A stretch of DNA of 64,000 nt from Terriglobus roseus DSM 18391 (lineage in GTDB: Bacteria > Acidobacteriota > Terriglobia > Terriglobales > Acidobacteriaceae): the NCBI RefSeq assembly GCF_000265425.1, contig NC_018014.1, forward strand, positions 2,852,001-2,916,000, read 5' to 3'. Below are positions 1-64,000 of the stretch, piece by piece. Position numbers and translations under genes: made by a program. The notes beneath the pieces were generated by a model, which saw only the letters and a program-made list of their open reading frames with translations, did not search any database and was not told where the DNA came from. Within the stretch, counting starts at the first letter, position 1; each line of letters opens with the position of its first letter.

Positions 1-2774
1 TTGCCTCTCACCTCCAGGCCGAAGCTCATCCGCTTTTCGAGCTGGATCTGCAGGGCGTTGTACTTCGTCTGCGCTCCTGTCATAAAGAGCGGTTGCACGC
101 TGGTGAATTGCGGGTAAGGACGCAGCAACTGGGCACGGCTGACGCGTGCCGCGGAGAGTGCACCGCGCGTGATGGTGCCGAAGAAAGGGTTCGGCAGCAG
201 ATCGTTCAAAGTCGCCCCAAGTGCCAACGCCGAAACAGGAAGCTGATTGAAGTCAATGCCGCCTTCGCGGCTCTGCTGAAGCTTTACCCCGTGATTGCCC
301 ACGTAGCCCACCTGAACATGGAGCTTTCCAGGCAGTTCCCGATCGACGTTGATTGTGTACTGCTCTGTGTAGGGCGTGGGCGTGTTTCGCAACACACCTT
401 GGATCTGTCCCCCAGCACCGGTCGCAACACCCTGTGCGGCGCCCGGTGCGGGCTGGAAGCCATTCGGGAAAGGGTTATCGAGCGTGTTCAATGGCGTAAT
501 GCCGTCCAGTGAACCAACCCAGTCATTCTGCACGCGGAAGCCGAACGGTCCAATGGTGCCGGCGGCTGCCTGCGCTGACGGTCCGTACACCATGGCAAAC
601 CCCGCATGGATCACGGTGTTCTTGTCGACGGAGTAAGCGAGACCGACGCGAGGCGCGAAGTTGTTCGCGTCCGTCGAGTACTGGTGCCGATCCTGCCCAC
701 CGACTCCAACGAAGACCAGGCCGCCTTTGAGACCGGACAGACCAGACGCCTGCGCGAGGGCCGGTGACGCAACATTCGGATCAAAGAAATTCGTGCGGTT
801 ATAGCGTTCCGTCCGCGGTGTATCCAGGTCATAGCGCAACCCCATACTCAGCGTCAGCTTGGGCATGATGCGCCAATCATCCTGCAGGTAAGCGCCGTAG
901 TAAAAGCTTTGAGTCGCGGCATCTTTAAAGTTCTGAATGAGGTCTCCCGTTCCCGTGCCAAGCAGCATCGACGCGATGCTGTTTCCCGCTGCCGTGCTCG
1001 CCGCGTTCGGATTGGGACCCTGCGTGAAGCCGTTGGTAAATGCATAGTTGCCGGATGTGTCGCGTGTCTCACGATCGTTCACGCGGATCATGCGTGCATC
1101 CAGGCCCGCTTTCACCACGTGATTTCCCTTCAGCCATGTCAGGCTTTGCAACAGGCTGTAGGACATAAAGGCGTTGTGGCGATTGTCTCCATTGCCAAGC
1201 TGCACATAGCTGCTTGCCGTCACGACCGGAAAGACTGGAAGGCCGCCGCCGTTCACGACGGACGCGGGCAAGCCCAGGTCGCTCGCCTGGAAGCCGAGGC
1301 CTGCGTTGAGGTAGTCGTACAACGCGCGAGCAAAGCCGAGGCGAACGTCATACACCAGACTGGCCTTCGGCGTAGCCGTGTAGCCGAGGACAAAGTTGCG
1401 CATCCAGTTGCGCTGTTCGATCCGGTTCTCTGCCTGTGTGATCGCGGTCGGAAAGAAGGGCTGTGGGTTGTCATCGTAAAAGCGGTCGGAGTAGCGGCCG
1501 AACAATGTCTGGTTGTGCGGCAGTCGAGCATCCAGTCGAACGTCCCAGCTGTCGATGCGGTTGTCCTGTGTGCTGGTGGCGAAGAAGTTGTTCTGCCCCG
1601 TGCGAGGGTCTCCTGCGATGTTGGGCAGCGGGTAGTAGTTCATCACGTCTGTGCGACGCGGCTCTGACGAGCTTTGGGAATGACGTTGCCGGCGAAGGGG
1701 GTACGTACATAGCCGCCTGATCCGTTCGACCGCGTGGTGAAAGGATCGTAGATCTGTACGAGCGCACCCGCAGAGGTGAAGGTTTGCGAGAAGTCTCCCT
1801 GGCGCTGGAGCAATGTCGGTACAGATGCCGTGGTCTGCGTGGCCTGCGAAGCGCGTAACAGCTCTGCCGAGACCAGGAAAAAGAGCTTATCGCGAAGAAT
1901 GGGGCCGTTCAGCACGCCGCCAAACTGATTACGCTGGAAGGTAGGCAGCGCCCGCTTGTTGCGATTGGAGAAGTAGTCGTTCGCGTCCAAAGCAGAATTG
2001 CGCGCGAATTCGAAGAGCGTGCCGTGGAAGCGGTTTGTGCCGCTCTTAAAGGCAGTGTTCAGGATGCCGCCTAGGCTGCGGCCAAACTCTGCGGGATAAT
2101 TCTGTCCCAGCACACGGAACTGGTTGATCGCGTCAACGGATGGGAAGACACCCACGCCTGAGTTGCCGTTGACCGTGGGAAATCCACCAGGAATGCCGTC
2201 CACAAGGACGTCGGTGTAGCCTTGGCGCGTGCCGTTGATCGGAATAGCCGACTGAGTTGTAATTGTTACCGACCGAACCTGCAAAACCAGGCGTCAGTGC
2301 GATCAGAGAATAGGGATTGCGAGAATTCAGCGGAAGGTTCCGGATCTCGGAGCCGGTCACAACAGACGAAATGGTGACGTCCGTCGTGTCGATTGCATTT
2401 GCATCTGCTTCCACCGTGACAACGCTGCTCGCCGCGCCGGGCAACAGGCCCACATCGATTCTTGCATTCTGCGAGACATTGAGCGTGATGCCACGCTGCT
2501 TGTAGTGCTGGAATCCTGCTGCATCCACTTCAATTTGATAGCTGGATGGTGCGAGGTTCACGACGGTGTACTCGCCGTCTTTGTTTGCGGTAACAGTCTG
2601 GCTGGTATTCGTACCGAGGTCTGTCACCGTTACCGACGCGTTCTGAATCAACGCACCCGAGGGATCGTGGACTGTGCCAGTTACGGTCGCAGTCACGGAT
2701 TGTGCGTAAAACGGGGTTGGAAGCACTGCAGCGAAGAGCAGCGCCTGCAAAGAGCGCCGGCTTGAAAATGACAT
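1..2774 (-). pseudogene. TonB-dependent receptor (Oar-like), 5' part, two compensating frameshifts, truncated by window edge
   Basis: Outer-membrane receptor of the acidobacterial Oar/carboxypeptidase-regulatory-like type. It starts at 2774 after a good Shine-Dalgarno region, with a signal peptide ending near FYAQS. A regulatory-like Ig fold (residues about 25-110: TVTGTVHDPSGA, NKDGEYTVVNLAPSSY) and a plug domain (ITLNVSQNARIDV to RNLPLNSRNPY) follow. The frame shifts near 2240, where one extra base follows VGYS and family-like INGTRQGYTDVLVDG continues in the next frame. It shifts back near 1648, where one missing base between VAQ and VMNYYPLPN restores the original frame. From there the barrel reads openly to base 1 (last residues about KRMSFGLEVRG) and continues outside the window. 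Net shift is zero, so only about 200 residues are affected. Either sequencing error or recent inactivation. The substrate cannot be told; family members take up large glycans or siderophores. Confidence 0.85.
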
Positions 2775-3145
2775 GAGGAGGCCTTTCCATTAAAACGATG
2801 GCACCGAACGGCGCGTCAACGAGGAGACTTATGGTTTTGGTCATCCGGCCACCGTTCACTGCGGATCATTCCGCAATGAAGACAGACGTAGGCCCATCTT
2901 CCTCGACAGAGAGGCGATTCGTCTTCAACACGGTGTGAAAGGAAAATAGGCGACAGTGACGTCAAGCTCTCCCTTGGACCCAACGACTCCACAGACGGCA
3001 ACAATGTTGAGAAACGCCGACGTGGCATGAGCCGTCCTGGACTGAGTGTTTTATGCGCGAGCCGCACTGACCATATCGCTCATGATCCCGTATTGCGTAT
3101 CATCACCTCGTGCTCTCACCAAGGCACCGCTGGAGATTCGATCCG

Positions 3146-5398
3146 ATGGCAGCAACGCGACGTCAGTTCCTGAAGGGCAGTGGCGCATTAGCGGCCGCAG
3201 CCGCAGCTCCCACACTTCCTGCCACAAATGGGATTGCGCAGAAGCCTGCGGACCGATCGCCGAAGCCTTTGCTGCCTCTGAGCGACTACGTCAATGTGCT
3301 GCAAGGCACTCATTCAAATCCTCAGTTTTCGCGGGGAAATACGCTACCGATCGTTGCTGAGCCATTTGGAATGGCGCACTGGACGCTCGAATCCAGAGGT
3401 GGATCCCCGTGGATGTTCGCGCCAGAGGACCAGCGGATCCAGGGCTTCCGATGCACGCACCAACTTAGTCCCTGGCTTGGCGATTATGGCTGGTCCACCA
3501 TCATGCCGGTGACGGGCGAGCCAGAAGTGCGTGCAAGTGCTCGCGCCTCATCGTATCGACCGAGTGAACTCGTGGCGCATCCGTATGGCTTCAAGATGAA
3601 CCTGCTTCGCTACGGGTTGGACGCAGAGCTTACACCGACATGCCGCGGTGCCGTGCTACGCACAATCAGCCGTCACGGCGAGCCAATCTCGCTGCTCATT
3701 GATGTGCCCGAGCCTGGCGCCGAGTTCACCTGGGATGGCAACAAGGGTGTGCTGCGGTGGAAGACATCGGCGAATGTCGGAGGAACGCCCGCTGGCTTCG
3801 CGACGTTTTATGTACTTCGCGTCGGTGTAGCAGGCGCTACGTTCGAGCAGAAAGAATTAAAGGCGGCAGGGACCGGACGAAACAACGCGGCCAGCGTAGT
3901 CGGTCTGATTCACTTACACGCTACACAGGCGGAGATAGCGGTCGCCCACTCGTTCCTGTCATTTGAGCAGGCTGAGCGCAACATCGACACCGAGGTTGGA
4001 TCGAGCACCTTCGACGCAGTCCAGGCGAAGACAAAATCAATGTGGGAAGAGCACCTGTCGGCAGTGAAGATCCAGGGTGCCAGCGAGAAGCAGATGCGGA
4101 CGTTCTATTCCTGCCTCTTCAGAACTCTGCTCTTTCCTCGCACCTGGCACGAGATCGATGTCGACGGAAAGACCGTGCATATGAGCCCATACACGGGCAA
4201 GTCCACACCGGGCGTGATGTATGCAGACCACGGGTACTGGGACGTGTATCGAGCGTGGTATCCGATGATGACCCTGCTATATCCGGAAAAGCTGGGCGAG
4301 ATCCTGCAAAGCTGGGTCAACGCCGGTACCGAGGGAGAATGGATGCCCCAGTTCCCTTGCCCGGGATATCGTGCATGCATGACAGGGTCGTTGATCGATT
4401 CGTTGTTCGCCGATGCGGTGGTGAAGGACATCCCAGGCTTCAACAAGGAAGCCGCATACCAATTGCTGAAGAAACACGCCACACAGCCCGGTGATCCCGC
4501 AAAAGGATACGGACGGCGCGGACAAGCAGCGTACGCAAAACTTGGGTTCGTTCCGAACGATCTGGTCGAGCAGGCATGCGTCGAATCACTCGATGCGCAC
4601 TACGGTGACTTTTGCATCGGACAGATCGCAACAAAGCTCGGACACGCGGACGACGCGGCGATGTTTGCAAAGCGCTCGCGCGACTGGCGGCTTCTATTCG
4701 ATCAGGACACAAAGTTCTTCCGCGGCAAGAACTCCGATGGCTCCTGGGTTCCGAACTTTCGCGAGTACCAATGGGGATCACCGTATGTAGAGGGCTGTGC
4801 GTGGCAGCACCGATGGAGCGTTCCGCACGAACCAGAAGCGATGATGGAGGCTTTCGGGGGTAAGGAAGTCTTCGTCAACGAACTCGTCAAGTGCGTGGAG
4901 CAGGAACCTCGATTTGAGGTCGGTGTCTACCATCAGGAGATCCACGAGATGAGCGAAATGGCTGCTGTGCGATTTGGACAATACGCACATAGCAACCAGC
5001 CTTCCCACCACATCCTGTACATGTTCACGATCGGAGGGCGCCCAGACCTTACTCAGAAATGGGTACGCAGAGTTCTTACCGATCTCTACTCTCCGGAAGA
5101 CTTCTGCGGTGATGAAGACACTGGCGCTATGGCCGCATGGTATGTTCTGAGTTCTTTGGGATTGTATTCACTGTGCCCGGGCAAACCGCAATGGATGCTC
5201 GGCTCCCCTCTATGGAGGTCCGCAGAGGTGCGCCTGGGGCTGAAGGGGAAGACCGTGAAGATCGAATCGGTGGGAGATCCGGCTACGAAGCCGTACCGTG
5301 CTTCCCTGTCAATCGATGGCATCGACCATAGCGGAGACTTCGTGCAGCATGCGGAACTATTGAGAGCACGGAATCTGCGTTTCGCTGTGAAGGCATAG
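3146..5398 (+). CDS. GH92 family glycosidase (alpha-mannosidase-like), Tat-exported
   Basis: Predicted exo-acting glycosidase of family GH92, calcium-dependent enzymes mostly acting on alpha-mannosides, about 750 residues as usual for the family. I start it at ATG 3146 rather than the upstream 3110 codon because this puts the twin-arginine motif RRQFLKG at residues 5-11, followed by an Ala-rich hydrophobic stretch, which predicts export of a folded protein. GH92 hallmarks: YWDVYRAWYPMMT near residue 361, HSNQPSHHILYMF near 614, the acidic GDEDTGAMAAWYVLSSLGLY near 655, and the closing PGKPQWMLGSPLW. The family's GNDD is GDED here, keeping acidic residues. It is monocistronic: divergent from the TonB receptor (possible glycan uptake/degradation pair) and convergent with the kinase downstream. 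Family is firm; linkage specificity is not. Confidence 0.9.
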   Translation: MAATRRQFLKGSGALAAAAAAPTLPATNGIAQKPADRSPKPLLPLSDYVNVLQGTHSNPQFSRGNTLPIVAEPFGMAHWTLESRGGSPWMFAPEDQRIQGFRCTHQLSPWLGDYGWSTIMPVTGEPEVRASARASSYRPSELVAHPYGFKMNLLRYGLDAELTPTCRGAVLRTISRHGEPISLLIDVPEPGAEFTWDGNKGVLRWKTSANVGGTPAGFATFYVLRVGVAGATFEQKELKAAGTGRNNAASVVGLIHLHATQAEIAVAHSFLSFEQAERNIDTEVGSSTFDAVQAKTKSMWEEHLSAVKIQGASEKQMRTFYSCLFRTLLFPRTWHEIDVDGKTVHMSPYTGKSTPGVMYADHGYWDVYRAWYPMMTLLYPEKLGEILQSWVNAGTEGEWMPQFPCPGYRACMTGSLIDSLFADAVVKDIPGFNKEAAYQLLKKHATQPGDPAKGYGRRGQAAYAKLGFVPNDLVEQACVESLDAHYGDFCIGQIATKLGHADDAAMFAKRSRDWRLLFDQDTKFFRGKNSDGSWVPNFREYQWGSPYVEGCAWQHRWSVPHEPEAMMEAFGGKEVFVNELVKCVEQEPRFEVGVYHQEIHEMSEMAAVRFGQYAHSNQPSHHILYMFTIGGRPDLTQKWVRRVLTDLYSPEDFCGDEDTGAMAAWYVLSSLGLYSLCPGKPQWMLGSPLWRSAEVRLGLKGKTVKIESVGDPATKPYRASLSIDGIDHSGDFVQHAELLRARNLRFAVKA

Positions 5399-5439
5399 AC
5401 GAGAAGCTCAAGTATCTCCTGACTCGCGGACGTTATGAG

Positions 5440-5456
5440 GGTAGTTTCGAACTACC
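5440..5456. terminator. Small stem-loop between convergent genes
   Basis: GGTAGTT, loop TCG, AACTACC forms a perfect 7-bp stem in the 96-bp gap between the GH92 gene (plus) and the kinase gene (minus). The position suits a bidirectional terminator. There is no clear T-tract, so the role is inferred. Confidence 0.35.
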
Positions 5457-5494
5457 ACCGGTGCCTTGCAGCCTTGGCCCTTTTGCTGTTCACC

Positions 5495-6967
5495 CTAGAA
5501 CACCTCATTATTGTCACTGCGGGCTTGAATTGGAAGAGAGATTTCGGCGATACAGCCCGTAGAATCTTGCCGATTTCTCAAAGACAGTGCTCCACCATGT
5601 GCAGCGATGATCTGCCTTGACAGTGTCAGCCCTGTGCCCGTTCCGTGCTCCTTTGTGGTGTAGAACGGTACGAAAAGGTTCTCGGGGTTTGCTAAACCCG
5701 CACCGTTATCAACGATGTGTAGCGATAGCGACGCCCCATCGATCGTCCAACTTAGATCGATGAATGCGGCATCGTCTGCGGCTTCCGTATGGATCGAAGC
5801 TTCGGCTGCATTCTTCAGCAGGTTGATAAGTACTTGCTGTAGCTGGTCCGGGTCACCCTGGATCACAATGTCGGGAGAAGGAAGCACCCGCACCGCGGCT
5901 CTCGTCTCCAACGGCGTCGTTTGCTCGACTAAGGTCATGAGATCGACTTCTGTCATGCGCGGTTGGGGTAGACGCGATAACTGTTGATAGGCCTGCAAGA
6001 AACGATTGAGTGAGTCCGCGCGATCCTCAATCACAACGAGACCGCGCTGGAACTCGTACAGATCTTGCGTGGTGTGGTTGCTGTTCCCGAAGGGGATGGG
6101 CCGGGATCGCAACATGGATGCGATGGATTTGATCGGAGTCAGCGAGTTATTGATCTCGTGTCCCAGGACGCGTATCAGGCGCTGCCATGCGAGGCGCTCC
6201 TCTTCCCGCAGTGCAGCCGCAACGTCGCTGAGCACGAAGAGCGTATGTGGTACGCCTTGAAGGCGGAAGGTAGAGCGACGGACAGACCAGCGAACGGGAG
6301 ATCCTTCTAAGGCCGTGCGACCATCATCTTCTGGCGCATAGACCTCTCCATCGCGAAGACCTGTGAGCGCACTGAGTTTGAGCTGTGATGCATCTTGTCC
6401 TAGCGCAGAGCGGGGGTGAAGATGCAACGCTCGTTCGGCAGCGTTATTGAGCAGGCGAAGTCTTCCCGAAGCGTCAAAGGCAAGCAGTGGTGCGGGCATT
6501 GAGGAAATGACGCTGTCCACGAGAGCGAGCGCGTCCAGGGCAGAGTTGCGTTGACGCTGCAATGTGCTGGCGAGGGCGTTGATCTCAAGCGCCAGGTCAC
6601 CCATCGAGTCGCCGCGCCGTGCTCCGCGGGCACGAAAGGTGTAATCCTCCTCACGCAGTGAGGACACGATGTTCGAGAGAGTCTGCAACGGGCGCGTCAT
6701 GCTCTCGAAAAAGAACGACGTGACGAAGAGCCAAGCACCAAACGCGACCGACAAACATGTGGTCAGAAGTGGCCAGTTGAACTGCTGATGAAAGCACCAC
6801 GTGGTGACAGTGAGAAGCGCCGGGAGCGACGAGAACGTTATCCAGAGTCGTAGTCGCCGCTCATAGCTAAGCTTGTTTCGCCTTCGGCCCAGGGGCATCC
6901 GCCGGCGACTTGTGCCGTTTTGTGGAACAGGCGGCGTGATAGCTGCGCCTTGAAGATCAGAGTCCAT
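5495..6967 (-). CDS. Sensor histidine kinase, NtrY-like
   Basis: Membrane histidine kinase of about 490 aa and partner of the NtrC-type regulator upstream. Start at 6967 (MDSDLQG): a GGAAAAGC ribosome site precedes it and it overlaps the regulator's stop by 11 bp, suggesting coupling; an upstream in-frame Met at 7066 lies inside the regulator gene. Order: two hydrophobic helices (LWITFSSLPALLTVTTWCF and LLTTCLSVAFGAWLFVTSF, about residues 40-88), HAMP-like region, PAS domain (DSVISSMPAPLLAFDASGRL), then H-box GHEINNSLTPIKS with His near 270, N-box NLLKNAAEA, G1 DNGAGL, F-box FVPFYTTK and G2 GTGTGLTLS near 440. Two closely spaced helices imply no large periplasmic sensor, so the signal may be in the membrane or at the PAS domain. 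It probably tunes the efflux genes ahead of it. Confidence 0.9.
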   Translation of the reverse strand: MDSDLQGAAITPPVPQNGTSRRRMPLGRRRNKLSYERRLRLWITFSSLPALLTVTTWCFHQQFNWPLLTTCLSVAFGAWLFVTSFFFESMTRPLQTLSNIVSSLREEDYTFRARGARRGDSMGDLALEINALASTLQRQRNSALDALALVDSVISSMPAPLLAFDASGRLRLLNNAAERALHLHPRSALGQDASQLKLSALTGLRDGEVYAPEDDGRTALEGSPVRWSVRRSTFRLQGVPHTLFVLSDVAAALREEERLAWQRLIRVLGHEINNSLTPIKSIASMLRSRPIPFGNSNHTTQDLYEFQRGLVVIEDRADSLNRFLQAYQQLSRLPQPRMTEVDLMTLVEQTTPLETRAAVRVLPSPDIVIQGDPDQLQQVLINLLKNAAEASIHTEAADDAAFIDLSWTIDGASLSLHIVDNGAGLANPENLFVPFYTTKEHGTGTGLTLSRQIIAAHGGALSLRNRQDSTGCIAEISLPIQARSDNNEVF

Positions 6968-8375
6968 GCTTTTCCATGCGACGATACAACGCTCCGCGAC
7001 TAAGGCCAAGCGCCTCGGCGGCATGACTAACGTTGCCGGAGTTTCGGGCAAGGGCCTTTCGAACAAGGACAGCCTCGACCTCTTCGAGACTCATGTCATC
7101 CAGATTCGAGCTGCCCTGCCGAACGCTCTGATGGAGGCCGAGTTCACTTGCTGCAATCCGCGTGCCGCGCGCCATCAACACGGCGCGTTCCATCGTGTGG
7201 TTCAGTTCGCGCACGTTGCCCGGCCAGACATACTGCAGCAACTGTTGCAATGCGCCGGCTTCGAAACCTTCGACAGGTCGGCGGTAGCGTGCAGCGTAGC
7301 GGGCCAGGAAGTGTGCTGCCAGCGCTGGGATATCTTCACGCCGGTCACGCAAAGGCGGCAGTCTAATCTCCACCGTGTTGAGGCGGAAGAAGAGATCCTC
7401 GCGAAACCGTCCGGCTGCTGTCTCCTCCGCGAGGTTGGCGTTGGTTGCCGAGAGCATTCTTACGTCAACGTTGCGCGTGACAGATGATCCGACACGCTCC
7501 AACTGTCCCGATTCGATGACGCGCAACAGTTTCGCCTGTTGCCGCAGCGGAATGTTCGCGATCTCGTCCAGGAAAAGAGTGCCCCCACTGGCGAGTTCGA
7601 AGCGTCCAATGCGATCGGCGCGCGCGTCCGTGAACGCTCCCTTCACATGGCCGAAGAGCTCACTCTCAAACGTGCCGTCCGGCAGCGCTCCGGTATTGAC
7701 TGCGACCAGCGTCTTGCCAGCACGCAGCGAAAGTTGATGGAGGGTTTGAGCGACCACTTCCTTGCCGGTACCGTGCTCACCCGTGATGAGCACGTTCGCG
7801 TCCGAAGGGCCGATGCGGTGCATCAGTTCCAGTACCGAACGCATCGCGGGAGCGGTTGCGATGAACTCAGCGCTTCCCTCCGCGCGCAGGATCCGATTCT
7901 CTGCTTCGAGCAGCAGAGTGCGGCGATGCGCATGGTAGAGGTCGATCTGAGTTTTAACGATCGCCAGAAGACGAGCATTTTCCCACGGCTTCTGCACAAA
8001 GTCGCTGGCGCCCCGACGCATGGCCTCTACGGCAAGATCGACATTGGCCCATGCCGTCATAACAAGGATCGGCAGTCTCTCGCTGTTGCTACCGCACCCT
8101 TGACGGATGGTATCGAGTAACTGAAGTCCTTCCCCACCGCTGGTGGTGTCACGTGTGTAATTCAGATCGATAAGTAACGCGTCATACTCGGTGTCTTCGA
8201 GATATTTGAGCACCAGCGCAGGCGACCGCGCCGCATCGACAACATAACCTTCCGCGCGCAGCAACATCGCCAACGCCTCAAGGATGTAAGGCTGGTCGTC
8301 GGCGATGAGTAAGCGACATCGAGGTGAGTTGTTGTCACCTGCATGATGGCGTCGTGATGAAGGCTCTGCGTTCAT
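6957..8375 (-). CDS. Sigma-54-dependent NtrC-family response regulator
   Basis: About 472 aa. The open frame extends to 8822, but the first ~149 codons are antisense to the TolC gene, so I start at ATG 8375, 16 bp after the TolC stop. Receiver domain at about residues 20-145 (RLLIADDQPYILEAL, phosphoacceptor in ALLIDLNYTRD near 70, Lys in DFVQKPWEN). AAA+ domain at about 165-400: Walker A GEHGTGKE, Walker B GGTLFLDEI, arginine region FREDLFFRLNTVEIRLPPLRDR. C-terminal Fis-type HTH ending ALGLSRGALYRRMEKHGL. The sigma-54 contact loop reads GAFTDA rather than the classic GAFTGA, a variant I recall from one regulator subfamily. It should activate a sigma-54 promoter for its own efflux operon; the palindrome at 15147-15174 is the obvious candidate site. 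Confidence 0.9.
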   Translation of the reverse strand: MNAEPSSRRHHAGDNNSPRCRLLIADDQPYILEALAMLLRAEGYVVDAARSPALVLKYLEDTEYDALLIDLNYTRDTTSGGEGLQLLDTIRQGCGSNSERLPILVMTAWANVDLAVEAMRRGASDFVQKPWENARLLAIVKTQIDLYHAHRRTLLLEAENRILRAEGSAEFIATAPAMRSVLELMHRIGPSDANVLITGEHGTGKEVVAQTLHQLSLRAGKTLVAVNTGALPDGTFESELFGHVKGAFTDARADRIGRFELASGGTLFLDEIANIPLRQQAKLLRVIESGQLERVGSSVTRNVDVRMLSATNANLAEETAAGRFREDLFFRLNTVEIRLPPLRDRREDIPALAAHFLARYAARYRRPVEGFEAGALQQLLQYVWPGNVRELNHTMERAVLMARGTRIAASELGLHQSVRQGSSNLDDMSLEEVEAVLVRKALARNSGNVSHAAEALGLSRGALYRRMEKHGL

Positions 8376-8391
8376 AGATTCAGCGAACCGC

Positions 8392-10344
8392 TCAGGGTTG
8401 CGGCGCAATGACCTGGGACGTCTGGGTACCGACGCGTGCCGAGGCCACTGAAACGCCATTATCGTCCAATGTTGTTCCGATTGCGCGCTGCAGCTCGACG
8501 CGCGATTTTTGATAGGCCGTTCGTGCTGCGACCAAGGCAGACTCGGCGGATGCGAGTGCCTGTCGCGCAAGCAGCGTATCCTGCGCTGATCCTGCGCCGA
8601 GCTGTTGCTCCTTGCCGGTGATGTCGAAGGTCTTTGCCGCAAGATCACGCGCTTTCGCGGCTGCGGCCACGCGTGCCTGCGCCTGCTGCAGCGCGTATTG
8701 AGCGTTACGGACTTCAATGCGGATCTGCTTCCGCTGCTGCTGCACCAGGATCTCGGCCTGGCAGGTCTCCAACTCCGAACGATACTGGTCGCTCTTGGCT
8801 TGACGGTTGCGTATCGGCACATTCACGTTCAGACCGACATAGTAGTTTGGCGCGCTGTTGTTGAAGGTGTTGGTGAAGGAGCCACCGTATCCCGTTGGAA
8901 CGGTGGACACAACGCCGCCAGTCGAAGCAGGATTCGTGAGTCCGGCAAGACCAACGCCACCGTACTGACCGACGAGATTCACGGCGGGCAGGAGTGCGTT
9001 GTTCACGGCATCGCGGCTGATGTCACGATTTTTCAGATTGATGCTGGAGATCTTAAGTTCGAGCCTGCGAGAAAGCGCGTCATTAATGATGATTTCGGTG
9101 GGTGCCTGTACCTCCTGCGCACTGTCCGCCGCAACCGCACTCAGGTCCGTGGGATGAACGGGCATGACTTCCAACGTCGGATCGTCCAGATTTCGAGTGA
9201 GCGCATTCTTCATCAGCAACTCTTGAAACTGCAGCACGGACTTTGCGATCGTAAGATCGCCCTCTGCGCGAGCGACTTCGCCCTCATCCTTCGTGACATC
9301 GAGTGCGGGGATTGCCTGCAATGCAAGCTGTTTCCGACCGAGATCCAGGGTGTCATTCGCGAAACCCAGCGTCCGCTCTTTGACTTGCTCATCTTCAAAG
9401 GCAGCAACGAGATCCCAGTAAAGGTTCGCCACCTGTGTGATCGTGCTGATGACCTGTAGTTCAAATGCCTCGTCCGAAATCTTCTTGTTGTTTCGCGCAA
9501 TGCGCAGGTAGCGAAGATTCGGGCCACGTCCGAATCCGGCCAGCAAGGGTTGATTGATCCCGAAATTGAACTGGGAATTTAATGTCGGGTTCAGAAAACT
9601 ATAGGGACTATTTGTTGTCTGCCTGTTTCCTTGATAAGTAAACGAAACTGTCGTCCCCGTGCTGAAGGACTGCTGATAACCGATGGTGCCGTTGATGCTG
9701 TTATCGCGAAGCGTTGGAACGCCGTAGATCGTAAGGTTCGACAGAGGGCTCGTGGAATGTTGAACGTTTGCACTGCCGGTGAGGATGGGGTCGTACGAGT
9801 TAACTGCCGTACCGCTGCCGAGTGTGGACTGCACCAGGCCTGACGCGCCTGTGCCCGCGCCGCCGGCTCCTCCACTGGTGCCGCCCGCGCCCGCGCCCGT
9901 GGAACTGGACCCGAAACCGCCAACACCATTGCCCCCGGGGGTATTCTGCACTACGCCCGTATTCACACCGCGTGTGCTGCCGCCGGCCTTGGTGCGTTCA
10001 ATATCCGCTTCGGCGATGGGGATGTTGTAGCGTGCAATCGCCAGGTCCAGGTTATTCTCGAGCGAGAGAGCGATGGCATCGGCCAACGATAATTCAAGAA
10101 CTCCGTTATGCATCAAAGCATCGATCCGTGGAGAATTTGAAAGATTCGCTGCAGGCACGCTGGCAGGACGGTAAGTAGCAAGCGGGTTATGCGAGTGTGG
10201 AAGCGTCAGCGGCGTGGAAGGCTGAGGCGCCTGCAACGTCGCACCTTGTGAGGGAGCCACCGCCTGAGCAAACGACTGAGATGTAAAGAAAAGAAGAGTC
10301 GCGGTAGCGGCTGTCCTTCCCGGGTTTCTAAGAGCAGATCTCAT
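8392..10344 (-). CDS. TolC-family outer-membrane efflux protein with Gly-rich insert
   Basis: Outer-membrane exit duct of the ABC efflux system, about 650 aa. I start at ATG 10344 (MRSALRNPGR), which gives a clean signal peptide (TAATATLLFFTSQSFAQA); the frame to 10467 overlaps the permease gene. Two OEP repeats can be seen: LSLADAIALSLENNLDLAIARYNI near residue 75 and the alpha-hairpin LQQAQARVAAAAKARDLAAKTFDITGKEQQLGAGSAQDTLLARQALASAE (quoted as landmarks, near 560-610). It is longer than typical TolC (about 450-500) because of an insert of roughly 50 residues very rich in Gly, Ala, Ser and Thr near 110-165. The permease lies 46 bp upstream and the NtrC-type regulator 16 bp downstream. Confidence 0.88.
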   Translation of the reverse strand: MRSALRNPGRTAATATLLFFTSQSFAQAVAPSQGATLQAPQPSTPLTLPHSHNPLATYRPASVPAANLSNSPRIDALMHNGVLELSLADAIALSLENNLDLAIARYNIPIAEADIERTKAGGSTRGVNTGVVQNTPGGNGVGGFGSSSTGAGAGGTSGGAGGAGTGASGLVQSTLGSGTAVNSYDPILTGSANVQHSTSPLSNLTIYGVPTLRDNSINGTIGYQQSFSTGTTVSFTYQGNRQTTNSPYSFLNPTLNSQFNFGINQPLLAGFGRGPNLRYLRIARNNKKISDEAFELQVISTITQVANLYWDLVAAFEDEQVKERTLGFANDTLDLGRKQLALQAIPALDVTKDEGEVARAEGDLTIAKSVLQFQELLMKNALTRNLDDPTLEVMPVHPTDLSAVAADSAQEVQAPTEIIINDALSRRLELKISSINLKNRDISRDAVNNALLPAVNLVGQYGGVGLAGLTNPASTGGVVSTVPTGYGGSFTNTFNNSAPNYYVGLNVNVPIRNRQAKSDQYRSELETCQAEILVQQQRKQIRIEVRNAQYALQQAQARVAAAAKARDLAAKTFDITGKEQQLGAGSAQDTLLARQALASAESALVAARTAYQKSRVELQRAIGTTLDDNGVSVASARVGTQTSQVIAPQP

Positions 10345-10390
10345 GCGGCGGTGGTACTCGCTTTCTGATGACAGGAAACAGTTAAGAGGC

Positions 10391-12946
10391 TTACTCAGCG
10401 CGAAGTGCCTGCATCGGTTCGATGGAAGAAGCTCGCCGCGCCGGAACCACGCCTGCGACCAGAGCACTCAGCAAAAGCAGAATGCTTGAGACGGCAAGCG
10501 GCAGCGGATTCCAGCCCTTTACGCCGTACAGCTGCGACTGCAACAGGTGACCTGCAGCCAGCGCGACCGGGATGCCAATGAGCAGCCCAAGGATGGTCTG
10601 CTGCATTGCGCCGCGGAGAATCATCATGAGGACATGGCTGCGGTCCGCTCCCAATGCCATGCGGATGCCAATCTCACTGGTACGGCGGCCAACCGTATAG
10701 GCCGTGACTCCGTAGATGCCGAGCGAAGCAAGTATGAGTGCCAGGACTCCAAAGACTATAGTCAGCCGCACGACTGTTTCGTCCTGCGTAAAGTGATTGC
10801 TGACCTGATCGGAATAGTTCAGCAGTTGAGCAATTGGAATATCAGAGTTCACTGACTGGAAGGTGCGACGCATCGTGTTGGCAGCCGTCGCCGCATCCCC
10901 GTCATACCGCACGATCAGCACGGTGGCGTAATGAAAAAAGCGCTGACTCAGTTGGGCATCCTGGATAGTTGCCGCCGACGCATTCACGTGTGAGAAATCG
11001 ACGATCTGTGTCATGGGCAGGAAGTACATGCCTCGTACCTCGCCCCTCGGGTCGCGGTACTTGGAATCATCGACAACGCCAACGATCTCAAACTCGTGCG
11101 CCAGGTCCAGAGTTGGGCCGAAGTGCGCTCCAATGACCTGCTTGCCCTGAAGATACTTATCCACGAAACGTTTGTTGACCACGGCGACATGAGTACTGGA
11201 AACGGTGTCGTGATCGGTGATTCCCCGGCCCAGTAAGATGCGGGTTCCGAGCGCGTCAAAGAAATGCGGGCTCACTGCGTCATAGCTTGCACCCTGATTG
11301 CGCACCGATGGGTCTTGACCCGGAAGCGCGACACCACTGCCCCAGTTGTTGTCGCTCATGGGGCTATAAGTTGCATAAGAAAAATCATGCAGAGTGGGAA
11401 CAGCCTGGAACGCCTGATCCAGTTGGCGGTACAGCCCATCGAGCCGCTCATACGGCATGCCTGACGCCTGGATGTCGATAAAGGCGATGAGCCGCCCCTT
11501 CGGCTGAAAGTGGAAGTCCTGCCGCTCCAGGTTCCGCAGGCTTGCGATGAGCAGCCCTGCGGAACTCAGAAGCGCAACAGACAGCGCAGCCTGCAGAATG
11601 ACCAGCACCTTTTGTGGTCGGGCACTCGAATCAGTTGTGCTGCGGTTGGCCCCGCGTAGGGCTTCCGCAGGATTTGCGGCGGTAGCGATCCAGGCCGGTG
11701 CAATGCCGAACAAAACTCCGGTGAGGAGCGAGACCCCCAGAGCAAAGAGCAGCACCGGAATGGATGGAGACGCCTGGAGCGGATTGATCTGCACGTCCTT
11801 CATAAGGAGTGCGAGCATGCCCTTGACGCCACCATAAGCGACGAGCAAAGAGAGCAGTCCGCCTAGTAGAGAGAGAAGCAACGATTCGACCAGCATCTGC
11901 CGAATCAGCCGGGAGCGCGGCGCCCCTAACGCGGTGCGGACACTCAGTTCCTGGCTGCGCGCCATACCGCGGACAAGCATCAGGTTGGCGAGGTTGGCGC
12001 ACGTAATCAGCAGGACGAATCCAGCGATCATCATCAGCATGTTGAGGCTGCTCTTGTACTGATCGCCAAGGTCATTGATGCCGCTTGCCGCAGGGGCGAG
12101 CTCCGTCGTCTGCTTTGCAAATTCTGCTTCCGTAGTGTGGTCGCTCGGTTCACGATGCGCCCGCAACCACCGGACAAGCTGGACCTGTATCGACTTCTGG
12201 ATGAGCGGCACTTGCTTGCTGTCGGGAATGCGAGCTAACAGATCCAGCCAGTGGGAGTTCGGCATCAGCGCCAGCTTTCGTTCCGGTTCCAGCAACGGTT
12301 CATGCGCAAGCGGGAACCACACTCCGGCAGGGTCGGCAGCGTTTCGCTCTCCCAGAAAGTTTTCTGCTGCGACACCAACGACCGTGACCGGTCGCCCTGC
12401 CATCAGCAGTGCCTGGCCGACGATCGACGGATCGGAATGAAACTTGGCTTGCCAGATGGCGTGACTCAACACCACCACGGGCGGCGCACCTTCCTGGTCA
12501 TCATTGGGCGTGATCAACCTTCCAAGAGATGGCTGCACACCTAACACCTGGAAGTAATTTCCAGAGACTGCCCGAGCGTCCAGCGACTGTGCCCCATTGT
12601 CACCGGCGCGCCGAGCCGTCACGGTGAGCGTGCCGGCCTGCACAGCGAGAATGCCGTCCGTACCGCTCACCTGGTCACGCAGAGAACGGTACAAATCGTT
12701 CGAGAAGATGCGCCAGTCGTTCTGCAATCCGCCGTCGACACAGCATTCAATCTCCTTCCCCACCTTGTAGATCTGCTCCGGATGCTGGACCGGCATCGAC
12801 CGTAGCAGCACCTGGTAGGTGAGTGTAAAAATTGCCGTCGTCGCACCAATGCCCAGCGCCAGCGTGAGAATCGCTGTTGCCGCAAACCCCGGCGAGCGAC
12901 GTAAACGCCGCATGCCATATCGGATGTCCTGCAAGATCGTGTTCAT
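10391..12946 (-). CDS. ABC transporter permease, MacB/FtsX-type (ADOP family)
   Basis: 851-aa membrane permease with duplicated halves. Each half has a transmembrane helix, a periplasmic MacB-type core domain and FtsX helices, giving two FtsX domains in one chain. Visible landmarks: N-terminal RYGMRRLRRSPGFAATAILTLALGIGATTAIF, mid-protein ELSVRTALGAPRSRLIRQMLVES, and C-terminal SEIGIRMALGADRSHVLMMILRGA with the closing VPARRASSIEPMQALRAE. This is the acidobacterial 'duplicated orphan permease' form, but here it is not orphan: the ATPase lies 44 bp upstream and TolC 46 bp downstream. MacB-type permeases do not move substrate through the membrane; they act as mechanotransmitters driving efflux from the periplasm through TolC. 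It lacks the N-terminal prefix domain of the paralogue at 15238-17877. Confidence 0.9.
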   Translation of the reverse strand: MNTILQDIRYGMRRLRRSPGFAATAILTLALGIGATTAIFTLTYQVLLRSMPVQHPEQIYKVGKEIECCVDGGLQNDWRIFSNDLYRSLRDQVSGTDGILAVQAGTLTVTARRAGDNGAQSLDARAVSGNYFQVLGVQPSLGRLITPNDDQEGAPPVVVLSHAIWQAKFHSDPSIVGQALLMAGRPVTVVGVAAENFLGERNAADPAGVWFPLAHEPLLEPERKLALMPNSHWLDLLARIPDSKQVPLIQKSIQVQLVRWLRAHREPSDHTTEAEFAKQTTELAPAASGINDLGDQYKSSLNMLMMIAGFVLLITCANLANLMLVRGMARSQELSVRTALGAPRSRLIRQMLVESLLLSLLGGLLSLLVAYGGVKGMLALLMKDVQINPLQASPSIPVLLFALGVSLLTGVLFGIAPAWIATAANPAEALRGANRSTTDSSARPQKVLVILQAALSVALLSSAGLLIASLRNLERQDFHFQPKGRLIAFIDIQASGMPYERLDGLYRQLDQAFQAVPTLHDFSYATYSPMSDNNWGSGVALPGQDPSVRNQGASYDAVSPHFFDALGTRILLGRGITDHDTVSSTHVAVVNKRFVDKYLQGKQVIGAHFGPTLDLAHEFEIVGVVDDSKYRDPRGEVRGMYFLPMTQIVDFSHVNASAATIQDAQLSQRFFHYATVLIVRYDGDAATAANTMRRTFQSVNSDIPIAQLLNYSDQVSNHFTQDETVVRLTIVFGVLALILASLGIYGVTAYTVGRRTSEIGIRMALGADRSHVLMMILRGAMQQTILGLLIGIPVALAAGHLLQSQLYGVKGWNPLPLAVSSILLLLSALVAGVVPARRASSIEPMQALRAE

Positions 12947-12990
12947 AGTCTCTCCCCGGATGCGTGCTGCTGGATGGGTGCGGGTCCGTT

Positions 12991-13755
12991 TTAGAGGACA
13001 GCGTTCCCATTGCGGTAGCCGGCCTGGTATTGCTGGTCGGCCTCTGCGATCAGGTGCTGCAGTTCCCCTTCGGCTACGACCTTGCCGTCAAACAAGTGAA
13101 CCTGGCGGTCGGCGTGCGCAGCGAAGCGGGGATCGTGCGTGACCATGCAGATCGTCGCTCCTTCGCCATGCAGATCGGCAAGCAGACGCATAACGGCTTC
13201 GCCGTTCTTGGAATCAAGGTTGCCGGTCGGTTCGTCGGCGAGAAGGATGCTGGGAGATCCAGCGAGCGCACGTGCCACAGCCACACGCTGCTGTTGACCT
13301 CCACTCAGTTGCGCGGGATAGTGGCGGAGTCGGTGCGCCATGTTCACGCGCTCTAACGCCTGCACCACACGGTCCTTCCGCTCAGAGGCATTCATTCCAG
13401 CCCGATAGGTAAGGGGCAATTCAACATTCTCAAAGACCGTCAGGTCTCCAATGAGATTGAAGCTCTGAAAGATGAACCCGATCTCCTGGTTCCGAATACG
13501 AGAGCGGTCCGCGAAGTTCAGATTTGCGACCTGCTTACCATTCAGCGTGTACTCTCCGGCTGTCGACGTGTCGAGCAGACCAAGGATGGAGAGCAGCGTG
13601 GACTTGCCGCAACCGGACGGGCCGCTCATGGCAACGTACTCACCGCGTGCGATCGAAAGGTGCACACCACTGAGCGCATGCGTTTCGATCTCGTCTGTAT
13701 AGAAGACCTTGGTCAGCCCCTCGATGTGAATCAACTGGTTCGCTGCTACTGTCAT
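12991..13755 (-). CDS. ABC transporter ATP-binding protein (MacB/LolD-like)
   Basis: 254-aa nucleotide-binding subunit that powers the adjacent permease. Start at ATG 13755 (MTVAANQLIHIEGLTKVFYTD), 23 bp after the adaptor stop; the frame upstream of it covers the end of the adaptor gene. All ATPase motifs are intact: Walker A GPSGCGKST, Q-loop IFQSFNLI, signature LSGGQQQR, Walker B ILLADEPTGNLDS, H-loop MVTHDPRFA. No membrane segments. The sequence is of the LolD/FtsE/MacB subfamily, which fits the FtsX-type permease downstream. It could also energise the ADOP permease at 15238-17877, which has no ATPase of its own here. Confidence 0.93.
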   Translation of the reverse strand: MTVAANQLIHIEGLTKVFYTDEIETHALSGVHLSIARGEYVAMSGPSGCGKSTLLSILGLLDTSTAGEYTLNGKQVANLNFADRSRIRNQEIGFIFQSFNLIGDLTVFENVELPLTYRAGMNASERKDRVVQALERVNMAHRLRHYPAQLSGGQQQRVAVARALAGSPSILLADEPTGNLDSKNGEAVMRLLADLHGEGATICMVTHDPRFAAHADRQVHLFDGKVVAEGELQHLIAEADQQYQAGYRNGNAVL

Positions 13756-13778
13756 GGCGTTGCTCTCCCATTCGCGGA

Positions 13779-15042
13779 TCACTGTTTTTCGATCTGGACG
13801 CGATCGTTGTTGTCCCACTTGCTCATGTCGCTCAGCACTACGGTGTCGCCGGGTTGCAGCCCGCCCAGCACCTGGATTGCATTCACCGACGCACGTCCCA
13901 CCTGCACTGAGGTACGTACGGCAGTCCGTCCGTCAGGAAGAACTTTGAACAGACTGAGCGTGCTGTTCTCGTTCCCCTGCGCGGGACGGCCGACATAGAT
14001 CACATCGTTGAGGCGATCCAAATCGATCGTGCCGTCCACACTCAGATCCGGGCGTGCTCCCTGCGGCAATGATCCTGTTAACGCAACATCGACGGTAACG
14101 GTTCCGTTCTGCACGGCAGGATCGACCCGCGTAACCTGACCGGCGATGATGCCGTTGTGCGTATCAATCGCCGCAGGCTGTCCAATCTGGATATCGCGCG
14201 CCTGCGTTTCCGCGATTTTGAGGGATGCTTTCAACTGATCGGGCTGCACGACCTTGGCCAACGTTGTGCCAACGTCTACGTGTTCGCCGACCTGATGAGG
14301 TAGGTCGACAAGAACACCGTCAATTCCCGCACGAACGCTGAGTGCATCCGTCTGGCGCTGCTTCAGTGCAAGCATCGCCTGTGCCTGCTCTACTTTCGCC
14401 TGCTGGACCGCGATCTGCGTCTTCACGGCCTGCTGGTTCAACTGCAGCCGCTGCCCTTCAATGTCATTGCGCGTGTTTAGCTCGTCTGCCTTGCCGCGTG
14501 ACTCGTTGTATTTCAAGCCGCTGATCACGCCGAGATCGAGCAGGTTCTTGTCGGTTTGCGCCTGCAGGTTGGCCTGGTGCTGGTCCTGCCGCACGGTCGC
14601 GGCGGCCGCGCGCTGCGTCATCAGGTCGCTCTGCAGCTTTGCCTCGGTGTTCTTCAGATCTGCCTTCGCCGCCTGCACCTGAAGCTGAGCATCCATTAGT
14701 TGTTGCTGGGTCGCGGGGTCGATCAGGTCCATCAGGATGGTGTCTGCGTGGACGACGGCGCCTGGTAGCACACGGATCCGAACCACCGTGGCCTCAGACT
14801 CGGCCGGTATCAGGCGAATCCGGTCTTCGCGGGGCGTCAAAGTACCGGGCCCGCGAACCTGCCGCAGCATCGGGCCACGCTTCACAACGTCGGTAAACAC
14901 CGGTCCCTCAACCGGTGGGGGAAGCCGGCTTCAGCCGCAGAAGGAAAAGGACAGCAACGGCAACGAGAATCGCTACCACTGAGGCAGTGATGACGTTGCG
15001 ACGAAACTTCTTTCGTTTCAGATCGGGTCGAACGATATCCAT
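13779..15042 (-). pseudogene. HlyD/MacA-like periplasmic adaptor, frameshifted in a homopolymer
   Basis: Membrane-fusion adaptor joining the ABC permease to TolC. ATG 15042 (MDIVRPDLKRKKFRRN) has an AGGA 8 nt upstream. A membrane anchor (VITASVVAILVAVAVLFLLRL) follows. At 14917-14921 (five G on plus, CCCCC in the gene) one extra base causes a stop after KPASPTG. With four C the protein reads KPASPPVEGPVFTDVVKRGP and the rest is intact: barrel-sandwich half, coiled-coil hairpin (LQVQAAKADLKNTEAKLQ to QQAKVEQAQAMLALKQRQ), second lipoyl half (GIDGVLVDLPHQVGEHVDVG), beta-barrel and membrane-proximal domains. A homopolymer indel is the commonest sequencing artefact, so the gene may well be functional. 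First gene of the adaptor-ATPase-permease-TolC-regulator-kinase unit. Confidence 0.85.
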
Positions 15043-15056
15043 GTACGGTGTCCTAG

Positions 15057-15073
15057 TGCACGGTGGCAGCCAA
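15057..15073 (-). promoter_or_regulatory. Possible sigma-54 (-24/-12) element
   Basis: On the minus strand this reads TTGGC, eight bases, then TGCA, giving GG and GC with the ten-base spacing typical of sigma-54 promoters. It would serve the adaptor gene and fits the NtrC-type regulator in the same unit. Against it, the predicted transcript would start only about 4 nt before the ATG at 15042 and lose the ribosome site, and the -24 block is only a partial match. Confidence 0.3.
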
Positions 15074-15131
15074 AGTAGATACGCAGATTCGCTGGCATTC
15101 GTGGCAGAAAGTGACCGCGGCCCGCGAGAAA

Positions 15132-15174
15132 GTGTCCATTCACGATTCAAGGTGTCCATTCGTGGACACCTTGA
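15132..15174 (-). promoter_or_regulatory. TGTCCA/TGGACA palindrome and direct repeat, likely activator-binding site
   Basis: A perfect 12-bp inverted repeat, TCAAGGTGTCCA (15147-15158) and TGGACACCTTGA (15163-15174), is separated by TTCG. A further copy of GTGTCCATTC lies at 15132-15141, exactly 20 bp from the copy at 15152-15161. The block lies 90-130 bp upstream of the HlyD start in a 195-bp gap, the usual place for an NtrC-type enhancer. The alternative is a transcription terminator for the permease upstream, but no T-tract follows on the minus strand. Assignment to the regulator at 6957-8375 is inferred. Confidence 0.55.
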
Positions 15175-15237
15175 TTTTGCAAACAAATGAAAGAGGGCAC
15201 AGCGACCGATATCGCTGCGCCCTGCATTTCAGCTTGC

Positions 15238-17877
15238 TTACTGTGTTCGAAGTGCGACCAAAGGATTGATGTGTGCCGCTCGCCGAGCGGGAAAGTAACC
15301 GGCGGCGAGTGAAACCACAAGGAGCGACACCAGCATGGCGGCGAACGTCATCGGATCAGTCGCCTCTGTTCCGTAAAGCATTGCGGCAATACCCTTCGCA
15401 ACGAGGATCGCCGCGACGGTGCCCACGGCAATACCGATGCCGGCAAGCCGAAGCGTGCGCTGAAGAACCGAGCGCAAGACGGAAGCTGGACTAGCGCCCA
15501 GAGCCATGCGTATGCCAATCTCTTGCGTCTGTCGCGTCACCGAATAAGAGATGACGCCGTAGATGCCAAGGCAAGCGAGCACGACACCGGAGGCAGCAAA
15601 CAAGCCGACCAGCCATGCGAAAAACCGACGGGGTGAAGTGGAATGATCGACCAACGCCTGCATCGGCCGAACGTCCACCGCGCCCTGCGCCGGGTTAGTG
15701 CGCCGAAGAAGCTTCAACAAAGTGGGCTGCAGTGTCGCCGCGGATAGATTGCTACGCACAACCAGTTCCACCCCCGACATGTCGGAGAGTTGCGACACGG
15801 GAAAGTAAACCTGCCACGCGGAACTCGCCTCGACATCCGTCTCGTGAACATCGGGTACAACACCGACGATGCGGCGTTCTTTTCCGCTCATATCAACCAT
15901 GTGATCCAAAGCGTCTCCACTCGGAAACAGCATCCGGGCAGCTCGCTCATTCAGGATGATGACCGGCTCGCTTGCATCATCGTCTTGCCACGAGAAATCC
16001 CGTCCGCGAAGATGCATGGCCATGGCCTCCATGTAGCCGGGCGTGATCATGTACACGAATGTCGGCATCCTCTCGTTGGGGCCATAGTGCACGCCCTTGA
16101 TGCCGGGAGCACCCCAGGTACGATTACGCGCGAGCGGTAGGTTGTCAGCGATGCCGGCGCTCTGAATCCCAGGAATCGCACTGACCTGCTGCAGCAGATT
16201 CCGATAGTAGGGTCCGGCCTTCCCCGTCTTCAGGTCCGGCATTTCGACTGAGATCGTTGCGGCGTGCGATGGCTGGAAACCGAGATCAATCTCCATAACC
16301 TTCAAAAAGCTGCGCAGCAACAGACCTGCTCCGACGACAAGCACGCAGGCAAGCGCTACCTCTGAGATGATCAGCGCATTCCGCAGGCCCTCGTGCTTCC
16401 GCCCCTCGCTTGCTCCAGGACCGCTGTCCTTGAGCGTCGCCTGCAGATTCGCATCCGCTGTAATACGAAGACTGGGGACAACACCAAAGAGCAGTGTCGC
16501 GCCGATGCCAAGCAGCACCGTCCACAATAGCGTGGGCATGTCGATGCGCAGTTCGCTGATCAGCGGCAACGCCAGTGAACCCTGATGAGCCAGCCACTGC
16601 GTCACAACCGCAGCCAGCGCAATACCAATCGCGGCGCCCGCAAACGAGAGGAGGAGGCTCTCTGTGAGCAGTTGCCGAATGATGCGTTGACGACTCGCAC
16701 CTAAGGCAAAGCGCAACGCAAACTCCTTACTGCGTGTTGCAGCGCGCCCAAGCAGCAGGTTCGATAGATTCACGCAGACGATCAGAAGAATCATCGCCAC
16801 GGCACTCCACAAGACATACAGTGAGCGGCGCAGTGGACCGGCAACGTGCTCCTTCATGGGCACTGCTGCTACGGCCTTGTAGCCTCCTTTGCTGTCCGCC
16901 TGTTTCTTGCTCCAGTAAAGCTGCGGGAACAGCGTCGCTGACTCGGCCTCAGCCTGCCGCGTGGTAACGCCCGGCTTCAGGCGAGCGATAAGCGTCACGA
17001 TGTTACCCCAGTCTCGCCCCTCATCCAGACTGAACGGAGAGAGGACATCGACGCGCGTGCCAGGCGAGAACGTAGCACCGAAATCGAAGGCGGCAGGCAG
17101 CACACCAATGATCGTTGCAGGTTTACCATCCACGGAAATCGCCTGATCGACGACATCGCGATCCCCGTGGAAATGGGTCATCCAGAAGGCATGCGACAGC
17201 ATCACCACAGGCGACGCACCTTTGCGTCCGTCTTCCATGCGAAAGCCGCGTCCGAGTTGTGGCGGCACTTGCAGCACATCCAGCAGATTCGGGATAACAC
17301 CGATTCCTGTGATCGGCGTAGGAATACCGGAGCCTGTAAGTTTCAGGTTATTCGGCGCGGAAAATGCAAAGTATCCAGTGACACCGCTGAATGACTGATT
17401 GCGATCGCGAAGATCCTCATACGCGTCGGAGGAGTATGTTGCACCAGACAGACCACCGCCCGCCTCGGCGGGCTGCAGCCACACAACCTGCCCCGGATTG
17501 CGGAAAGGAAGCGGCCTCAGCAGGATCGTGTTCACCAAGCTGAAGACAGCTATATTCGCGCCCATGCCAAGAGCCAGGATCAAGACCGCAATCGTCGTAA
17601 AACCACGATCACGCTTCAGCGACCTGGCGGCAAAGCGGAGATCCTGCCGCAGCGTATCCAGCCAGGCCCGCGGATGCTGGCGGTAGACTTGCTCCCGCGC
17701 CGACTCGATACCGCCAAACTCGATCAGTGCCAGACGACGCGCTTCGACCAGGGACATCCCTGCCCCCATCTTGTTGGCCATCGACTCCGCCAGGTGCGCA
17801 CGGATCTCCTCCTCAACCTCTGTGGAGGGACGCTTCCGGAAGAAAAAGCGCAGGCGGCTCAACCTTGCGGCAATCAT
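15238..17877 (-). CDS. ABC permease with N-terminal prefix domain (ADOP), PadR-linked
   Basis: 879-aa MacB/FtsX-type duplicated permease. ATG 17877 overlaps the PadR stop as ATGA, so the two are translationally coupled; the frame upstream to 17937 is antisense-free coding of PadR only. The first ~80 residues form the soluble prefix domain typical of these proteins (FRKRPSTEVEEEIRAHLAE, ARRLALIEFGGIESAREQVY). Then comes the first half (LRFAARSLKRDRGFTTIAVL, mid landmark RFALGASRQRIIRQLLTES) and the second half (QTQEIGIRMALGASPASVLRSVLQ, closing YFPARRAAHINPLVALRTQ). No ATPase lies next to it except the one serving the neighbouring operon. ADOP permeases in complex with a PadR repressor are a recurrent acidobacterial arrangement; their substrates are unknown. 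Confidence 0.9.
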   Translation of the reverse strand: MIAARLSRLRFFFRKRPSTEVEEEIRAHLAESMANKMGAGMSLVEARRLALIEFGGIESAREQVYRQHPRAWLDTLRQDLRFAARSLKRDRGFTTIAVLILALGMGANIAVFSLVNTILLRPLPFRNPGQVVWLQPAEAGGGLSGATYSSDAYEDLRDRNQSFSGVTGYFAFSAPNNLKLTGSGIPTPITGIGVIPNLLDVLQVPPQLGRGFRMEDGRKGASPVVMLSHAFWMTHFHGDRDVVDQAISVDGKPATIIGVLPAAFDFGATFSPGTRVDVLSPFSLDEGRDWGNIVTLIARLKPGVTTRQAEAESATLFPQLYWSKKQADSKGGYKAVAAVPMKEHVAGPLRRSLYVLWSAVAMILLIVCVNLSNLLLGRAATRSKEFALRFALGASRQRIIRQLLTESLLLSFAGAAIGIALAAVVTQWLAHQGSLALPLISELRIDMPTLLWTVLLGIGATLLFGVVPSLRITADANLQATLKDSGPGASEGRKHEGLRNALIISEVALACVLVVGAGLLLRSFLKVMEIDLGFQPSHAATISVEMPDLKTGKAGPYYRNLLQQVSAIPGIQSAGIADNLPLARNRTWGAPGIKGVHYGPNERMPTFVYMITPGYMEAMAMHLRGRDFSWQDDDASEPVIILNERAARMLFPSGDALDHMVDMSGKERRIVGVVPDVHETDVEASSAWQVYFPVSQLSDMSGVELVVRSNLSAATLQPTLLKLLRRTNPAQGAVDVRPMQALVDHSTSPRRFFAWLVGLFAASGVVLACLGIYGVISYSVTRQTQEIGIRMALGASPASVLRSVLQRTLRLAGIGIAVGTVAAILVAKGIAAMLYGTEATDPMTFAAMLVSLLVVSLAAGYFPARRAAHINPLVALRTQ

Positions 17878-18218
17878 GCGAACTGCTCCGCAGTAGCTCC
17901 AAGAATGAGTGAGACGGCTGCACTTAAGCGTGTCCACTGCTCAATTTCAGCCCGAAGCTGCTTCTTACCAACCGGCGTCAGCGCATAGAATTTGGCGCGG
18001 CGGTTGTTGTCGGAGGCACCCCACGATGCTTCAATCCAGCCCTTGTACTCCAGCCGGTGCAGCGCTGGATAGAGCGACCCCTGGCCCACCTGCAGCACAT
18101 CTTCCGAGATTTGTTGAATGCGCGAGGCGATCCCCCAGCCGTGCATGGGAGCATGAGCGAGTGTTTTCAGAATGAGCACATCAAGCGTGCCCTGCAACAG
18201 ATCGGTGGATGGCGCCAT
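17874..18218 (-). CDS. PadR-family transcriptional regulator
   Basis: 114-aa winged-helix repressor. ATG 18218 (MAPSTDLLQGTLDVLILKTLAHAP) has AGGGGAG 5 nt upstream; the open frame extends nine codons further without a ribosome site. PadR signature: GTLDVLILKTL, HGWGIASRIQQIS, the wing GQGSLYPALHRLEYKGWI, then ALTPVGKKQL and a short C-terminal dimerisation helix (subfamily 2 length). Its last bases overlap the ADOP permease start. The inverted repeat covering its own ribosome site and promoter region (18224-18279) argues for autoregulation of the PadR-permease pair in response to a small ligand. Confidence 0.92.
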   Translation of the reverse strand: MAPSTDLLQGTLDVLILKTLAHAPMHGWGIASRIQQISEDVLQVGQGSLYPALHRLEYKGWIEASWGASDNNRRAKFYALTPVGKKQLRAEIEQWTRLSAAVSLILGATAEQFA

Positions 18219-18223
18219 CAACT

Positions 18224-18279
18224 CTCCCCTTGACGTTCGACACAAGCGTCCTCCATCCCTTGTCGAATGTCAAGGGGAG
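18224..18279 (-). promoter_or_regulatory. Near-perfect inverted repeat, probable PadR operator
   Basis: The left arm (18224-18246) reads CTCCCCTTGACGTTCGACA then CAAG. The right arm (18259-18279), reverse-complemented, reads CTCCCCTTGACATTCGACA then AG. They match over about 20 positions with one substitution and a 2-base difference at the end, separated by 12 bp. The left arm contains the PadR ribosome site, so repressor binding would cover the transcript start region. Confidence 0.65.
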
Positions 18280-18775
18280 AACCCGTCATAAGACAGAATC
18301 GATAATTTCTACGAGAAAGGCCTTCAGCTTTCCTCCCTTTCTGGCTTCTTCAGGCCTTCTCACTTATGGGTGGGGTAGTTCTTCGCTCGAGGTTGACGCT
18401 CTTGGCCGCTCGCGGAGTCATGACTGCTTAGAGGCTTTTAGAAAATAGTCGCGGCCTTGCTGCCGCGGGAAGCCTACGCTCGGATCAGTCCTGCGAGCCG
18501 CGAAGAACCCCAAACGCCTCACAGCTTCGGCTCTCCTTAACGCAGCTTCTCGACCAATATCCTGCGCCGATGTCAGATTCAGCACATGGGAAGCCCCAAC
18601 AAAGCAAGGTCAATGGAAGCGATCCCAGAATTCCTAATAAAGTGATTCTCCGGCATACTTCGTCTCCTTCCCTTCACTCACATCAAGAACACGAATAGTG
18701 GAGCGATGCAAAGTTCTTTATGACAAGAAGATTGCGAAGGCATCGGGCAGCTCGCGCTGACACCAGCGGCCCGAC
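18280..18775. other. Intergenic stretch with no gene recognised
   Basis: About 500 bp upstream of PadR and downstream of the truncated PAS regulator. Open frames here are short and resemble nothing I know. It should hold the rest of the PadR promoter (near 18280-18320) and the 3' end of the regulator transcript. Confidence 0.5.
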
Positions 18776-18898
18776 TTACACCACGTTGCCGCCAACCCAT
18801 ACGCAATCCATTCCTCCCAGCTCGAAGAGATCTCGTTCCGTGATGTCTGACGCGGTGATCAAAACTCCATTCTCTATACGAACGACCTGAACCCGTTT
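18776..18898 (-). pseudogene. In-frame remainder of the second PAS domain beyond a TGA
   Basis: Continues the regulator's frame after TGA 18899-18901. It encodes the last beta-strands of a PAS fold (VQVVRIENGVLITASD then ITERDLFELGG) up to TAA at 18776-18778. Either a nonsense mutation or a pair of compensating one-base insertions around GGTGGCTGAAAACGG; reading TGG CTG AAA there would give the usual PAS ending. Sequencing error is also possible. Confidence 0.65.
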
Positions 18899-20017
18899 TC
18901 AGCCACCTGCACGGTACGTCGTGCGCCTGAAAGGACATCGGGCAATGAAAGGGTGATTTGTTAAGGCCACCCGTTTACACTCCGCAAACAGGTCTACATC
19001 CCAGTTTCCGCGAAAGCACTGACTCATCCGCGATTCCGCTATCGATTCAGAGTGAGAAATCACCAACTTCTTGGCGTTTGAGTTTAGGTAGGTGAAGATA
19101 AAGTCGTCTATCTCATCTTTTCCATCGAAGACCGTTTCACAAATCAACAGAGCATCCATGCTGCTCTCCGCCGCAGCATGCAGCCGATCCCTTTCGCGTT
19201 TCCAGAGAGCGCCCATACAAAGCGCTTTGTCTGCCTGTGTTTTCTCTGCTGTCGCGTCAAACACGATCCTGGCGAAGCCCAGCAACTTCCCATCAGGCCC
19301 ACGCATGCCGGAAATCTCACACCTTGCCCAGAAGCGGCCACCATCCTTCTTTAGGTGCCAGTTCTCTCCTGTGCATCGACCGCATTCTGCGGCTTCCCAC
19401 ATCTCGCGATCGGGGATCCGCTTTGCGACATCTTCGGGCAGATAGAACATGGAAAAGTGGCGAGCCAAAACTTCGCTTGCAGCGTATCCCTTCATCCTCT
19501 CCGCGCCGAGATTCCATGAACGGACTTGCCCCCGGCAATCGAGCATGTAGAGGGCGTAACTCCCAATGGATTCGACCATCAGGTGAAAGCGCCCCTCTCG
19601 GGAATGAAGACGGTCTCGATCGCAGACTCGTGACGGTGCCATCTCGACAAACGATTGAACTACCTCCGGATTTTGAAGTGCTGCCGCAAGTCGATACCCA
19701 TGTCCTGAGACTGTTTGGATAAATTCACTTCCGTCCGGAAGTTTACCCATCGCCTTTCGAATCATGTAAATCGACTGAGTAAGGTTACCCTGCTCTACGA
19801 ATGCTCCGTGCCAGACAGCCTCGAAAATCGCGGACTTGGAAACAACGTCCCCTTCAGCTCTGGCAATGAAGGCAAGCACATCCAATTGACGCCGTGAGAG
19901 TGCTAACACGCGCGGTCCGTCTTTTAGACACAACGGAAAGGAATGAAGGGAATATCTTCCAATTGCCTGAACCGGGGTACGAGCATCATGCAACATCGCT
20001 TTCGGCGTGCTGCTCAT
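18899..20017 (-). CDS. Winged-helix (OmpR/ToxR-type) regulator with PAS domains, stopped early
   Basis: 372-aa soluble one-component regulator. I start at 20017, the second of two adjacent ATGs, with GAGG 6 nt upstream; the frame reaches 20041 without a ribosome site. N-terminal transcriptional-regulatory domain at about residues 30-110 (LSRRQLDVLAFIARAEGDVV, VEQGNLTQSIYMIRKAMG, IQTVSGHGYRLAA). PAS domain at about 140-260 (HLMVESIGSYALYMLDCRG, WNLGAERMKGYAASEVLA, FARIVFDATAEK). A second PAS starts near 280 (AAESSMDALLICETV). The frame stops at TGA 18899-18901, but in the same frame KRVQVVRIENGVLITASDITERD, a standard PAS ending (shown here as one landmark at 18832-18898), continues to TAA at 18776. 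It is divergent from the porin at 20189, which it may regulate. Confidence 0.8.
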   Translation of the reverse strand: MSSTPKAMLHDARTPVQAIGRYSLHSFPLCLKDGPRVLALSRRQLDVLAFIARAEGDVVSKSAIFEAVWHGAFVEQGNLTQSIYMIRKAMGKLPDGSEFIQTVSGHGYRLAAALQNPEVVQSFVEMAPSRVCDRDRLHSREGRFHLMVESIGSYALYMLDCRGQVRSWNLGAERMKGYAASEVLARHFSMFYLPEDVAKRIPDREMWEAAECGRCTGENWHLKKDGGRFWARCEISGMRGPDGKLLGFARIVFDATAEKTQADKALCMGALWKRERDRLHAAAESSMDALLICETVFDGKDEIDDFIFTYLNSNAKKLVISHSESIAESRMSQCFRGNWDVDLFAECKRVALTNHPFIARCPFRRTTYRAGG

Positions 20018-20188
20018 CATCAACCTCAATTCTCGTCCCATTTGAGTTTTTTTACATGGCGCTAGAACTAAGCTTGGCGCGCATAGAGAGACGGTTGGGC
20101 ATCACGATATAGATCATGAAAGGTATTAGCAATCGTATTTTGAAAGGAAATAAACGTATCGCTCTGTGAACGAAAGCCAGGTGGGCCA

Positions 20189-21805
20189 GTGAGAGTAAAG
20201 CATTTTCAAGAAACTATCGTTCCTATAACTACCCTTGCTTGCGTCATCTCAAGCTGCATGGGAGTGTCGAACGTTTCATCCGCGCAGACCGCGAATGTTC
20301 AGCGCCCTGATAGTGAGGGAATCACTACCTTGCGTGAACGCGAACTACTTGCGCAGATCCATGACTTGCAAGAGCGGGTAGAAGCTCTTGAGGCTCGCCA
20401 AAATGGGACCAAGGGCCCTTTACACCTGGGTTCTCAGACTCCTGCAGGTGCTCTTTCCACACAACCACCTTCCGTCGACCCACTCCCGTCGTCAGCGCCG
20501 CCCGCAAATCTCACAACCCCTTCCTCCACTCAAGTGTCAGTTACTCAAAGCAGTCTCACCACGCGCTACGCGACAGCCCAGGCCCCTTCCAGCGCAGATG
20601 CTGCATCAACATCTCCTGCACAATGGGGCGCACTCGAACCTGGACGGGGCTTCAAACTGGCCAAGACGGAGTATGGGGAACTAAACCTCAGCGGCTACGC
20701 GCTCGTCCGATACTTAAATCAGCTCCCCGCCTCCCACACCTATACCAGCTATTCCGGTATTTCCAAGACCTCAAACGGTCGCAGCGACATTCAGCTTCAA
20801 CGCGCCCTGATCTGGATGAACGGCTGGGTGTACCACCCGAAATTCAACTACGAAGTTCTGTTGTGGACAGTTAATTCCATCAATCAGGTCACGGTCGCAG
20901 GAAAACTTGGCTATAATTTTCATCCAGCCTTCAATTTGTACGGCGGCATTGGGGGCCTTCCGGGCGTCCGGTCAATGACCGGTGCGTTTCCCTACTTTGC
21001 AGGTACGGATCGCGTGATGGCGGAAGAGTTTTTCCGCCCTGGATTTACAACTGGCATCTGGGCAGTCGGCGCCCTTTCCAAGAAGTCCCGCTACATGGTG
21101 ATGCTGGGCAATAATCTAAGCCAGATTGGTCTGACGGCTAACAAACTTACGCGGAGTCCTGCAGTCGCTGCCAGTGCATGGTGGATGCCTACTAGCGGAG
21201 AATTTGGTTCACGGGGCGGCTTCGGAGACTATGAAAGACACAAAACGCTAGCGACTCGTTTCGGTTTTTCCTACACACACAGCCCAGAGACCCGCGGGAA
21301 TCAACCCGATCCGGAATCTGGCCCTGACAATGTGCAGATCCGAGTATCCGACGCTTCGCTTCTCTTCGGACCTAGCTCATTGGCACCGGGTGTGACCCTG
21401 CAAACCGCCCATTTCAATCTATACGCCATGGATGCAGGCCTAAAGTACCGTGGTTTCGCGATCCAAAGCGAAGGATACGTACGAAACCTAGACCACTTCG
21501 AGTTCCTGAGCGGCTCACTCCCATATCACAGCATCCGCGATAACGGTTTCTATACGCAAGCTTCCTACACATTACCGTCCAGAACTATTGAACTTTACGC
21601 CTTGACCTCCCAGATTTTCGGCCAGCAGGTCTACAGCTACGAGTACGGCGGCGGGACGAACTATCGCCCATTTCACACGCAGAATTTCCGGGTGAATGCA
21701 GATGTGAAGCGAATCGTGCGCTCACCTGTCGACAGCCTCTTTGGCTACTACATAGGTGGGCTCAAAGGCATGACTGTGTCGATCTCTTCCGACGTATTTT
21801 TCTAG
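20189..21805 (+). CDS. Outer-membrane porin-like beta-barrel with N-terminal coiled coil
   Basis: 538-aa exported protein, GTG start at 20189 with an AGGTGG-like ribosome site 5 nt upstream. A signal peptide (VPITTLACVISSCMGVSNVSSAQ) is followed by a short coiled coil (TLRERELLAQIHDLQERVEA) and a Ser/Thr/Pro-rich linker (about residues 75-145). The rest (about 150-538) is alternating-hydrophobic barrel sequence ending with the aromatic C-terminus SSDVFF. Coiled coil plus barrel resembles DcaP- or OprP-like trimeric porins; I cannot place it more exactly. The DcaP-like gene at 23032 has the same plan, with a metal-dependent hydrolase gene between them, suggesting uptake of the substrates of the exported hydrolases downstream. 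Confidence 0.7.
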   Translation: MRVKHFQETIVPITTLACVISSCMGVSNVSSAQTANVQRPDSEGITTLRERELLAQIHDLQERVEALEARQNGTKGPLHLGSQTPAGALSTQPPSVDPLPSSAPPANLTTPSSTQVSVTQSSLTTRYATAQAPSSADAASTSPAQWGALEPGRGFKLAKTEYGELNLSGYALVRYLNQLPASHTYTSYSGISKTSNGRSDIQLQRALIWMNGWVYHPKFNYEVLLWTVNSINQVTVAGKLGYNFHPAFNLYGGIGGLPGVRSMTGAFPYFAGTDRVMAEEFFRPGFTTGIWAVGALSKKSRYMVMLGNNLSQIGLTANKLTRSPAVAASAWWMPTSGEFGSRGGFGDYERHKTLATRFGFSYTHSPETRGNQPDPESGPDNVQIRVSDASLLFGPSSLAPGVTLQTAHFNLYAMDAGLKYRGFAIQSEGYVRNLDHFEFLSGSLPYHSIRDNGFYTQASYTLPSRTIELYALTSQIFGQQVYSYEYGGGTNYRPFHTQNFRVNADVKRIVRSPVDSLFGYYIGGLKGMTVSISSDVFF

Positions 21806-21873
21806 CGCCATGGTCCGCATCGACTATGCGCCGACAAAGCTGATCACTGGTAGGAGACGTGGAGATAAAGCAT

Positions 21874-22977
21874 ATGACGATGACAACCAGGTTTGAAGCG
21901 TCTTATCCTTCGTTGATATTACTTGTGGCTCTAGTGGCACTCCTGTCGCTTTTACCGATGCGCGGTCAAAACTCCGCTTACGAGTTCAATGATGCTCATT
22001 TTCATCTGACGAACTACGTTCAGGAGGGTCCCGATATCTCAGAATTCGTCAAGATCATGGGAACAAAGGTTGGGCGGGTTGCACTCTTCGGGATACCGCT
22101 CCAACAGCAGTGGTCTTATCGCATTTCCGGCGAAAACGCACCCCGATACTATCTCGACACCGATGCGAAGCTTTATTACTACTCTTTCGTTGATGCTGTC
22201 ATTGCGGAGCAATACAAATCCCTTCCGCAAACAGATCAAGAACGCTTTGATCCCATGATCACTGGATTCAATCCCACCGACATGTATGCGGTGGACCACA
22301 TCCGTCGCGTGCTAAAGACATACCCGGGAGTATTCACAGGAGTCGGAGAGTTCTCGATACATAAGGAGTTTGTCGCTTCCAAGATTGTCGGCGATGTTGC
22401 CAGTCTGACTGATCCTGCCCTTGATCGGATCTTGGATTTCGCTGGCGAGTCGGGTCTGGTCGTTATTCTCCATAACGACATCGATGTCCCCTTTCCAAAA
22501 CCGGCACACGATGCGGCGTACGCAAAGGAACTTGAATCCCTCTTTCGGAGACACGCAAACACGACGATCATATGGGCGCATATCGGCCTCGGCAGAATCG
22601 TAAAGCCCTCGAGCGATCAGAGAGCCTTTGTCGAGAAGATTTTGTCTGACCCTACTTTGACAAACGTCTATTGCGACGTCTCGTGGGATGAGACCGCCAA
22701 GTACCTCGTGGGGCAACCTAATGGATTTCAAGCAGCCCGCGAACTCGCGACCCGCTTTCCGGACCGTTTCATCTTTGGCACGGACGAGGTAGCACCGTCA
22801 AATGCAGAGAGCTACATGAAGGTATATGAGCAATACAAGCCTCTCTTGGAAGCTCTACCTCCCGCCGTGCGAGAAAAACTCCTGAAGAGCAACTATGAAC
22901 GGGTGTTTGGAAACGGTCGAAGGCGCGTCCGGGTCTGGGAGGCAGAAAATCTTCGAAATGACAGAAAGACAGAGTAG
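21874..22977 (+). CDS. Exported amidohydrolase-2 family metal-dependent hydrolase
   Basis: TIM-barrel hydrolase, about 367 aa. I prefer ATG 21874, 9 nt after GGAG, over the GTG at 21859. Signal peptide: YPSLILLVALVALLSLLPMRGQ. Metal ligands of the family can be placed: NDAHFHL (HxH) near residue 42, VVILHND near 195, IIWAHIGLG near 235 and the catalytic Asp in IFGTDEV near 300. The family hydrolyses or decarboxylates a wide range of substrates; nothing here fixes which one. It lies 68 bp after the porin and 54 bp before the DcaP-like porin, so they are probably co-transcribed. Confidence 0.8.
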   Translation: MTMTTRFEASYPSLILLVALVALLSLLPMRGQNSAYEFNDAHFHLTNYVQEGPDISEFVKIMGTKVGRVALFGIPLQQQWSYRISGENAPRYYLDTDAKLYYYSFVDAVIAEQYKSLPQTDQERFDPMITGFNPTDMYAVDHIRRVLKTYPGVFTGVGEFSIHKEFVASKIVGDVASLTDPALDRILDFAGESGLVVILHNDIDVPFPKPAHDAAYAKELESLFRRHANTTIIWAHIGLGRIVKPSSDQRAFVEKILSDPTLTNVYCDVSWDETAKYLVGQPNGFQAARELATRFPDRFIFGTDEVAPSNAESYMKVYEQYKPLLEALPPAVREKLLKSNYERVFGNGRRRVRVWEAENLRNDRKTE

Positions 22978-23031
22978 CGGGGTGATCTCCATTCGATAGC
23001 AAGAAGCGACATCTTTCGAGGAGTGACTTTT

Positions 23032-24555
23032 ATGGACCACACCAGCAAGCGAATCAGGTTTCGAATGTCAACGACATCGAGTGGGCTGCGGCTCCTCATT
23101 AAGGGATGGCGCGAAATCCTAATCGTCGCACTCCTCTTTATTCCCACAACAGCCTTTTGTCAGGCCCCAGCCCCTGATCTTGAAGGCTTGAAGAACAGGC
23201 TTGCGAAACTCGAGAACGAGGTGCAGGCGATCCGATCTGCGATCACATCTATCGAGACAAAAACGGCACCCGCAGTGGAATCTGCACCAGAAGTGCATAG
23301 CAAGGTTCGACCTGTTGAGCCCGCATCCCAGGTTCCGCTCCCAAGCGTCGTTCATATTGGTGCGGCGACCGACACAAGGGAGACGATCAATCAGGTTGAA
23401 GTCGGTGCGACCCGCATCAATAACGAGTCGTTGGATCCTGCGCGACGCGGATATTTTAAGCTTCCGTTGACAGATACGCTGATTCAGATCAATGGCTTCG
23501 TAAAGAGCGATCTGTTCATTGACACAAACTATGCAGGTGCCTACTCTGGCGCCTATGTTCCCTCCCTATTCCCCTCTAGCCCCCAACCACACTCTGTTAA
23601 CTCCAGCGTGGTCATGAAGGCGTCTCGGCTCGCTCTCACGATATTGCAGCCAGCTTCCGCTAAGACCGTGAAGGGATACTTCGAGGTTGATGCACTGGGC
23701 AGCACGTCAGGTACTTCCATACGCATTCGACACATCTACGCTCAGTACCTAAACATCCTTGGCGGCCAAACGTGGAGCGCGTTTGGCGATCCTGATGTCT
23801 TTCCCAATACATTAGAGTTTGAGGGCCCTCCGGGCATCATCGGACTGCGCAACCCGCAGATTCGGTACACACAAGCAATCAATGCGAAGCACAGCATCGG
23901 CTTCTCGGTCGAGAACCCGGGAACGGACACTCCTGCCAACACTCCATTTGGCACTCCTACTGGAACTTCGACCAGACCGGACCTGGTGGCGTTTTACCGC
24001 CTTGAGACACCCCATGGACACATTCAGTCGGCGTTCATCTCGCGATCGGTAGGCGGGGTTGTCGCTGGCACCTCCCAATCCAATTTGCGACAGCACCTCA
24101 ATGGTTACGGCGCGTCACTCTCTGGCGCCTTCGCCTTTGGTCGCAATAAAGGAGAAAGCATAGTGGCTCAGGCGGTAATTGGGAAGGGCATCTCCAACTA
24201 CTACAACGATAATTTTGGTCTGGGCTCAGACGTAGGCTTCTCGGCAAACAATTGACTCGTCACAACACCAAGTGGCTCGGTGTCAGCCGGCTACACCCAT
24301 CCCTGGACGCCCATCCTATTCTCAAACATCAGTTACGGTTTTCTTAAAATCAATAATGCCGCGCAGGATCCTGGAACGAATTATCGCCTCAGCAACTATT
24401 CCACTGCGAGCCTTGTCGTCCAACCGAAGATCAATGTTCTCTTCGGAGCCGAGTTTATCTACGGCAGCCTACAGCGGAAGAACGGCTTTTACTGGGCGGC
24501 GCCCCGCCTGCAGATCAGTGCCACATATTACCTAAACAAGCATCCCCGAGAGTAG
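23032..24555 (+). pseudogene. DcaP-like trimeric porin interrupted by an in-frame TGA
   Basis: ATG 23032 is 8 nt after GAGGAG. Signal peptide (ILIVALLFIPTTAFCQA), coiled coil (LKNRLAKLENEVQAIRSAI), then a barrel with DcaP features (LIQINGFVKSDLFIDTNY, RLALTILQPASAKTVKGYFE, QTWSAFGDPDVFPNTLEFEGP). The frame stops at TGA 24253-24255 after FSANN, yet continues in the same frame with SVSAGYTHPWTPILFSNISY and a normal barrel ending (PRLQISATYYL) to TAG at 24553. A single GGA to TGA change would explain it. Without readthrough the product is 407 aa and lacks its last strands, so it should not fold in the membrane. Family members import dicarboxylates and similar small molecules. Confidence 0.78.
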
Positions 24556-24573
24556 TCATATAGAGGCCTACCA

Positions 24574-25623
24574 ATGAGATCAACGCAGAAGATTCTGAGA
24601 ATCGTGTTCAGCGCAAGCTTCCTGCTGGCTTCCTTCACATTCGTCAGCGCTCAAAGCAATCGAAGTCCAGTCGCGCCCACCCCAGAACAGTTCCAATCAA
24701 CGCTGGGCAACGCATACGAGAAGTTCAAGGGCGACACGGGAGGAAAGAATGCGGACTATATCCCGTACCTCGCTCATGTTGACTCGAAACTGTTCGGCAT
24801 CGCGGTTGTGACGACAGATGGAAAGCTATACAAGGTTGGGGACGTTGAGTATGCCTTCTCCATACAATCGATCTCCAAGGTGTTTACGCTAGCGCTGGCC
24901 ATGGAAGAACTCGGCCCCGACGAAGTGCTGGCAAAGATTGGCGGGGAGCCTACGGGGCGACCGTTTAATTCGATTCCTGCCGTGGTCGATATGCCGAGCC
25001 ATGCGGGCAACCCATATGTGAATGCCGGTGCAATCGCCACGACGAGTCTGATTTCAGGCGCCGATCCCGTTGCAAAGTGGGCAAAGATCCTTGCTTTTTA
25101 CAGCGAAGCAAGCGGAAGCAAGCTTTCCTTGATAGACGAAGTATATAAATCCGAGGCCGCCACCAACACAGGGAATAAGGCCATCTCGATGCTGTTGGCG
25201 AAATACGATCGCATCTACGCGAATCCGTTTGAATCGGTCGATGTTTATACCAAGCAATGCTCAGTAGGTGTCACGGCGGATCAGTTGGCGGTGATGGGAG
25301 CAACGCTTGCCAACAACGGAAAGAATCCTATGACCGGCAAGCAGGTGGTCAAACAAGATAATGTCCCACACATCCTTGCAGAAATGATGATGGCCGGGCT
25401 GTATGACGGCTCCGGACAGTGGGCCTGGACCGTTGGGATCCCCGCAAAGAGCGGTGTAGGAGGGTCCATTCTTGCAGTAGTGCCCGGAAAAGGAGCGATA
25501 GCTGTCTTCGCGCCACCATTGGACGAGGCTGGAAATAGCGTTAAAGCTCAAAAGGTCATTGGATATGTCGCCGACAAGCTTGGCATCAATCTTTTCGCGG
25601 CGAGTTCGGTTGGTTTGAAGTAA
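24574..25623 (+). CDS. glsA: Glutaminase, predicted periplasmic
   Basis: Hydrolyses L-glutamine to glutamate and ammonia; serine-dependent beta-lactamase-like fold. 349 aa, start ATG 24574 with GAGG 7 nt upstream. Family motifs: YAFSIQSISKVF with catalytic Ser-x-x-Lys near residues 97-100, GGEPTGRPFNSI, NPYVNAGAIATT, NTGNKAISMLL, CSVGVTADQLAVMGATLANNG and the closing GIPAKSGVGGSILAVVPGKG. Typical GlsA is about 305-310 aa and cytosolic. The extra N-terminus here is a clear signal peptide (ILRIVFSASFLLASFTFVSAQ), so it should act outside the inner membrane, releasing glutamate and ammonium from scavenged glutamine. It is 18 bp behind the DcaP-like gene, likely the same transcript. Confidence 0.9.
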   Translation: MRSTQKILRIVFSASFLLASFTFVSAQSNRSPVAPTPEQFQSTLGNAYEKFKGDTGGKNADYIPYLAHVDSKLFGIAVVTTDGKLYKVGDVEYAFSIQSISKVFTLALAMEELGPDEVLAKIGGEPTGRPFNSIPAVVDMPSHAGNPYVNAGAIATTSLISGADPVAKWAKILAFYSEASGSKLSLIDEVYKSEAATNTGNKAISMLLAKYDRIYANPFESVDVYTKQCSVGVTADQLAVMGATLANNGKNPMTGKQVVKQDNVPHILAEMMMAGLYDGSGQWAWTVGIPAKSGVGGSILAVVPGKGAIAVFAPPLDEAGNSVKAQKVIGYVADKLGINLFAASSVGLK

Positions 25624-25726
25624 AAACCGTCTCTTCTGGGAAATGTGACAGCGCGACCAATTGCCAGGCGCTGCCAAGTTAGCTTTCAGCCGCTGGCGCT
25701 AAGTGAAGACAGGTACGGACAAGCGA

Positions 25727-26857
25727 ATGGGGCGAGACCGGACTGGCCAATCGATGTCAACTTTTTCCCCTCGGCCCTTACGTGACAGGACTACCCGACC
25801 AAATCGGGAGGAGCGGAGGACTTTCTGGGGACTTGTTTGGTTTGCCTCGATGTGTCTATCTGCAACTCCTTCCTACTGCTCGAGCCGGGAGAAAACGGAC
25901 GTGATTTTCATGAAGAACGGAGACAGAATCACCTGTGAGATTCGGTCGCTCGCAAGGGGACAGCTAACGATTAAACAGGCCTATGCGAACACCGTTGTCC
26001 TTCTCGACTGGGGGCAAATCAGCCGTATCGAATCGACGCAGCGTTTTTTGGTCATCACTGCAACAAGAGAGGAGATCAGCGGACAGGTGTCGGAGGCAGC
26101 CGACGGAAGCTTGCTGACCGTAACCGGAAGCGTGAATAGAAAAGTTACTCATGACGATGTCGTGAGCATTCAACAGACAGGCGATGGTTTCGCACGGCAC
26201 CTGCGCGGCAACGTGGATCTGGGTTTTAGTGTGGCTCAGGCGAACTCGCAGCTGAACGTCGCGTTGAATGGGGACATAACTTACAGCGCAATGCGGCGCA
26301 TCTTCTCTGTGAATGCACGGTCCCAGTTTACGAGTCAAAGGGAAACTAGAAATACAAGGGAGCTTGGATTGCAATCGGAATATTTTCACCAGCTAAAAGG
26401 TTCCACTTGGTATGGAGGCGGCATTGCTAATCTACTCTCCAGTTCGGAGCAGGAGATCGCACTACGGACTACCTTAGGTGCCGCACTCGCAGTTCATCCC
26501 ATTTCTACGAACAGTAGGGCCTTCACAATGATAGGGGCCTTGGCTTACACCGCTGAACAGAACTCGCCACGCACCGCAACACCTTCTAGGGCGGATAGCA
26601 TCGATGCCGCTCTGGCAGTTCAAGGTGCCAGATTTCGCTTCGATTCTGCGAGCGCAGATACGACATTATGGATTCTGCCGAGTCTGACTTATCCTGGCCG
26701 CGTGCGATTGACGATGAGCCAGGATGCATACTACAGGTTCCTGAAGGACTTCTACGTTCGCGCCAGTTTCTATGACAATTATGACACCCGGCCGGTGGCG
26801 GGAGCTCCTGCAAACAATCTTGGAATATCTACGACTGTAGGATGGTCGTTTCGATAG
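25727..26857 (+). CDS. DUF481 (YdiY-like) outer-membrane beta-barrel protein
   Basis: About 376 aa if started at ATG 25727; a GTG at 25703 and an ATG at 25754 are alternatives and no strong ribosome site decides. Hydrophobic segment FWGLVWFASMCLSATPSYC acts as signal, with CSS possibly a lipidation site. An N-terminal soluble part (DVIFMKNGDRITCEIRSLARGQLTI, VVLLDWGQISRI) matches the small beta domain often found before DUF481. The barrel follows (HLRGNVDLGFSVAQANSQLN, QSEYFHQLKGSTWYGGGI) and ends LGISTTVGWSFR with a C-terminal aromatic pair. Function of the family is unknown; acid induction of E. coli YdiY is reported. Confidence 0.7.
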   Translation: MGRDRTGQSMSTFSPRPLRDRTTRPNREERRTFWGLVWFASMCLSATPSYCSSREKTDVIFMKNGDRITCEIRSLARGQLTIKQAYANTVVLLDWGQISRIESTQRFLVITATREEISGQVSEAADGSLLTVTGSVNRKVTHDDVVSIQQTGDGFARHLRGNVDLGFSVAQANSQLNVALNGDITYSAMRRIFSVNARSQFTSQRETRNTRELGLQSEYFHQLKGSTWYGGGIANLLSSSEQEIALRTTLGAALAVHPISTNSRAFTMIGALAYTAEQNSPRTATPSRADSIDAALAVQGARFRFDSASADTTLWILPSLTYPGRVRLTMSQDAYYRFLKDFYVRASFYDNYDTRPVAGAPANNLGISTTVGWSFR

Positions 26858-26937
26858 TGCTGCTCAACTAGCAATGGCCCCGTTCGTAGCGACAACCGAA
26901 GCGACGCTATCTTTCGCTTATACAGTTCGGAGACACC

Positions 26938-28305
26938 ATGTACCCACGAGCTTGTCAGATATTGGTCTTCATCAGCGGCGGCCTCTTTTCCGCTTTAGTT
27001 CATGCCCAGGTGGCAAGGGAGCCTGCGGTGGGCGCAGTGACACTGTTCCAGAACGTGCGTGTGCTACAGAAGTCCGGGCAGCTCTCAGCACCCTCTTATG
27101 TGTTGGTCCGGGGCAACAGGATTGAGCGCATCGCAACTTCTGCTGTGCCAACAGACCGCAGCGCGTCTACCAGAATCATCGAGGGAGGGGGGCGCACGCT
27201 GATGCCCGGTTTGATCGATGCGCACACTCATATTCTGCTGCAGTCGATTCCAATGTCCGTCGCGATGACTGCCGACATCGGCTATTTGAACCTGGTCGCC
27301 GGGCAAGCAGCGAGCGAAATGCTACTTCGTGGATTTACGACAATCCGCGACCTTGGTGGACCGTCCTTCGGTTTGAAGATGGCCATCGATCAGGGACTCA
27401 TTCCAGGCCCCCGAATTGTCCCGTCTGGCGCGTTTATCTCTCAGACGAGCGGACACGGCGACTTCCGTATGCCCTACGAAATCCCGCGCACAGTCGGTAC
27501 ACCGCTAAGCCATTCGGAACAGGAGGGAGTGGCCGCCATCGCTGACGGTTCCGATGAGGTGAGGCTGCGCGCCCGCGAGCAGTTGATGAAGGGGGCGACG
27601 CAAATAAAGCTCATGGCAGGCGGGGGCGTTGCCTCTCCTTACGATCCGCTCGACGTCGCGCAATACACAGAGTTTGAGTTTCGCGCGGCTGTAGAAGCAG
27701 CGGAAAACTGGGGCACCTACGTCACTGTTCATGCCTACACGCCTAAAGCCATACGGACGGCGATCGCGGGAGGAGTGAAGTGCATCGAGCACGGTCAGCT
27801 TGCCGATGATGCGTCAGCGAAGCTGATGGCAGACAAGGGTATTTGGTGGAGTCTGCAACCATTCTTGGATGATGAAGACGCGAATCCGCAACCAGCGGGG
27901 TCGACAAATCGGCAAAAACAGCTGGAAATGTCGGCTGGGACAGACACAGCTTACAAGCTTGCGAAGAAGTACAAGGTCAAAACAGCATGGGGCACGGACA
28001 CACTGTTCGATGCAAAGCTCGCATCACGGCAGGGGGCTCAGTTGGCCAAGATGGTGCGCTGGTACACGCCGTCCGAGATTTTAACGATGGCCACTGCGGA
28101 TAATGCAGAACTCCTGGCAATGGCTGGCGCCAGGAATCCATATCCCGGACGGCTGGGAGTGGTGGAAGAAGGTGCTCTGGCGGATCTTCTGCTTGTGGAC
28201 GGCGACCCCATCGCTAACATTCAGTTGATCACCAATCCCGGGAAGAATCTCTTAGTCATCATGAAAGATGGAGTGATCTATAAGAACCAGATTTCGCTTC
28301 CATGA
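26938..28305 (+). CDS. Exported imidazolonepropionase-like amidohydrolase
   Basis: 455-aa metal-dependent hydrolase of the imidazolonepropionase / Xaa-Pro dipeptidase-like group. ATG 26938 follows GGAGACACC. Signal peptide QILVFISGGLFSALVHAQ. Active-site residues are complete: HxH in GLIDAHTHILL near residue 96, carbamylatable Lys in TQIKLMAGGG near 222, His in VTVHAYTPKAI near 262 and in CIEHGQLAD near 283, Asp in TAWGTDTLFD near 352; closing EEGALADLLLVDGDP. Related exported enzymes cleave proline dipeptides or cyclic amides, including some mycotoxins. Next to a periplasmic glutaminase and two other amidohydrolases it fits scavenging of amides or peptides, which is inference. Confidence 0.85.
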   Translation: MYPRACQILVFISGGLFSALVHAQVAREPAVGAVTLFQNVRVLQKSGQLSAPSYVLVRGNRIERIATSAVPTDRSASTRIIEGGGRTLMPGLIDAHTHILLQSIPMSVAMTADIGYLNLVAGQAASEMLLRGFTTIRDLGGPSFGLKMAIDQGLIPGPRIVPSGAFISQTSGHGDFRMPYEIPRTVGTPLSHSEQEGVAAIADGSDEVRLRAREQLMKGATQIKLMAGGGVASPYDPLDVAQYTEFEFRAAVEAAENWGTYVTVHAYTPKAIRTAIAGGVKCIEHGQLADDASAKLMADKGIWWSLQPFLDDEDANPQPAGSTNRQKQLEMSAGTDTAYKLAKKYKVKTAWGTDTLFDAKLASRQGAQLAKMVRWYTPSEILTMATADNAELLAMAGARNPYPGRLGVVEEGALADLLLVDGDPIANIQLITNPGKNLLVIMKDGVIYKNQISLP

Positions 28306-28400
28306 ACGAAAGGCGGGGTCTGAGCTCAACATCCGTCACTATCCCATCCTGAGCTCAATGTACCTTCGCATGCATGCCAATTAGTGAGAGAAGGCTGTCG

Positions 28401-30635
28401 ATGAACCACTTACCTGCTATTTCGTATCGAGCGAATCGTCGTTCTTCATCAGGTGCAGCTGCAGTTATGCTTCTTCTATTGGTGGGCGCGATTACAACCT
28501 CTGCGCAATCCACTCCTGCACCAGCAAGACGGCCCACGATCGGCGTAGCACTCGAAGGTGGTGGGGCCCTTGGATTGGCTCATATTGGAGTGCTCCGCTG
28601 GTTTGAGAAGAATCACATCCCCGTCGACTATATCGTCGGTACTAGCATGGGCGGCTTGGTCGGTGGCCTATACGCGACCGGGCACAGTCCCAGCCAGATC
28701 GAAGGCCTTGTTAAAACGATGGACTGGCCACTCATCATCGGCGGTGAGACGCCTTACGAAGATCTTTCTTTCCGCCGCAAGCAGGATCACCGCGCGATTC
28801 CGACAAGCCTCACGCTCGGGTTCAGACGGGGAGCGGCTCCGCCTTCGGCGCTAAACGCCGGCCAACAAATCTCCATGGAAATCGATCGAGCGACGTTGCC
28901 ATATTCGACAGTTGAGTCCTTCGACGACTTGCCGATCCCTTTCCGTTGCGTATCGACGGAGTTGATCTCTGGCCAGTTGCATGTCTTCGACCACGGCCCC
29001 ATCGCTCTCGCAATGCGGTCCACCATGTCACTACCAGGTGTGTTCGCACCCATCCGCGACGGAGACAGCTTGTATATCGATGGGGCGCTTGTGGACAACC
29101 TTCCCACTGATGTGGTTCGCGAGATGGGACCTGACATCGTGATCGCGGTTCACCTGCAGGTTTCCGCGGCAACTGCTAACGATATTCGGTCTTTGTTTAG
29201 TGTTCTGGGACGGTCAATCACGGTAGGGGTAGCAAATACGGAATTGCGGGGAATGGAAGGGGCGGACTTGGTGATTAAGGTAGATGTCTCCCGATTCAAC
29301 AGCCTGGAATATGAAAAAGGAGATGAGCTGATCGAGCAAGGATTTCAGGCCACGGAAGCAAAATCCATGATTCTCCGGCCCTATGCACTCAATCAAACTG
29401 ACTGGGATGCATATCTTAAAAATCGTGACGGCCGTAGGCAAGCACCGATCCCTGTCCCGCGTTTCATAGCAGTCCAGGGAGTGAATGGAGGAGCTCAAAA
29501 GACAATCGAGACATCTCTGCAACAGATAATCGGCAAGCCGCTCGATACATCACACCTCGAGGCCGACCTGACGCGGCTGACTGGACAAGGCAGGTTCGAC
29601 GGTGCCTCATATGGTCTGACACGCAAAAACGGCGAGGATGGATTGCTTGTAATCGCACACGAACAGGAATACGCGCCGCCGGTTTTGCAACTCGGCTTCG
29701 AAGTAAGTGGCGCCCAGCCTGACAATGTGAACTTCACGCAGGCAGGAAGACTCACCTTCATGGAGATCGCCGGGGCTGGATCAGAATTGCGGAACGACTT
29801 CCAGTTCGGCAATACCTACGGTATAGAGTCTGAGCTCTACAAACCATTTGCAGGGCGGTCACAATGGTTTTACGCGCCGCGCATCAGCGCAAACATCTCC
29901 CAGCAGCGAATCTACTCCAACGCGCTTCCTGTAGCTCAGTACAGTTTTGGCCGGGCAGCGGGAGCCCTTGATTTTGGCTATGCGGTTAGCCGTTTCACCG
30001 AAGTCCGCGCAGGGTATGAGACTGGTTACCTTGATGCCTCTCTCAGGCTTGGGACTCCAGAATTTTCGTCCGTGAAAGGAAGAACCGGCACATCAAAGCT
30101 CCGGTTCGAGACATTGCATCTCGACCACCCAATCATTCCAAGACGCGGCTACGTGGGCCGGTTTAGTTTTGACTGGGTCGATACAAGCCCAGGTGCTAAA
30201 AGCGCGTATCCCAGTGTGCGGTCGTCTGTGAGCTATTTCAAGACTGTGTCGCGCGCCGCTTCCGTCTTCTTGACGGCGCAGGGTGGCACTACCCTTGGAT
30301 ACCGGAACACCGGTGTTCCGCAGTTCCTCATGGGAGGGGTTTCCGGCTGGGTAGCTTACGGGGCGAACGAACTGAGGGGCAACCAGTTCTACCTTTTGCG
30401 GGCCGGCTATATGCATTCGCTTTTCCGAATGCCACCCTTCCTTGGAGGGAACGTCTATGGTGTGACGCTCTTCGAAGCAGGGAAAATGTTTGCCTCGCCT
30501 CAGGTGAGCAGGCTGCCGACGGATGGTGTGGCGGGCATGATCGCGGTCACAGCCGTGGGGCCAGTGTTCGTCGGCGGTGCCGTAGGCGACACAGGCCATG
30601 CGAAGTGGTTCTTCTCCCTCGGGCATGTTTTCTGA
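28401..30635 (+). CDS. Patatin-like phospholipase fused to POTRA and outer-membrane barrel (type Vd-like)
   Basis: 744 aa from ATG 28401, which has AGAAGG 7 nt upstream; an ATG at 28374 lacks one. Order: signal peptide (AVMLLLLVGAITTSAQS); patatin domain at about residues 45-330 with the oxyanion motif GVALEGGGALGLAHIGVL, nucleophile elbow GTSMGGLVGG and the Asp of the dyad in YIDGALVDNLP; a POTRA-like segment at about 355-440 (FIAVQGVNGGAQKTIETSLQ); then a C-terminal barrel to FFSLGHVF. This is the PlpD/FplA architecture, where the barrel places a lipase at the surface. Catalytic residues look intact. Members hydrolyse phospholipids; the target here is unknown. Confidence 0.88.
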   Translation: MNHLPAISYRANRRSSSGAAAVMLLLLVGAITTSAQSTPAPARRPTIGVALEGGGALGLAHIGVLRWFEKNHIPVDYIVGTSMGGLVGGLYATGHSPSQIEGLVKTMDWPLIIGGETPYEDLSFRRKQDHRAIPTSLTLGFRRGAAPPSALNAGQQISMEIDRATLPYSTVESFDDLPIPFRCVSTELISGQLHVFDHGPIALAMRSTMSLPGVFAPIRDGDSLYIDGALVDNLPTDVVREMGPDIVIAVHLQVSAATANDIRSLFSVLGRSITVGVANTELRGMEGADLVIKVDVSRFNSLEYEKGDELIEQGFQATEAKSMILRPYALNQTDWDAYLKNRDGRRQAPIPVPRFIAVQGVNGGAQKTIETSLQQIIGKPLDTSHLEADLTRLTGQGRFDGASYGLTRKNGEDGLLVIAHEQEYAPPVLQLGFEVSGAQPDNVNFTQAGRLTFMEIAGAGSELRNDFQFGNTYGIESELYKPFAGRSQWFYAPRISANISQQRIYSNALPVAQYSFGRAAGALDFGYAVSRFTEVRAGYETGYLDASLRLGTPEFSSVKGRTGTSKLRFETLHLDHPIIPRRGYVGRFSFDWVDTSPGAKSAYPSVRSSVSYFKTVSRAASVFLTAQGGTTLGYRNTGVPQFLMGGVSGWVAYGANELRGNQFYLLRAGYMHSLFRMPPFLGGNVYGVTLFEAGKMFASPQVSRLPTDGVAGMIAVTAVGPVFVGGAVGDTGHAKWFFSLGHVF

Positions 30636-30695
30636 ACTGCTGCCAGATCTGAATGTCAGAGACACATCACGCCCGGACTTGGCTGGAGGAAAACG

Positions 30696-31046
30696 GTGAG
30701 ATCGCTGAGAACAAACTTTGGAATCGGTCTAGCGCTTGTGCTTACCGTCTGCACTGCCAGCTTCGCTCAGGTGCAAAGAATAGACCGGCGGCAGGTTACG
30801 GGACTCGTGTCCATGGGGGGGCAGGCATTGCAAGGTGCGGTCGTGTATATCAAAGTATCCCCGACCCTAAGAGTCCGCACCTACATAACACAGGAAGACG
30901 GGTTGTATTCGTTTAGTAGTTTGCAGTCGCATACTGATTATTTGCTTTGGGCGTCATATCACGGTCGGCGTTCTAAGATGAAAAAGATAAGCCACTTTGA
31001 TCGCGCACTCGACCGTAAGATCCTCTTAGTAATCCCTGAACACTAA
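30696..31046 (+). CDS. Small exported carboxypeptidase-regulatory-like domain protein
   Basis: 116 aa, GTG start 30696 behind a strong GGAGG. A signal peptide (IGLALVLTVCTASFAQ) precedes one Ig-like regulatory domain (QVTGLVSMGGQALQGAVVYI, ITQEDGLYSFSSLQSHTDYL). It resembles the 166-aa protein at 61691 in layout and in the R-T/L-x-V-R motif before the second half. No catalytic residues. It lies 60 bp behind the patatin gene. Function unknown. Confidence 0.65.
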   Translation: MRSLRTNFGIGLALVLTVCTASFAQVQRIDRRQVTGLVSMGGQALQGAVVYIKVSPTLRVRTYITQEDGLYSFSSLQSHTDYLLWASYHGRRSKMKKISHFDRALDRKILLVIPEH

Positions 31047-31091
31047 TGTCGCACCGTCTTCTGTTAGAGCCAAGATGCTGCCGTTCGTCTG

Positions 31092-31450
31092 GTGGCATAT
31101 GATTTTTTCGGTTTCTTGTTAGCTCCCCTGTTTCTGCTCGGCTGCACTTCCAGCCCGCGCAGCCAGGATATCGTCCGCAGGTCAACCGCTGCCGTGACCA
31201 GGACTGTTGTCAACGATGCGAAAGTAGCGGCTCTTAGAATCCGCGACGATCTCAGACGCAATCCTGACAACGAGCCTGTGGACATCAACACTTTGTCCAG
31301 AATTCACCTTGAAGGCCTACCCGGTGTAACGGCGGCTATCGCCGAACGCGTGATTCGAGGCCGGCCCCTACAAACGCCCCTCTGATCCATCGCCACATCC
31401 TCTCTCAAGCGCATTATGATAAGGCCTCTCCGAGGCTCGTTGCTCATTAG
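31092..31450 (+). pseudogene. Helix-hairpin-helix lipoprotein, frameshifted near its end
   Basis: Short exported protein with a lipobox (PLFLLGCTSS) and a ComEA-like helix-hairpin-helix (DINTLSRIHLEGLPGVTAAIAERVIRG, landmark at about residues 63-89). GTG 31092 is the only start in this frame and its ribosome site is poor. The frame ends at TGA 31383, but LIHRHILSQAHYDKASPRLVAH, the normal family ending, follows in the +1 frame to TAG 31448-31450. One missing base around 31376-31381 explains it. HhH units usually bind DNA; an envelope lipoprotein with one is a recurring, uncharacterised acidobacterial type. Confidence 0.6.
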
Positions 31451-31823
31451 CTGGCTGTCGTCACCGTTTAGAAACACGAGCGGTCGCTTGCCGGGTACGA
31501 TGCGTGACGATAGCCGATCTCGAGCTTGGTCGACTCGGGCTGCGGGTGGATCGATTCGACCATGATGGGCTAAACGAGAGTCAGGCTATACCCCGGCAAA
31601 TCGCTTACATTCAATTATCGTTCTCGAACCCGCCTGCACGTATTTATGGGCCCACGAATATCGAGCACATTCGCGGCCTTGCAGTGTTTAGAAGAAGAGT
31701 GCACTGACCTCAGTCGCCGTTAGCTTCTACTTTCAACTCTAGTACCAATCTCACCTTGGTGTTCCTATAACGCAGCCCCGGCTTATCTTCCGTAAGCAGT
31801 ACGAGCATCATTCTTCCTGCTAG
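31451..31823. other. Intergenic stretch, no gene recognised
   Basis: Lies between convergent genes. The frame at 31504-31707 (plus, 67 codons) has no ribosome site or recognisable domain. A 33-codon minus-strand frame at about 31709-31811 is also unsupported. Nothing else seen. Confidence 0.5.
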
Positions 31824-33098
31824 TCACCGACTCGACAGCTGTCCCCGCAAAACAACAGCCGTGATGTCTGTCTGCAAATACCTAAGATCCTCCTGCGGAT
31901 TGCGGTTCAGTATCAGCAGATTTGCGTAGTACCCCGGCTGAACCCGCCCCACGCTCTTCAGGCCGTAAGCGCGATCAAAGTTTACGGTTGCTGTTGCCAG
32001 CGCCTCGTCGTTGGTCAGCCCGAGGACTTCCTTCATCTTGTAAAGATCATTCAGTAGAGAAAGCCCTGGCAGGGTCCCGAATCGCGGATTCGCGCTTGCC
32101 GCCAGATACCTTGCACCGTTCCGTTTGTTAGCTCTCTCCAGCGCATAGAGCGACTCAGCCCACTGATTGTTTGCGTAGTTCGTGTAGACGGATTCGCTGA
32201 CTCGCGTCATCGGTATGCCGCAGGTATTCCGCTCTTCGTAATACTTCGAGAATGCCGCGAACGTAGCGAAGTCGTGGAAAGAGTAGAGGCCAAGGGCTGG
32301 CGTGAGAAAGAAGTTCTTCACGAGGAACTTGGAATGCTCCTGCGTGGTCGAGCTTTCCCCATCGACCGCTCTATAGAAATTGAGTAACGAGGATGCGTTT
32401 GTCTGAAGATCCGGTAAGTCTCGGATGGAGTCCGGTGCCAGCGGGTCAAAGTACCATTCCGTGTGTAAAAGATTATGAACCCCCACCGCGTCACGATAGG
32501 CCGCTGAAGCCAACTCCGCGTTGATGCGGATCTTGTTGTCTTCCCGAAGGCGCGGCAGCAGATACGCCATCTGGCTTGCGTTCATATCCTTATTTAGATC
32601 GACAAATTTAACACCGTCGCTGTTTTGGAGAGCGCTCGAAACCTGTTCGTCGAGCTGATCCAGCGTAAACGTGCCGCCAATGCCACGGCTCTTTATCAAC
32701 GCCATGGGATAGATCACAGGTGAAGGATTCAAGCTGAGGTTAATTGCTCCACGATCCAACCCTGCCGTCGCAACGACCGAAGTGACTCCATAACGAATCG
32801 CCTCGTCAGCTTCGCACTGCGTGCTCATTTCACTCAGTGAGTCGGTCAGGCCCGCCATAATAAACTTGCCTCTGACATCCACAGTAGGCTCATCGTCGGG
32901 ATACTGATCCTCCGTGTAAATCGCCGAGATGCGATCTCCCGTCACTTCGATGACGGAATGCGCAGCCAGCCCTTCGGCCGGGCGAATCAATGTCGCTCCA
33001 ACTAGAAGATACGAGCCGGACCGAAACTCACGCGCACAAGACGAGAGCAGCGGTAGAAGCGACAGACCAAGGAGGCCGAGGTAGTTCATGATCCGCAT
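31824..33098 (-). CDS. Amidohydrolase-fold lipoprotein lacking metal ligands (likely pseudoenzyme)
   Basis: 424 aa from ATG 33098 (MRIMNYLGLL); a TTG at 33113 is less likely. Lipobox LLSSCAREF. It has amidohydrolase composite-barrel features at both ends (LLVGATLIRPAEGLAAHSVIEV, GKFIMAGLTD; C-terminal TNDEALATATVNFDRAYGL, VGRVQPGYYANLLILNRNPQEDL). Where the family has GLxDAHTH, this protein reads GLTDSLSEMS: both HxH histidines are gone. I also find no carbamylated-Lys motif, no His in place of the EHG motif and no GTD motif. It therefore should not bind the usual metals. The reading frame is intact at full length, which argues for retained function, perhaps binding. It is divergent from the YtcJ-like enzyme at 33303. 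Confidence 0.75.
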   Translation of the reverse strand: MRIMNYLGLLGLSLLPLLSSCAREFRSGSYLLVGATLIRPAEGLAAHSVIEVTGDRISAIYTEDQYPDDEPTVDVRGKFIMAGLTDSLSEMSTQCEADEAIRYGVTSVVATAGLDRGAINLSLNPSPVIYPMALIKSRGIGGTFTLDQLDEQVSSALQNSDGVKFVDLNKDMNASQMAYLLPRLREDNKIRINAELASAAYRDAVGVHNLLHTEWYFDPLAPDSIRDLPDLQTNASSLLNFYRAVDGESSTTQEHSKFLVKNFFLTPALGLYSFHDFATFAAFSKYYEERNTCGIPMTRVSESVYTNYANNQWAESLYALERANKRNGARYLAASANPRFGTLPGLSLLNDLYKMKEVLGLTNDEALATATVNFDRAYGLKSVGRVQPGYYANLLILNRNPQEDLRYLQTDITAVVLRGQLSSR

Positions 33099-33302
33099 AG
33101 CTATCCAAACCAAATCGTAGGTACAACCAACTCTTTCATGATGAGTGGGGCGTAAGGGTCCAGGCAGCTACAACTTATGGGCGCTCTTTGCTCCAACAGA
33201 CGCGCTATTGGAAATCGAGCTATGGGAAATTAGGCTCACGAGAGCCCGCCCCACCGGCAGCGTCCCTAGAGACACCACTAAAGAACACCAAAGGATATTT
33301 TT

Positions 33303-35159
33303 ATGTGCATCGCTTGTACGTTGTCTGACACCCTGGGCAGACTTGCTTCCGATAACATGCAGCCTGATAAAGGCTCGATTGTCGGTCGGCGCCAGTTTCT
33401 GAGCGGTGCTCTCGCCCTGGCGAGCGTAGCGAGTTTGCCTGCTTCGGCCATGATGAGGGATGCTAAGGGTTCGTTCGTGAAAGCTATTCCTTCCCGAGAC
33501 GGGAAGGCCACGGTGGTCTTTACCAATGGGGCCGTCTACACCATGAATTCAAAGGCTCCCTGGGCGGAGGCTGTTGCGGTCAATGGTGACAAGATCGTCG
33601 CCGTCGGCACGAGCGCCGAAGTGAAATCCAGCATCGGTAAGCGCACAGAGGTCATCGATCTCAAGGGACAGATGCTTCTTCCTGGCTTTGTCGAGGGGCA
33701 CACTCACCCGTTTCTCGGAGCCTTTTTTACCTCAGGTGTGGACCTGCAGTACCCCACGCTCGAAGAGGCACTCAAGGAGATCAAGAAGTATGTAGCCGCC
33801 AACCCGACTGGCCCGCTGCGCGGTTTTGGATGGCGCATGGATATGTTCCCGAAGGAAGGACCGACCCGCCAGATGCTGGACGAGATTGTCAGCGACCGTC
33901 CCATCATGCTTTTCGCGATCGATGTCCATAGTATGTGGGTGAATAGCAAGGCGCTTGAAGTCGCAAAGATCACAGCGAAGACTCCCGATCCGATTCCAAA
34001 CTTCAGCTATTTCGTTCGCGATAAGAATGGCGAGCCAACGGGGTTCGTGTTGGAGGTGCTTGCCGAGCTTATGGTGGCCAACGCAGTAGAGCCCGTCACG
34101 GTGCAAGCGATGTCTGCCTATCTTGGGAAGTGGCTACCGAATGCGGCGAAGGCTGGCATCACGACATTGTTCGACGCGTCTGTGCCGCCCGTCTCGGGCG
34201 ATGAGGGCGACATCATCCAGATCTACGCTGACTATGAAGCGAAGGGTGCCTTACCGTTTCGCGTCTCGGCATCGCACGTAGTTAAGGGTGCCAGCGGTGT
34301 CGCAAAGGCGGTAGCGAAGACACAAGGGCTCGCCAGACGATTTCAGAGTTCACTAGTGAACGCGCGCACGTTGAAGATCGTAGCGGACGGGACAGAGGAA
34401 GGCTGGACGGCGTACATGCTGAAGCCGTATACCGATAAGCCGAATGAAGTCGGCACACCACCATTCACCCAGCAAGAGATGGACACGATGGTCTCGTCGG
34501 CCGACCTTGCCGGTATCGATGTGCACATACACGCCTGCGGCGATGCAACGGTCCGCATGGCGCTGAATGCCATCGAGCATACGATCACGACAAATCCTCT
34601 GCGGGACCGTCGGAACACAATCGCTCACAATGTCCTGGTGGATGATGCGGATTTACCTCGCTTTGCAAAGCTAGGGGTAGTCTCCGAGTTCTCGCCTAAC
34701 TGGCACTCCTACGATCCAGACACGACACAAATCCTTCTGGAACGTATGGGACCAGAACGCCAGGGAAAGATCTACCGACCGAACTCGATCCTGAAGGCAG
34801 GAGGTCGTATCTCCATGGGCACTGATTGGCCAGCGGCGGGATATTTTTCGACCTACAAGCCACTCGACGCAATTCAGATTGGTGTGACTCGTAAGCTGCT
34901 GGACAAAACCGACGCGGACCCCTGCCTTCAACCTGAGAGCGAACGTCTTGAGCTTTCGGACGCCTTGCACGCGAACACGTTGGGAGCGGCCTACCAACTC
35001 CGCATGGAGAAGGAGATCGGTTCCATCCAAGTCGGAAAGTGCGCCGATCTGGTGGTTCTCGCAAAAAACCTCTTCAACGTGCCGAAGAGTGAGATCGCCG
35101 GCACGCCGGTGAGAATGGCCATGCTGAACGGCCGCTTTACTCATCGAGAAGCTTTCTAA
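33303..35159 (+). CDS. Tat-exported YtcJ-like amidohydrolase (amidohydrolase 3 family)
   Basis: 618-aa metal-dependent hydrolase. ATG 33303 follows AAGG by 9 nt. The twin-arginine motif VGRRQFLSG (residues 27-35) and the hydrophobic ALALASVASLPASAM predict Tat export. Ligands are in place: HxH in GFVEGHTHPF near residue 137, HIHACGD near 402, NTIAHNVLVD near 440 and GTDWPAA near 500. The closing IGSIQVGKCADLVVLAKN is standard. The family includes N-substituted amide and formamide deformylases. Its 204-bp upstream gap is shared with the divergent, metal-ligand-less lipoprotein gene. Confidence 0.87.
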   Translation: MCIACTLSDTLGRLASDNMQPDKGSIVGRRQFLSGALALASVASLPASAMMRDAKGSFVKAIPSRDGKATVVFTNGAVYTMNSKAPWAEAVAVNGDKIVAVGTSAEVKSSIGKRTEVIDLKGQMLLPGFVEGHTHPFLGAFFTSGVDLQYPTLEEALKEIKKYVAANPTGPLRGFGWRMDMFPKEGPTRQMLDEIVSDRPIMLFAIDVHSMWVNSKALEVAKITAKTPDPIPNFSYFVRDKNGEPTGFVLEVLAELMVANAVEPVTVQAMSAYLGKWLPNAAKAGITTLFDASVPPVSGDEGDIIQIYADYEAKGALPFRVSASHVVKGASGVAKAVAKTQGLARRFQSSLVNARTLKIVADGTEEGWTAYMLKPYTDKPNEVGTPPFTQQEMDTMVSSADLAGIDVHIHACGDATVRMALNAIEHTITTNPLRDRRNTIAHNVLVDDADLPRFAKLGVVSEFSPNWHSYDPDTTQILLERMGPERQGKIYRPNSILKAGGRISMGTDWPAAGYFSTYKPLDAIQIGVTRKLLDKTDADPCLQPESERLELSDALHANTLGAAYQLRMEKEIGSIQVGKCADLVVLAKNLFNVPKSEIAGTPVRMAMLNGRFTHREAF

Positions 35160-35179
35160 AGGTTGAAGAAACGATTTAC

Positions 35180-35201
35180 GGCTCGCCTGCGAAGGCGAGC
35201 C
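35180..35201 (+). terminator. Hairpin after the YtcJ-like gene
   Basis: GGCTCGCC, loop TGCGAA, GGCGAGCC: a perfect, GC-rich 8-bp stem 20 bp after the stop codon. There is no long T run after it, but position and strength fit a transcription terminator. Confidence 0.6.
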
Positions 35202-35509
35202 ATTCCCTGTTACTGGGGACTGATGTTGAATGCAACCGACTTCGAACTCGTTCGTCTGGAGTAGAACCAGACAGTCGACTTATCTGGCCTGCAGACGTCG
35301 GCCCTGCCCCATCGATGCCGCCACACTCGCGAAGGATCCTCAGGATCGAACGCGTCAATCAAAGTACTCATCTAGATTGAATCATCGTTCAACCCTCAAC
35401 TCGCGGATTGAGCGATCCTAGAACGCGTGCCGGTGAGGTGAAACATCATAGCGTTTTGTCTGACTCTCCAAGGCAAACTGCCAGATTCGGCAGCACGGCG
35501 GATGCCAGG

Positions 35510-35870
35510 AGCAATCAGAGAAAGACTGCCCATTGTTGAAATGGCCTTATTCTCTAGAGGTTGCGCCGAGTCAAGCCGCGCAATCCCGGCTCCGTCTTCG
35601 CAACAAATGCAGCCAGCCGGTCCCAACGCCGTCGCCCCACTCCTCGATCTTCCGGTTGAACACAGAGGCGATTTCCCAATGGAGCTCGATGAGTGTGGCA
35701 TTGACTGCCCGCACTGCCCTCTCACAGGGCGCGGCGATCAGTCTCGCGATCTGCGCGAAGCTCTCTCCTTCGCTTCTTCGCGCGATGGGACTCGTTTGTC
35801 CGATGGTCGAACTTGAGCTTGCCGGGTCATTATTTTCCGCCTCACGGACTCTTGTATCGACCATAGTCAA
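35510..35870 (-). pseudogene. Remnant of a YhcG/DUF1016-type (PDDEXK nuclease family) gene
   Basis: The N-terminal helical domain is recognisable: FAQIARLIAAPCERAVRAVN then ATLIELHWEIASVFNRKIEE and WGDGV. A one-base deletion follows, after which the next frame reads DRLAAFVAKTEPGLRGLTRR and NL, then TAG where the family has Phe (NLFRMRQF). RIR and a few residues more can be followed before another stop. The PDDEXK part is absent. In intact form such proteins occur beside restriction-modification systems and mobile elements. Clearly dead. Confidence 0.75.
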
Positions 35871-35929
35871 CCTGACTCAACAGCTGACTTGAATGAGGCC
35901 TACCTTGCTGCACCGAAGTGCTCAATCTC

Positions 35930-36480
35930 CGTCTCCGTCGCGTCGCAGCTTCGGCCGCTAAGGACCAGATCACACAGTCGCTATCGCTCTCCCCGACTGT
36001 GCCGCCCTCGGAGACTGACCGCAATCACGGCTCCTTCTCGATTGAGCTGGCTTCCTGCCAGACACGATTCTTTTCTTCACACAGACCGGAGTGGCCACCG
36101 TCCGGACGCGGCAGCTCTCGCCCGAGAGATCGATGATCGCCTACCGGTCCTCACGCATCGGAATGGCCTCAACGGTGAGCGAGGCTAGTCTTCCCTGCTC
36201 CAGAGAGCGCAGCCGACCAGCAGCGCCAGAATCGCGGAGTCCCACTTCCCCTTAGCGGTCGATGGGTCCGGCACCGCCAGCAGTTACCTCTCCTGTTCTT
36301 GGTCTGCCAGTTTCTGAAGCGAGTTCCCTTGTCCCGCACAGTCGGGATGTCGGCCAGTTTAGCTGCCTCTCCGCGGGTGAGCATGTCGTCCTTCTGGGCT
36401 TCGGAAGCCGGTTTCCGAACCGCCGCCAAACGCACACTGGCTCACCACGCCGTTCTTGGTGCAAAGCGTCCGACAGCCCG
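35930..36480 (-). pseudogene. Remnant of a tyrosine recombinase (phage-integrase family) gene
   Basis: Pieces of a XerD-like catalytic domain lie in order on the minus strand in different frames. LLAVPDPSTAKGKWDSAILA then LLVGCALW is at 36204-36282 (family: LLAxPD.ST.KGKRDYAILALLxGCALRR). Next come LASLTVE, then MRED with a stop, then IDLSGESCRVRTVATPV. RSVSEGGTVGESDSDCVIWS is at about 35960-36021. Catalytic Arg of the RR-x-E motif is replaced (CALWSRED) and several stops interrupt. The C-terminal HxxR and Tyr are not recognisable. With the YhcG remnant downstream this marks an old integrated element. Confidence 0.7.
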
Positions 36481-36668
36481 CATTCACGACTCGCACCTTT
36501 GCCCCCACCAGTGGTGCCACCTGCTCTTCAACTCCACGGCTTTTAGTTAGGTAACGGTTTCAACCCTGCGTGACCTTAAAGACAATTCGTCGTCGGCCCT
36601 ACGAAAGCCTCGCTTCAAGTCGACAACATGCGTACGGAAGCGGAAACGATCGGCAGGGCGCCAGGCGA

Positions 36669-39600
36669 TCAGAATTCGACGCGCAACGATACCTGTCCGG
36701 TTCTATTCCCTCCAAAGTCTGATCCCCGTGATTGCGTGATCTTGCCGAAGCTGGCAGACGTCAGGTCGAGCGTGGGATCGGCTAAATTGGTATGGTTCAG
36801 CACATTAGTAAATGTGCCTTCGGTACGAACTCTCAAGCTCTCGCGAATTCGGAACGTTTTGCTAATTCCAGCAGAGAGGTTAACGGTACCCGGCCCGCGT
36901 AGATCCCCAACTGCTTCTGAGCCATAACGTCCGATGGGCCGCGACCCTACGCCGACATCACAAGTTGCGATGGACGCTGGATCCGAGCTGCCGGGGCACG
37001 CAAAGGCATTTCGATTGAACCAATGAGAGCGTGTGCGCTCTCCGCTGTTCGCATCTGCGATACGGTCCGGCCGCTGGTTTGCGCCACCAACATACGTTCC
37101 GGATCCCGTTCCGGACGGATCGATGTAGCCCGCCGGGAAATAGGCCGTCAAAAACGTACCGCTTTGCATCAGGAAGATGTTGCTCAACTGCCATCCGCCG
37201 AGAAGCGTGTCCGTAACCCGATTCATGTTGCTGCCGAAGATTCGCCCGCGACCTACTGGTATCTCATAGATCAATGTGGACAGCCACCGGTGGCGGCGGG
37301 TCGCGGCAACATTGCCATAATCCACGTGGCGGTCGAAGCTGTCCGTCGCACTGTAGCCACCCTGCTCATCGACGAAACCCGCTGAGTTGAAGTTGCCGGC
37401 GCTCCCTTGGTTGTCGGAAAGGTTCTTGGCAAGCGTGTAGGTGGTTCCGAATGACAGGCCGCGACTCATCCGCCGTGTGAACTCTACCTGCATGGACTGA
37501 TAGTCTGCCTGGGCCGCTGTGCTCCGATTCGTCACCTGGTAAAAGTTCGGGAAGGGGTAGTCCGCCTGCGATGCCTGTGAGGACAAGCGCGTACTGGACC
37601 TTGCTAACTGATTCAGTTGTGGCTGCCAGATCAGGTGCCATGTGTGCAGTCCAACATAGGAGATACGACCGGCAAGGTTATGTCCAAAGTCATGGTCGAT
37701 GGATAGATTCGTTTGCAGGGAATAGGGGTCGTGCCAGTTGGGGTCGATGGCGCTATAGAAGTAAACGCTGCCGAGCGCAGGCGTGAACTGTCCGCTGGCG
37801 GCGGTATTGGGGAAGACAAATGTTGGTGGAACAAACGTCGACGAGCCTGCTGTGTTGGAACCACTGGAGTAGTAATTGGTGAAGGTCTGGTAGTTCTGCT
37901 GCAGTGTCTGCGCGATTGCGTAAAAGAGAGCGCCTGTCGTGGTGATGTTGAAGTAGCCCGCGCCGCCCCGCAGAACCGTTTTGTCATCGCTGAAAGGACG
38001 ATAGGCAAATCCAACACGCGGCATGAAGCGCAGGTGCGGTGCTTTGCGCAGACCCGCAGGCAGACCGGCATCGACATTGCTGACAACCGGCGTGCAAGGA
38101 ACGCCGGCAACGCTACCGCCGCTGGCATACGGGTTGTTCACACCTGCGATAGGGCATGCATTCACATTAGCCAGTTCCTGCACATCAAGTGCACTTGCAT
38201 ACCCTGACGGGTAGATCAGCCTCCCGGTCCGCGCCACGGATGGATCAAAGTTGCCGGCAAGTCCATTGGAGGACGCCAGCGCCGGATGGTACTCATACCG
38301 TAAGCCGAAGGTCAGGTTGAGCCGTTCAGTTGCCTTCCAGGCATCTTGTGCATAGAAGGCGAAACTGTTTGTGGTCGCGTCATTGTCCTGGCGGATGTTG
38401 TTGCTTTGGTTCTGGTACGGGACGCCTGCCAGGAAGTCTGCAAACTGGTCGCCGGTGGCCGTGTTCTGCGCGTCGAAGAGGAAGTTGCCGTAGTTGATTG
38501 AGGGTGTGGCGCCTCCGGCCTGCGTGTGCGCTCCAAGGTGTCGAATGTCGAATCCCAGGCGCATGGTGTGCCCGCCTGCCGTGTACGTGACGTTGTCGAT
38601 GTATTGAAATACTCGCGAGCGCTCTTCATAACCAAGGCGCGACCCGATGGAAGTGACAGGAGCATCACCACCGTTGAAGTTGAGGTGAGGGATGCCGTTA
38701 AAGAATGGCGTCACACTCGTCGTCAGGCCCGTGCTCTGTGTGAATCCCGAACCATCGAAGGGGTTGCTATTGCCATCCTGCTCCAGTGTGAAGCCGAACT
38801 TAGCCTCATTGGCTAGCCGTGGCGTGACTGCAATATTAACGTTACTGGTCAGAATGCGATAGCGCGCGTAGGCCGTGCTGTTCGGAAGGGTCAGGTCGAT
38901 CGGTTGCGATTGATTATTATTCTTCCAGGAGTAACGGACCGAGGCGGTTATCTTGCTTCCAATGACCTGGTCAGCACGTACATCGAATTGATTTGAGTTG
39001 ATGTCGTTTCGCCGCGAACTGAGATAGTTGTAGCCACGATCGGCAACAGCGGCCGACAAAGAGAGATTTGCGTCGATATTGGGATCAGGATAGAACTGCA
39101 GGAACTTGGCGGAGACTGGATTAACGGGCAGGATGTTTCCTGCGTACGTTCCACCGGTGAAGGGGTTCTGCAGCGGCGTGGATGTCTCCTGCGAGAAGTT
39201 TCCCTGTTTCATCAGAACGGTAGGCACAGTGCGCTGCAGCGGCGTCGTCTGTGGGAAGCGAAGTCCCTCAAAGGCTCCGAAGAGGAAGGTTCGATTACGT
39301 CCGTTATATAGGTGCGGGACTACGACAGGGAGACCAACGCTTGCCCCGAAGTCCTTGGCGTCTTTCTGTGGCTTGGTGCTCGCATCAGCGCCAAAGGGTG
39401 TCGCATCTAATGCGTCATTCTGGTAGTACATGTAAGCCGAGCCATGGACCTGGTTCGTACCGCTCTTCGTAATGGTTGTGATCTCACCAGGCTGACCGTA
39501 CTCGGCGTTGTTATTAACGCCGTCGACGCGGATCTCAGCAATGGATTCTGCAGACGGAAAGGCATCGGCTTGCACGTTGTTACTGGTCTGATTTTGCGCG

Positions 39601-40217
39601 GAGATGCCATCGACCGTCGTGTCCGTCTGCGAAGGCAGACCACCCTGGATGGAATAGCGCACCGAAGGGGCGGGACGCGTTGATGGCGCTGGTGGATAGC
39701 CTGCACTGTCTGGCTGCACACCAGGTAAAGCCTGCACCACGCTCAAAGGCGAGGTGGATCCTGCACCACGATAATTCGCCGGTAAATCAAGGACCGCCTG
39801 CGGTGTCAGAGTGGCTGATATCTGAGCGTTTTCTAGGTTGATCAGCCCCGCGTCTGTCGCGCTGACCGTGACCGCATCGTTGACATCGCCCGTTTTGAGT
39901 GTGACGTCGAAGCGCAGTTCCTGACGCGACTGCAGCAAGATGCCCGTTGACGTCGATGTAGACAGTCCCGCTGCCTGAGCCATGATGTCGTAGTGGCCTG
40001 GCTCAAGATTCAGCGAGGTATAGCTTCCGTTGCTGTCGCTTGTGGCAATACGGTCCGTATTGCTTTCCGTCCGGTGCAGTCTAACGGTTGCATTTGGAAC
40101 GCGAGCACCCGTCTTGTCCTGGACGGTGCCGGAGATGCTGCCAAGCGTTGACTGCGCCAGAGCACATGGCGCGACGACGACAACAAGCGCAATGGGGAGG
40201 AGAGAGCGACGATGCAT
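36669..40217 (-). CDS. TonB-dependent receptor, Oar-like, intact
   Basis: 1182-aa outer-membrane receptor from ATG 40217 (MHRRSLLPIALVVVVAPCAL), GAGG 7 nt upstream; the frame to 40310 runs into the MATE gene's tail. Order: signal peptide; regulatory-like domain at about 25-110 (SISGTVQDKTGARVPNATVR, TSDSNGSYTSLNLEPGHYDI); plug at about 125-260 (QAVLDLPANYRGAGSTSPLS, VRYSIQGGLPSQTDTTVDGI); then a long barrel with PYSLQTNLSIDHDFGHNLAG and the closing GQVSLRVEF ending in Phe. It lies 46 bp behind the MATE gene, so the two may be co-transcribed. Ligand unknown. Unlike the receptor at 1-2774 it has no lesion. Confidence 0.9.
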   Translation of the reverse strand: MHRRSLLPIALVVVVAPCALAQSTLGSISGTVQDKTGARVPNATVRLHRTESNTDRIATSDSNGSYTSLNLEPGHYDIMAQAAGLSTSTSTGILLQSRQELRFDVTLKTGDVNDAVTVSATDAGLINLENAQISATLTPQAVLDLPANYRGAGSTSPLSVVQALPGVQPDSAGYPPAPSTRPAPSVRYSIQGGLPSQTDTTVDGISAQNQTSNNVQADAFPSAESIAEIRVDGVNNNAEYGQPGEITTITKSGTNQVHGSAYMYYQNDALDATPFGADASTKPQKDAKDFGASVGLPVVVPHLYNGRNRTFLFGAFEGLRFPQTTPLQRTVPTVLMKQGNFSQETSTPLQNPFTGGTYAGNILPVNPVSAKFLQFYPDPNIDANLSLSAAVADRGYNYLSSRRNDINSNQFDVRADQVIGSKITASVRYSWKNNNQSQPIDLTLPNSTAYARYRILTSNVNIAVTPRLANEAKFGFTLEQDGNSNPFDGSGFTQSTGLTTSVTPFFNGIPHLNFNGGDAPVTSIGSRLGYEERSRVFQYIDNVTYTAGGHTMRLGFDIRHLGAHTQAGGATPSINYGNFLFDAQNTATGDQFADFLAGVPYQNQSNNIRQDNDATTNSFAFYAQDAWKATERLNLTFGLRYEYHPALASSNGLAGNFDPSVARTGRLIYPSGYASALDVQELANVNACPIAGVNNPYASGGSVAGVPCTPVVSNVDAGLPAGLRKAPHLRFMPRVGFAYRPFSDDKTVLRGGAGYFNITTTGALFYAIAQTLQQNYQTFTNYYSSGSNTAGSSTFVPPTFVFPNTAASGQFTPALGSVYFYSAIDPNWHDPYSLQTNLSIDHDFGHNLAGRISYVGLHTWHLIWQPQLNQLARSSTRLSSQASQADYPFPNFYQVTNRSTAAQADYQSMQVEFTRRMSRGLSFGTTYTLAKNLSDNQGSAGNFNSAGFVDEQGGYSATDSFDRHVDYGNVAATRRHRWLSTLIYEIPVGRGRIFGSNMNRVTDTLLGGWQLSNIFLMQSGTFLTAYFPAGYIDPSGTGSGTYVGGANQRPDRIADANSGERTRSHWFNRNAFACPGSSDPASIATCDVGVGSRPIGRYGSEAVGDLRGPGTVNLSAGISKTFRIRESLRVRTEGTFTNVLNHTNLADPTLDLTSASFGKITQSRGSDFGGNRTGQVSLRVEF

Positions 40218-40263
40218 GTTAGGCCTCAAGATTGTGAAGTAGAAGTGTGGTCCGCGGTGCGCT

Positions 40264-41820
40264 TCAACGCACTCGCAGCGGGGACAGCAAAGCAATGGAG
40301 TGAGTGGCATCTGCTGCAGCTTCCGACCGCATACGATGTTGCCAAAGGACGGTAAGAAGAAGACCGGAACTTACGGAGGCGATGGCTCTTCCCATCCACA
40401 GTCCGACAGCGCCATATCCCAGGGGAAACGCAAGTAAGTACGCCGCCGGCATACCAAGCACCCAGTTACAGAAGACGCTTACCCACAAAGGCGTGCGCGT
40501 ATCACCAAGTCCAGTTAAGGCAGACGCCTGCACTACGAATGCCGCATCGCCAAGAATAAGAACGCTGCACAGCCAGAACAACGGCGTCGCTGCTGCAACG
40601 ACGTGGTTGTCTGTCGTATAGAAGGAAGCGAGCTTGTGAGCGAAGCTGAGAAAAGCAACCGCTGCAATCGCTCCATAGCCAAGCGCGAGCAACATTGTCG
40701 CCTTGGTAGCGCTCCGCACGCCGCGCAGGTCGTTACGTCCAGCGGCTTGACCAACACGGATCATCGCTGCGTAAGAGAGTCCGGTTGGGACCATATAAAC
40801 GAACGCGTTCAAATCAAGTGCCACCTGATGGGCAGCAAGCAAATTCGTTCCTAGCCGAGCACAAAGTAGCGACATGAACGTAGATATGCCGAGTTCCAGG
40901 GAGAATTCCAGGCCGGAAGGCCAACCGACTTGTAGCAGCGCCCGCAGCCTTGCTGCATCCGGACGAAGCGTGGCGAGCCTCGGGCGCTGGTGCATCTGCC
41001 GCAGAGCGAAGACCACGCCGGGTACCAGTAACAGCAACATCCAAAAACGCACAACAACCGTGGCCCACCCTGAGCCTGCGAGTCCCATGGCAGGCATGTG
41101 CCAGTGCCCATACAGCAGAAGCCAGTCGAAGAGCAGATTCACAGCTCCAGAAGTTACCAAGGACGCCGTGATGAGTCCGACACGGTTGATGGATTGCAGA
41201 AACCGCCGCAATGCCATGTAAAGCATCAGTGGAACGGTGGACCAGACCAATGCACGAAGGTAGGTTTGTGTTATTAAAGCGACATCTCGTGAGACGCCAA
41301 ATCGCGGCAGCAGAGTGCCGAAGCCAAGGGTGAGAAGCATTACCAGCGGCGTCGCGAGGACAACGATCCACATCGACTGCGCAAGCATGCGCACACACTC
41401 TTGCTTATCGTTACGTCCGGCAGCCTGCGAAACATAGGTCTCAAGGCCATTAAGCAGGTAGATCGCAAAGAATGCGATCGCGTAGTAAATTGTGTTGCCA
41501 AGCGAGGACGCAGCGATAGCCGCCGCGGAATGCGGCAGTCGTCCGATCATGAGGGCGTCGACAATATAGGTCGACATCCAGCCCAACTCTCCAAGCGCAA
41601 GGGGCAACCCAATGCGTGTGCATGCGGCGACCTCGCGTCGAAGGCTAACGGCAGATACCGCAGGCGCATTCTCAAGCAGCGCACTGCCATCAGCGCTGCT
41701 TGATGAAATAGAAAGCAACTCAACTCCTTGAGGGATGGATTCTTCCTTCTGATGCAACATGCGTGCTGCTGAAAAATCAGATTTTGACAGAGTGAAACGC
41801 GGAACGGCTTCTGGTTTCAC
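40264..41820 (-). CDS. MATE-family multidrug/cation antiporter (NorM-like)
   Basis: Polytopic inner-membrane exporter with about 12 helices, driven by proton or sodium gradient. The annotated 518 aa starts at a GTG (41820) and has about 55 polar residues before the first MATE element (REVAACTRIGLPLALGELGW); ATG 41760 is another option and neither has a clear ribosome site. Family landmarks: ALMIGRLPHSAAAIAASSLG, NGLETYVSQAAGR, LLFDWLLLYGHWHMPAMGLAGSGWAT region, GWPSGLEFSLELGISTFMSL, LLAAHQVALDLNAFVYMVP and VGQAAGRNDLRG in the second half. Substrates cannot be read from sequence. Divergent from the deacetylase gene 80 bp away. Confidence 0.88.
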   Translation of the reverse strand: MKPEAVPRFTLSKSDFSAARMLHQKEESIPQGVELLSISSSSADGSALLENAPAVSAVSLRREVAACTRIGLPLALGELGWMSTYIVDALMIGRLPHSAAAIAASSLGNTIYYAIAFFAIYLLNGLETYVSQAAGRNDKQECVRMLAQSMWIVVLATPLVMLLTLGFGTLLPRFGVSRDVALITQTYLRALVWSTVPLMLYMALRRFLQSINRVGLITASLVTSGAVNLLFDWLLLYGHWHMPAMGLAGSGWATVVVRFWMLLLLVPGVVFALRQMHQRPRLATLRPDAARLRALLQVGWPSGLEFSLELGISTFMSLLCARLGTNLLAAHQVALDLNAFVYMVPTGLSYAAMIRVGQAAGRNDLRGVRSATKATMLLALGYGAIAAVAFLSFAHKLASFYTTDNHVVAAATPLFWLCSVLILGDAAFVVQASALTGLGDTRTPLWVSVFCNWVLGMPAAYLLAFPLGYGAVGLWMGRAIASVSSGLLLTVLWQHRMRSEAAADATHSIALLSPLRVR

Positions 41821-41900
41821 ATGCGAAACATAAGCTTGAAACTCGTCTGGGGAAGGCTCTTCAAGAGCGACACCAGATCATCTGAGCCTGAGAGGATTTC

Positions 41901-42668
41901 ATGCGCGTTCTGGTTCTTTCGCCGCATCGTGATGATGCAGCCTTCTCATGCGGATTGATTCTGCACGAACTTCTCTCCGCAGGACACAGCGTTTCCATCG
42001 TGAACGTTTGCACAGTCAGCCGATACGCTCCCTACGCCTCGCAGGACAGCCACGACGTTACTCGGCTGGTCACTGCACTGCGGATGCGAGAAGACCTCGT
42101 ATTTATACAAACGATCTTGCGGGCAACTGGAGCGAAGAGCGACCAGGTCCATCTAGGGGATCTGGCATGGCAGGATCTGCCAATTCGCTGGGGAACGGAG
42201 GACGCACACTCCTTGTCTCCAGCAGACCTTCGGCAGGACGAGGTGCAATCGTTGGCGCGGAGCTTTGCCTCACTCCCCTTTACAGATCTCGTGTTGGCGC
42301 CGATGGCCTTGGGAGGCCATATCGACCATCGACTGGTCTACGAAGCAGCTAGGCACACCTTTAGCAGTGCCCGCCTTCTCTTCTACGAGGATCTGCCGTA
42401 TGCATGTCGGATGTCCGCAGACAAACGAGAGAACTCTGCTTTGAGCCCCGGACAGGTGCTTCAGGAAGCATGGTTTCCACTGGAGCCGGCATCCGCTGCG
42501 TCGAAGCGAGATTACGCGATGTGTTATCCATCTCAGATCGCGGTCGACGTCTCCGACGAGATGCAAACATACGCTATGGCCCATAGCGGCAGAGAACGGT
42601 TTTCCGCGAGCCCAGAAGCATTACAGAAGCTGCGCACCGCGCTCCAGAGACAAGGAGTTCCCGATTGA
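41901..42668 (+). CDS. PIG-L/LmbE-family N-deacetylase
   Basis: 255-aa zinc-dependent deacetylase of N-acetylglucosamine-type substrates. ATG 41901 is preceded by AGAGG. Zinc motif near the N-terminus SPHRDDAAFSCG (usual SPHPDDE; the second Asp position is kept) and the third ligand in GGHIDHRLVYEA near residue 138. The fold is Rossmann-like with no signal peptide, so cytoplasmic. Its stop overlaps the next gene's ATG by one base (TGATG), coupling it to a GT2 glycosyltransferase. Together they look like a two-gene glycoconjugate-modifying unit. Confidence 0.85.
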   Translation: MRVLVLSPHRDDAAFSCGLILHELLSAGHSVSIVNVCTVSRYAPYASQDSHDVTRLVTALRMREDLVFIQTILRATGAKSDQVHLGDLAWQDLPIRWGTEDAHSLSPADLRQDEVQSLARSFASLPFTDLVLAPMALGGHIDHRLVYEAARHTFSSARLLFYEDLPYACRMSADKRENSALSPGQVLQEAWFPLEPASAASKRDYAMCYPSQIAVDVSDEMQTYAMAHSGRERFSASPEALQKLRTALQRQGVPD

Positions 42669-43498
42669 TGAAACTACCCTCTCCAAGTCAAGAGAACGCG
42701 GGCCCTGAAGTCTCTATTCTGATGACGGCGTTTAATAGCTCCACATATCTTGCGGAGGCCTTCGATAGCATTCTGAGTCAGGCAACATCTCGCATTTGGG
42801 AACTTCTCTTTGTGGACGACGGATCCACCGACGGAACTCTTGCCATCGCTCGGCAGCATGCGAACCGGTATTCCGGAAGAATTCGTGTTCTGGTACATCC
42901 GGGCGGTGTCAATCGAGGGATCAGCGCGTCACGTAATCTTGCGCTGCGTTATGCCCGCGCGCCTCTAATCACTTTCCTCGACTCCGATGATGTCTGGCTT
43001 CCACACCATCTGGAGACGCAGGCGTCTTTGCTGGATGACATGCCCCACGTAACGATGGTTTATGCAGCGGCCGAACGCTGGGTCGACTTCACAGTCCCGT
43101 TCCATGAACAGAGCTCCCGCGCAGCCAACTGGGGAAGTAATTACATACCACCGCTGATACCCAGGGGGGCGTCCGTCGGTCTGCTGGCACGTGGAGAACT
43201 GCTACGTTGGTTTCGGGAAGATGAGAGTATGGTCCCGTGTATCTGCACGGTCATGCTAAGAACCGCAGCGGCAAGGATGGTTGGCGGCTTCTGTGCCGAC
43301 TTCCGAGGACTTTACGACGATCAGGCGTTCCACGCAAAGGTCGCACGGCAATACGATATTTATGCGCACGACGTTTGTGTCGCGCGTTATCGTCAACATC
43401 CGGCTTCGTGCTGTGCTCGGGCACGTTTGGATGATCAGATTGAGCAGAAGGAGCGCGACAAGTTCCAGGCATTCCTGTCGTCGACTCAAGGAACTTGA
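42668..43498 (+). CDS. Family 2 glycosyltransferase
   Basis: 276-aa inverting GT-A enzyme using a nucleotide sugar. ATG 42668 within TGATG, coupled to the deacetylase. Motifs: EVSILMTAFNSSTYLAEAFD at the N-terminus, LLFVDDGSTDGTLAIARQHA, NRGISASRNLALRYARAPLI and the metal-binding TFLDSDDVWLPHHL near residue 100. Later GLYDDQAFHAKVARQYDIY and CVARYRQHPASCC are typical acceptor-side residues. No membrane helix, so probably cytoplasmic or peripheral. Acceptor unknown. Confidence 0.9.
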   Translation: MKLPSPSQENAGPEVSILMTAFNSSTYLAEAFDSILSQATSRIWELLFVDDGSTDGTLAIARQHANRYSGRIRVLVHPGGVNRGISASRNLALRYARAPLITFLDSDDVWLPHHLETQASLLDDMPHVTMVYAAAERWVDFTVPFHEQSSRAANWGSNYIPPLIPRGASVGLLARGELLRWFREDESMVPCICTVMLRTAAARMVGGFCADFRGLYDDQAFHAKVARQYDIYAHDVCVARYRQHPASCCARARLDDQIEQKERDKFQAFLSSTQGT

Positions 43499-43508
43499 TC
43501 GATGAAGC

Positions 43509-43836
43509 TACGGCGGCCGCGTCGCCATCCTTCCCGGACAGGCACCCGCCGAGGAGTTCAGCACCCTTGCGCATGAACTCGCATACGAAATGCTCCACAA
43601 GGCAGAGCGCCGCACAGCGACCTCAGAGACCGTACGTGAAACAGCAGACCATCGGCCTTGACGCTGGCCAAGCCTCCGCCGACTACATCCACCTGTTGTA
43701 CGGCAACGCCGTTCTGCTGACGGAAAGCCTCGAGGTCATCTAGAAGACATCAGATCTCATCCTCTCTTCTACTGAGACGGCACCCGACGCAGCCAAACAG
43801 AACAAAACCACCGAAGCAGTCGCGGAGGTGGCGTAG
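43509..43836 (+). pseudogene. Remnant of an ArdC-like (DUF1738 / zinc-protease) antirestriction gene
   Basis: Only the C-terminal part can be read. YGGRVAILPGQAPAEEFSTL then AHELAYEMLHKAERRTATSE and TVRET appear in one frame, with the zinc motif HELAH changed to HELAY. After a deletion/frameshift, IGLDAGQASADYIHLLYGNA then VLLTESLEVI follows, a TAG at 43741, and KTSDLILSSTETAPDAAKQN to TAG 43834-43836. The region normally linking the two blocks (about 15 residues) is missing. ArdC proteins are usually plasmid- or ICE-borne, so this marks past transfer. Confidence 0.65.
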
Positions 43837-44090
43837 TGCAGACCATCCTCAACATCCTCACGCATGCCTCTTGGTGATCCATCCTATGAATGAGACTCGT
43901 GACAGGCCGCTCCGCACCCGCTATTCCAGCGATTTGGGACATCTGAAGTCGTGGCTATGGGATCTGGGCATAGTGGAAAAGATATCGATGACTTCATCGT
44001 CTCCCTAGTTCGCGATCCGCTCCTTCCTTCGTCGGTCAGCGTGTCGGCCTTCTAACCAGAGAAACAGCACGATGTATGTGTGGCGGGTGT
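43837..44090. other. Intergenic stretch, no gene recognised
   Basis: Between the ArdC-like remnant and the 3' end of the kinase gene. Short translatable fragments only; possibly more of the same decayed element. Confidence 0.45.
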
Positions 44091-45494
44091 TTATGGACGG
44101 AGGATCTTCTCTGCGTTGTGGTTGTCGTTGTCGAAGGAGGGTGGCAGCAGTATCTGAACATTTAGACCTCCTGCGGATCTGTTGCTTGCCATAATTTTGC
44201 CTCCGTGGAGATGTACGGCTCGCTCCGCGATCGCCAGCCCTACGCCGAAACCACCGGAGCTCTCTGATCTCGCCATGTCGACCCGATAGAACGGGCGGAA
44301 TATATGAGAGAGATGATCGAGCGGAATCCCGGGGCCGGTATCTCTCACAGAGACCTTGAAACCGCCGGGCGGGATCTGAACAGCCATTGCCTGATGGACG
44401 TCAAGGTTGCTGAGCTCGACTTCCACGACGCCCCCGGGCGGCGTATAGCGAATCGCATTTCGGAGGATGTTCTCGATGGCGCGGCTGAGCATGACAGGCT
44501 GCCCCGTCATTAAGCTGTTCCTCACGTTAGAGTGAAACTCGATTCTGCAACCCCGTGCACTTGCCTCAAAGTTCGCAGCCTCCAACAACTCTTCGATCAA
44601 TAGCTGCATTTCGAAACTGTCCAGACGAGGCGTCTGCCGTGTGCTCTCCAGCAGCGAGAGCGTCAGCATCTCTCCGATGAGTTCATTGACTTTCCCTGTC
44701 TCTTGCTCCATGTGATCGAAGACTGCCTGGTCGGCGTTGCTGTCCTCTCGGGCGAGTTCGACGGCCATACACAGGCGTGCGAGTGGCGAACGAAGCTCGT
44801 GTGAAACGTCACGGATGAGCATTTTCTGCGCGTCGATCAGTTCGCTCACGCGATCCGCCATGCTGTTGAAGTCGGCCATTAGTGTCCGCACATCGGCGCT
44901 GTCAAATTGTCCCCAGCGTGATGGGCCTGGAACAGGAAGACGAGTATCCAGGTCGCCGGCAGTAAAGGTGCGAAATGCTGCAGAGAGGGCTCGAAGGGGA
45001 CGAGTCAGCAGGTACGCAAAAAGGAACGTCACCAGAATGGACAGTGGCAAGGCGCTCTTAGGAAATGGTGGGAATAACGGAGGACGGATAAATGGCGAAC
45101 TGAGGACGATAAACCACTTTGCTCCCGAAGCCAGCGTGATAGGCATCGCATGAATCCATTGACTGCCGTTCCTCTTACCGGTCAATGCGTCCTTGCTGAT
45201 GGAACGCTGTAGGGCTTCTGCTTCTACCTGCGTTATCGAGCGGCCACAGAGTGGTTTCCCCTGGGCGTTTGCAACGATCCAGAGAGGATCAGAAAGCGAA
45301 ACAGCAGAACAACCGTGGGAGCGATAGTCCTCGAGCGCTATCGTCAGAGTGTGTTGCGCGGAACTCTTGAAGATGGCTTCCAGCTCAGTCGGAGAGTGCG
45401 GCACGTCATCCGGAAAGAAGATAGTCGCGCCTACGAACACGGCAAGCGTTGCAAGCCAGAAGGAGAGAAAGAGTTGCAGGAAGAAGGTGCGCAT
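44091..45494 (-). CDS. Sensor histidine kinase, CpxA/EnvZ-like
   Basis: 467-aa two-helix membrane kinase. Order: TM1 (LQLFLSFWLATLAVFVGATIF), periplasmic sensor of about 120 residues, TM2 (ALPLSILVTFLFAYLLTRPL), HAMP (LRALSAAFRTFTAGDLDTRL), H-box RDVSHELRSPLARLCMAVEL with His near 245, N-box ENILRNAIRYTPPGG, G1 RDTGPGIPLD, F-box IFRPFYRVD and G2 GGFGVGLAIAERAV. It lies 7 bp after its response regulator gene and back to back with the RND efflux operon, the classic envelope-stress/efflux arrangement. The periplasmic domain does not tell me the signal. Confidence 0.92.
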   Translation of the reverse strand: MRTFFLQLFLSFWLATLAVFVGATIFFPDDVPHSPTELEAIFKSSAQHTLTIALEDYRSHGCSAVSLSDPLWIVANAQGKPLCGRSITQVEAEALQRSISKDALTGKRNGSQWIHAMPITLASGAKWFIVLSSPFIRPPLFPPFPKSALPLSILVTFLFAYLLTRPLRALSAAFRTFTAGDLDTRLPVPGPSRWGQFDSADVRTLMADFNSMADRVSELIDAQKMLIRDVSHELRSPLARLCMAVELAREDSNADQAVFDHMEQETGKVNELIGEMLTLSLLESTRQTPRLDSFEMQLLIEELLEAANFEASARGCRIEFHSNVRNSLMTGQPVMLSRAIENILRNAIRYTPPGGVVEVELSNLDVHQAMAVQIPPGGFKVSVRDTGPGIPLDHLSHIFRPFYRVDMARSESSGGFGVGLAIAERAVHLHGGKIMASNRSAGGLNVQILLPPSFDNDNHNAEKILRP

Positions 45495-45501
45495 CGGCTA
45501 C

Positions 45502-46239
45502 TCAGGCCTCTTCCATGCGAGCCACCGGCATGGATGGAGAGAAGAGGTAACCGGTGCTCCGTATCGCGATGAGTCCGCCCGTGAACAGTGGAAAGACTTC
45601 AAGCTTCTTACGCAGACGCGAGACGTGCATATCAACACTTCTGTCGTACGCGCGATGCGGCCTTTCCAGCGCTTCGATGCAAAGAACCTCTCGGTTAAGC
45701 ACTTCGCCCGGATGAGATAGAAAGATGCGCAGGAGGAGGTATTCCACGTCCGTAAGATCGATTGAGCGGCCATGGAACGTTATCTGACGGTGCAACGGAT
45801 CGATGGCAAACCCCGGAGTTGCCTCTGCAGCAGGCATATCAGCGCGAGGCACGACATGCGCGCGACGAACCACAGCGCGCATGCGAGCGAGTAACTCTCG
45901 TGGGTTGAACGGCTTCGGAAGATAGTCGTCCGCTCCCATTTCGAGGCCGACAATCCGGTCGATCTCTTCGCCTCTTGCGGTAAGCAGAAGGACATGGGGG
46001 TTCATCTCGCGTTGGAGACGACGCAAAACCTCAAAGCCATCGAAATCCGGCAACATCACATCAAGGACGACTAGTTCCGCACGGACTCTACGTGCGGCCT
46101 CCATGCCCGATGCTCCGGTGTGTGCAGCAGTGACGTCCCAGCCGTGACGAGTCAAGTAGTCCCGCAGCATCGAGCAGAGTTTCACGTCATCATCGATGAC
46201 CAGCACGCGGTCCTTCTGGATGGTCTGCGCTTCTGTCAT
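45502..46239 (-). CDS. OmpR/PhoB-family response regulator, CpxR-like
   Basis: 245 aa. Receiver domain: RVLVIDDDVKLCSMLRDYLT, phosphoacceptor in LVVLDVMLPDFDGFEVL near residue 58, Lys in GADDYLPKPFNPRELL. Winged-helix output domain: ITFHGRSIDLTDVEYLLLRI, LNREVLCIEALERPHRAYDR and MHVSRLRKKLEVFP. Transcribed with the kinase and divergently from the RND operon. The three 10-bp direct repeats at 46295-46324, a layout typical of OmpR-family sites, lie in the 133-bp gap between them, so this is the first candidate to bind them. Confidence 0.92.
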   Translation of the reverse strand: MTEAQTIQKDRVLVIDDDVKLCSMLRDYLTRHGWDVTAAHTGASGMEAARRVRAELVVLDVMLPDFDGFEVLRRLQREMNPHVLLLTARGEEIDRIVGLEMGADDYLPKPFNPRELLARMRAVVRRAHVVPRADMPAAEATPGFAIDPLHRQITFHGRSIDLTDVEYLLLRIFLSHPGEVLNREVLCIEALERPHRAYDRSVDMHVSRLRKKLEVFPLFTGGLIAIRSTGYLFSPSMPVARMEEA

Positions 46240-46294
46240 GTGTATCCAGCCTCTTCCCTAGTCTGCGCCCAAACCCTTTCCAGACGGATGTTCC

Positions 46295-46324
46295 GTGACA
46301 CTTCGTTACACTTTGTGACCCATC
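46295..46324 (+). promoter_or_regulatory. Triple 10-bp direct repeat, predicted OmpR-family operator for RND operon
   Basis: Three consecutive 10-mers: GTGACACTTC, GTTACACTTT and GTGACCCATC. Phase of 10 bp puts all three on one DNA face. It ends 49 bp before the ATG of the adaptor gene. The same element occurs at 56242-56271 and 61585-61614, and a two-repeat form at 61487-61506. Confidence 0.7.
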
Positions 46325-46372
46325 ATTACCACGGTTCAACTTTGGCCGATCACTCTTGGATAAGAGGTAACC

Positions 46373-47689
46373 ATGCTCCCTTCCGAGAGGCCGATGCAAG
46401 AAGCCACATCCGCCGCCCCTGACGAATCCGCCCCCCAGCAGACGCCGCATGAACGCCGGTGGCTCGCCTGGGTACTCGTTGTCCTGGTCTGCGGCATCAT
46501 CACGATCCCTCTGCTTCTGCCTACGATGCCACCCGGCGGGATGCCTCCGGGTGGTATGCCACCGGCCGGTCCTGGAGGCGCCGCGCCCAGGGGGGCCGGC
46601 GATAAGGGCAAGAAGGCTTCAGGATCCCCGAGCAGCGTCATGGCAGCCACGGACAACAGCACCCCGGTCACGACGGCCAAGGTGCAAACGGGCCACATGG
46701 ATATCTTCCTGGATGCCCTCGGTACCGTGACCCCGTTGGCTACGGTAAATGTGTACAGCCAGGTCAGCGGACGCGTCCTGGCGGTGAACTACCGCGAGGG
46801 CCAGATGGTTCACAAGGGACAGGTGCTGGTAGAGATCGATCCGCGCCCGACCGAGGCACAGGCGCAGCAGGCACGGGGTAGCCTGGCGCGAGATCGGGCG
46901 CTCCTGGACCAGGCCCGCGTCAACCTGCAGCGCTACCAGGAAGCATTGAAGGATCACGCAATCGCCGAGCAGACCGTATTCGATCAGTCCGCGACCGTGA
47001 ATCAGTACGAGGGTACGGTCGCCAATGACGAAGGACAGGTGAAGTACTACGAGGTTCAGCTCAGCTATTGCCATATCATCGCGCCGATCTCCGGCAAGAT
47101 TGGTCTGCGGCTGGTTGACTCCGGCAATACCATCTTTTCGGGCAGTTCAACCACCATTGCGACGATCACGCAGCTGAACCCAATCACCGTTGTGTTCTCC
47201 GTTGCGGAAGATCATCTCCCCAAGATCCAGCAGAAGACCGGGCCGAATCATGGAGCCTTGACGGTTGCCCTTTACGACCGTTCCCAGACCAGCCAACTAA
47301 CCACTGGAAAGCTGCTTACCCTCGACAACCAGGTGGATACAAGCACCGGAACCGTGCGGCTGCGTGCCCAGTTCGACAACGCTGCAGCAGCGCTCTATCC
47401 CAACCAATTCGTGAATGCACGGCTTCAGGTGGATACGCTGCAGAACGCCAAGCTGATCCCCACTGGCGCCGTGCAATACAACGGCCAACAAGCATTTGTG
47501 TACGTCGTGAAACAGGACTCCACGGTGGCGCTGCGTAATATCACCGTCCTGAATACTGAAGGAAACCAGAGTGCGATCGACGGCCTGAACCCCGGCGATA
47601 CGGTCATCACTAGTAACTTCGACCGTCTGACGGATGGCGCAAAGGTGGCAGTGGGTTCCAGCCAGTCGGCCATGATGGGGCCTGCGTAA
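46373..47689 (+). CDS. RND efflux periplasmic adaptor (MdtA-like)
   Basis: 438-aa membrane-fusion protein linking two RND pumps to the outer-membrane factor. ATG 46373 has GAGG 6 nt upstream. N-terminal anchor RWLAWVLVVLVCGIITIPLL, then a Pro/Gly/Met-rich linker (PPGGMPPGGMPPAGPGG). Core: MDIFLDALGTVTPLATVNVY, lipoyl half GRVLAVNYREGQMVHKGQVL, coiled-coil hairpin (ALLDQARVNLQRYQEALKDH), second half YCHIIAPISGKIGLRLVDSG, barrel LNPITVVFSVAEDHLPKIQQ. The stop overlaps the next ATG (TAATG). The two distinct pump genes behind it match the MdtABC plan, where a heteromeric pump works with one adaptor. Confidence 0.92.
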   Translation: MLPSERPMQEATSAAPDESAPQQTPHERRWLAWVLVVLVCGIITIPLLLPTMPPGGMPPGGMPPAGPGGAAPRGAGDKGKKASGSPSSVMAATDNSTPVTTAKVQTGHMDIFLDALGTVTPLATVNVYSQVSGRVLAVNYREGQMVHKGQVLVEIDPRPTEAQAQQARGSLARDRALLDQARVNLQRYQEALKDHAIAEQTVFDQSATVNQYEGTVANDEGQVKYYEVQLSYCHIIAPISGKIGLRLVDSGNTIFSGSSTTIATITQLNPITVVFSVAEDHLPKIQQKTGPNHGALTVALYDRSQTSQLTTGKLLTLDNQVDTSTGTVRLRAQFDNAAAALYPNQFVNARLQVDTLQNAKLIPTGAVQYNGQQAFVYVVKQDSTVALRNITVLNTEGNQSAIDGLNPGDTVITSNFDRLTDGAKVAVGSSQSAMMGPA

Positions 47690-50600
47690 TGAATATTTCG
47701 CGGCCCTTCATCACGCGGCCGGTTGCGACGATCCTGCTGATGGTGGCGATCCTGCTCGTCGGCATTGTCGCTTACAGGGACCTGCCAATCTCTGCACTAC
47801 CTGAGGTCAACTACCCGACCATTCAGGTGCAGACGCTGTATCCCGGCGCCAGTCCCGAGGTGATGAGTTCCACAGTCACCGGTCCGTTGGAGAAGCAGTT
47901 CGGCCAGATGCAGGGCCTGTCGCAGATGACCTCCACCTCTTCCGGAGGTGCGTCGGTCATTGTGTTGCAGTTTGATTTGACCGAAGACATCGACGTCGCT
48001 GAACAGGAAGTCCAGGCTGCGATCAATGCCTCAAACTCCTACCTGCCCGCCGACCTTCCTATCCCACCGACTTACAGTAAGACAAACCCCGCAGATGCGC
48101 CTGTGTTGACGCTTGCTCTGACATCGAAGGTGATGCCATTGAGTGAAGTCCAGGACCTTGCGGACACACGTTTGGCACCGAAGATCTCTCAGCTCACCGG
48201 TGTGGGTCTCGTCACGATCCAGGGCGGGCAGAAGCCTGCGGTACGCATCCAGGCAAATCCAACGGCGCTTGCCTCTTATGGTTTGACTCTTGAAGATGTC
48301 CGGACAGCGATTACCGGCACCAGCGTCAACACGGCCAAAGGCACGCTGAACGGACCGCAGCAGGCGTACACCATCGACGCGAACGATCAGCTCACTTCGG
48401 CCGAGCAGTACAAGCAAGTGGTCGTGGCCTATCGCAATGGATCGGCTGTCATGCTGCCGGAGGTCGCGAAGATCACCAATGGCGTTGAGAACAACAAACT
48501 GGCTGCCTGGATGAACACCACGCCAGCGATTATCCTCAGCATCCAGCGGCAATCTGATGCCAACACGATCAAGGTAGTCGACTCGATCAAGGCACTGCTG
48601 CCGCAGTTGCAGGCAAGCCTGCCGGCTTCCATTGAAGTGCATATACTGACCGACCGAACCATAACGGTCCGCGCTTCGGTAGAAGACGTTGAGTTCGAGC
48701 TGCTGCTGACGATCGGGCTGGTGATCGCGGTGATTTACGTCTTCCTGCGATCATGGCGAGCCACCGTGATTCCTGCGGTTGCTGTTCCGCTCTCGTTGGT
48801 CGGTACGTTCGCCGCGATGTATGCGCTGGGCTACAGCCTGAACAATCTAACGTTGATGGCGCTCACGATTTCGACCGGCTTCGTCGTCGATGATGCGATC
48901 GTGATGATCGAGAACATCAGCCGCTACCTGGAAGAGGGACTGGATCCTCTTGAGGCATCCCTCAAAGGCGCTGAAGAGATCGGCTTCACCATCCTGTCGC
49001 TCACGGTTTCACTGATCGCTGTGCTGATTCCGCTGCTGTTCATGGGAGACATCACTGGCCGGCTCTTCCGGGAGTTTGCCGTGACGCTGGCGGTGACAAT
49101 CATCATCTCCGCGGTGGTCTCCCTCACCTTGACACCGATGATGGCGTCGCGGCTGTTGAAGCACACACCTCCTGAAGACGAGACGCGCTTTTACAAATGG
49201 TCAGAGCACCAGTTCGAACGCATCATCGGCTTCTACGGGCGGACACTTCAGTGGGTGCTCGGTCGTCAGGCGGTGGTGCTGGTCATTGCGTTCAGCATGA
49301 TCGTCTGCGCTGGTCTTCTGTACTACTTCATCCCCAAGGGCTTCTTCCCGACGCAGGATACCGGCATCATCCAAGCCATCACCCAGGCACCGGAGGCCAC
49401 GAGCTTCGACGCGATGAGCAAACGGGAACAAACGGTGGCCCGAGAGATTCTGGAAGACCCCGCCGTGGAATCCATCGCATCGTTCATCGGCGTGGATGCC
49501 AGCAACACCACGCCAAATACGGGACGCATGCAGATCAATCTGAAGGCACTGTCCACGCGTGGTGTCTCAGCGACGGAGGTTATCCAGCGACTGCGTCCCA
49601 AGCTGAACCGCATCACCGGCATCACAACCTACCTGCAGCCAGTCCAGGATCTTACCGTTGAGGATCGTGTCAGTCGTACGCAATACCAGTACACGATCGA
49701 AGACTCCGACAGCGCAGAGCTGAAGGCGTGGTCGTCGAAGCTGGTCGCCAGGCTTCGTACCCTGCCTCAACTAGAAGACGTGACCACGGACGAGTTGCCG
49801 AACGGCAATGCAGTCACGGTCGATGTGGACCGCGTCACGGCATCCCGTCTAGGCATCAACCCTCAGAGCCTGGACAACACGCTTTACGATGCCTTCGGCC
49901 AGCGCCAGATCTCAACGCTGTATAGCCAGACGAACCAGTACCACGTGATCCTCGAAGCTGATTCGAAGTTTCAGAGCAGCGTGGAGCGGCTTGGCGATAT
50001 TTACATGCAGGGCACGGGAACTGCGAGTAACTCCAGCAGCGGTGGAGGATCGGGGGGCTACGGCCAGACTGGCACGTCGTCTTCCTCCTCGACCAACTCG
50101 CAATTGACTGCGAGCAGTACAAGCGGTGTAAGCGCCACGACATCCAGCAGCTCGACGCTGGCCACGACTACAGCCAACAGCCAACTCAATACCTCGGCGC
50201 AAAACGGGGCAATCTCAGGATCGACCACCGGCAGTACAGTGCTCCAGACATCGTCGACCACCGGCAGCACGTCTGCACTTAGCACATCCTCTTCCAGTGG
50301 TGGGTCGTCGTCGGCGCAGAGCAGTACCGGGTCAGCCGCTGGTGGTGGTGGCGGCAGTGCAAGCAGCAGCAATTCGAGCGCTCGTTATCCCGTCCCGCTC
50401 GCGGCATTCACCACGATCAAGAAGTCCCTTACACCGCTGACCATCAATCGTCAGTCGCAGTTTCCGGTCATCACGATCTCGTTCAATCTTGCGCCGGGTG
50501 TGCACTTGAGCCAGGCGGTGAATGCCGTGACGAAAGCGACCGCTGCACTCAAGATGCCAACGAATGTACAGACGAAGTTCCAGGGTACAGCAGCCAGTTA

Positions 50601-51174
50601 TGAGACATCGTTGAACAACGAAGGTCTGCTGGTGCTTGCAGCGCTACTCACCGTCTACATCGTCCTCGGTGTTTTGTACGAGAGCTTCATTCACCCACTC
50701 ACTATTCTCTCCACACTGCCGTCAGCAGGCGTAGGCGCGTTGCTGGCGCTCATGCTCTGCCGCATGGACTTGGGCATCGTTGGCATCATCGGCATTGTGC
50801 TGCTGATTGGCATCGTGAAGAAGAACGGCATCATGATGGTCGACTTCGCTCTCAACGCAGAACGCGTCGAAGGCAAGCCGCCCGAAGAAGCGATCTATAA
50901 CGCGAGCTTGCTTCGCTTCCGTCCGATCATGATGACGACCCTTGCTGCCCTCTTCGGTGGATTACCGCTCGCACTTGGTCGCGGTATCGGGGCTGAGCTG
51001 CGCAGGCCTCTTGGCGTAGCGATGGTGGGCGGCTTGCTATTGAGCCAGGTACTGACGCTGTACACGACGCCGGTGATCTACCTCTGGTTCGATCGCATCA
51101 GCCAGAAGTTGCAGCGGAGAAAGAACGATAAGCCGATTGGTCAACAGAACCTGCCACTAGGGGGTCAGGCATGA
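47689..51174 (+). CDS. RND efflux pump subunit (MdtB-like) with Ser/Gly/Thr-rich insert
   Basis: 1161-aa proton-driven pump with 12 helices and two periplasmic loops. Family landmarks: ISRPFITRPVATILLMVAIL, LPEVNYPTIQVQTLYPGASP, proton-relay GFVVDDAIVMIENISRYLEE near residue 400, IPKGFFPTQDTGII, and LLIGIVKKNGIMMVDFALNA with the relay Lys. RND pumps are usually 1020-1060 aa. The excess is a low-complexity block of about 125 residues at about 775-898 (50011-50385), almost all Ser, Thr, Gly, Ala and Asn, in the second periplasmic loop just before ARYPVPLAAFTTIKK. It lies where the docking part meets the porter domain. Its ATG overlaps the adaptor stop and its own stop overlaps the next pump gene (ATGA). 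Confidence 0.92.
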   Translation: MNISRPFITRPVATILLMVAILLVGIVAYRDLPISALPEVNYPTIQVQTLYPGASPEVMSSTVTGPLEKQFGQMQGLSQMTSTSSGGASVIVLQFDLTEDIDVAEQEVQAAINASNSYLPADLPIPPTYSKTNPADAPVLTLALTSKVMPLSEVQDLADTRLAPKISQLTGVGLVTIQGGQKPAVRIQANPTALASYGLTLEDVRTAITGTSVNTAKGTLNGPQQAYTIDANDQLTSAEQYKQVVVAYRNGSAVMLPEVAKITNGVENNKLAAWMNTTPAIILSIQRQSDANTIKVVDSIKALLPQLQASLPASIEVHILTDRTITVRASVEDVEFELLLTIGLVIAVIYVFLRSWRATVIPAVAVPLSLVGTFAAMYALGYSLNNLTLMALTISTGFVVDDAIVMIENISRYLEEGLDPLEASLKGAEEIGFTILSLTVSLIAVLIPLLFMGDITGRLFREFAVTLAVTIIISAVVSLTLTPMMASRLLKHTPPEDETRFYKWSEHQFERIIGFYGRTLQWVLGRQAVVLVIAFSMIVCAGLLYYFIPKGFFPTQDTGIIQAITQAPEATSFDAMSKREQTVAREILEDPAVESIASFIGVDASNTTPNTGRMQINLKALSTRGVSATEVIQRLRPKLNRITGITTYLQPVQDLTVEDRVSRTQYQYTIEDSDSAELKAWSSKLVARLRTLPQLEDVTTDELPNGNAVTVDVDRVTASRLGINPQSLDNTLYDAFGQRQISTLYSQTNQYHVILEADSKFQSSVERLGDIYMQGTGTASNSSSGGGSGGYGQTGTSSSSSTNSQLTASSTSGVSATTSSSSTLATTTANSQLNTSAQNGAISGSTTGSTVLQTSSTTGSTSALSTSSSSGGSSSAQSSTGSAAGGGGGSASSSNSSARYPVPLAAFTTIKKSLTPLTINRQSQFPVITISFNLAPGVHLSQAVNAVTKATAALKMPTNVQTKFQGTAASYETSLNNEGLLVLAALLTVYIVLGVLYESFIHPLTILSTLPSAGVGALLALMLCRMDLGIVGIIGIVLLIGIVKKNGIMMVDFALNAERVEGKPPEEAIYNASLLRFRPIMMTTLAALFGGLPLALGRGIGAELRRPLGVAMVGGLLLSQVLTLYTTPVIYLWFDRISQKLQRRKNDKPIGQQNLPLGGQA

Positions 51175-54100
51175 ACATATCTGCCCCTGCGATTCGCAGA
51201 CCCATCGCTACAATTCTGTTGACGGCTGCGCTGGGCCTGGCTGGAACTCTAGCCTTCAACGTCCTTCCAGTTTCCCCGTTGCCACAGATCGATTCCCCGA
51301 CCATCAGTGTCAGCGCGCAGCTACCGGGCGCCAGCCCCGATGTGATGGCAGCGGCCGTGGCGACACCACTCGAGCGTCAGTTTGGTCATATCGCCGGTGT
51401 CACGGAGATGACCTCGCAGAGCTCGACTGGATCAAGTTCGATCTCGCTGCAGTTTGATCTGAGTAAGAACGTCAACGCCGCGGCACGTGAAGTACAGGCG
51501 GCGATCAGTGCGGCCCGGACCTATCTCCCAACGAACCTGCCTTCCAATCCTGTGTACCGCAAGGTGAACTCCGCGGACGCACCCATCGCCATTCTTGGGA
51601 TTGAGTCCGACACGTATGCCGTAGGCGCGCTCTACGATTCCGCATCTACCATCCTGCAGCAGAAGATTGCGCAGATTAAGGGTGTTGGTCAGATCACCAT
51701 CGGCGGTTCCACACTGCCCGCCGTACGTGTTGAAATCAATCCCCTGCAGCTTGAGCACTATGGCTTGAGCCTGGCGGATGTTGCCACCTTCCTGAAGAAC
51801 CAGAACGCTCACACGCCGACCGGTGCTCTGTCAGACGGGCAGACCATGAGCTACATCACGGTGAACGATCAGCTCTCAAAAGCAGAGGACTATCGCAAGC
51901 TGGTGGTGAGTACGCGCAATGGAGCTGCCGTCCGATTGGAGGACATCGCAGAGGTCGTAGATTCGACCGAGAATCTACACTCCAGCGGCTATGTGAATGG
52001 ACGCAAGTCGGTTGACCTCATCATCTTCAAACAGCCCGGTGCCAACATCATCGAGACAGTGGATCGCATCAACGCACAGCTCCCTGCCCTGCGTTCGGCG
52101 ATCCCGGCCGGGCAGTCGATTACCAAAATCATGGATGCGACCACCACGATCCGTGCTTCGCTGCGTGATACAGAACTGACACTGCTCCTTTCGATCCTGC
52201 TCGTCATCCTGGTGGTCTTCGTGTTCCTCCGCGACTGGAGAGCGACGATCATCCCCGGCATTGCCGTTCCCACTTCGTTGATCGGAACCTTCGGTGCGAT
52301 GTACCTGCTGCACTATTCACTCGACAACCTCAGCCTGATGGCGCTCACCATCTCGACGGGATTCGTCATCGACGATGCCATCGTCGTCATGGAAAACATC
52401 ACGCGTTACGTTGAGGAGGGCGTGCCGCCACTCGAAGCAGCATATAAAGGCGCAAAGGAGATTGGCTTCACGGTCATCTCCATCACGGCTTCCCTGCTGG
52501 CAGTGTTCATTCCAATCCTCATGATGGGTGGCATCATCGGGCGACTCTTCCGTGAGTTCGCCGTGACGCTATCGATCGCCATCTTCATTTCGATGGTCCT
52601 GTCCCTGACGACGACGCCAATGCTTTGCTCGCTGCTGTTGAAGCCCCGCGAGAAGTCAGAGCACGGCCGCTTGTATCGGTTCGTGGAAAGCTGCTTCGAC
52701 TGGCTGCGCGCCATGTATGAACGCAGCCTTCGCTGGGTGATCCGCGACCACGCAGTGCTGGTCCTCGCGGTCTTCCTCTTCACCATCGGGTTGAATGTTG
52801 TGTACCTGATGCGTGTCTCAAAAGGCTTGTTTCCCCAGCAGGACACAGGCTTGTTGATGGGCGCTGTCATGGGTCCACAGGATGCGTCGTTCCAGATGAT
52901 GGATGGCGCCACCAAGAAGTCCGTCGAGATCGTTCGCGCAGATCCTGCAGTCCAGAATGTCATTGGTTTTACGGGCGGCGGCATCAGCGGCACGTCGAAC
53001 AACGCTTTCATGTTCGTTGTCCTCAAGCCACTGGACGAGCGCAAGCTGAGTGCGACTGCTGTCCTGAATCGTCTGCGTCCGAAACTGATGGTAGTCAAAG
53101 AGGCGCAGACCTTCCTGATGGCCGCGCAGGAGATCAACCTTGGCGCGCGACAATCGAACGCACAGTATCAATACACGCTGCAGGCAGACTCCACAAGCGA
53201 CCTGAAGAAATACGTCCCCCTGCTCACACGCGAGATGAAGAAACTGTCCCTCGTTGCCGACGTCAACTCCGATCTACAGAGCGGTGGCCTGGAGGCCTAC
53301 CTGACGTATGACCGTCGCACGGCAGCCCGCCTTGGGATCATGCCTTCGAATATCAACGACGCCCTGAACTACTCCTTTTCGCAGGCGCAGACGTCGACGA
53401 TCTACAAGCCGCTCAATCAGTACCATGTCATCCTCGAAGCCCAGCAGCAGTTCACGCAATCACCCGCGACTCTTCGCAATACGTATGTGCAAACCGCCAG
53501 CGGTTCCGTCCCCCTGAGTGCCATCAGCACTTATAAAACGCTCACCGCCCCGCTGTCCGTGAACCATTCCGGTCTCTATCCGTCGTCGACCATCTCTTTC
53601 AACCTGGCAGGCGGGACATCGATTGAAAAAGCAACCAGCGAGGTGCACGCGCTGGAAACACAGTTGCACATACCGAAGAGCGTGCATGGAGCTTTCTCCG
53701 GCACAGCCCAGCTCTATCAGGCTTCCATCGACTCTGAGCCGATTCTGATCGCCACCGCCATCTTCGCGGTATACATCGTCCTGGGTGTTCTCTATGAGAG
53801 CTTCATTCACCCCATCACCATCCTCACCACGCTCCCATCCGCATCGCTCGGTGCAGTCATCACGCTCGTGCTCTTCCATGCCGAACTGGACGTCATCTCC
53901 CTGATCGGGATCATCCTGCTCATCGGCATTGTGAAGAAGAACGCCATCATGATGATCGACTTTGCGTTGCAGTTGGAACGCGAGCAAAACTTGCCGCCCG
54001 AAGACGCCATCTTCCAAGCCTGCATCCTGCGCTTTCGTCCCATCCTGATGACCACCGCGGCAGCATTCTTCGGAGCAGTTCCACTGGCCTTTGGCAGCGG

Positions 54101-54281
54101 AATCGGCTCGGAGTTTCGCCGGCCACTTGGCCTCACCATTCTCGGTGGTTTGCTTGTGAGCCAGGTCCTCACGCTCTACACCACGCCAGTCGTGTACCTG
54201 ATGTTGGATCGCCTGCGCCATCGCTTTGGTCGCAAGCAATCGAACCATCCTCATGCGATCGCGGCCCAGGGGGCATTATGA
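51171..54281 (+). CDS. RND efflux pump subunit (MdtC-like)
   Basis: 1036-aa pump paralogue of normal length, without the low-complexity insert of its partner. Landmarks: SAPAIRRPIATILLTAALGL, LPQIDSPTISVSAQLPGASP, GFVIDDAIVVMENITRYVEE, VSKGLFPQQDTGLL and LLIGIVKKNAIMMIDFALQL. Start overlaps the MdtB-like stop by 4 bp and its own stop overlaps the outer-membrane factor start by 4 bp, so the operon is tightly coupled. In E. coli the MdtB/MdtC heterotrimer exports bile salts, novobiocin and metals; the substrate here is not known. Confidence 0.93.
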   Translation: MNISAPAIRRPIATILLTAALGLAGTLAFNVLPVSPLPQIDSPTISVSAQLPGASPDVMAAAVATPLERQFGHIAGVTEMTSQSSTGSSSISLQFDLSKNVNAAAREVQAAISAARTYLPTNLPSNPVYRKVNSADAPIAILGIESDTYAVGALYDSASTILQQKIAQIKGVGQITIGGSTLPAVRVEINPLQLEHYGLSLADVATFLKNQNAHTPTGALSDGQTMSYITVNDQLSKAEDYRKLVVSTRNGAAVRLEDIAEVVDSTENLHSSGYVNGRKSVDLIIFKQPGANIIETVDRINAQLPALRSAIPAGQSITKIMDATTTIRASLRDTELTLLLSILLVILVVFVFLRDWRATIIPGIAVPTSLIGTFGAMYLLHYSLDNLSLMALTISTGFVIDDAIVVMENITRYVEEGVPPLEAAYKGAKEIGFTVISITASLLAVFIPILMMGGIIGRLFREFAVTLSIAIFISMVLSLTTTPMLCSLLLKPREKSEHGRLYRFVESCFDWLRAMYERSLRWVIRDHAVLVLAVFLFTIGLNVVYLMRVSKGLFPQQDTGLLMGAVMGPQDASFQMMDGATKKSVEIVRADPAVQNVIGFTGGGISGTSNNAFMFVVLKPLDERKLSATAVLNRLRPKLMVVKEAQTFLMAAQEINLGARQSNAQYQYTLQADSTSDLKKYVPLLTREMKKLSLVADVNSDLQSGGLEAYLTYDRRTAARLGIMPSNINDALNYSFSQAQTSTIYKPLNQYHVILEAQQQFTQSPATLRNTYVQTASGSVPLSAISTYKTLTAPLSVNHSGLYPSSTISFNLAGGTSIEKATSEVHALETQLHIPKSVHGAFSGTAQLYQASIDSEPILIATAIFAVYIVLGVLYESFIHPITILTTLPSASLGAVITLVLFHAELDVISLIGIILLIGIVKKNAIMMIDFALQLEREQNLPPEDAIFQACILRFRPILMTTAAAFFGAVPLAFGSGIGSEFRRPLGLTILGGLLVSQVLTLYTTPVVYLMLDRLRHRFGRKQSNHPHAIAAQGAL

Positions 54282-55817
54282 AACTTGTCACATCTGCTCG
54301 CGCAACGGGCGCAGCGTTAACGCTTTCTCTCTCCCTGCTTGGTGGTTGCCGCGTTGGCCCTAAGTATGTCCGTGCCTCGATGCCTACAGCGCCGCCAGTC
54401 GCATACAAGGAGAACCAGGCCGGCAGCGACGAAGCCCGCAGCAACGGTTGGCGTCAGGCTCATCCAGACGATGCCATGCTGCGCGGAAAGTGGTGGGAGG
54501 TCTTCCAGAACGCAGAGCTAAACGCTCTGGAAGAACACCTCATCATCGACAACCAGAACATCAAGCAATACTTCGAGAACTACATGGCGGCGCGCGCTGT
54601 TGTCCGCAATGCCCATGCCTCTCTCTATCCATCGATCTCGTTTGCACCCAGCACGAACATCCAAGGTCAGGGCAATCAGAGCACCGCGACCGCAACGACG
54701 TCCACCACGGGCACGAGCGGAAGCGGTACGACCGGGACGACGCTTGCGAGCAACAGCAGCCACAGTTACTCACTCCCCTTCAGCGCCTCTTGGGAGCCTG
54801 ATCTCTTCGGGAAGGTTCGTAACACCATTCGCGAGGACGCCAACGCGGCACAGGTAAGTGCGGCAAATCTGGCGAACGAAACACTCAGCGAGCAGGCCAG
54901 TCTGGCTCAGTATTACTTCGAACTGCGCGGCCAGGACGCACTTCAGGAGCTCTACAACAAGACAGTGGATGCCTACCGAGATACTCTGCGTCTCACCCAG
55001 ACGCGATACCGGACCGGCATTGACTCTGACCAGGATGTCGCCCAGGCCGAGACAAACCTTCGCACCGCCGAAGCGAATGCAGCCGCGGTGGCGACAACAC
55101 GTGGCCAGTACGAACACGCCATCGCTCTGCTGATCGGTCAGCCCCCCAGGCAACTTCTCAATCGCCGTCAAACCGTTGGATGCCAAGCCTCCGTTCGTTC
55201 CGGTCGGGATCCCATCCCAACTGCTGGAACGGCGTCCAGACATTGCAGCAGCCGAGCGAACGATGGCTCAGGCGAATGCACTGATCGGCGTCGGCCAGGC
55301 GGCCTACTACCCTGACATCTCTCTGACTGCCAGCGCGGGAACACAAAGCTCAGACATTACGCACCTGCTGAATCTCTCCGCGGGCTTCTGGTCACTGGGC
55401 ACAAGCGCAACCGAGACGATCTTCGACGCGGGAGCGCGCCGCGCTACGGTGCAACAGTACAAGGCACAGTACAACGCAGATGTGGCGGCATACCGGCAGA
55501 CGGTGCTGAACGCCTTCAAGGAGGTCGAAGATTATCTGATCTCAAGCCGGCAACTCGCTGAACAGCAACAACGACAGCAGTTAGCGATCACCTCCGCGCA
55601 GCGATACCAGAAGCTCGCCTTCACCCGTTACACAACGGGCGTCGACACCTACCTTAATGTTCTGACAGCACAGAACAGTGTCTTCAACAGCCAGGAAACG
55701 GAAGTCAACCTCCGTACCAGCCGCATGACCGCGGCTGTCCAGTTGATCGCGGCTCTCGGTGGTGGTTGGAGTGCGACAGATCTGCCATCGGAGAAGGACG
55801 TTACTCGCAAGCCATAG
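54278..55817 (+). pseudogene. Outer-membrane efflux lipoprotein (OprM/NodT-like), frameshifted in a C run
   Basis: Fourth gene of the RND operon and its exit duct. ATG 54278 overlaps the pump stop. Signal and lipobox LSLSLLGGCRVGPKY. First OEP half to EHAIALLIGQPP; a Ser/Thr/Gly-rich stretch sits at about residues 135-160. At 55142-55147 a run of six C (five expected) shifts the frame, giving 345 aa with an unrelated tail. From there the other frame is open: GNFSIAVKPLDAKPPFVPVG, IPSQLLERRPDIAAAERTM, YYPDISLTASAGTQ, FNAFKEVEDYL-type hairpin and LTAQNSVFNSQETEVNLRTS, ending at 55817. Homopolymer location makes a sequencing artefact likely; if real, the pump lacks its own channel and would need another. 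Confidence 0.85.
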
Positions 55818-55959
55818 AAGGCACCTCACCCTGAAGGGCTCTGCCAGGTCGAACTCCTAAAAGGCCAGGTCCGCAAGAAACTGGCCGCTGCCTGCACCGC
55901 ACTCCCGTTGCGCGGAAGGCCGTTTCGTACGCCAAACGTAGAACGCTAGCTCTTGGCGT

Positions 55960-56181
55960 TCAACCTTCGGTTGCGACGGGAATTGTTTTCGGGCGTGCGT
56001 GGAACTCAACCACTTCCTTCACGTCCAAACAGAGAGCAAAACCTGCGTAGAGAAAGCCGTAGGCGGTACCTCCGATGAGAAAGCTGACCAGCAGCGATGG
56101 GAGCCATGCCGACATGGAAAGGATTGGTTCTTTCATCGTCGTATTGACCGAATGGATCAGTCTGGGTATTGGATTTCTCAT
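55960..56181 (-). CDS. Small membrane protein of unknown function
   Basis: 73 aa from ATG 56181 (MRNPIPRLIHSVNTTM) or 58 aa from ATG 56136 (MKEPILSMSAW). One strong hydrophobic segment (AWLPSLLVSFLIGGTAYGFL then YAGFALCL) that could cross the membrane once or form a hairpin, followed by a charged tail (DVKEVVEFHARPKTIPVATE). I recognise no family. Support comes mainly from the 30-bp triple repeat at 56242-56271, oriented toward it and 61 bp ahead of ATG 56181, as ahead of the RND operon. Confidence 0.45.
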   Translation of the reverse strand: MRNPIPRLIHSVNTTMKEPILSMSAWLPSLLVSFLIGGTAYGFLYAGFALCLDVKEVVEFHARPKTIPVATEG

Positions 56182-56241
56182 GGACTCCCGATTCGACCCT
56201 CGTTGTTTATAGACGGCTTTCACCGAAGGCCGTTCCGTCAT

Positions 56242-56271
56242 GAGTGGTCACTGACCGTAACGATTTGTCAC
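56242..56271 (-). promoter_or_regulatory. Triple 10-bp direct repeat, second copy of the predicted operator
   Basis: Read on the minus strand: GTGACAAATC (56271-56262), GTTACGGTCA (56261-56252) and GTGACCACTC (56251-56242). Same order, orientation and 10-bp phase as 46295-46324. It lies between the small membrane protein (minus) and the orphan response regulator (plus) and so could also affect the latter. Confidence 0.7.
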
Positions 56272-56310
56272 AACCAGATCAGCATGACTTGAGGTACCGT
56301 TCGCGGAGTT

Positions 56311-57066
56311 TTGCGGGAGTGTGGCATCCACGACTTACTACATTCACGCGGCGTGTCTCGCGATGTCCTGATCGTCGATGACGATGTAGATCTATGCCGA
56401 ATGCTCGCAAGCTTCCTCGGCCAGCACGGCTGGATAGTCCATGCCGGGCATAACGGCCAACGTGCGCTGGAACTCTGCCGGAGCAAACCCTTCGAGGTAA
56501 TTCTGCTCGACATTGACTTGTCGGACTGCAGTGGCTTCGACCTTATCCGAGAGATTCACGACTCGATGGGGACACCCATCATCGTTATCAGTGGTCGATG
56601 CGAAGAGACGGATCGCATTGTGGGTCTGGAGCTCGGGGCGGATGATTACATCTCGAAGCCTTTCAGCCTGCGGGAATTGTTTGCTCGCATGGGGGCCGTT
56701 GTCCGTCGATCAGGTCAATTGGCTAGGAGCCCGAACGGCCCTTCTACTCACTCCTTCGGTCATTTTGTAGTCCAGTTGGAAACGCATGAAATCTCTTACG
56801 GCAGAACGAAGCTTACCTTGACCCCGGCGGAATTTCAGCTCCTACGTCTCTTACTCGATAGGCCGTATGAAGTGTGCAGTCGTGAGCTGCTGGCGCAGAT
56901 CGTGCTGCTTCGGACCTATGACCCACTCGACAGAAGTCTGGACATGCACATCTTGAGACTTCGGCGAAAGCTGGGCCGTGTTCCACAGTTCGGAGGGGGC
57001 ATCCTCACCGTAAGGAGCGGTGGCTACATGCTGGCTCTCCATCCTCAAAAATTCAAAGGGATCTGA
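56311..57066 (+). CDS. Orphan OmpR/PhoB-family response regulator
   Basis: Up to 251 aa; TTG 56311 is the furthest start and GTG 56356 (VSRDVLIVDDDVDLCRML) would also give a complete receiver domain. Receiver: LIVDDDVDLC, phosphoacceptor in VILLDIDLSDCSGFDLI, Lys in GADDYISKPFSLRELF. Winged helix: ISYGRTKLTLTPAEFQLLRL, SRELLAQIVLLRTYDPLDRS and MHILRLRRKLGRVPQFGGGI. It is close in plan to the regulator at 45502, but no kinase gene is next to it. Convergent with the secretin pair. Candidate regulator of, or competitor for, the triple-repeat sites. Confidence 0.88.
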   Translation: MRECGIHDLLHSRGVSRDVLIVDDDVDLCRMLASFLGQHGWIVHAGHNGQRALELCRSKPFEVILLDIDLSDCSGFDLIREIHDSMGTPIIVISGRCEETDRIVGLELGADDYISKPFSLRELFARMGAVVRRSGQLARSPNGPSTHSFGHFVVQLETHEISYGRTKLTLTPAEFQLLRLLLDRPYEVCSRELLAQIVLLRTYDPLDRSLDMHILRLRRKLGRVPQFGGGILTVRSGGYMLALHPQKFKGI

Positions 57067-57108
57067 ATGACAAGAGTCAGTCGCGACGGTATGTGGAGTT
57101 CGTTCCAA

Positions 57109-59040
57109 TCAGAATCTGTCACCGACGCGGTAGGTGCTGACGTGCATCGCAGAGTCGCTCACCACGTGCGGCGTCACTGTGATCAAAAGCTCGTTCCTGG
57201 TTCCGTCGGAGTTCTTGTTGGTGCTTTGGAAACCCGGTAGATCTGCCATCCCAGGCAAACCGTCCAGCGCCTTTGCTTCATCTGTACTTACCAGGGCGGC
57301 AAGCATGGTCGATTGGCCAGGGGCGATGGTAACGGTCGACTTCAGCGCCCGGTTGTTGAGGATAGGGATATCGTTGACCCCGGTTCCTCCCAGGGATTCG
57401 AGCTTGAAGTCGAGATTCAATTCCACGTCTCCGTCCCGAAGGAGCCGTGGTGTCAGTTTGAGCGTGAGGCCGATATCCTCGAACTGGATCTGCGGCGTCG
57501 TGTTGCTACCGCTGCCGCTGGACCCAGTGAGCTGTGCAATGACGGAACTGCTGACCCCAGCAGCCGCCAACTCCTGCGCTACAGTGCTGCTCGAAGCCGA
57601 AGTCGTGATTGCCGTCAGAATTGGATAGCGGGATCCGACACGCAACGTGGCCTCGTGGCGGTCACTCGAGCGTATCTGGAGCGCATTCAACATCCGGACG
57701 TCGGTGGAGTTCAAGAGCATATTCAAACTGGTCGAACCCATAGATATTCCCAGCAGCGGAACACCCTCCAGGCTGCCGACAGTTCCAAGGATGCTTGTAA
57801 GGGAACTACTTCCAGACACGCCGGCTGCCACGAGGAATGCGACCTCCTGCAGTTCCTGCTGATAAGTCGTGCCCGAGAGAGTCAACGCACCGCTCGAGAT
57901 AGATTCATTGAGTAGGGTTTGGTTATCTGAGATCAGCTTCTGTGCCGTGCCAGAGACGTCAGTAGCAGTGGCCGAGGTCGGCGGTGCAAACCCGATCTTG
58001 CGGGCGGTAGTCTTGTCGACTTCGTAGATGTTGATGTCGAGCAGGATGTCTGCAGTTCGCACAGCAAGCTCGGTCAACAGATCATGGATGCGGTGCACGG
58101 ATGCTTGTGGACCACGAACAACGATGATGCCGCTGTCGGCATTCACCGCCAGATGCGTCAGATCAAAATGTGAACGCAGGACATTTGCGAGTTCCAGCAT
58201 TTGCGGCCGGTTCTGCGAGGAGAGATAGATGGTCTCTTCCACCAGTGGCATGAGCAATCCACGCACCTCTTCTGCGTCATCTGCAATCAAGGCGCTCGTC
58301 GAGTCCAGTGGTACGGCGAAGAGATGGGCCGCCTTATGAAGCACGCGGGCTGCCCCCAGGAAATCAACATCATCGACATCGATGCGAAGGTTCTTCCCAC
58401 TCAGGACAGAAGGATCGAAGACGCTTTCGATGCCGAACGCCCTGTAAACCTCGCGGACGACCTGCTGTGTGGCGCCACTCGTATGAAAACTCCGGACCCC
58501 ATCAAAGGGTGTCAAGGCAAGCGGTCCCTCAAATTCCTCTGACGTACGCCGCTCCTGCTGCCCTGTCGTTTTACGTAGGGTGTCGGCGAATTGCAGTACG
58601 AGCGGGTTGTTCGGATCGAGAGTTCTTGCTCCCGCAAACAAGCGGTCGGCCTCTCCAGCATCGCCCGCAAGGCGCGACTTGAAGGAGGCCTGCATTAATC
58701 GCTTCACCTCAACCTCACGCGCATAGAGCAGCGCCAGGACGTAGGTTCGGTTGTCAGGGTCGAGGTGGACGGCTCGTTCAAATTGGCGCTGGGCCTTCTG
58801 AAATTCTCCGCGCGCGAAGAACTTTGCTCCTTCCAGATAGGCGTCGTCTGCCTCCCGCTTTTGTCTTCGCGACCCGGTATGCGCCGTGGTCGTCGGCACA
58901 TCCGCAGCAGATGGTTGCGACTCGCTCTGATTACTGCTGCTACTGAGTACCACCGTGCTTGCGCAAGTGATACCGGGACTTGCGCACGCAGCACCGAGGG
59001 GAAGCAAGAAAACAAGTCCCGCCTCCCATCTACTGAACAT
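57109..59040 (-). CDS. Secretin-family protein with TPR and N-domains
   Basis: 643 aa from ATG 59040 (MFSRWEAGLVFLLPLGAACA), which overlaps the upstream secretin's stop by 11 bp; the frame to 59076 lies inside that gene. Signal or lipoprotein leader (Cys 20). TPR-like repeat at about 65-140 (EGAKFFARGEFQKAQRQFER, AVHLDPDNRTYVLALLYARE). N-domains at about 180-330 (QQVVREVYRAFGIESVFDPS, HFDLTHLAVNADSGIIVVRG). Secretin domain from about 440 to the end (IQFEDIGLTLKLTPRLLRDG, LESLGGTGVNDIPILNNRAL, RNELLITVTPHVV). No other secretion or pilus gene lies nearby. A pair of different secretins in one operon is unusual. Confidence 0.87.
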   Translation of the reverse strand: MFSRWEAGLVFLLPLGAACASPGITCASTVVLSSSSNQSESQPSAADVPTTTAHTGSRRQKREADDAYLEGAKFFARGEFQKAQRQFERAVHLDPDNRTYVLALLYAREVEVKRLMQASFKSRLAGDAGEADRLFAGARTLDPNNPLVLQFADTLRKTTGQQERRTSEEFEGPLALTPFDGVRSFHTSGATQQVVREVYRAFGIESVFDPSVLSGKNLRIDVDDVDFLGAARVLHKAAHLFAVPLDSTSALIADDAEEVRGLLMPLVEETIYLSSQNRPQMLELANVLRSHFDLTHLAVNADSGIIVVRGPQASVHRIHDLLTELAVRTADILLDINIYEVDKTTARKIGFAPPTSATATDVSGTAQKLISDNQTLLNESISSGALTLSGTTYQQELQEVAFLVAAGVSGSSSLTSILGTVGSLEGVPLLGISMGSTSLNMLLNSTDVRMLNALQIRSSDRHEATLRVGSRYPILTAITTSASSSTVAQELAAAGVSSSVIAQLTGSSGSGSNTTPQIQFEDIGLTLKLTPRLLRDGDVELNLDFKLESLGGTGVNDIPILNNRALKSTVTIAPGQSTMLAALVSTDEAKALDGLPGMADLPGFQSTNKNSDGTRNELLITVTPHVVSDSAMHVSTYRVGDRF

Positions 59041-61411
59041 GCACCGCCCCAGGTTTCCCGACGACAGCCAGGCCACTCTGCTTGCTGTCAGTGGCGTTCA
59101 TGTTCGTCAGGGTTAGAGTCGAATCTCCACTGCCTACCGCCTTGAACGTAAGGATCACAAGGCTTCCATCACCCGTCACCCCACCAGCATTTGGTGGCCG
59201 CACCACGGATACGGAGACCACTCCATTGCCGCTCTCGCGTTGCTGCAACGCCGCGGGTTGACCGTCACGGCCCAGGAGCTCTCCGTTGTCCACGCGCACG
59301 AGCGACAACACCTTGGGATCGAAATTTACTTGGAACGGAGCGCTGAATAGATCGACCGCGTGGGAAGCCGTCACAGCCACCTGGAAGGTGGATCCGATCT
59401 GCTGATTCACTGCGGACGGTACCACTTGAAGGACTACCGATGCACTTGGTATCGCGCCGCTTGTCTTGGTTGTGGGTGATACCAGCGGACGCGCCTGCGC
59501 CGCAAGCTGTCCAAGCATGGCCGAGGCAGCGTTCGCGGCAGACGTCGGCTGACTGGTGGCAGCCTGCTCTTTGCCTCCAACATCGTCCACATCCTTCGTA
59601 TCGCTGAGTCTGCCATTCGGGCCGCGATGCCGCAGTTCGATGCTCTGGCTGGTGCCGCTGTCGATCACTCTCGTGTTCGCTTCGGTCAGGGGTGATTCCC
59701 GAACGATGTGCGGAATCAGTAGGAAGACGATCTCGTCGCTCGATTGCTTCTTGTCCTGACTGCTAAAAAAATATTTGAGAAACGGTAGCTCTCCTAGCCC
59801 AGGCGTTCCGCTTACGCTCTTGGTATCGCTCTGCTGAAGAAGCCCAGCCAGAATGGATGGTTCGCCGTCTTTGAGTTGAATCACCTGCTGCACCAAGCGC
59901 TGGGAGATGATCGGCTCCGAGACGCCGCTGATGGTGGTTGACCCTGTCTGCGAGGAGACTTCGATCTTCATCTTGAGTGATACCTGGTGATCAAGATGAA
60001 CCGTGGGTGTCATGTCGATGTTGACACCCACATCCACGTAAGTGAACTGCGTCGTCGCTGTGGCAGTCGATGTGAGCGTGGAAGTTGTCGAACCGGTTGC
60101 GACGGGGATCTTTGATCCGATCTTGAGCGTCGCCTGTTGACCATCACTCGCGCGTACCCTTGGATTCTGCAGAACCCGCGTGTCCGAGTCAGACAGCAGC
60201 GCGTTCAGCGAAGCGCTGCTCAAAGTCACGGCGAAGTTGGTGCCGTTCAAGTTGCCGAGTGTGTTCAGCGTCAATCCCGAGGTGGAAGTACTAGTAGACG
60301 TTGACGATGAGCTCGAAGAACTGGTGGAATTCGCATTGCTGGCTTGGGCACTCACACTGAAGCTCGTCGGCAACGTAATGCCTAGATTCCGCTCCAGATC
60401 ACGGCTTACCTCCAGAACCGCAACGTCTACGACCACTTCCGAGCGCGTCCGATCAAAGTCATCAATCAGCTTCTGAACCAGCACCAGCTCGGCTGGGGTC
60501 GCACGGATCACAATGGCGTTCTGCGATGCGAGTAGAAAGATCTTGGTACTCGGATCGAGGAGATTCCTGAGCGCAGTCAGTACTTCGTTGGCATCATTCT
60601 GCTGCGACATATTTGTCAAATAGAACGTCTCTACCGCAAGACCGTCATTGTCGGTATGCTTCGCGCGATTGTTCTGCGCAACAAAGATCGTGTTCTCCGT
60701 AAGTGGAGACCAGAACGTCCCGGCTATCTTACCGACGATTCGGAGACTATCGTTCAGCGACACGTTGGAGAGGTCCACCGCAATCCGTCTCGAGTTGTAG
60801 TCGGAATCGAAGATGACATTGAGGCCCGCCAGCTTTGCGATCGCCTGATAGATGACCTTGCTGTCTTCAACAAGGTGCATGGTGATAGGGTCCATCGAAA
60901 TTGGCGCGAGCTCGACCGGACTGTCCAAAGAATCAATCTCGCGACGCACGCGCTTCTGATGCTGTGCCTGTAAGTTCCCCACCGGAGCGGCCGCACCGCC
61001 TCCTCCAGCAACCGCACTTCCCGACGCATGCGATGCATTGGATGGTTCCTCTGAGGCGAGGAGCTCTTGTGCAGCCGATTGATTTCCCCGGTCGATCTGC
61101 AGGGCGCGCGCGAACTCTTTCATGGCGCCGGCGTCGCCAGATTGCCGCAAGACACGCCCACGATCCAGATGTGCGTTCGATGCCTGGAAGCGCATCCGCT
61201 CATAGTGGGTCTCGTAGCGGAGATCCTTCGGCTTCAGTAGATGCGCTTGACGATAGGCCTCAAAGGCTGCGTCGAAATCATTACGCAGCTCGGCCTCGTT
61301 CCCGCGCTTGTCCCATTTCGCCGCGGATTGCGCCAGGGATTTGTTTGGAGCAACGCAGGTAACTACCGCACAGAGAAGCGATAGAAATACCTTGCGTTTA
61401 CAGTCAGCCAT
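59030..61411 (-). CDS. Secretin with TPR N-terminus and C-terminal cohesin domain (GspD/PilQ-like)
   Basis: 793 aa from ATG 61411 (MADCKRKVFLSLLCAVVTCV), which gives a clean signal peptide; the frame to 61483 adds 24 residues without signal character. Order: TPR at about 30-120 (AELRNDFDAAFEAYRQAHLL), STN/N0-like and N-domains at about 175-340 (SKVIYQAIAKLAGLNVIFDS, EVLTALRNLLDPSTKIFLLA), Ser/Thr tract near 360-385, secretin pore at about 400-590 (YVDVGVNIDMTPTVHLDHQV, SILAGLLQQSDTK, EIVFLLIPHIV), then a linker and a cohesin-like domain at about 665-793 (VVPSAVNQQIGSTFQVAVTA, FQVNFDPKVLSLVRVDNGEL). The cohesin tail on a secretin is an acidobacterial habit I recall, not a textbook feature. First gene of the secretin pair. 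Confidence 0.88.
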   Translation of the reverse strand: MADCKRKVFLSLLCAVVTCVAPNKSLAQSAAKWDKRGNEAELRNDFDAAFEAYRQAHLLKPKDLRYETHYERMRFQASNAHLDRGRVLRQSGDAGAMKEFARALQIDRGNQSAAQELLASEEPSNASHASGSAVAGGGGAAAPVGNLQAQHQKRVRREIDSLDSPVELAPISMDPITMHLVEDSKVIYQAIAKLAGLNVIFDSDYNSRRIAVDLSNVSLNDSLRIVGKIAGTFWSPLTENTIFVAQNNRAKHTDNDGLAVETFYLTNMSQQNDANEVLTALRNLLDPSTKIFLLASQNAIVIRATPAELVLVQKLIDDFDRTRSEVVVDVAVLEVSRDLERNLGITLPTSFSVSAQASNANSTSSSSSSSTSTSTSTSGLTLNTLGNLNGTNFAVTLSSASLNALLSDSDTRVLQNPRVRASDGQQATLKIGSKIPVATGSTTSTLTSTATATTQFTYVDVGVNIDMTPTVHLDHQVSLKMKIEVSSQTGSTTISGVSEPIISQRLVQQVIQLKDGEPSILAGLLQQSDTKSVSGTPGLGELPFLKYFFSSQDKKQSSDEIVFLLIPHIVRESPLTEANTRVIDSGTSQSIELRHRGPNGRLSDTKDVDDVGGKEQAATSQPTSAANAASAMLGQLAAQARPLVSPTTKTSGAIPSASVVLQVVPSAVNQQIGSTFQVAVTASHAVDLFSAPFQVNFDPKVLSLVRVDNGELLGRDGQPAALQQRESGNGVVSVSVVRPPNAGGVTGDGSLVILTFKAVGSGDSTLTLTNMNATDSKQSGLAVVGKPGAVHVQ

Positions 61412-61486
61412 CTCGTGTCGAAAAACTTTGGAATATTGTCGGCTCACAGTGCGATAGACGTTCAACGAAGTCTTCGGCGGCACTCC

Positions 61487-61506
61487 GGTCGGTAACGAAT
61501 TGTCAT
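61487..61506 (-). promoter_or_regulatory. Two-repeat form of the predicted operator, facing the secretin pair
   Basis: Minus strand: ATGACAATTC (61506-61497) then GTTACCGACC (61496-61487). The third repeat (GGAGTGCCGC) does not match. It ends about 75 bp upstream of ATG 61411. Confidence 0.5.
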
Positions 61507-61584
61507 CATCACTCGTGACATTTCAGGATCCTGTCAGGCAGCTGATCAGGCGGTGCACTCATGCAGCACCAACGGACTGCGGCG

Positions 61585-61614
61585 ATGACAATTTGTTACA
61601 AACCGTGACCACGG
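61585..61614 (+). promoter_or_regulatory. Triple 10-bp direct repeat, copy facing the 166-aa protein
   Basis: ATGACAATTT, GTTACAAACC and GTGACCACGG, phase 10 bp, 76 bp before the start at 61691. It shares the intergenic region with the opposite-facing copy at 61487-61506, so this 280-bp gap is a divergent promoter with one site per direction. Confidence 0.68.
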
Positions 61615-61690
61615 CAACAAACCGGAAGCGTTCTTCTAAAGCCAACGCGGCCGCAGTGATCCATAGGACCGCTGCAGAAGGAGCAAGACA

Positions 61691-62191
61691 TTGCGCATGC
61701 TTTTAAACTCCAGTGGTAATTCCCTCGCTCTGCGATCCTGCTTGGCTCTTGCGGGCGCCATTCTAATCTTCGGTCGGTTTGCGGCAGCACAAGGTGCGCC
61801 GCTGGCAGGACCCGCCCCATTCAAAGCGATTGTCAGCGTCCGCGGCGGCGGCGTTGAGCGCAACGCGCCGTACCGTGTGCCGCAGCGCGTCGTGCAGGGA
61901 GTTGTGCGAGACGGCCACGAAAAAGGAATCCCACGGGCTGAGGTCTTCCTCAAGGACGATCGAACCTTGAAAGTGCGTCAACTTCTTGCGGACGAGAACG
62001 GGAACTATATCTTCGGTGGTCTGCCACTCGATCACGACTACCAGGTATGGGCAAAAGCAGGCGAAATAACCACTCCGGTCAAACCTGTCAGCTCGTTCAT
62101 GGGGATGCATGACGTGACGATGAACTTCCACATCGCAGCCGACAGCCACACATCGGAAGCTCCGAAGACTATCGAGACCGCAAAGCAGTAG
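61691..62191 (+). CDS. Exported carboxypeptidase-regulatory-like domain protein
   Basis: 166 aa. TTG 61691 stands 7 nt after AAGGAG, better spaced than ATG 61697, so a TTG start is likely. Signal peptide SCLALAGAILIFGRFAAAQ. One regulatory-like Ig domain at about residues 65-140 (VVQGVVRDGHEKGIPRAEVF, ADENGNYIFGGLPLDHDYQV), then a short polar tail. Resembles the 116-aa protein at 30696. No enzyme motif. Preceded by the triple-repeat operator, which ties it to the RND operon and the secretin pair. Confidence 0.7.
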   Translation: MRMLLNSSGNSLALRSCLALAGAILIFGRFAAAQGAPLAGPAPFKAIVSVRGGGVERNAPYRVPQRVVQGVVRDGHEKGIPRAEVFLKDDRTLKVRQLLADENGNYIFGGLPLDHDYQVWAKAGEITTPVKPVSSFMGMHDVTMNFHIAADSHTSEAPKTIETAKQ

Positions 62192-62346
62192 TTCTGTCGG
62201 CGACCTCAGTCGGAAGAAGCACCCGGCATCAAGAGCTGTCTCCCCGAAGGCCAGCGTGATCGCCATCACTCGATGGCGGACCGTAAGGAAAGCACAACTA
62301 TTCACCATGTCACGGTGGACGAGAGGGATCTTGTCTTCCAGAATTC

Positions 62347-63582
62347 GTGAGGCACCAGCTGAAGCTGAAACAACTATTGGGCGGTCCAGATCGCGTCGGT
62401 CAGAGAGATGAGTCGGTCGGCGCGGCGTGCGCTCTCACACCACCGCACGTGGAAGAGACTGCGAGCGATGTCGTCCAGCTCTATCAACAAAGTTGCGCAC
62501 GGCTAGGCCTGCTTACTATGAGCTGTATGTTTGTCGCCCTTCCTCTCTGGGGCCAGAACCAGGCCGCGCTCCACCTGCCAGATGGCCCAACTCCACAGAG
62601 CACATCGTCCATGGCAATAGCGCAGGCCACGACACAAGGTGACTCCACACTGTCGGGCATGATTCTTGACACTGCCGGCGCTTCCATCGTGGGGATTGCT
62701 CTCCACTTGGAAGACGTTGCTGGTAAGGACATTCGGCAAGCGTCAACGGATATCGACGGAAAGTTCACCTTTGGCAAAGTGGCTTCCGGGACCTACCGTG
62801 TCGTCGTGCTGCCGCAGAATGGCTTTGAGGGATACACCACCGAGAGTTTCGACGTCGGCTCGCAAGAGGCCGTGGCGATCTACGCAATCACGCTGGGGAT
62901 CGCATCCGCCAGCAGTGAGGTGACCGTACGACCGACGGAGATAATCGCAGCCGAGCAGATTAAGGCACAGGAGAAACAGCGACTGATCGGCATCCTGCCC
63001 AACTACTACATCAGCTTCGTGCACGATGCAGCGCCAATGACCGCGAAGCAGAAGTACGGCTTAGCGCTTCATGAGTTTCTCGATCCAACGCGCTTTGCTG
63101 GCACGGCAATCGTAGCGGGCGTGGAACAAGCGAATAACTCGTATGCTGGTTACGGATCAGGTGCGGCAGGATACGGAAAACGCTACGCCGCCGCATATGG
63201 CGACGGTCTCTTCCAGAGCATTTTGAGCCATGCAGTCTTCCCCTCTCTCCTTCACCAGGATCCTCGCTACTTCTATCAGGGGACGGGCACGACCAAGTCA
63301 CGCGCCTTGCACGCCATCAGCTTCGCTGTGGCTGTGCGAAACGACAATGGCCATACGGCTCCGAATTACTCCTACCTGCTCGGCGACATTGGGGCCGGCA
63401 TGATATCGAACCTCTACTATCCGCATGCTGACCGCGGTTATGGCTTGGTCTTTACAAATGCAATAATCAGCATGGGAGGACGCGCAGCGGGCGGTTTGCT
63501 GCACGAATTTCTCGATAAGCACATTACAAAGAATGTCCCGCGAACGGGGACTTCGTCCACCAGCGGAAAGATCCAACCGTAG
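62347..63582 (+). CDS. Exported regulatory-like domain protein with conserved C-terminal region
   Basis: 411 aa from GTG 62347; an internal ATG at 62518 (MSCMFVALPLWGQ) would place a short signal-like segment at the very N-terminus and may be the true start. A regulatory-like domain (STLSGMILDTAGASIVGIAL, STDIDGKFTFGKVASGTYRV) is followed by a C-terminal part of about 200 residues (LGILPNYYISFVHDAAPMT-like, RFAGTAIVAGVEQANNSYAG, YGDGLFQSILSHAVFPSLLH) with Gly-rich hydrophobic stretches. I have seen this combination in acidobacterial genomes without an assigned role. 155 bp behind the 166-aa protein; no repeat operator of its own. Confidence 0.65.
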   Translation: MRHQLKLKQLLGGPDRVGQRDESVGAACALTPPHVEETASDVVQLYQQSCARLGLLTMSCMFVALPLWGQNQAALHLPDGPTPQSTSSMAIAQATTQGDSTLSGMILDTAGASIVGIALHLEDVAGKDIRQASTDIDGKFTFGKVASGTYRVVVLPQNGFEGYTTESFDVGSQEAVAIYAITLGIASASSEVTVRPTEIIAAEQIKAQEKQRLIGILPNYYISFVHDAAPMTAKQKYGLALHEFLDPTRFAGTAIVAGVEQANNSYAGYGSGAAGYGKRYAAAYGDGLFQSILSHAVFPSLLHQDPRYFYQGTGTTKSRALHAISFAVAVRNDNGHTAPNYSYLLGDIGAGMISNLYYPHADRGYGLVFTNAIISMGGRAAGGLLHEFLDKHITKNVPRTGTSSTSGKIQP

Positions 63583-63621
63583 GTAGGGCCACCGCCGGTA
63601 TGTCGTCAGAGGGCCCTACCT
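63581..63621 (+). terminator. Long hairpin after the 411-aa protein gene
   Basis: AGGTAGGGCC (63581-63590) and GGCCCTACCT (63612-63621) are perfect 10-bp arms with a 21-nt loop, starting at the stop codon. Likely the transcript end; no strong T run. Confidence 0.45.
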
Positions 63622-63832
63622 GTGGGATCTCAACTTGCAAAGATTGTCAGTTCCCTGCTCGCCAGCCTTGTCCGGGTCGAAGACCAACACGATCTTACGG
63701 ATATCGTTGGCGATCGCCAGTTCAAGGTGCGCGACGGTGAACGCTGTGCCGCAAGTCGCTACAGCCGTCTTGATGCCGCCGGCGTACAGAGTGGTCGCGT
63801 CCCCCTTTGCCCTCGATCATCACTGTCTTAGG
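63616..63832 (-). pseudogene. Remnant of a Toprim (DnaG primase-like) gene
   Basis: On the minus strand, VMIEGKG, then after one extra base in a run of G, DATTLYAGGIKTAVATCGTA, FTVAHLELAIANDIRKIVLV and FDPDKAGEQGTDNLCK. This keeps the Toprim pattern: Glu of EGxxD, GTA-x-T, and the DxD in FDPDKAG. About 70 residues survive and end at TAG 63616-63618; no primase zinc or core domain is visible. The one-base insertion and isolation show it is not a functional dnaG; phage or plasmid origin is likely. Confidence 0.65.
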
Positions 63833-64000
63833 TTTTGAACATCGGGCAAACCTGACTCGAGCTCGCCACACATCTTAAAGATGTAGCTTAGGCCCTCCCG
63901 TCGCGGGTCAAATGGCGCATTTAAGATCGCAATCCTCGAGTCCTAAACCAAGGAACGCAACTGCTTCCCTAGGATAGGTGTAAGTCTGATTCGGGAATCT
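63833..64000. other. Right-end stretch, nothing recognised
   Basis: No coding frame, RNA gene or repeat that I can support; may hold further decay of the Toprim-containing element. Confidence 0.4.

Follow-up and report, generated by a model that had tools for sequence, protein, structure and literature searches.

The question raised by this part of the Terriglobus roseus DSM 18391 chromosome is whether the tandem direct repeats that lie upstream of several of its genes are sites through which one regulatory system controls an efflux pump, a pair of secretins and secreted proteins. The stretch analysed, called the window here, is 64,000 bp long, and the best reading of it is that a Cpx-like two-component system together with a paralogous orphan regulator would run a local envelope regulon. 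The arrays are quite probably operators of the OmpR/PhoB-family regulators encoded in the same cluster, and would serve Cpx-like class II activation of a joint envelope regulon.

The half-site in the window is GTKAC, repeated at a 10 bp step in arrays of three or four units. Four units make up both the plus strand array between the gene for response regulator RR1 and the pump genes (46295–46330; units at 46295, 46305, 46315 and 46325) and the minus strand array between the gene for response regulator RR2 and a protease gene stub (56237–56271; units at 56271, 56261, 56251 and 56241), and the plus strand array upstream of a CarboxypepD_reg gene (61585–61614) has three. The fourth in-phase units, ATTAC at 46325 and ATGAC at 56241, are each one letter off. 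Upstream of the secretin gene secA lies a minus strand site (61482–61506) with only two good units (61506 and 61496, together 61487–61506) and a degenerate third at 61486; it is absent from the ten matrix matches listed. All four sites read exactly as in the original prediction; two of the three arrays have the fourth unit in addition.

The RR1/pump array is followed on the plus strand by genes for a periplasmic adaptor of an MdtA/MuxA-type RND pump (46394–47689; the ORF opens at 46373, but homology favours 46394 as the start), an MdtB/MuxB-like RND permease (47689–51174), an MdtC-like RND permease (51171–54281) and an outer-membrane factor (OEP, 54278–55817). MdtABC/MuxABC is the best-ranked kind for the adaptor and the two permeases, all three of which fall below the curated cut-offs (343 vs 391, 1467.7 bits vs 1584 and 1312.4 bits vs 1774, respectively); the adaptor does score above the cut-off of the general RND_mfp model. 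The OEP frame is interrupted in this copy of the region, with ORFs 54278–55315 and 55176–55817 in different frames, and it is a single open frame in the Terriglobus genomes G124 and G031. The gene behind the 56271 array had been thought to encode a small membrane protein, but it is the beginning of an S53 (pro-kumamolisin) protease gene that is intact in relatives. This N-terminal remnant (55960–56181, minus strand, assigned by homology) aligns to residues 1–70 of a 1025 amino acid G124 protein bearing Pro-kuma_activ; the start codon originally proposed for it, 56241, falls within the array, and homology points to 56181. The secretin pair, on the minus strand, consists of secB (57109–59076; Pfam Secretin 4e-23) and secA (59030–61411; Secretin 1.4e-39), the latter with a C-terminal cohesin-like domain (Cohesin 1.6e-10) and an ORF that opens at 61483, although 61411 is the likelier start. 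The product of the last gene (61697–62191, plus strand) is small and secreted, and its CarboxypepD_reg-like domain scores 31.0 bits in Pfam, under the cut-off of 32.3; relatives of this protein with an upstream site are 58% identical in G031 and 61% identical in G124.

Two OmpR/PhoB-family regulators had been predicted at 45502 and 56311, and both are above the Pfam cut-offs for a receiver (Response_reg) and a winged-helix Trans_reg_C domain. RR1 (45502–46239, minus strand) lies beside HK1 (44091–45494, minus strand), a Cpx-like sensor histidine kinase with HAMP, HisKA and HATPase_c domains (Pfam). The best NCBIfam models for HK1 are two CpxA models (253 and 197 bits, under their cut-offs of 800 and 486); RR1 is below the cut-offs of the CpxR (171, cut-off 341) and MtrA (158.2, cut-off 300) models, and the BaeR (165, cut-off 380) and BaeS (134, cut-off 500) models are missed as well. 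The solved structures nearest to RR1 are MtrA and then BaeR. RR2 (56311–57066, plus strand) is a paralogue 43% identical to RR1 and has no adjoining kinase gene. The predicted operators are most likely those of RR1, with HK1 as its kinase partner, and possibly those of RR2 too.

The existence of two regulators allows control to be split, with RR1 and HK1 acting at the RR1/pump array only and RR2, perhaps with another kinase, at the protease, secretin and CarboxypepD_reg arrays, in which case the common motif would reflect the common descent of the regulators and not one signal. We give this perhaps one chance in four. RR2 adjoins the protease array, near the secretins, in T. roseus and in the genomes G124, G031 and G120, and the RR1/pump arrays have GTGACACTT in common whereas the other arrays read GTGACNAATC, which could mean differing preferences. 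However, the recognition helices of RR1 and RR2 have the Arg and most other residues in common, and both proteins fall on one side of a supported tree branch; furthermore, since no kinase gene adjoins that of RR2, HK1 may cross-phosphorylate RR2.

The -10 register was spotted by eye and then counted on the same 27 hand-listed sites with at least three units (the two-unit secretin sites were left out), 10 of which (three in the window, seven in G124 and G031) include orthologues and so are not independent; in these 27, column 32 after the last unit is T in 24, which none of 2000 random-shift controls reach, and column 39 is a purine in 21. The candidate -10 elements in the window are at 46352–46357 (plus strand, pump promoter, placed from columns 27–32 after the last unit, and the weakest in its adherence to the register), GTCTAT at 56209–56214 (minus strand, protease stub, at the same distance in G124 and G031), GTCTAT at 61454–61459 (minus strand, secretin promoter, in the same register in G124 and 1 nt off in G031) and TCTTCT at 61632–61637 (plus strand, CarboxypepD_reg gene, placed from the columns after the last unit). 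With a -10-like element at a fixed distance, the last unit would overlap the -35 region, as it does for class II activators, and the sequence thus has the geometry of a class II promoter, an operator over -35 with a fixed spacing to the predicted -10.

What we infer from these features about the signal, phosphorylation, the identity of the binding regulator, binding itself and activation rather than repression is the following. HK1 would detect an envelope disturbance and phosphorylate RR1, whose dimers would lie head to tail on the 10 bp repeats, each dimer covering two units, so that a four-unit array would take two. The promoter-proximal unit would overlap -35, and RR1 as a class II activator would recruit RNA polymerase to a poor -10, so that the MuxABC/MdtABC-type pump, the accessory secretin pair and the CarboxypepD_reg protein, and in relatives also the S53 protease, would be induced jointly. 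The opposite arrangement, a regulator that blocks RNA polymerase at -35 until the signal relieves the block, seems improbable. A last unit over -35 fits a repressor too, but the -10-like elements are poor and no conserved -35 is seen besides the unit itself, which resembles activator-dependent promoters, and those OmpR/PhoB-family regulators that overlap -35 are mostly activators. Should the activation scheme be correct, its rule (the half-site, the 10 bp step and 27 nt from last unit to -10) would predict envelope-stress promoters in very common soil bacteria, and one switch would tie the accessory secretin pair to the pump and to a secreted protease, a link that would make the role of the secretins testable.

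Among related genomes, G124 and G031 have the repeats in front of the same genes as T. roseus; they are also spread inside the G120 cluster, which has up to eleven arrays within about 30 kb. In the RR1/pump intergenic region the array is the best conserved stretch in the three genomes compared, and even the secretin site, ATGACAATTCGTTAC, recurs before its gene in G124 (46840, minus strand), with ATGACCAATCGTTAC at that place in G031 (22637, plus strand). Such conservation of a predicted regulator site at the same genes suggests that one signal may turn on the pump, secretion pores and secreted proteins jointly. Exact sites occur in four of 19 Terriglobus genomes, and precisely these four have an RR1 orthologue (at least 70% identity). 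Of the 39 triple matches in these four genomes, 37 are in the cluster and one more is beside an RR3-type regulator (38 of 39 together); one triple match lies outside the cluster in G124, and one occurs in G123, a genome that has no RR1 orthologue. The matches G180, G322 and G147 were read as 3-kb loci only, and a scan of genome contigs gave only distant regulators (best 49% identity). It is very unlikely that the arrays are copies of a small, locally spreading repeat element and not operators. The copies are indeed confined to one region, and the G031 arrays at 16817 and 22397 have long flanks in common and look recently copied; nevertheless, spacers differ between most arrays while GTKAC stays, and the register with -10-like elements, the conservation at orthologous genes and the empty reversed controls all argue against such an element.

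In the 5.23-Mb T. roseus genome, RTKAC-N5-RTKAC-N5-RTKAC has 10 matches against 0.38 expected from the window base composition, and the reversed triple motif has none. The 10 are five overlapping matches at three arrays in each of two copies of the region, with none elsewhere, so that chance repeats noticed through reading 64 kb by eye can practically be dismissed, even if the two-unit secretin site is weak by itself; the repeats are real. A matrix built from 22 sites in three other Terriglobus genomes and applied to the window ranks the CarboxypepD_reg, RR1/pump and protease arrays as its top three (34.4, 31.7 and 31.0 bits, respectively), against 9.5 for the best window match outside the arrays and 19.3 for the best of 60 mononucleotide-shuffled windows. 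Nine of ten two-unit matches in the window are within the four sites, and the reversed window has none; the tenth, at 47617 on the minus strand, is inside coding DNA. Almost all matches are intergenic. A pattern of 16 fixed letters finds only array sites at 0–1 mismatch (6 places in the genome), and at up to 3 mismatches it shows no excess (30 vs 35 in the reversed control). A genome-wide regulon in T. roseus is therefore unsupported, and the paralogue RR3 alone has an adjoining 3-mismatch site outside the cluster. The prediction of one OmpR/PhoB-type regulon for pump, secretins and small secreted proteins is borne out in its intergenic sites and their conservation at the same genes, but that regulon looks local rather than genome-wide.

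RR1 relatives in other genera have TTTAC arrays that face a divergent LTXXQ (CpxP/Spy-like) gene; these are the reverse complement of the CpxR box, GTAAA-N5-GTAAA (PMC9600279). Every one of the 30 RR1 relatives whose flanks were read has an HK1 relative downstream. TTTAC is found in 34 of 34 strong sites of Lys-type regulators outside Terriglobus, and 14 of 24 TTTAC matches adjoin regulators of the compiled list of relatives. At 18 of 20 Lys-type loci a divergent frame carries two LTXXQ-like motifs, and all seven divergent frames tested pass the LTXXQ Pfam cut-off; two short Terriglobus proteins that look CpxP-like by eye gave nothing in Pfam or LTXXQ under the cut-off. Promoter columns were computed for 33 of the 37 T-class loci, and those corresponding to the two Terriglobus columns hold T at 32 and 22 of the 33, respectively.

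Half-site classes were assigned at 70 loci of a longer regulator list (30 given as loci plus 40 of those next in the table). The first half-site base is G at seven Arg loci, T at one and weak at five; Lys loci have 34 T and 15 weak, and Asn loci two T and six weak. The 40 test loci were picked before inspection and include only one strong Arg site. On a tree of 78 proteins, 52 of them with both traits and the RR2 rows classed as G from the adjoining array, Arg/G vs Lys/T amounts to one independent contrast (two on all branches), and the association therefore falls short of significance; two Arg loci also run against it, L133 with a T-type site and L231 with a weak, T-like one. A specificity switch, in which Arg would go with G and Lys with T as the first half-site base, remains a lead. 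It is conceivable, if rather doubtful, that in a few Terriglobus species a Cpx-type circuit was rebuilt into a closed local regulon, with a duplicated regulator and operators multiplied before pump, secretin, S53 protease and CarboxypepD_reg genes, and that the change from TTTAC to GTKAC with Lys to Arg insulated it from other Cpx-like regulators.

A literature search, judged from its listings, brought up no description of a Cpx-type operator in Acidobacteriota, and nothing relevant by title on efflux and secretins in Terriglobus. Among known systems, CpxRA-CpxP of E. coli and Pseudomonas, whose CpxR box is GTAAA-N5-6-GTAAA, is like the window in that the kinase is closest to CpxA and the half-sites are head to tail at a 10 bp step; in the relatives outside Terriglobus only, the reversed CpxR-box half-site and the divergent LTXXQ gene are further likenesses. 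The original prediction held the combination of targets to be uncommon, but the pairing of a MuxABC/MdtABC-type pump with a site of the CpxR type is not as rare as that, being described for the Pseudomonas muxA promoter (PMC5063474). The window differs from CpxRA-CpxP in its GTKAC half-site (not GTAAA), its three or four units, its second regulator RR2, a divergent gene that encodes the pump adaptor and not cpxP, its failure to reach the curated Cpx cut-offs, and a set of targets that stays within one cluster and includes secretins and secreted proteins. Streptomyces MtrA binds GtnAcC-n5-GTnAcn (PMC13189361), so that MtrAB of Actinobacteria has a near-identical half-site with a 5 nt spacer and Arg at the same recognition-helix position. 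It differs in that the MtrA cut-off is missed here, in phylum, in the MtrB/LpqB gene order, which the window does not have, and in the three or four units of the window. BaeSR-mdtABC of E. coli is another case of two-component control of an MdtABC-type pump, and BaeR is the second nearest structure, but its models are under cut-off here, and its gene order and operator differ from those of the window. Finally, PhoB class II activation also has tandem direct repeats with the last unit on -35 at a fixed distance to -10; the Pho box replaces the -35 and has an 11 bp step, compared to 10 bp in the window, and its half-site and targets are different.

The four sites of the original prediction, namely the direct repeat arrays (10-bp steps) at 46295 between RR1 (OmpR/PhoB-family response regulator, 45502..46239, minus strand) and an RND pump operon that starts at 46394, at 56271 between the paralogous regulator RR2 (56311..57066, plus strand) and a protease stub, and at 61585 before a CarboxypepD_reg gene, and the two-unit site at 61487-61506 before the secretin-domain gene secA, match the window letter for letter. 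The T. roseus genome (G000; one contig of 5,227,858 bases that holds the window at C1:2852001-2916000) contains ten matches to RTKAC-N5-RTKAC-N5-RTKAC where base composition predicts 0.38, and none to the reversed pattern; all ten come from the three window arrays and from their counterparts in the region's second copy. A 26-bp matrix built on 22 sites (seven from G031, 11 from G120 and four from G124, all other Terriglobus genomes; window sites excluded) places 61585 (34.4 bits), 46295 (31.7) and 56271 (31.0) first in the window; the best non-array match scores 9.5 bits, and the controls peak at 19.3 (60 shuffled windows) and 5.4 (reversed window). The 61487-61506 site is weaker and is absent among the best ten matrix matches listed for the window. 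Arrays 46295 and 56271 each have an additional in-phase fourth unit; four perfect units are present at the RR2/protease array in G124 and G031, and at the RR1/pump array in G031 too. The repeats are thus upheld; of their interpretation, the core (a putative OmpR-family regulon over envelope genes) stands, but one proposed target is a protease remnant and the regulon appears confined to one cluster.

Relatives keep the sites at the same genes. The orders HK1-RR1-array-pump (HK1 is a Cpx-like sensor kinase, 44091..45494, minus strand), protease-array-RR2 and secB-secA-site-array-CarboxypepD_reg are identical in G124, which carries additional genes between outer-membrane factor and protease, including those for a further OEP-family protein and a glyoxalase-like one. 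In G031 the order is largely kept, reversed, with the CarboxypepD_reg gene ∼8.5 kb from secA. No pump is present within the 60 kb read in G120; the same 60 kb carries up to eleven arrays, two RR1 orthologues, secretins and CarboxypepD_reg genes. The exact pattern RTGAC-N5-GTTAC-N5-GTGAC occurs in four of 19 genus genomes (15 matches; control 0), exactly the four with an RR1 orthologue of at least 70% identity. Triple matches lie inside the cluster in 10/10 cases in T. roseus (both copies), 9/9 in G031, 12/13 in G120 and 6/7 in G124; the thirteenth in G120 (C29:41247) adjoins an RR3-type regulator, and the seventh in G124 is outside the cluster. In G123, which lacks an RR1 orthologue, a single triple match lies far from the nearest regulator; G066 shows three that overlap one another at its relative of RR1, and G130 has no match to the triple motif. 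The reversed control gave none in G031, G120, G124, G123, G066 and G130. A search of 397 genomes from the order for the exact pattern gave 18 matches (reversed control, two), and three of the 18 are outside the four RR1-orthologue genomes. The system appears to be a Cpx-like OmpR-family regulon limited to a single envelope gene cluster.

In a quick tree, which flagged long branches for RR3 and G120's RR2, RR1, RR2, the third paralogue RR3 and the G066 regulator fall on the same side of one branch (SH-aLRT 99); all four share with MtrA an Arg at the corresponding recognition-helix position. Because of this common branch and residue, an operator common to the four is plausible. The first half-site base is T in relatives with Lys at that position and mostly G in those with Arg; independent contrasts number only one or two, and a link between residue and base is a lead. 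RR3 (C1:1520636-1521399, L159) is 57% identical to RR1 and has its own kinase; a divergent three-unit array ∼79 bp before its matched start scores 25.5 bits by the matrix from other Terriglobus genomes, and a distantly related RND pump lies ∼4.4 kb past the kinase.

A -10-like element at constant spacing was first spotted by eye and afterwards counted on the same arrays: column 32 after the last in-phase unit is T in 24 of 27 aligned sites (reached by 0 of 2000 random-shift controls), which include orthologues and so represent fewer than 27 independent cases. Columns 27-32 approximate TNTNCT, and column 39, the expected transcription start, is a purine in 21 of the 27. Among 33 TTTAC-type arrays in other genera, orthologous promoters tallied as one further case, columns 58 and 63 (27 and 32 after the fourth unit's start) are T in 32 and 22, respectively, with A at column 71 in 23. 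The secretin two-unit site has GTCTAT in the register expected if a degenerate third unit set it (the same in G124, within 1 nt in G031), and the pump promoter fits the -10 register most poorly. Since the -10-like element lies at a fixed distance after it, the last unit is placed at -35; the regulon probably works in a class II mode.

All 19 genus genomes searched have a secA relative. Outside G000, G124 and G031, the best match in each of the remaining 16 has 55-61% identity, and those three carry such a paralogue elsewhere (56-58%) besides the cluster copy (at least 80%). The cluster secA thus counts as an accessory paralogue. Two proteins with a pseudopilin-type N-terminal methylation motif follow the non-cluster T. 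roseus paralogue (1707036). G120's cluster secA is 49% identical; G121 and G126 have similar copies (49-50%) and no exact array sites in their genomes.

What had been predicted to be a small membrane protein (55960-56181) aligns, from 56181, with the first 70 residues of a pro-kumamolisin (S53) protein of 1025 aa in G124, and in T. roseus is what remains of a truncated S53 protease gene. T. roseus lacks the genes that separate the outer-membrane factor from the protease in G124 and G031. The frame of this factor (OEP, 54278-55817), single and open in relatives, is interrupted in the window's copy (sequencing error or real lesion), and within this gene the two copies of the duplication are not identical. 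That direct duplication, of period ∼460.5 kb, spans 2.30-2.32 Mb to 2.76-2.78 Mb and then the same plus 460.5 kb, and contains the entire window; over 104 kb surrounding the window the two copies share 99.98% identity, and the edges located with probes are those of a head-to-tail tandem. PMC5900883 gives T. roseus KBS 63 a CheckM contamination of 13.79%, almost all of the multi-copy markers having identical protein sequences, and interprets this as low-level population diversity; these values fit the duplication, which would explain the duplicated markers.

The closest solved structures to RR1 are MtrA and BaeR; its top NCBIfam models are CreB, OmpR and CpxR, and the two top models of HK1 are CpxA models, each below cut-off. 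An HK1 relative adjoins the RR1-family gene in 30 of 30 loci read with flanks. At 17 of the 30 the regulator is of the Lys type and the array strong, typically TTTAC-N5-TTTAC-N5-TTGAC-N6-TTTAC, the reverse complement of the CpxR motif (PMC9600279, PMC5063474). A search of 60 family genomes for the four-unit TTTAC pattern gave 24 matches (control 0), and ten of these arrays lie away from listed regulators, where there may be further targets. Several genomes (e.g., G053, G057, G009 and G056) have more than one such array. The longest divergent frame carries two LTXXQ-like motifs, by the pattern L[TSDN]xxQ, at 18 of 20 Lys-type loci (exceptions: L134, where a different frame is longest, and L140, which gave no frame) vs 0 of 10 Arg-type loci, and all seven divergent frames tested pass the Pfam LTXXQ cut-off. 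Small exported proteins that look CpxP-like by eye lie beside the secretins in G120 (C50, L188:4485-4922; 145 aa) and after RR2 in G124 (C1, L191:19392-19838; 148 aa); with Pfam LTXXQ, one is below cut-off (E 0.016) and the other has no match.

These frames, arrays and adjoining kinases make LTXXQ gene-array-regulator-kinase the usual layout among RR1 relatives, and it resembles the cpxP-cpxRA gene layout of E. coli. In T. roseus, G124, G031 and G066 a pump adaptor replaces the LTXXQ gene. In Pseudomonas, a conserved CpxR site is described at both muxA and cpxP (PMC5063474). The T. roseus system would be a Cpx-like regulon restricted to one envelope cluster.
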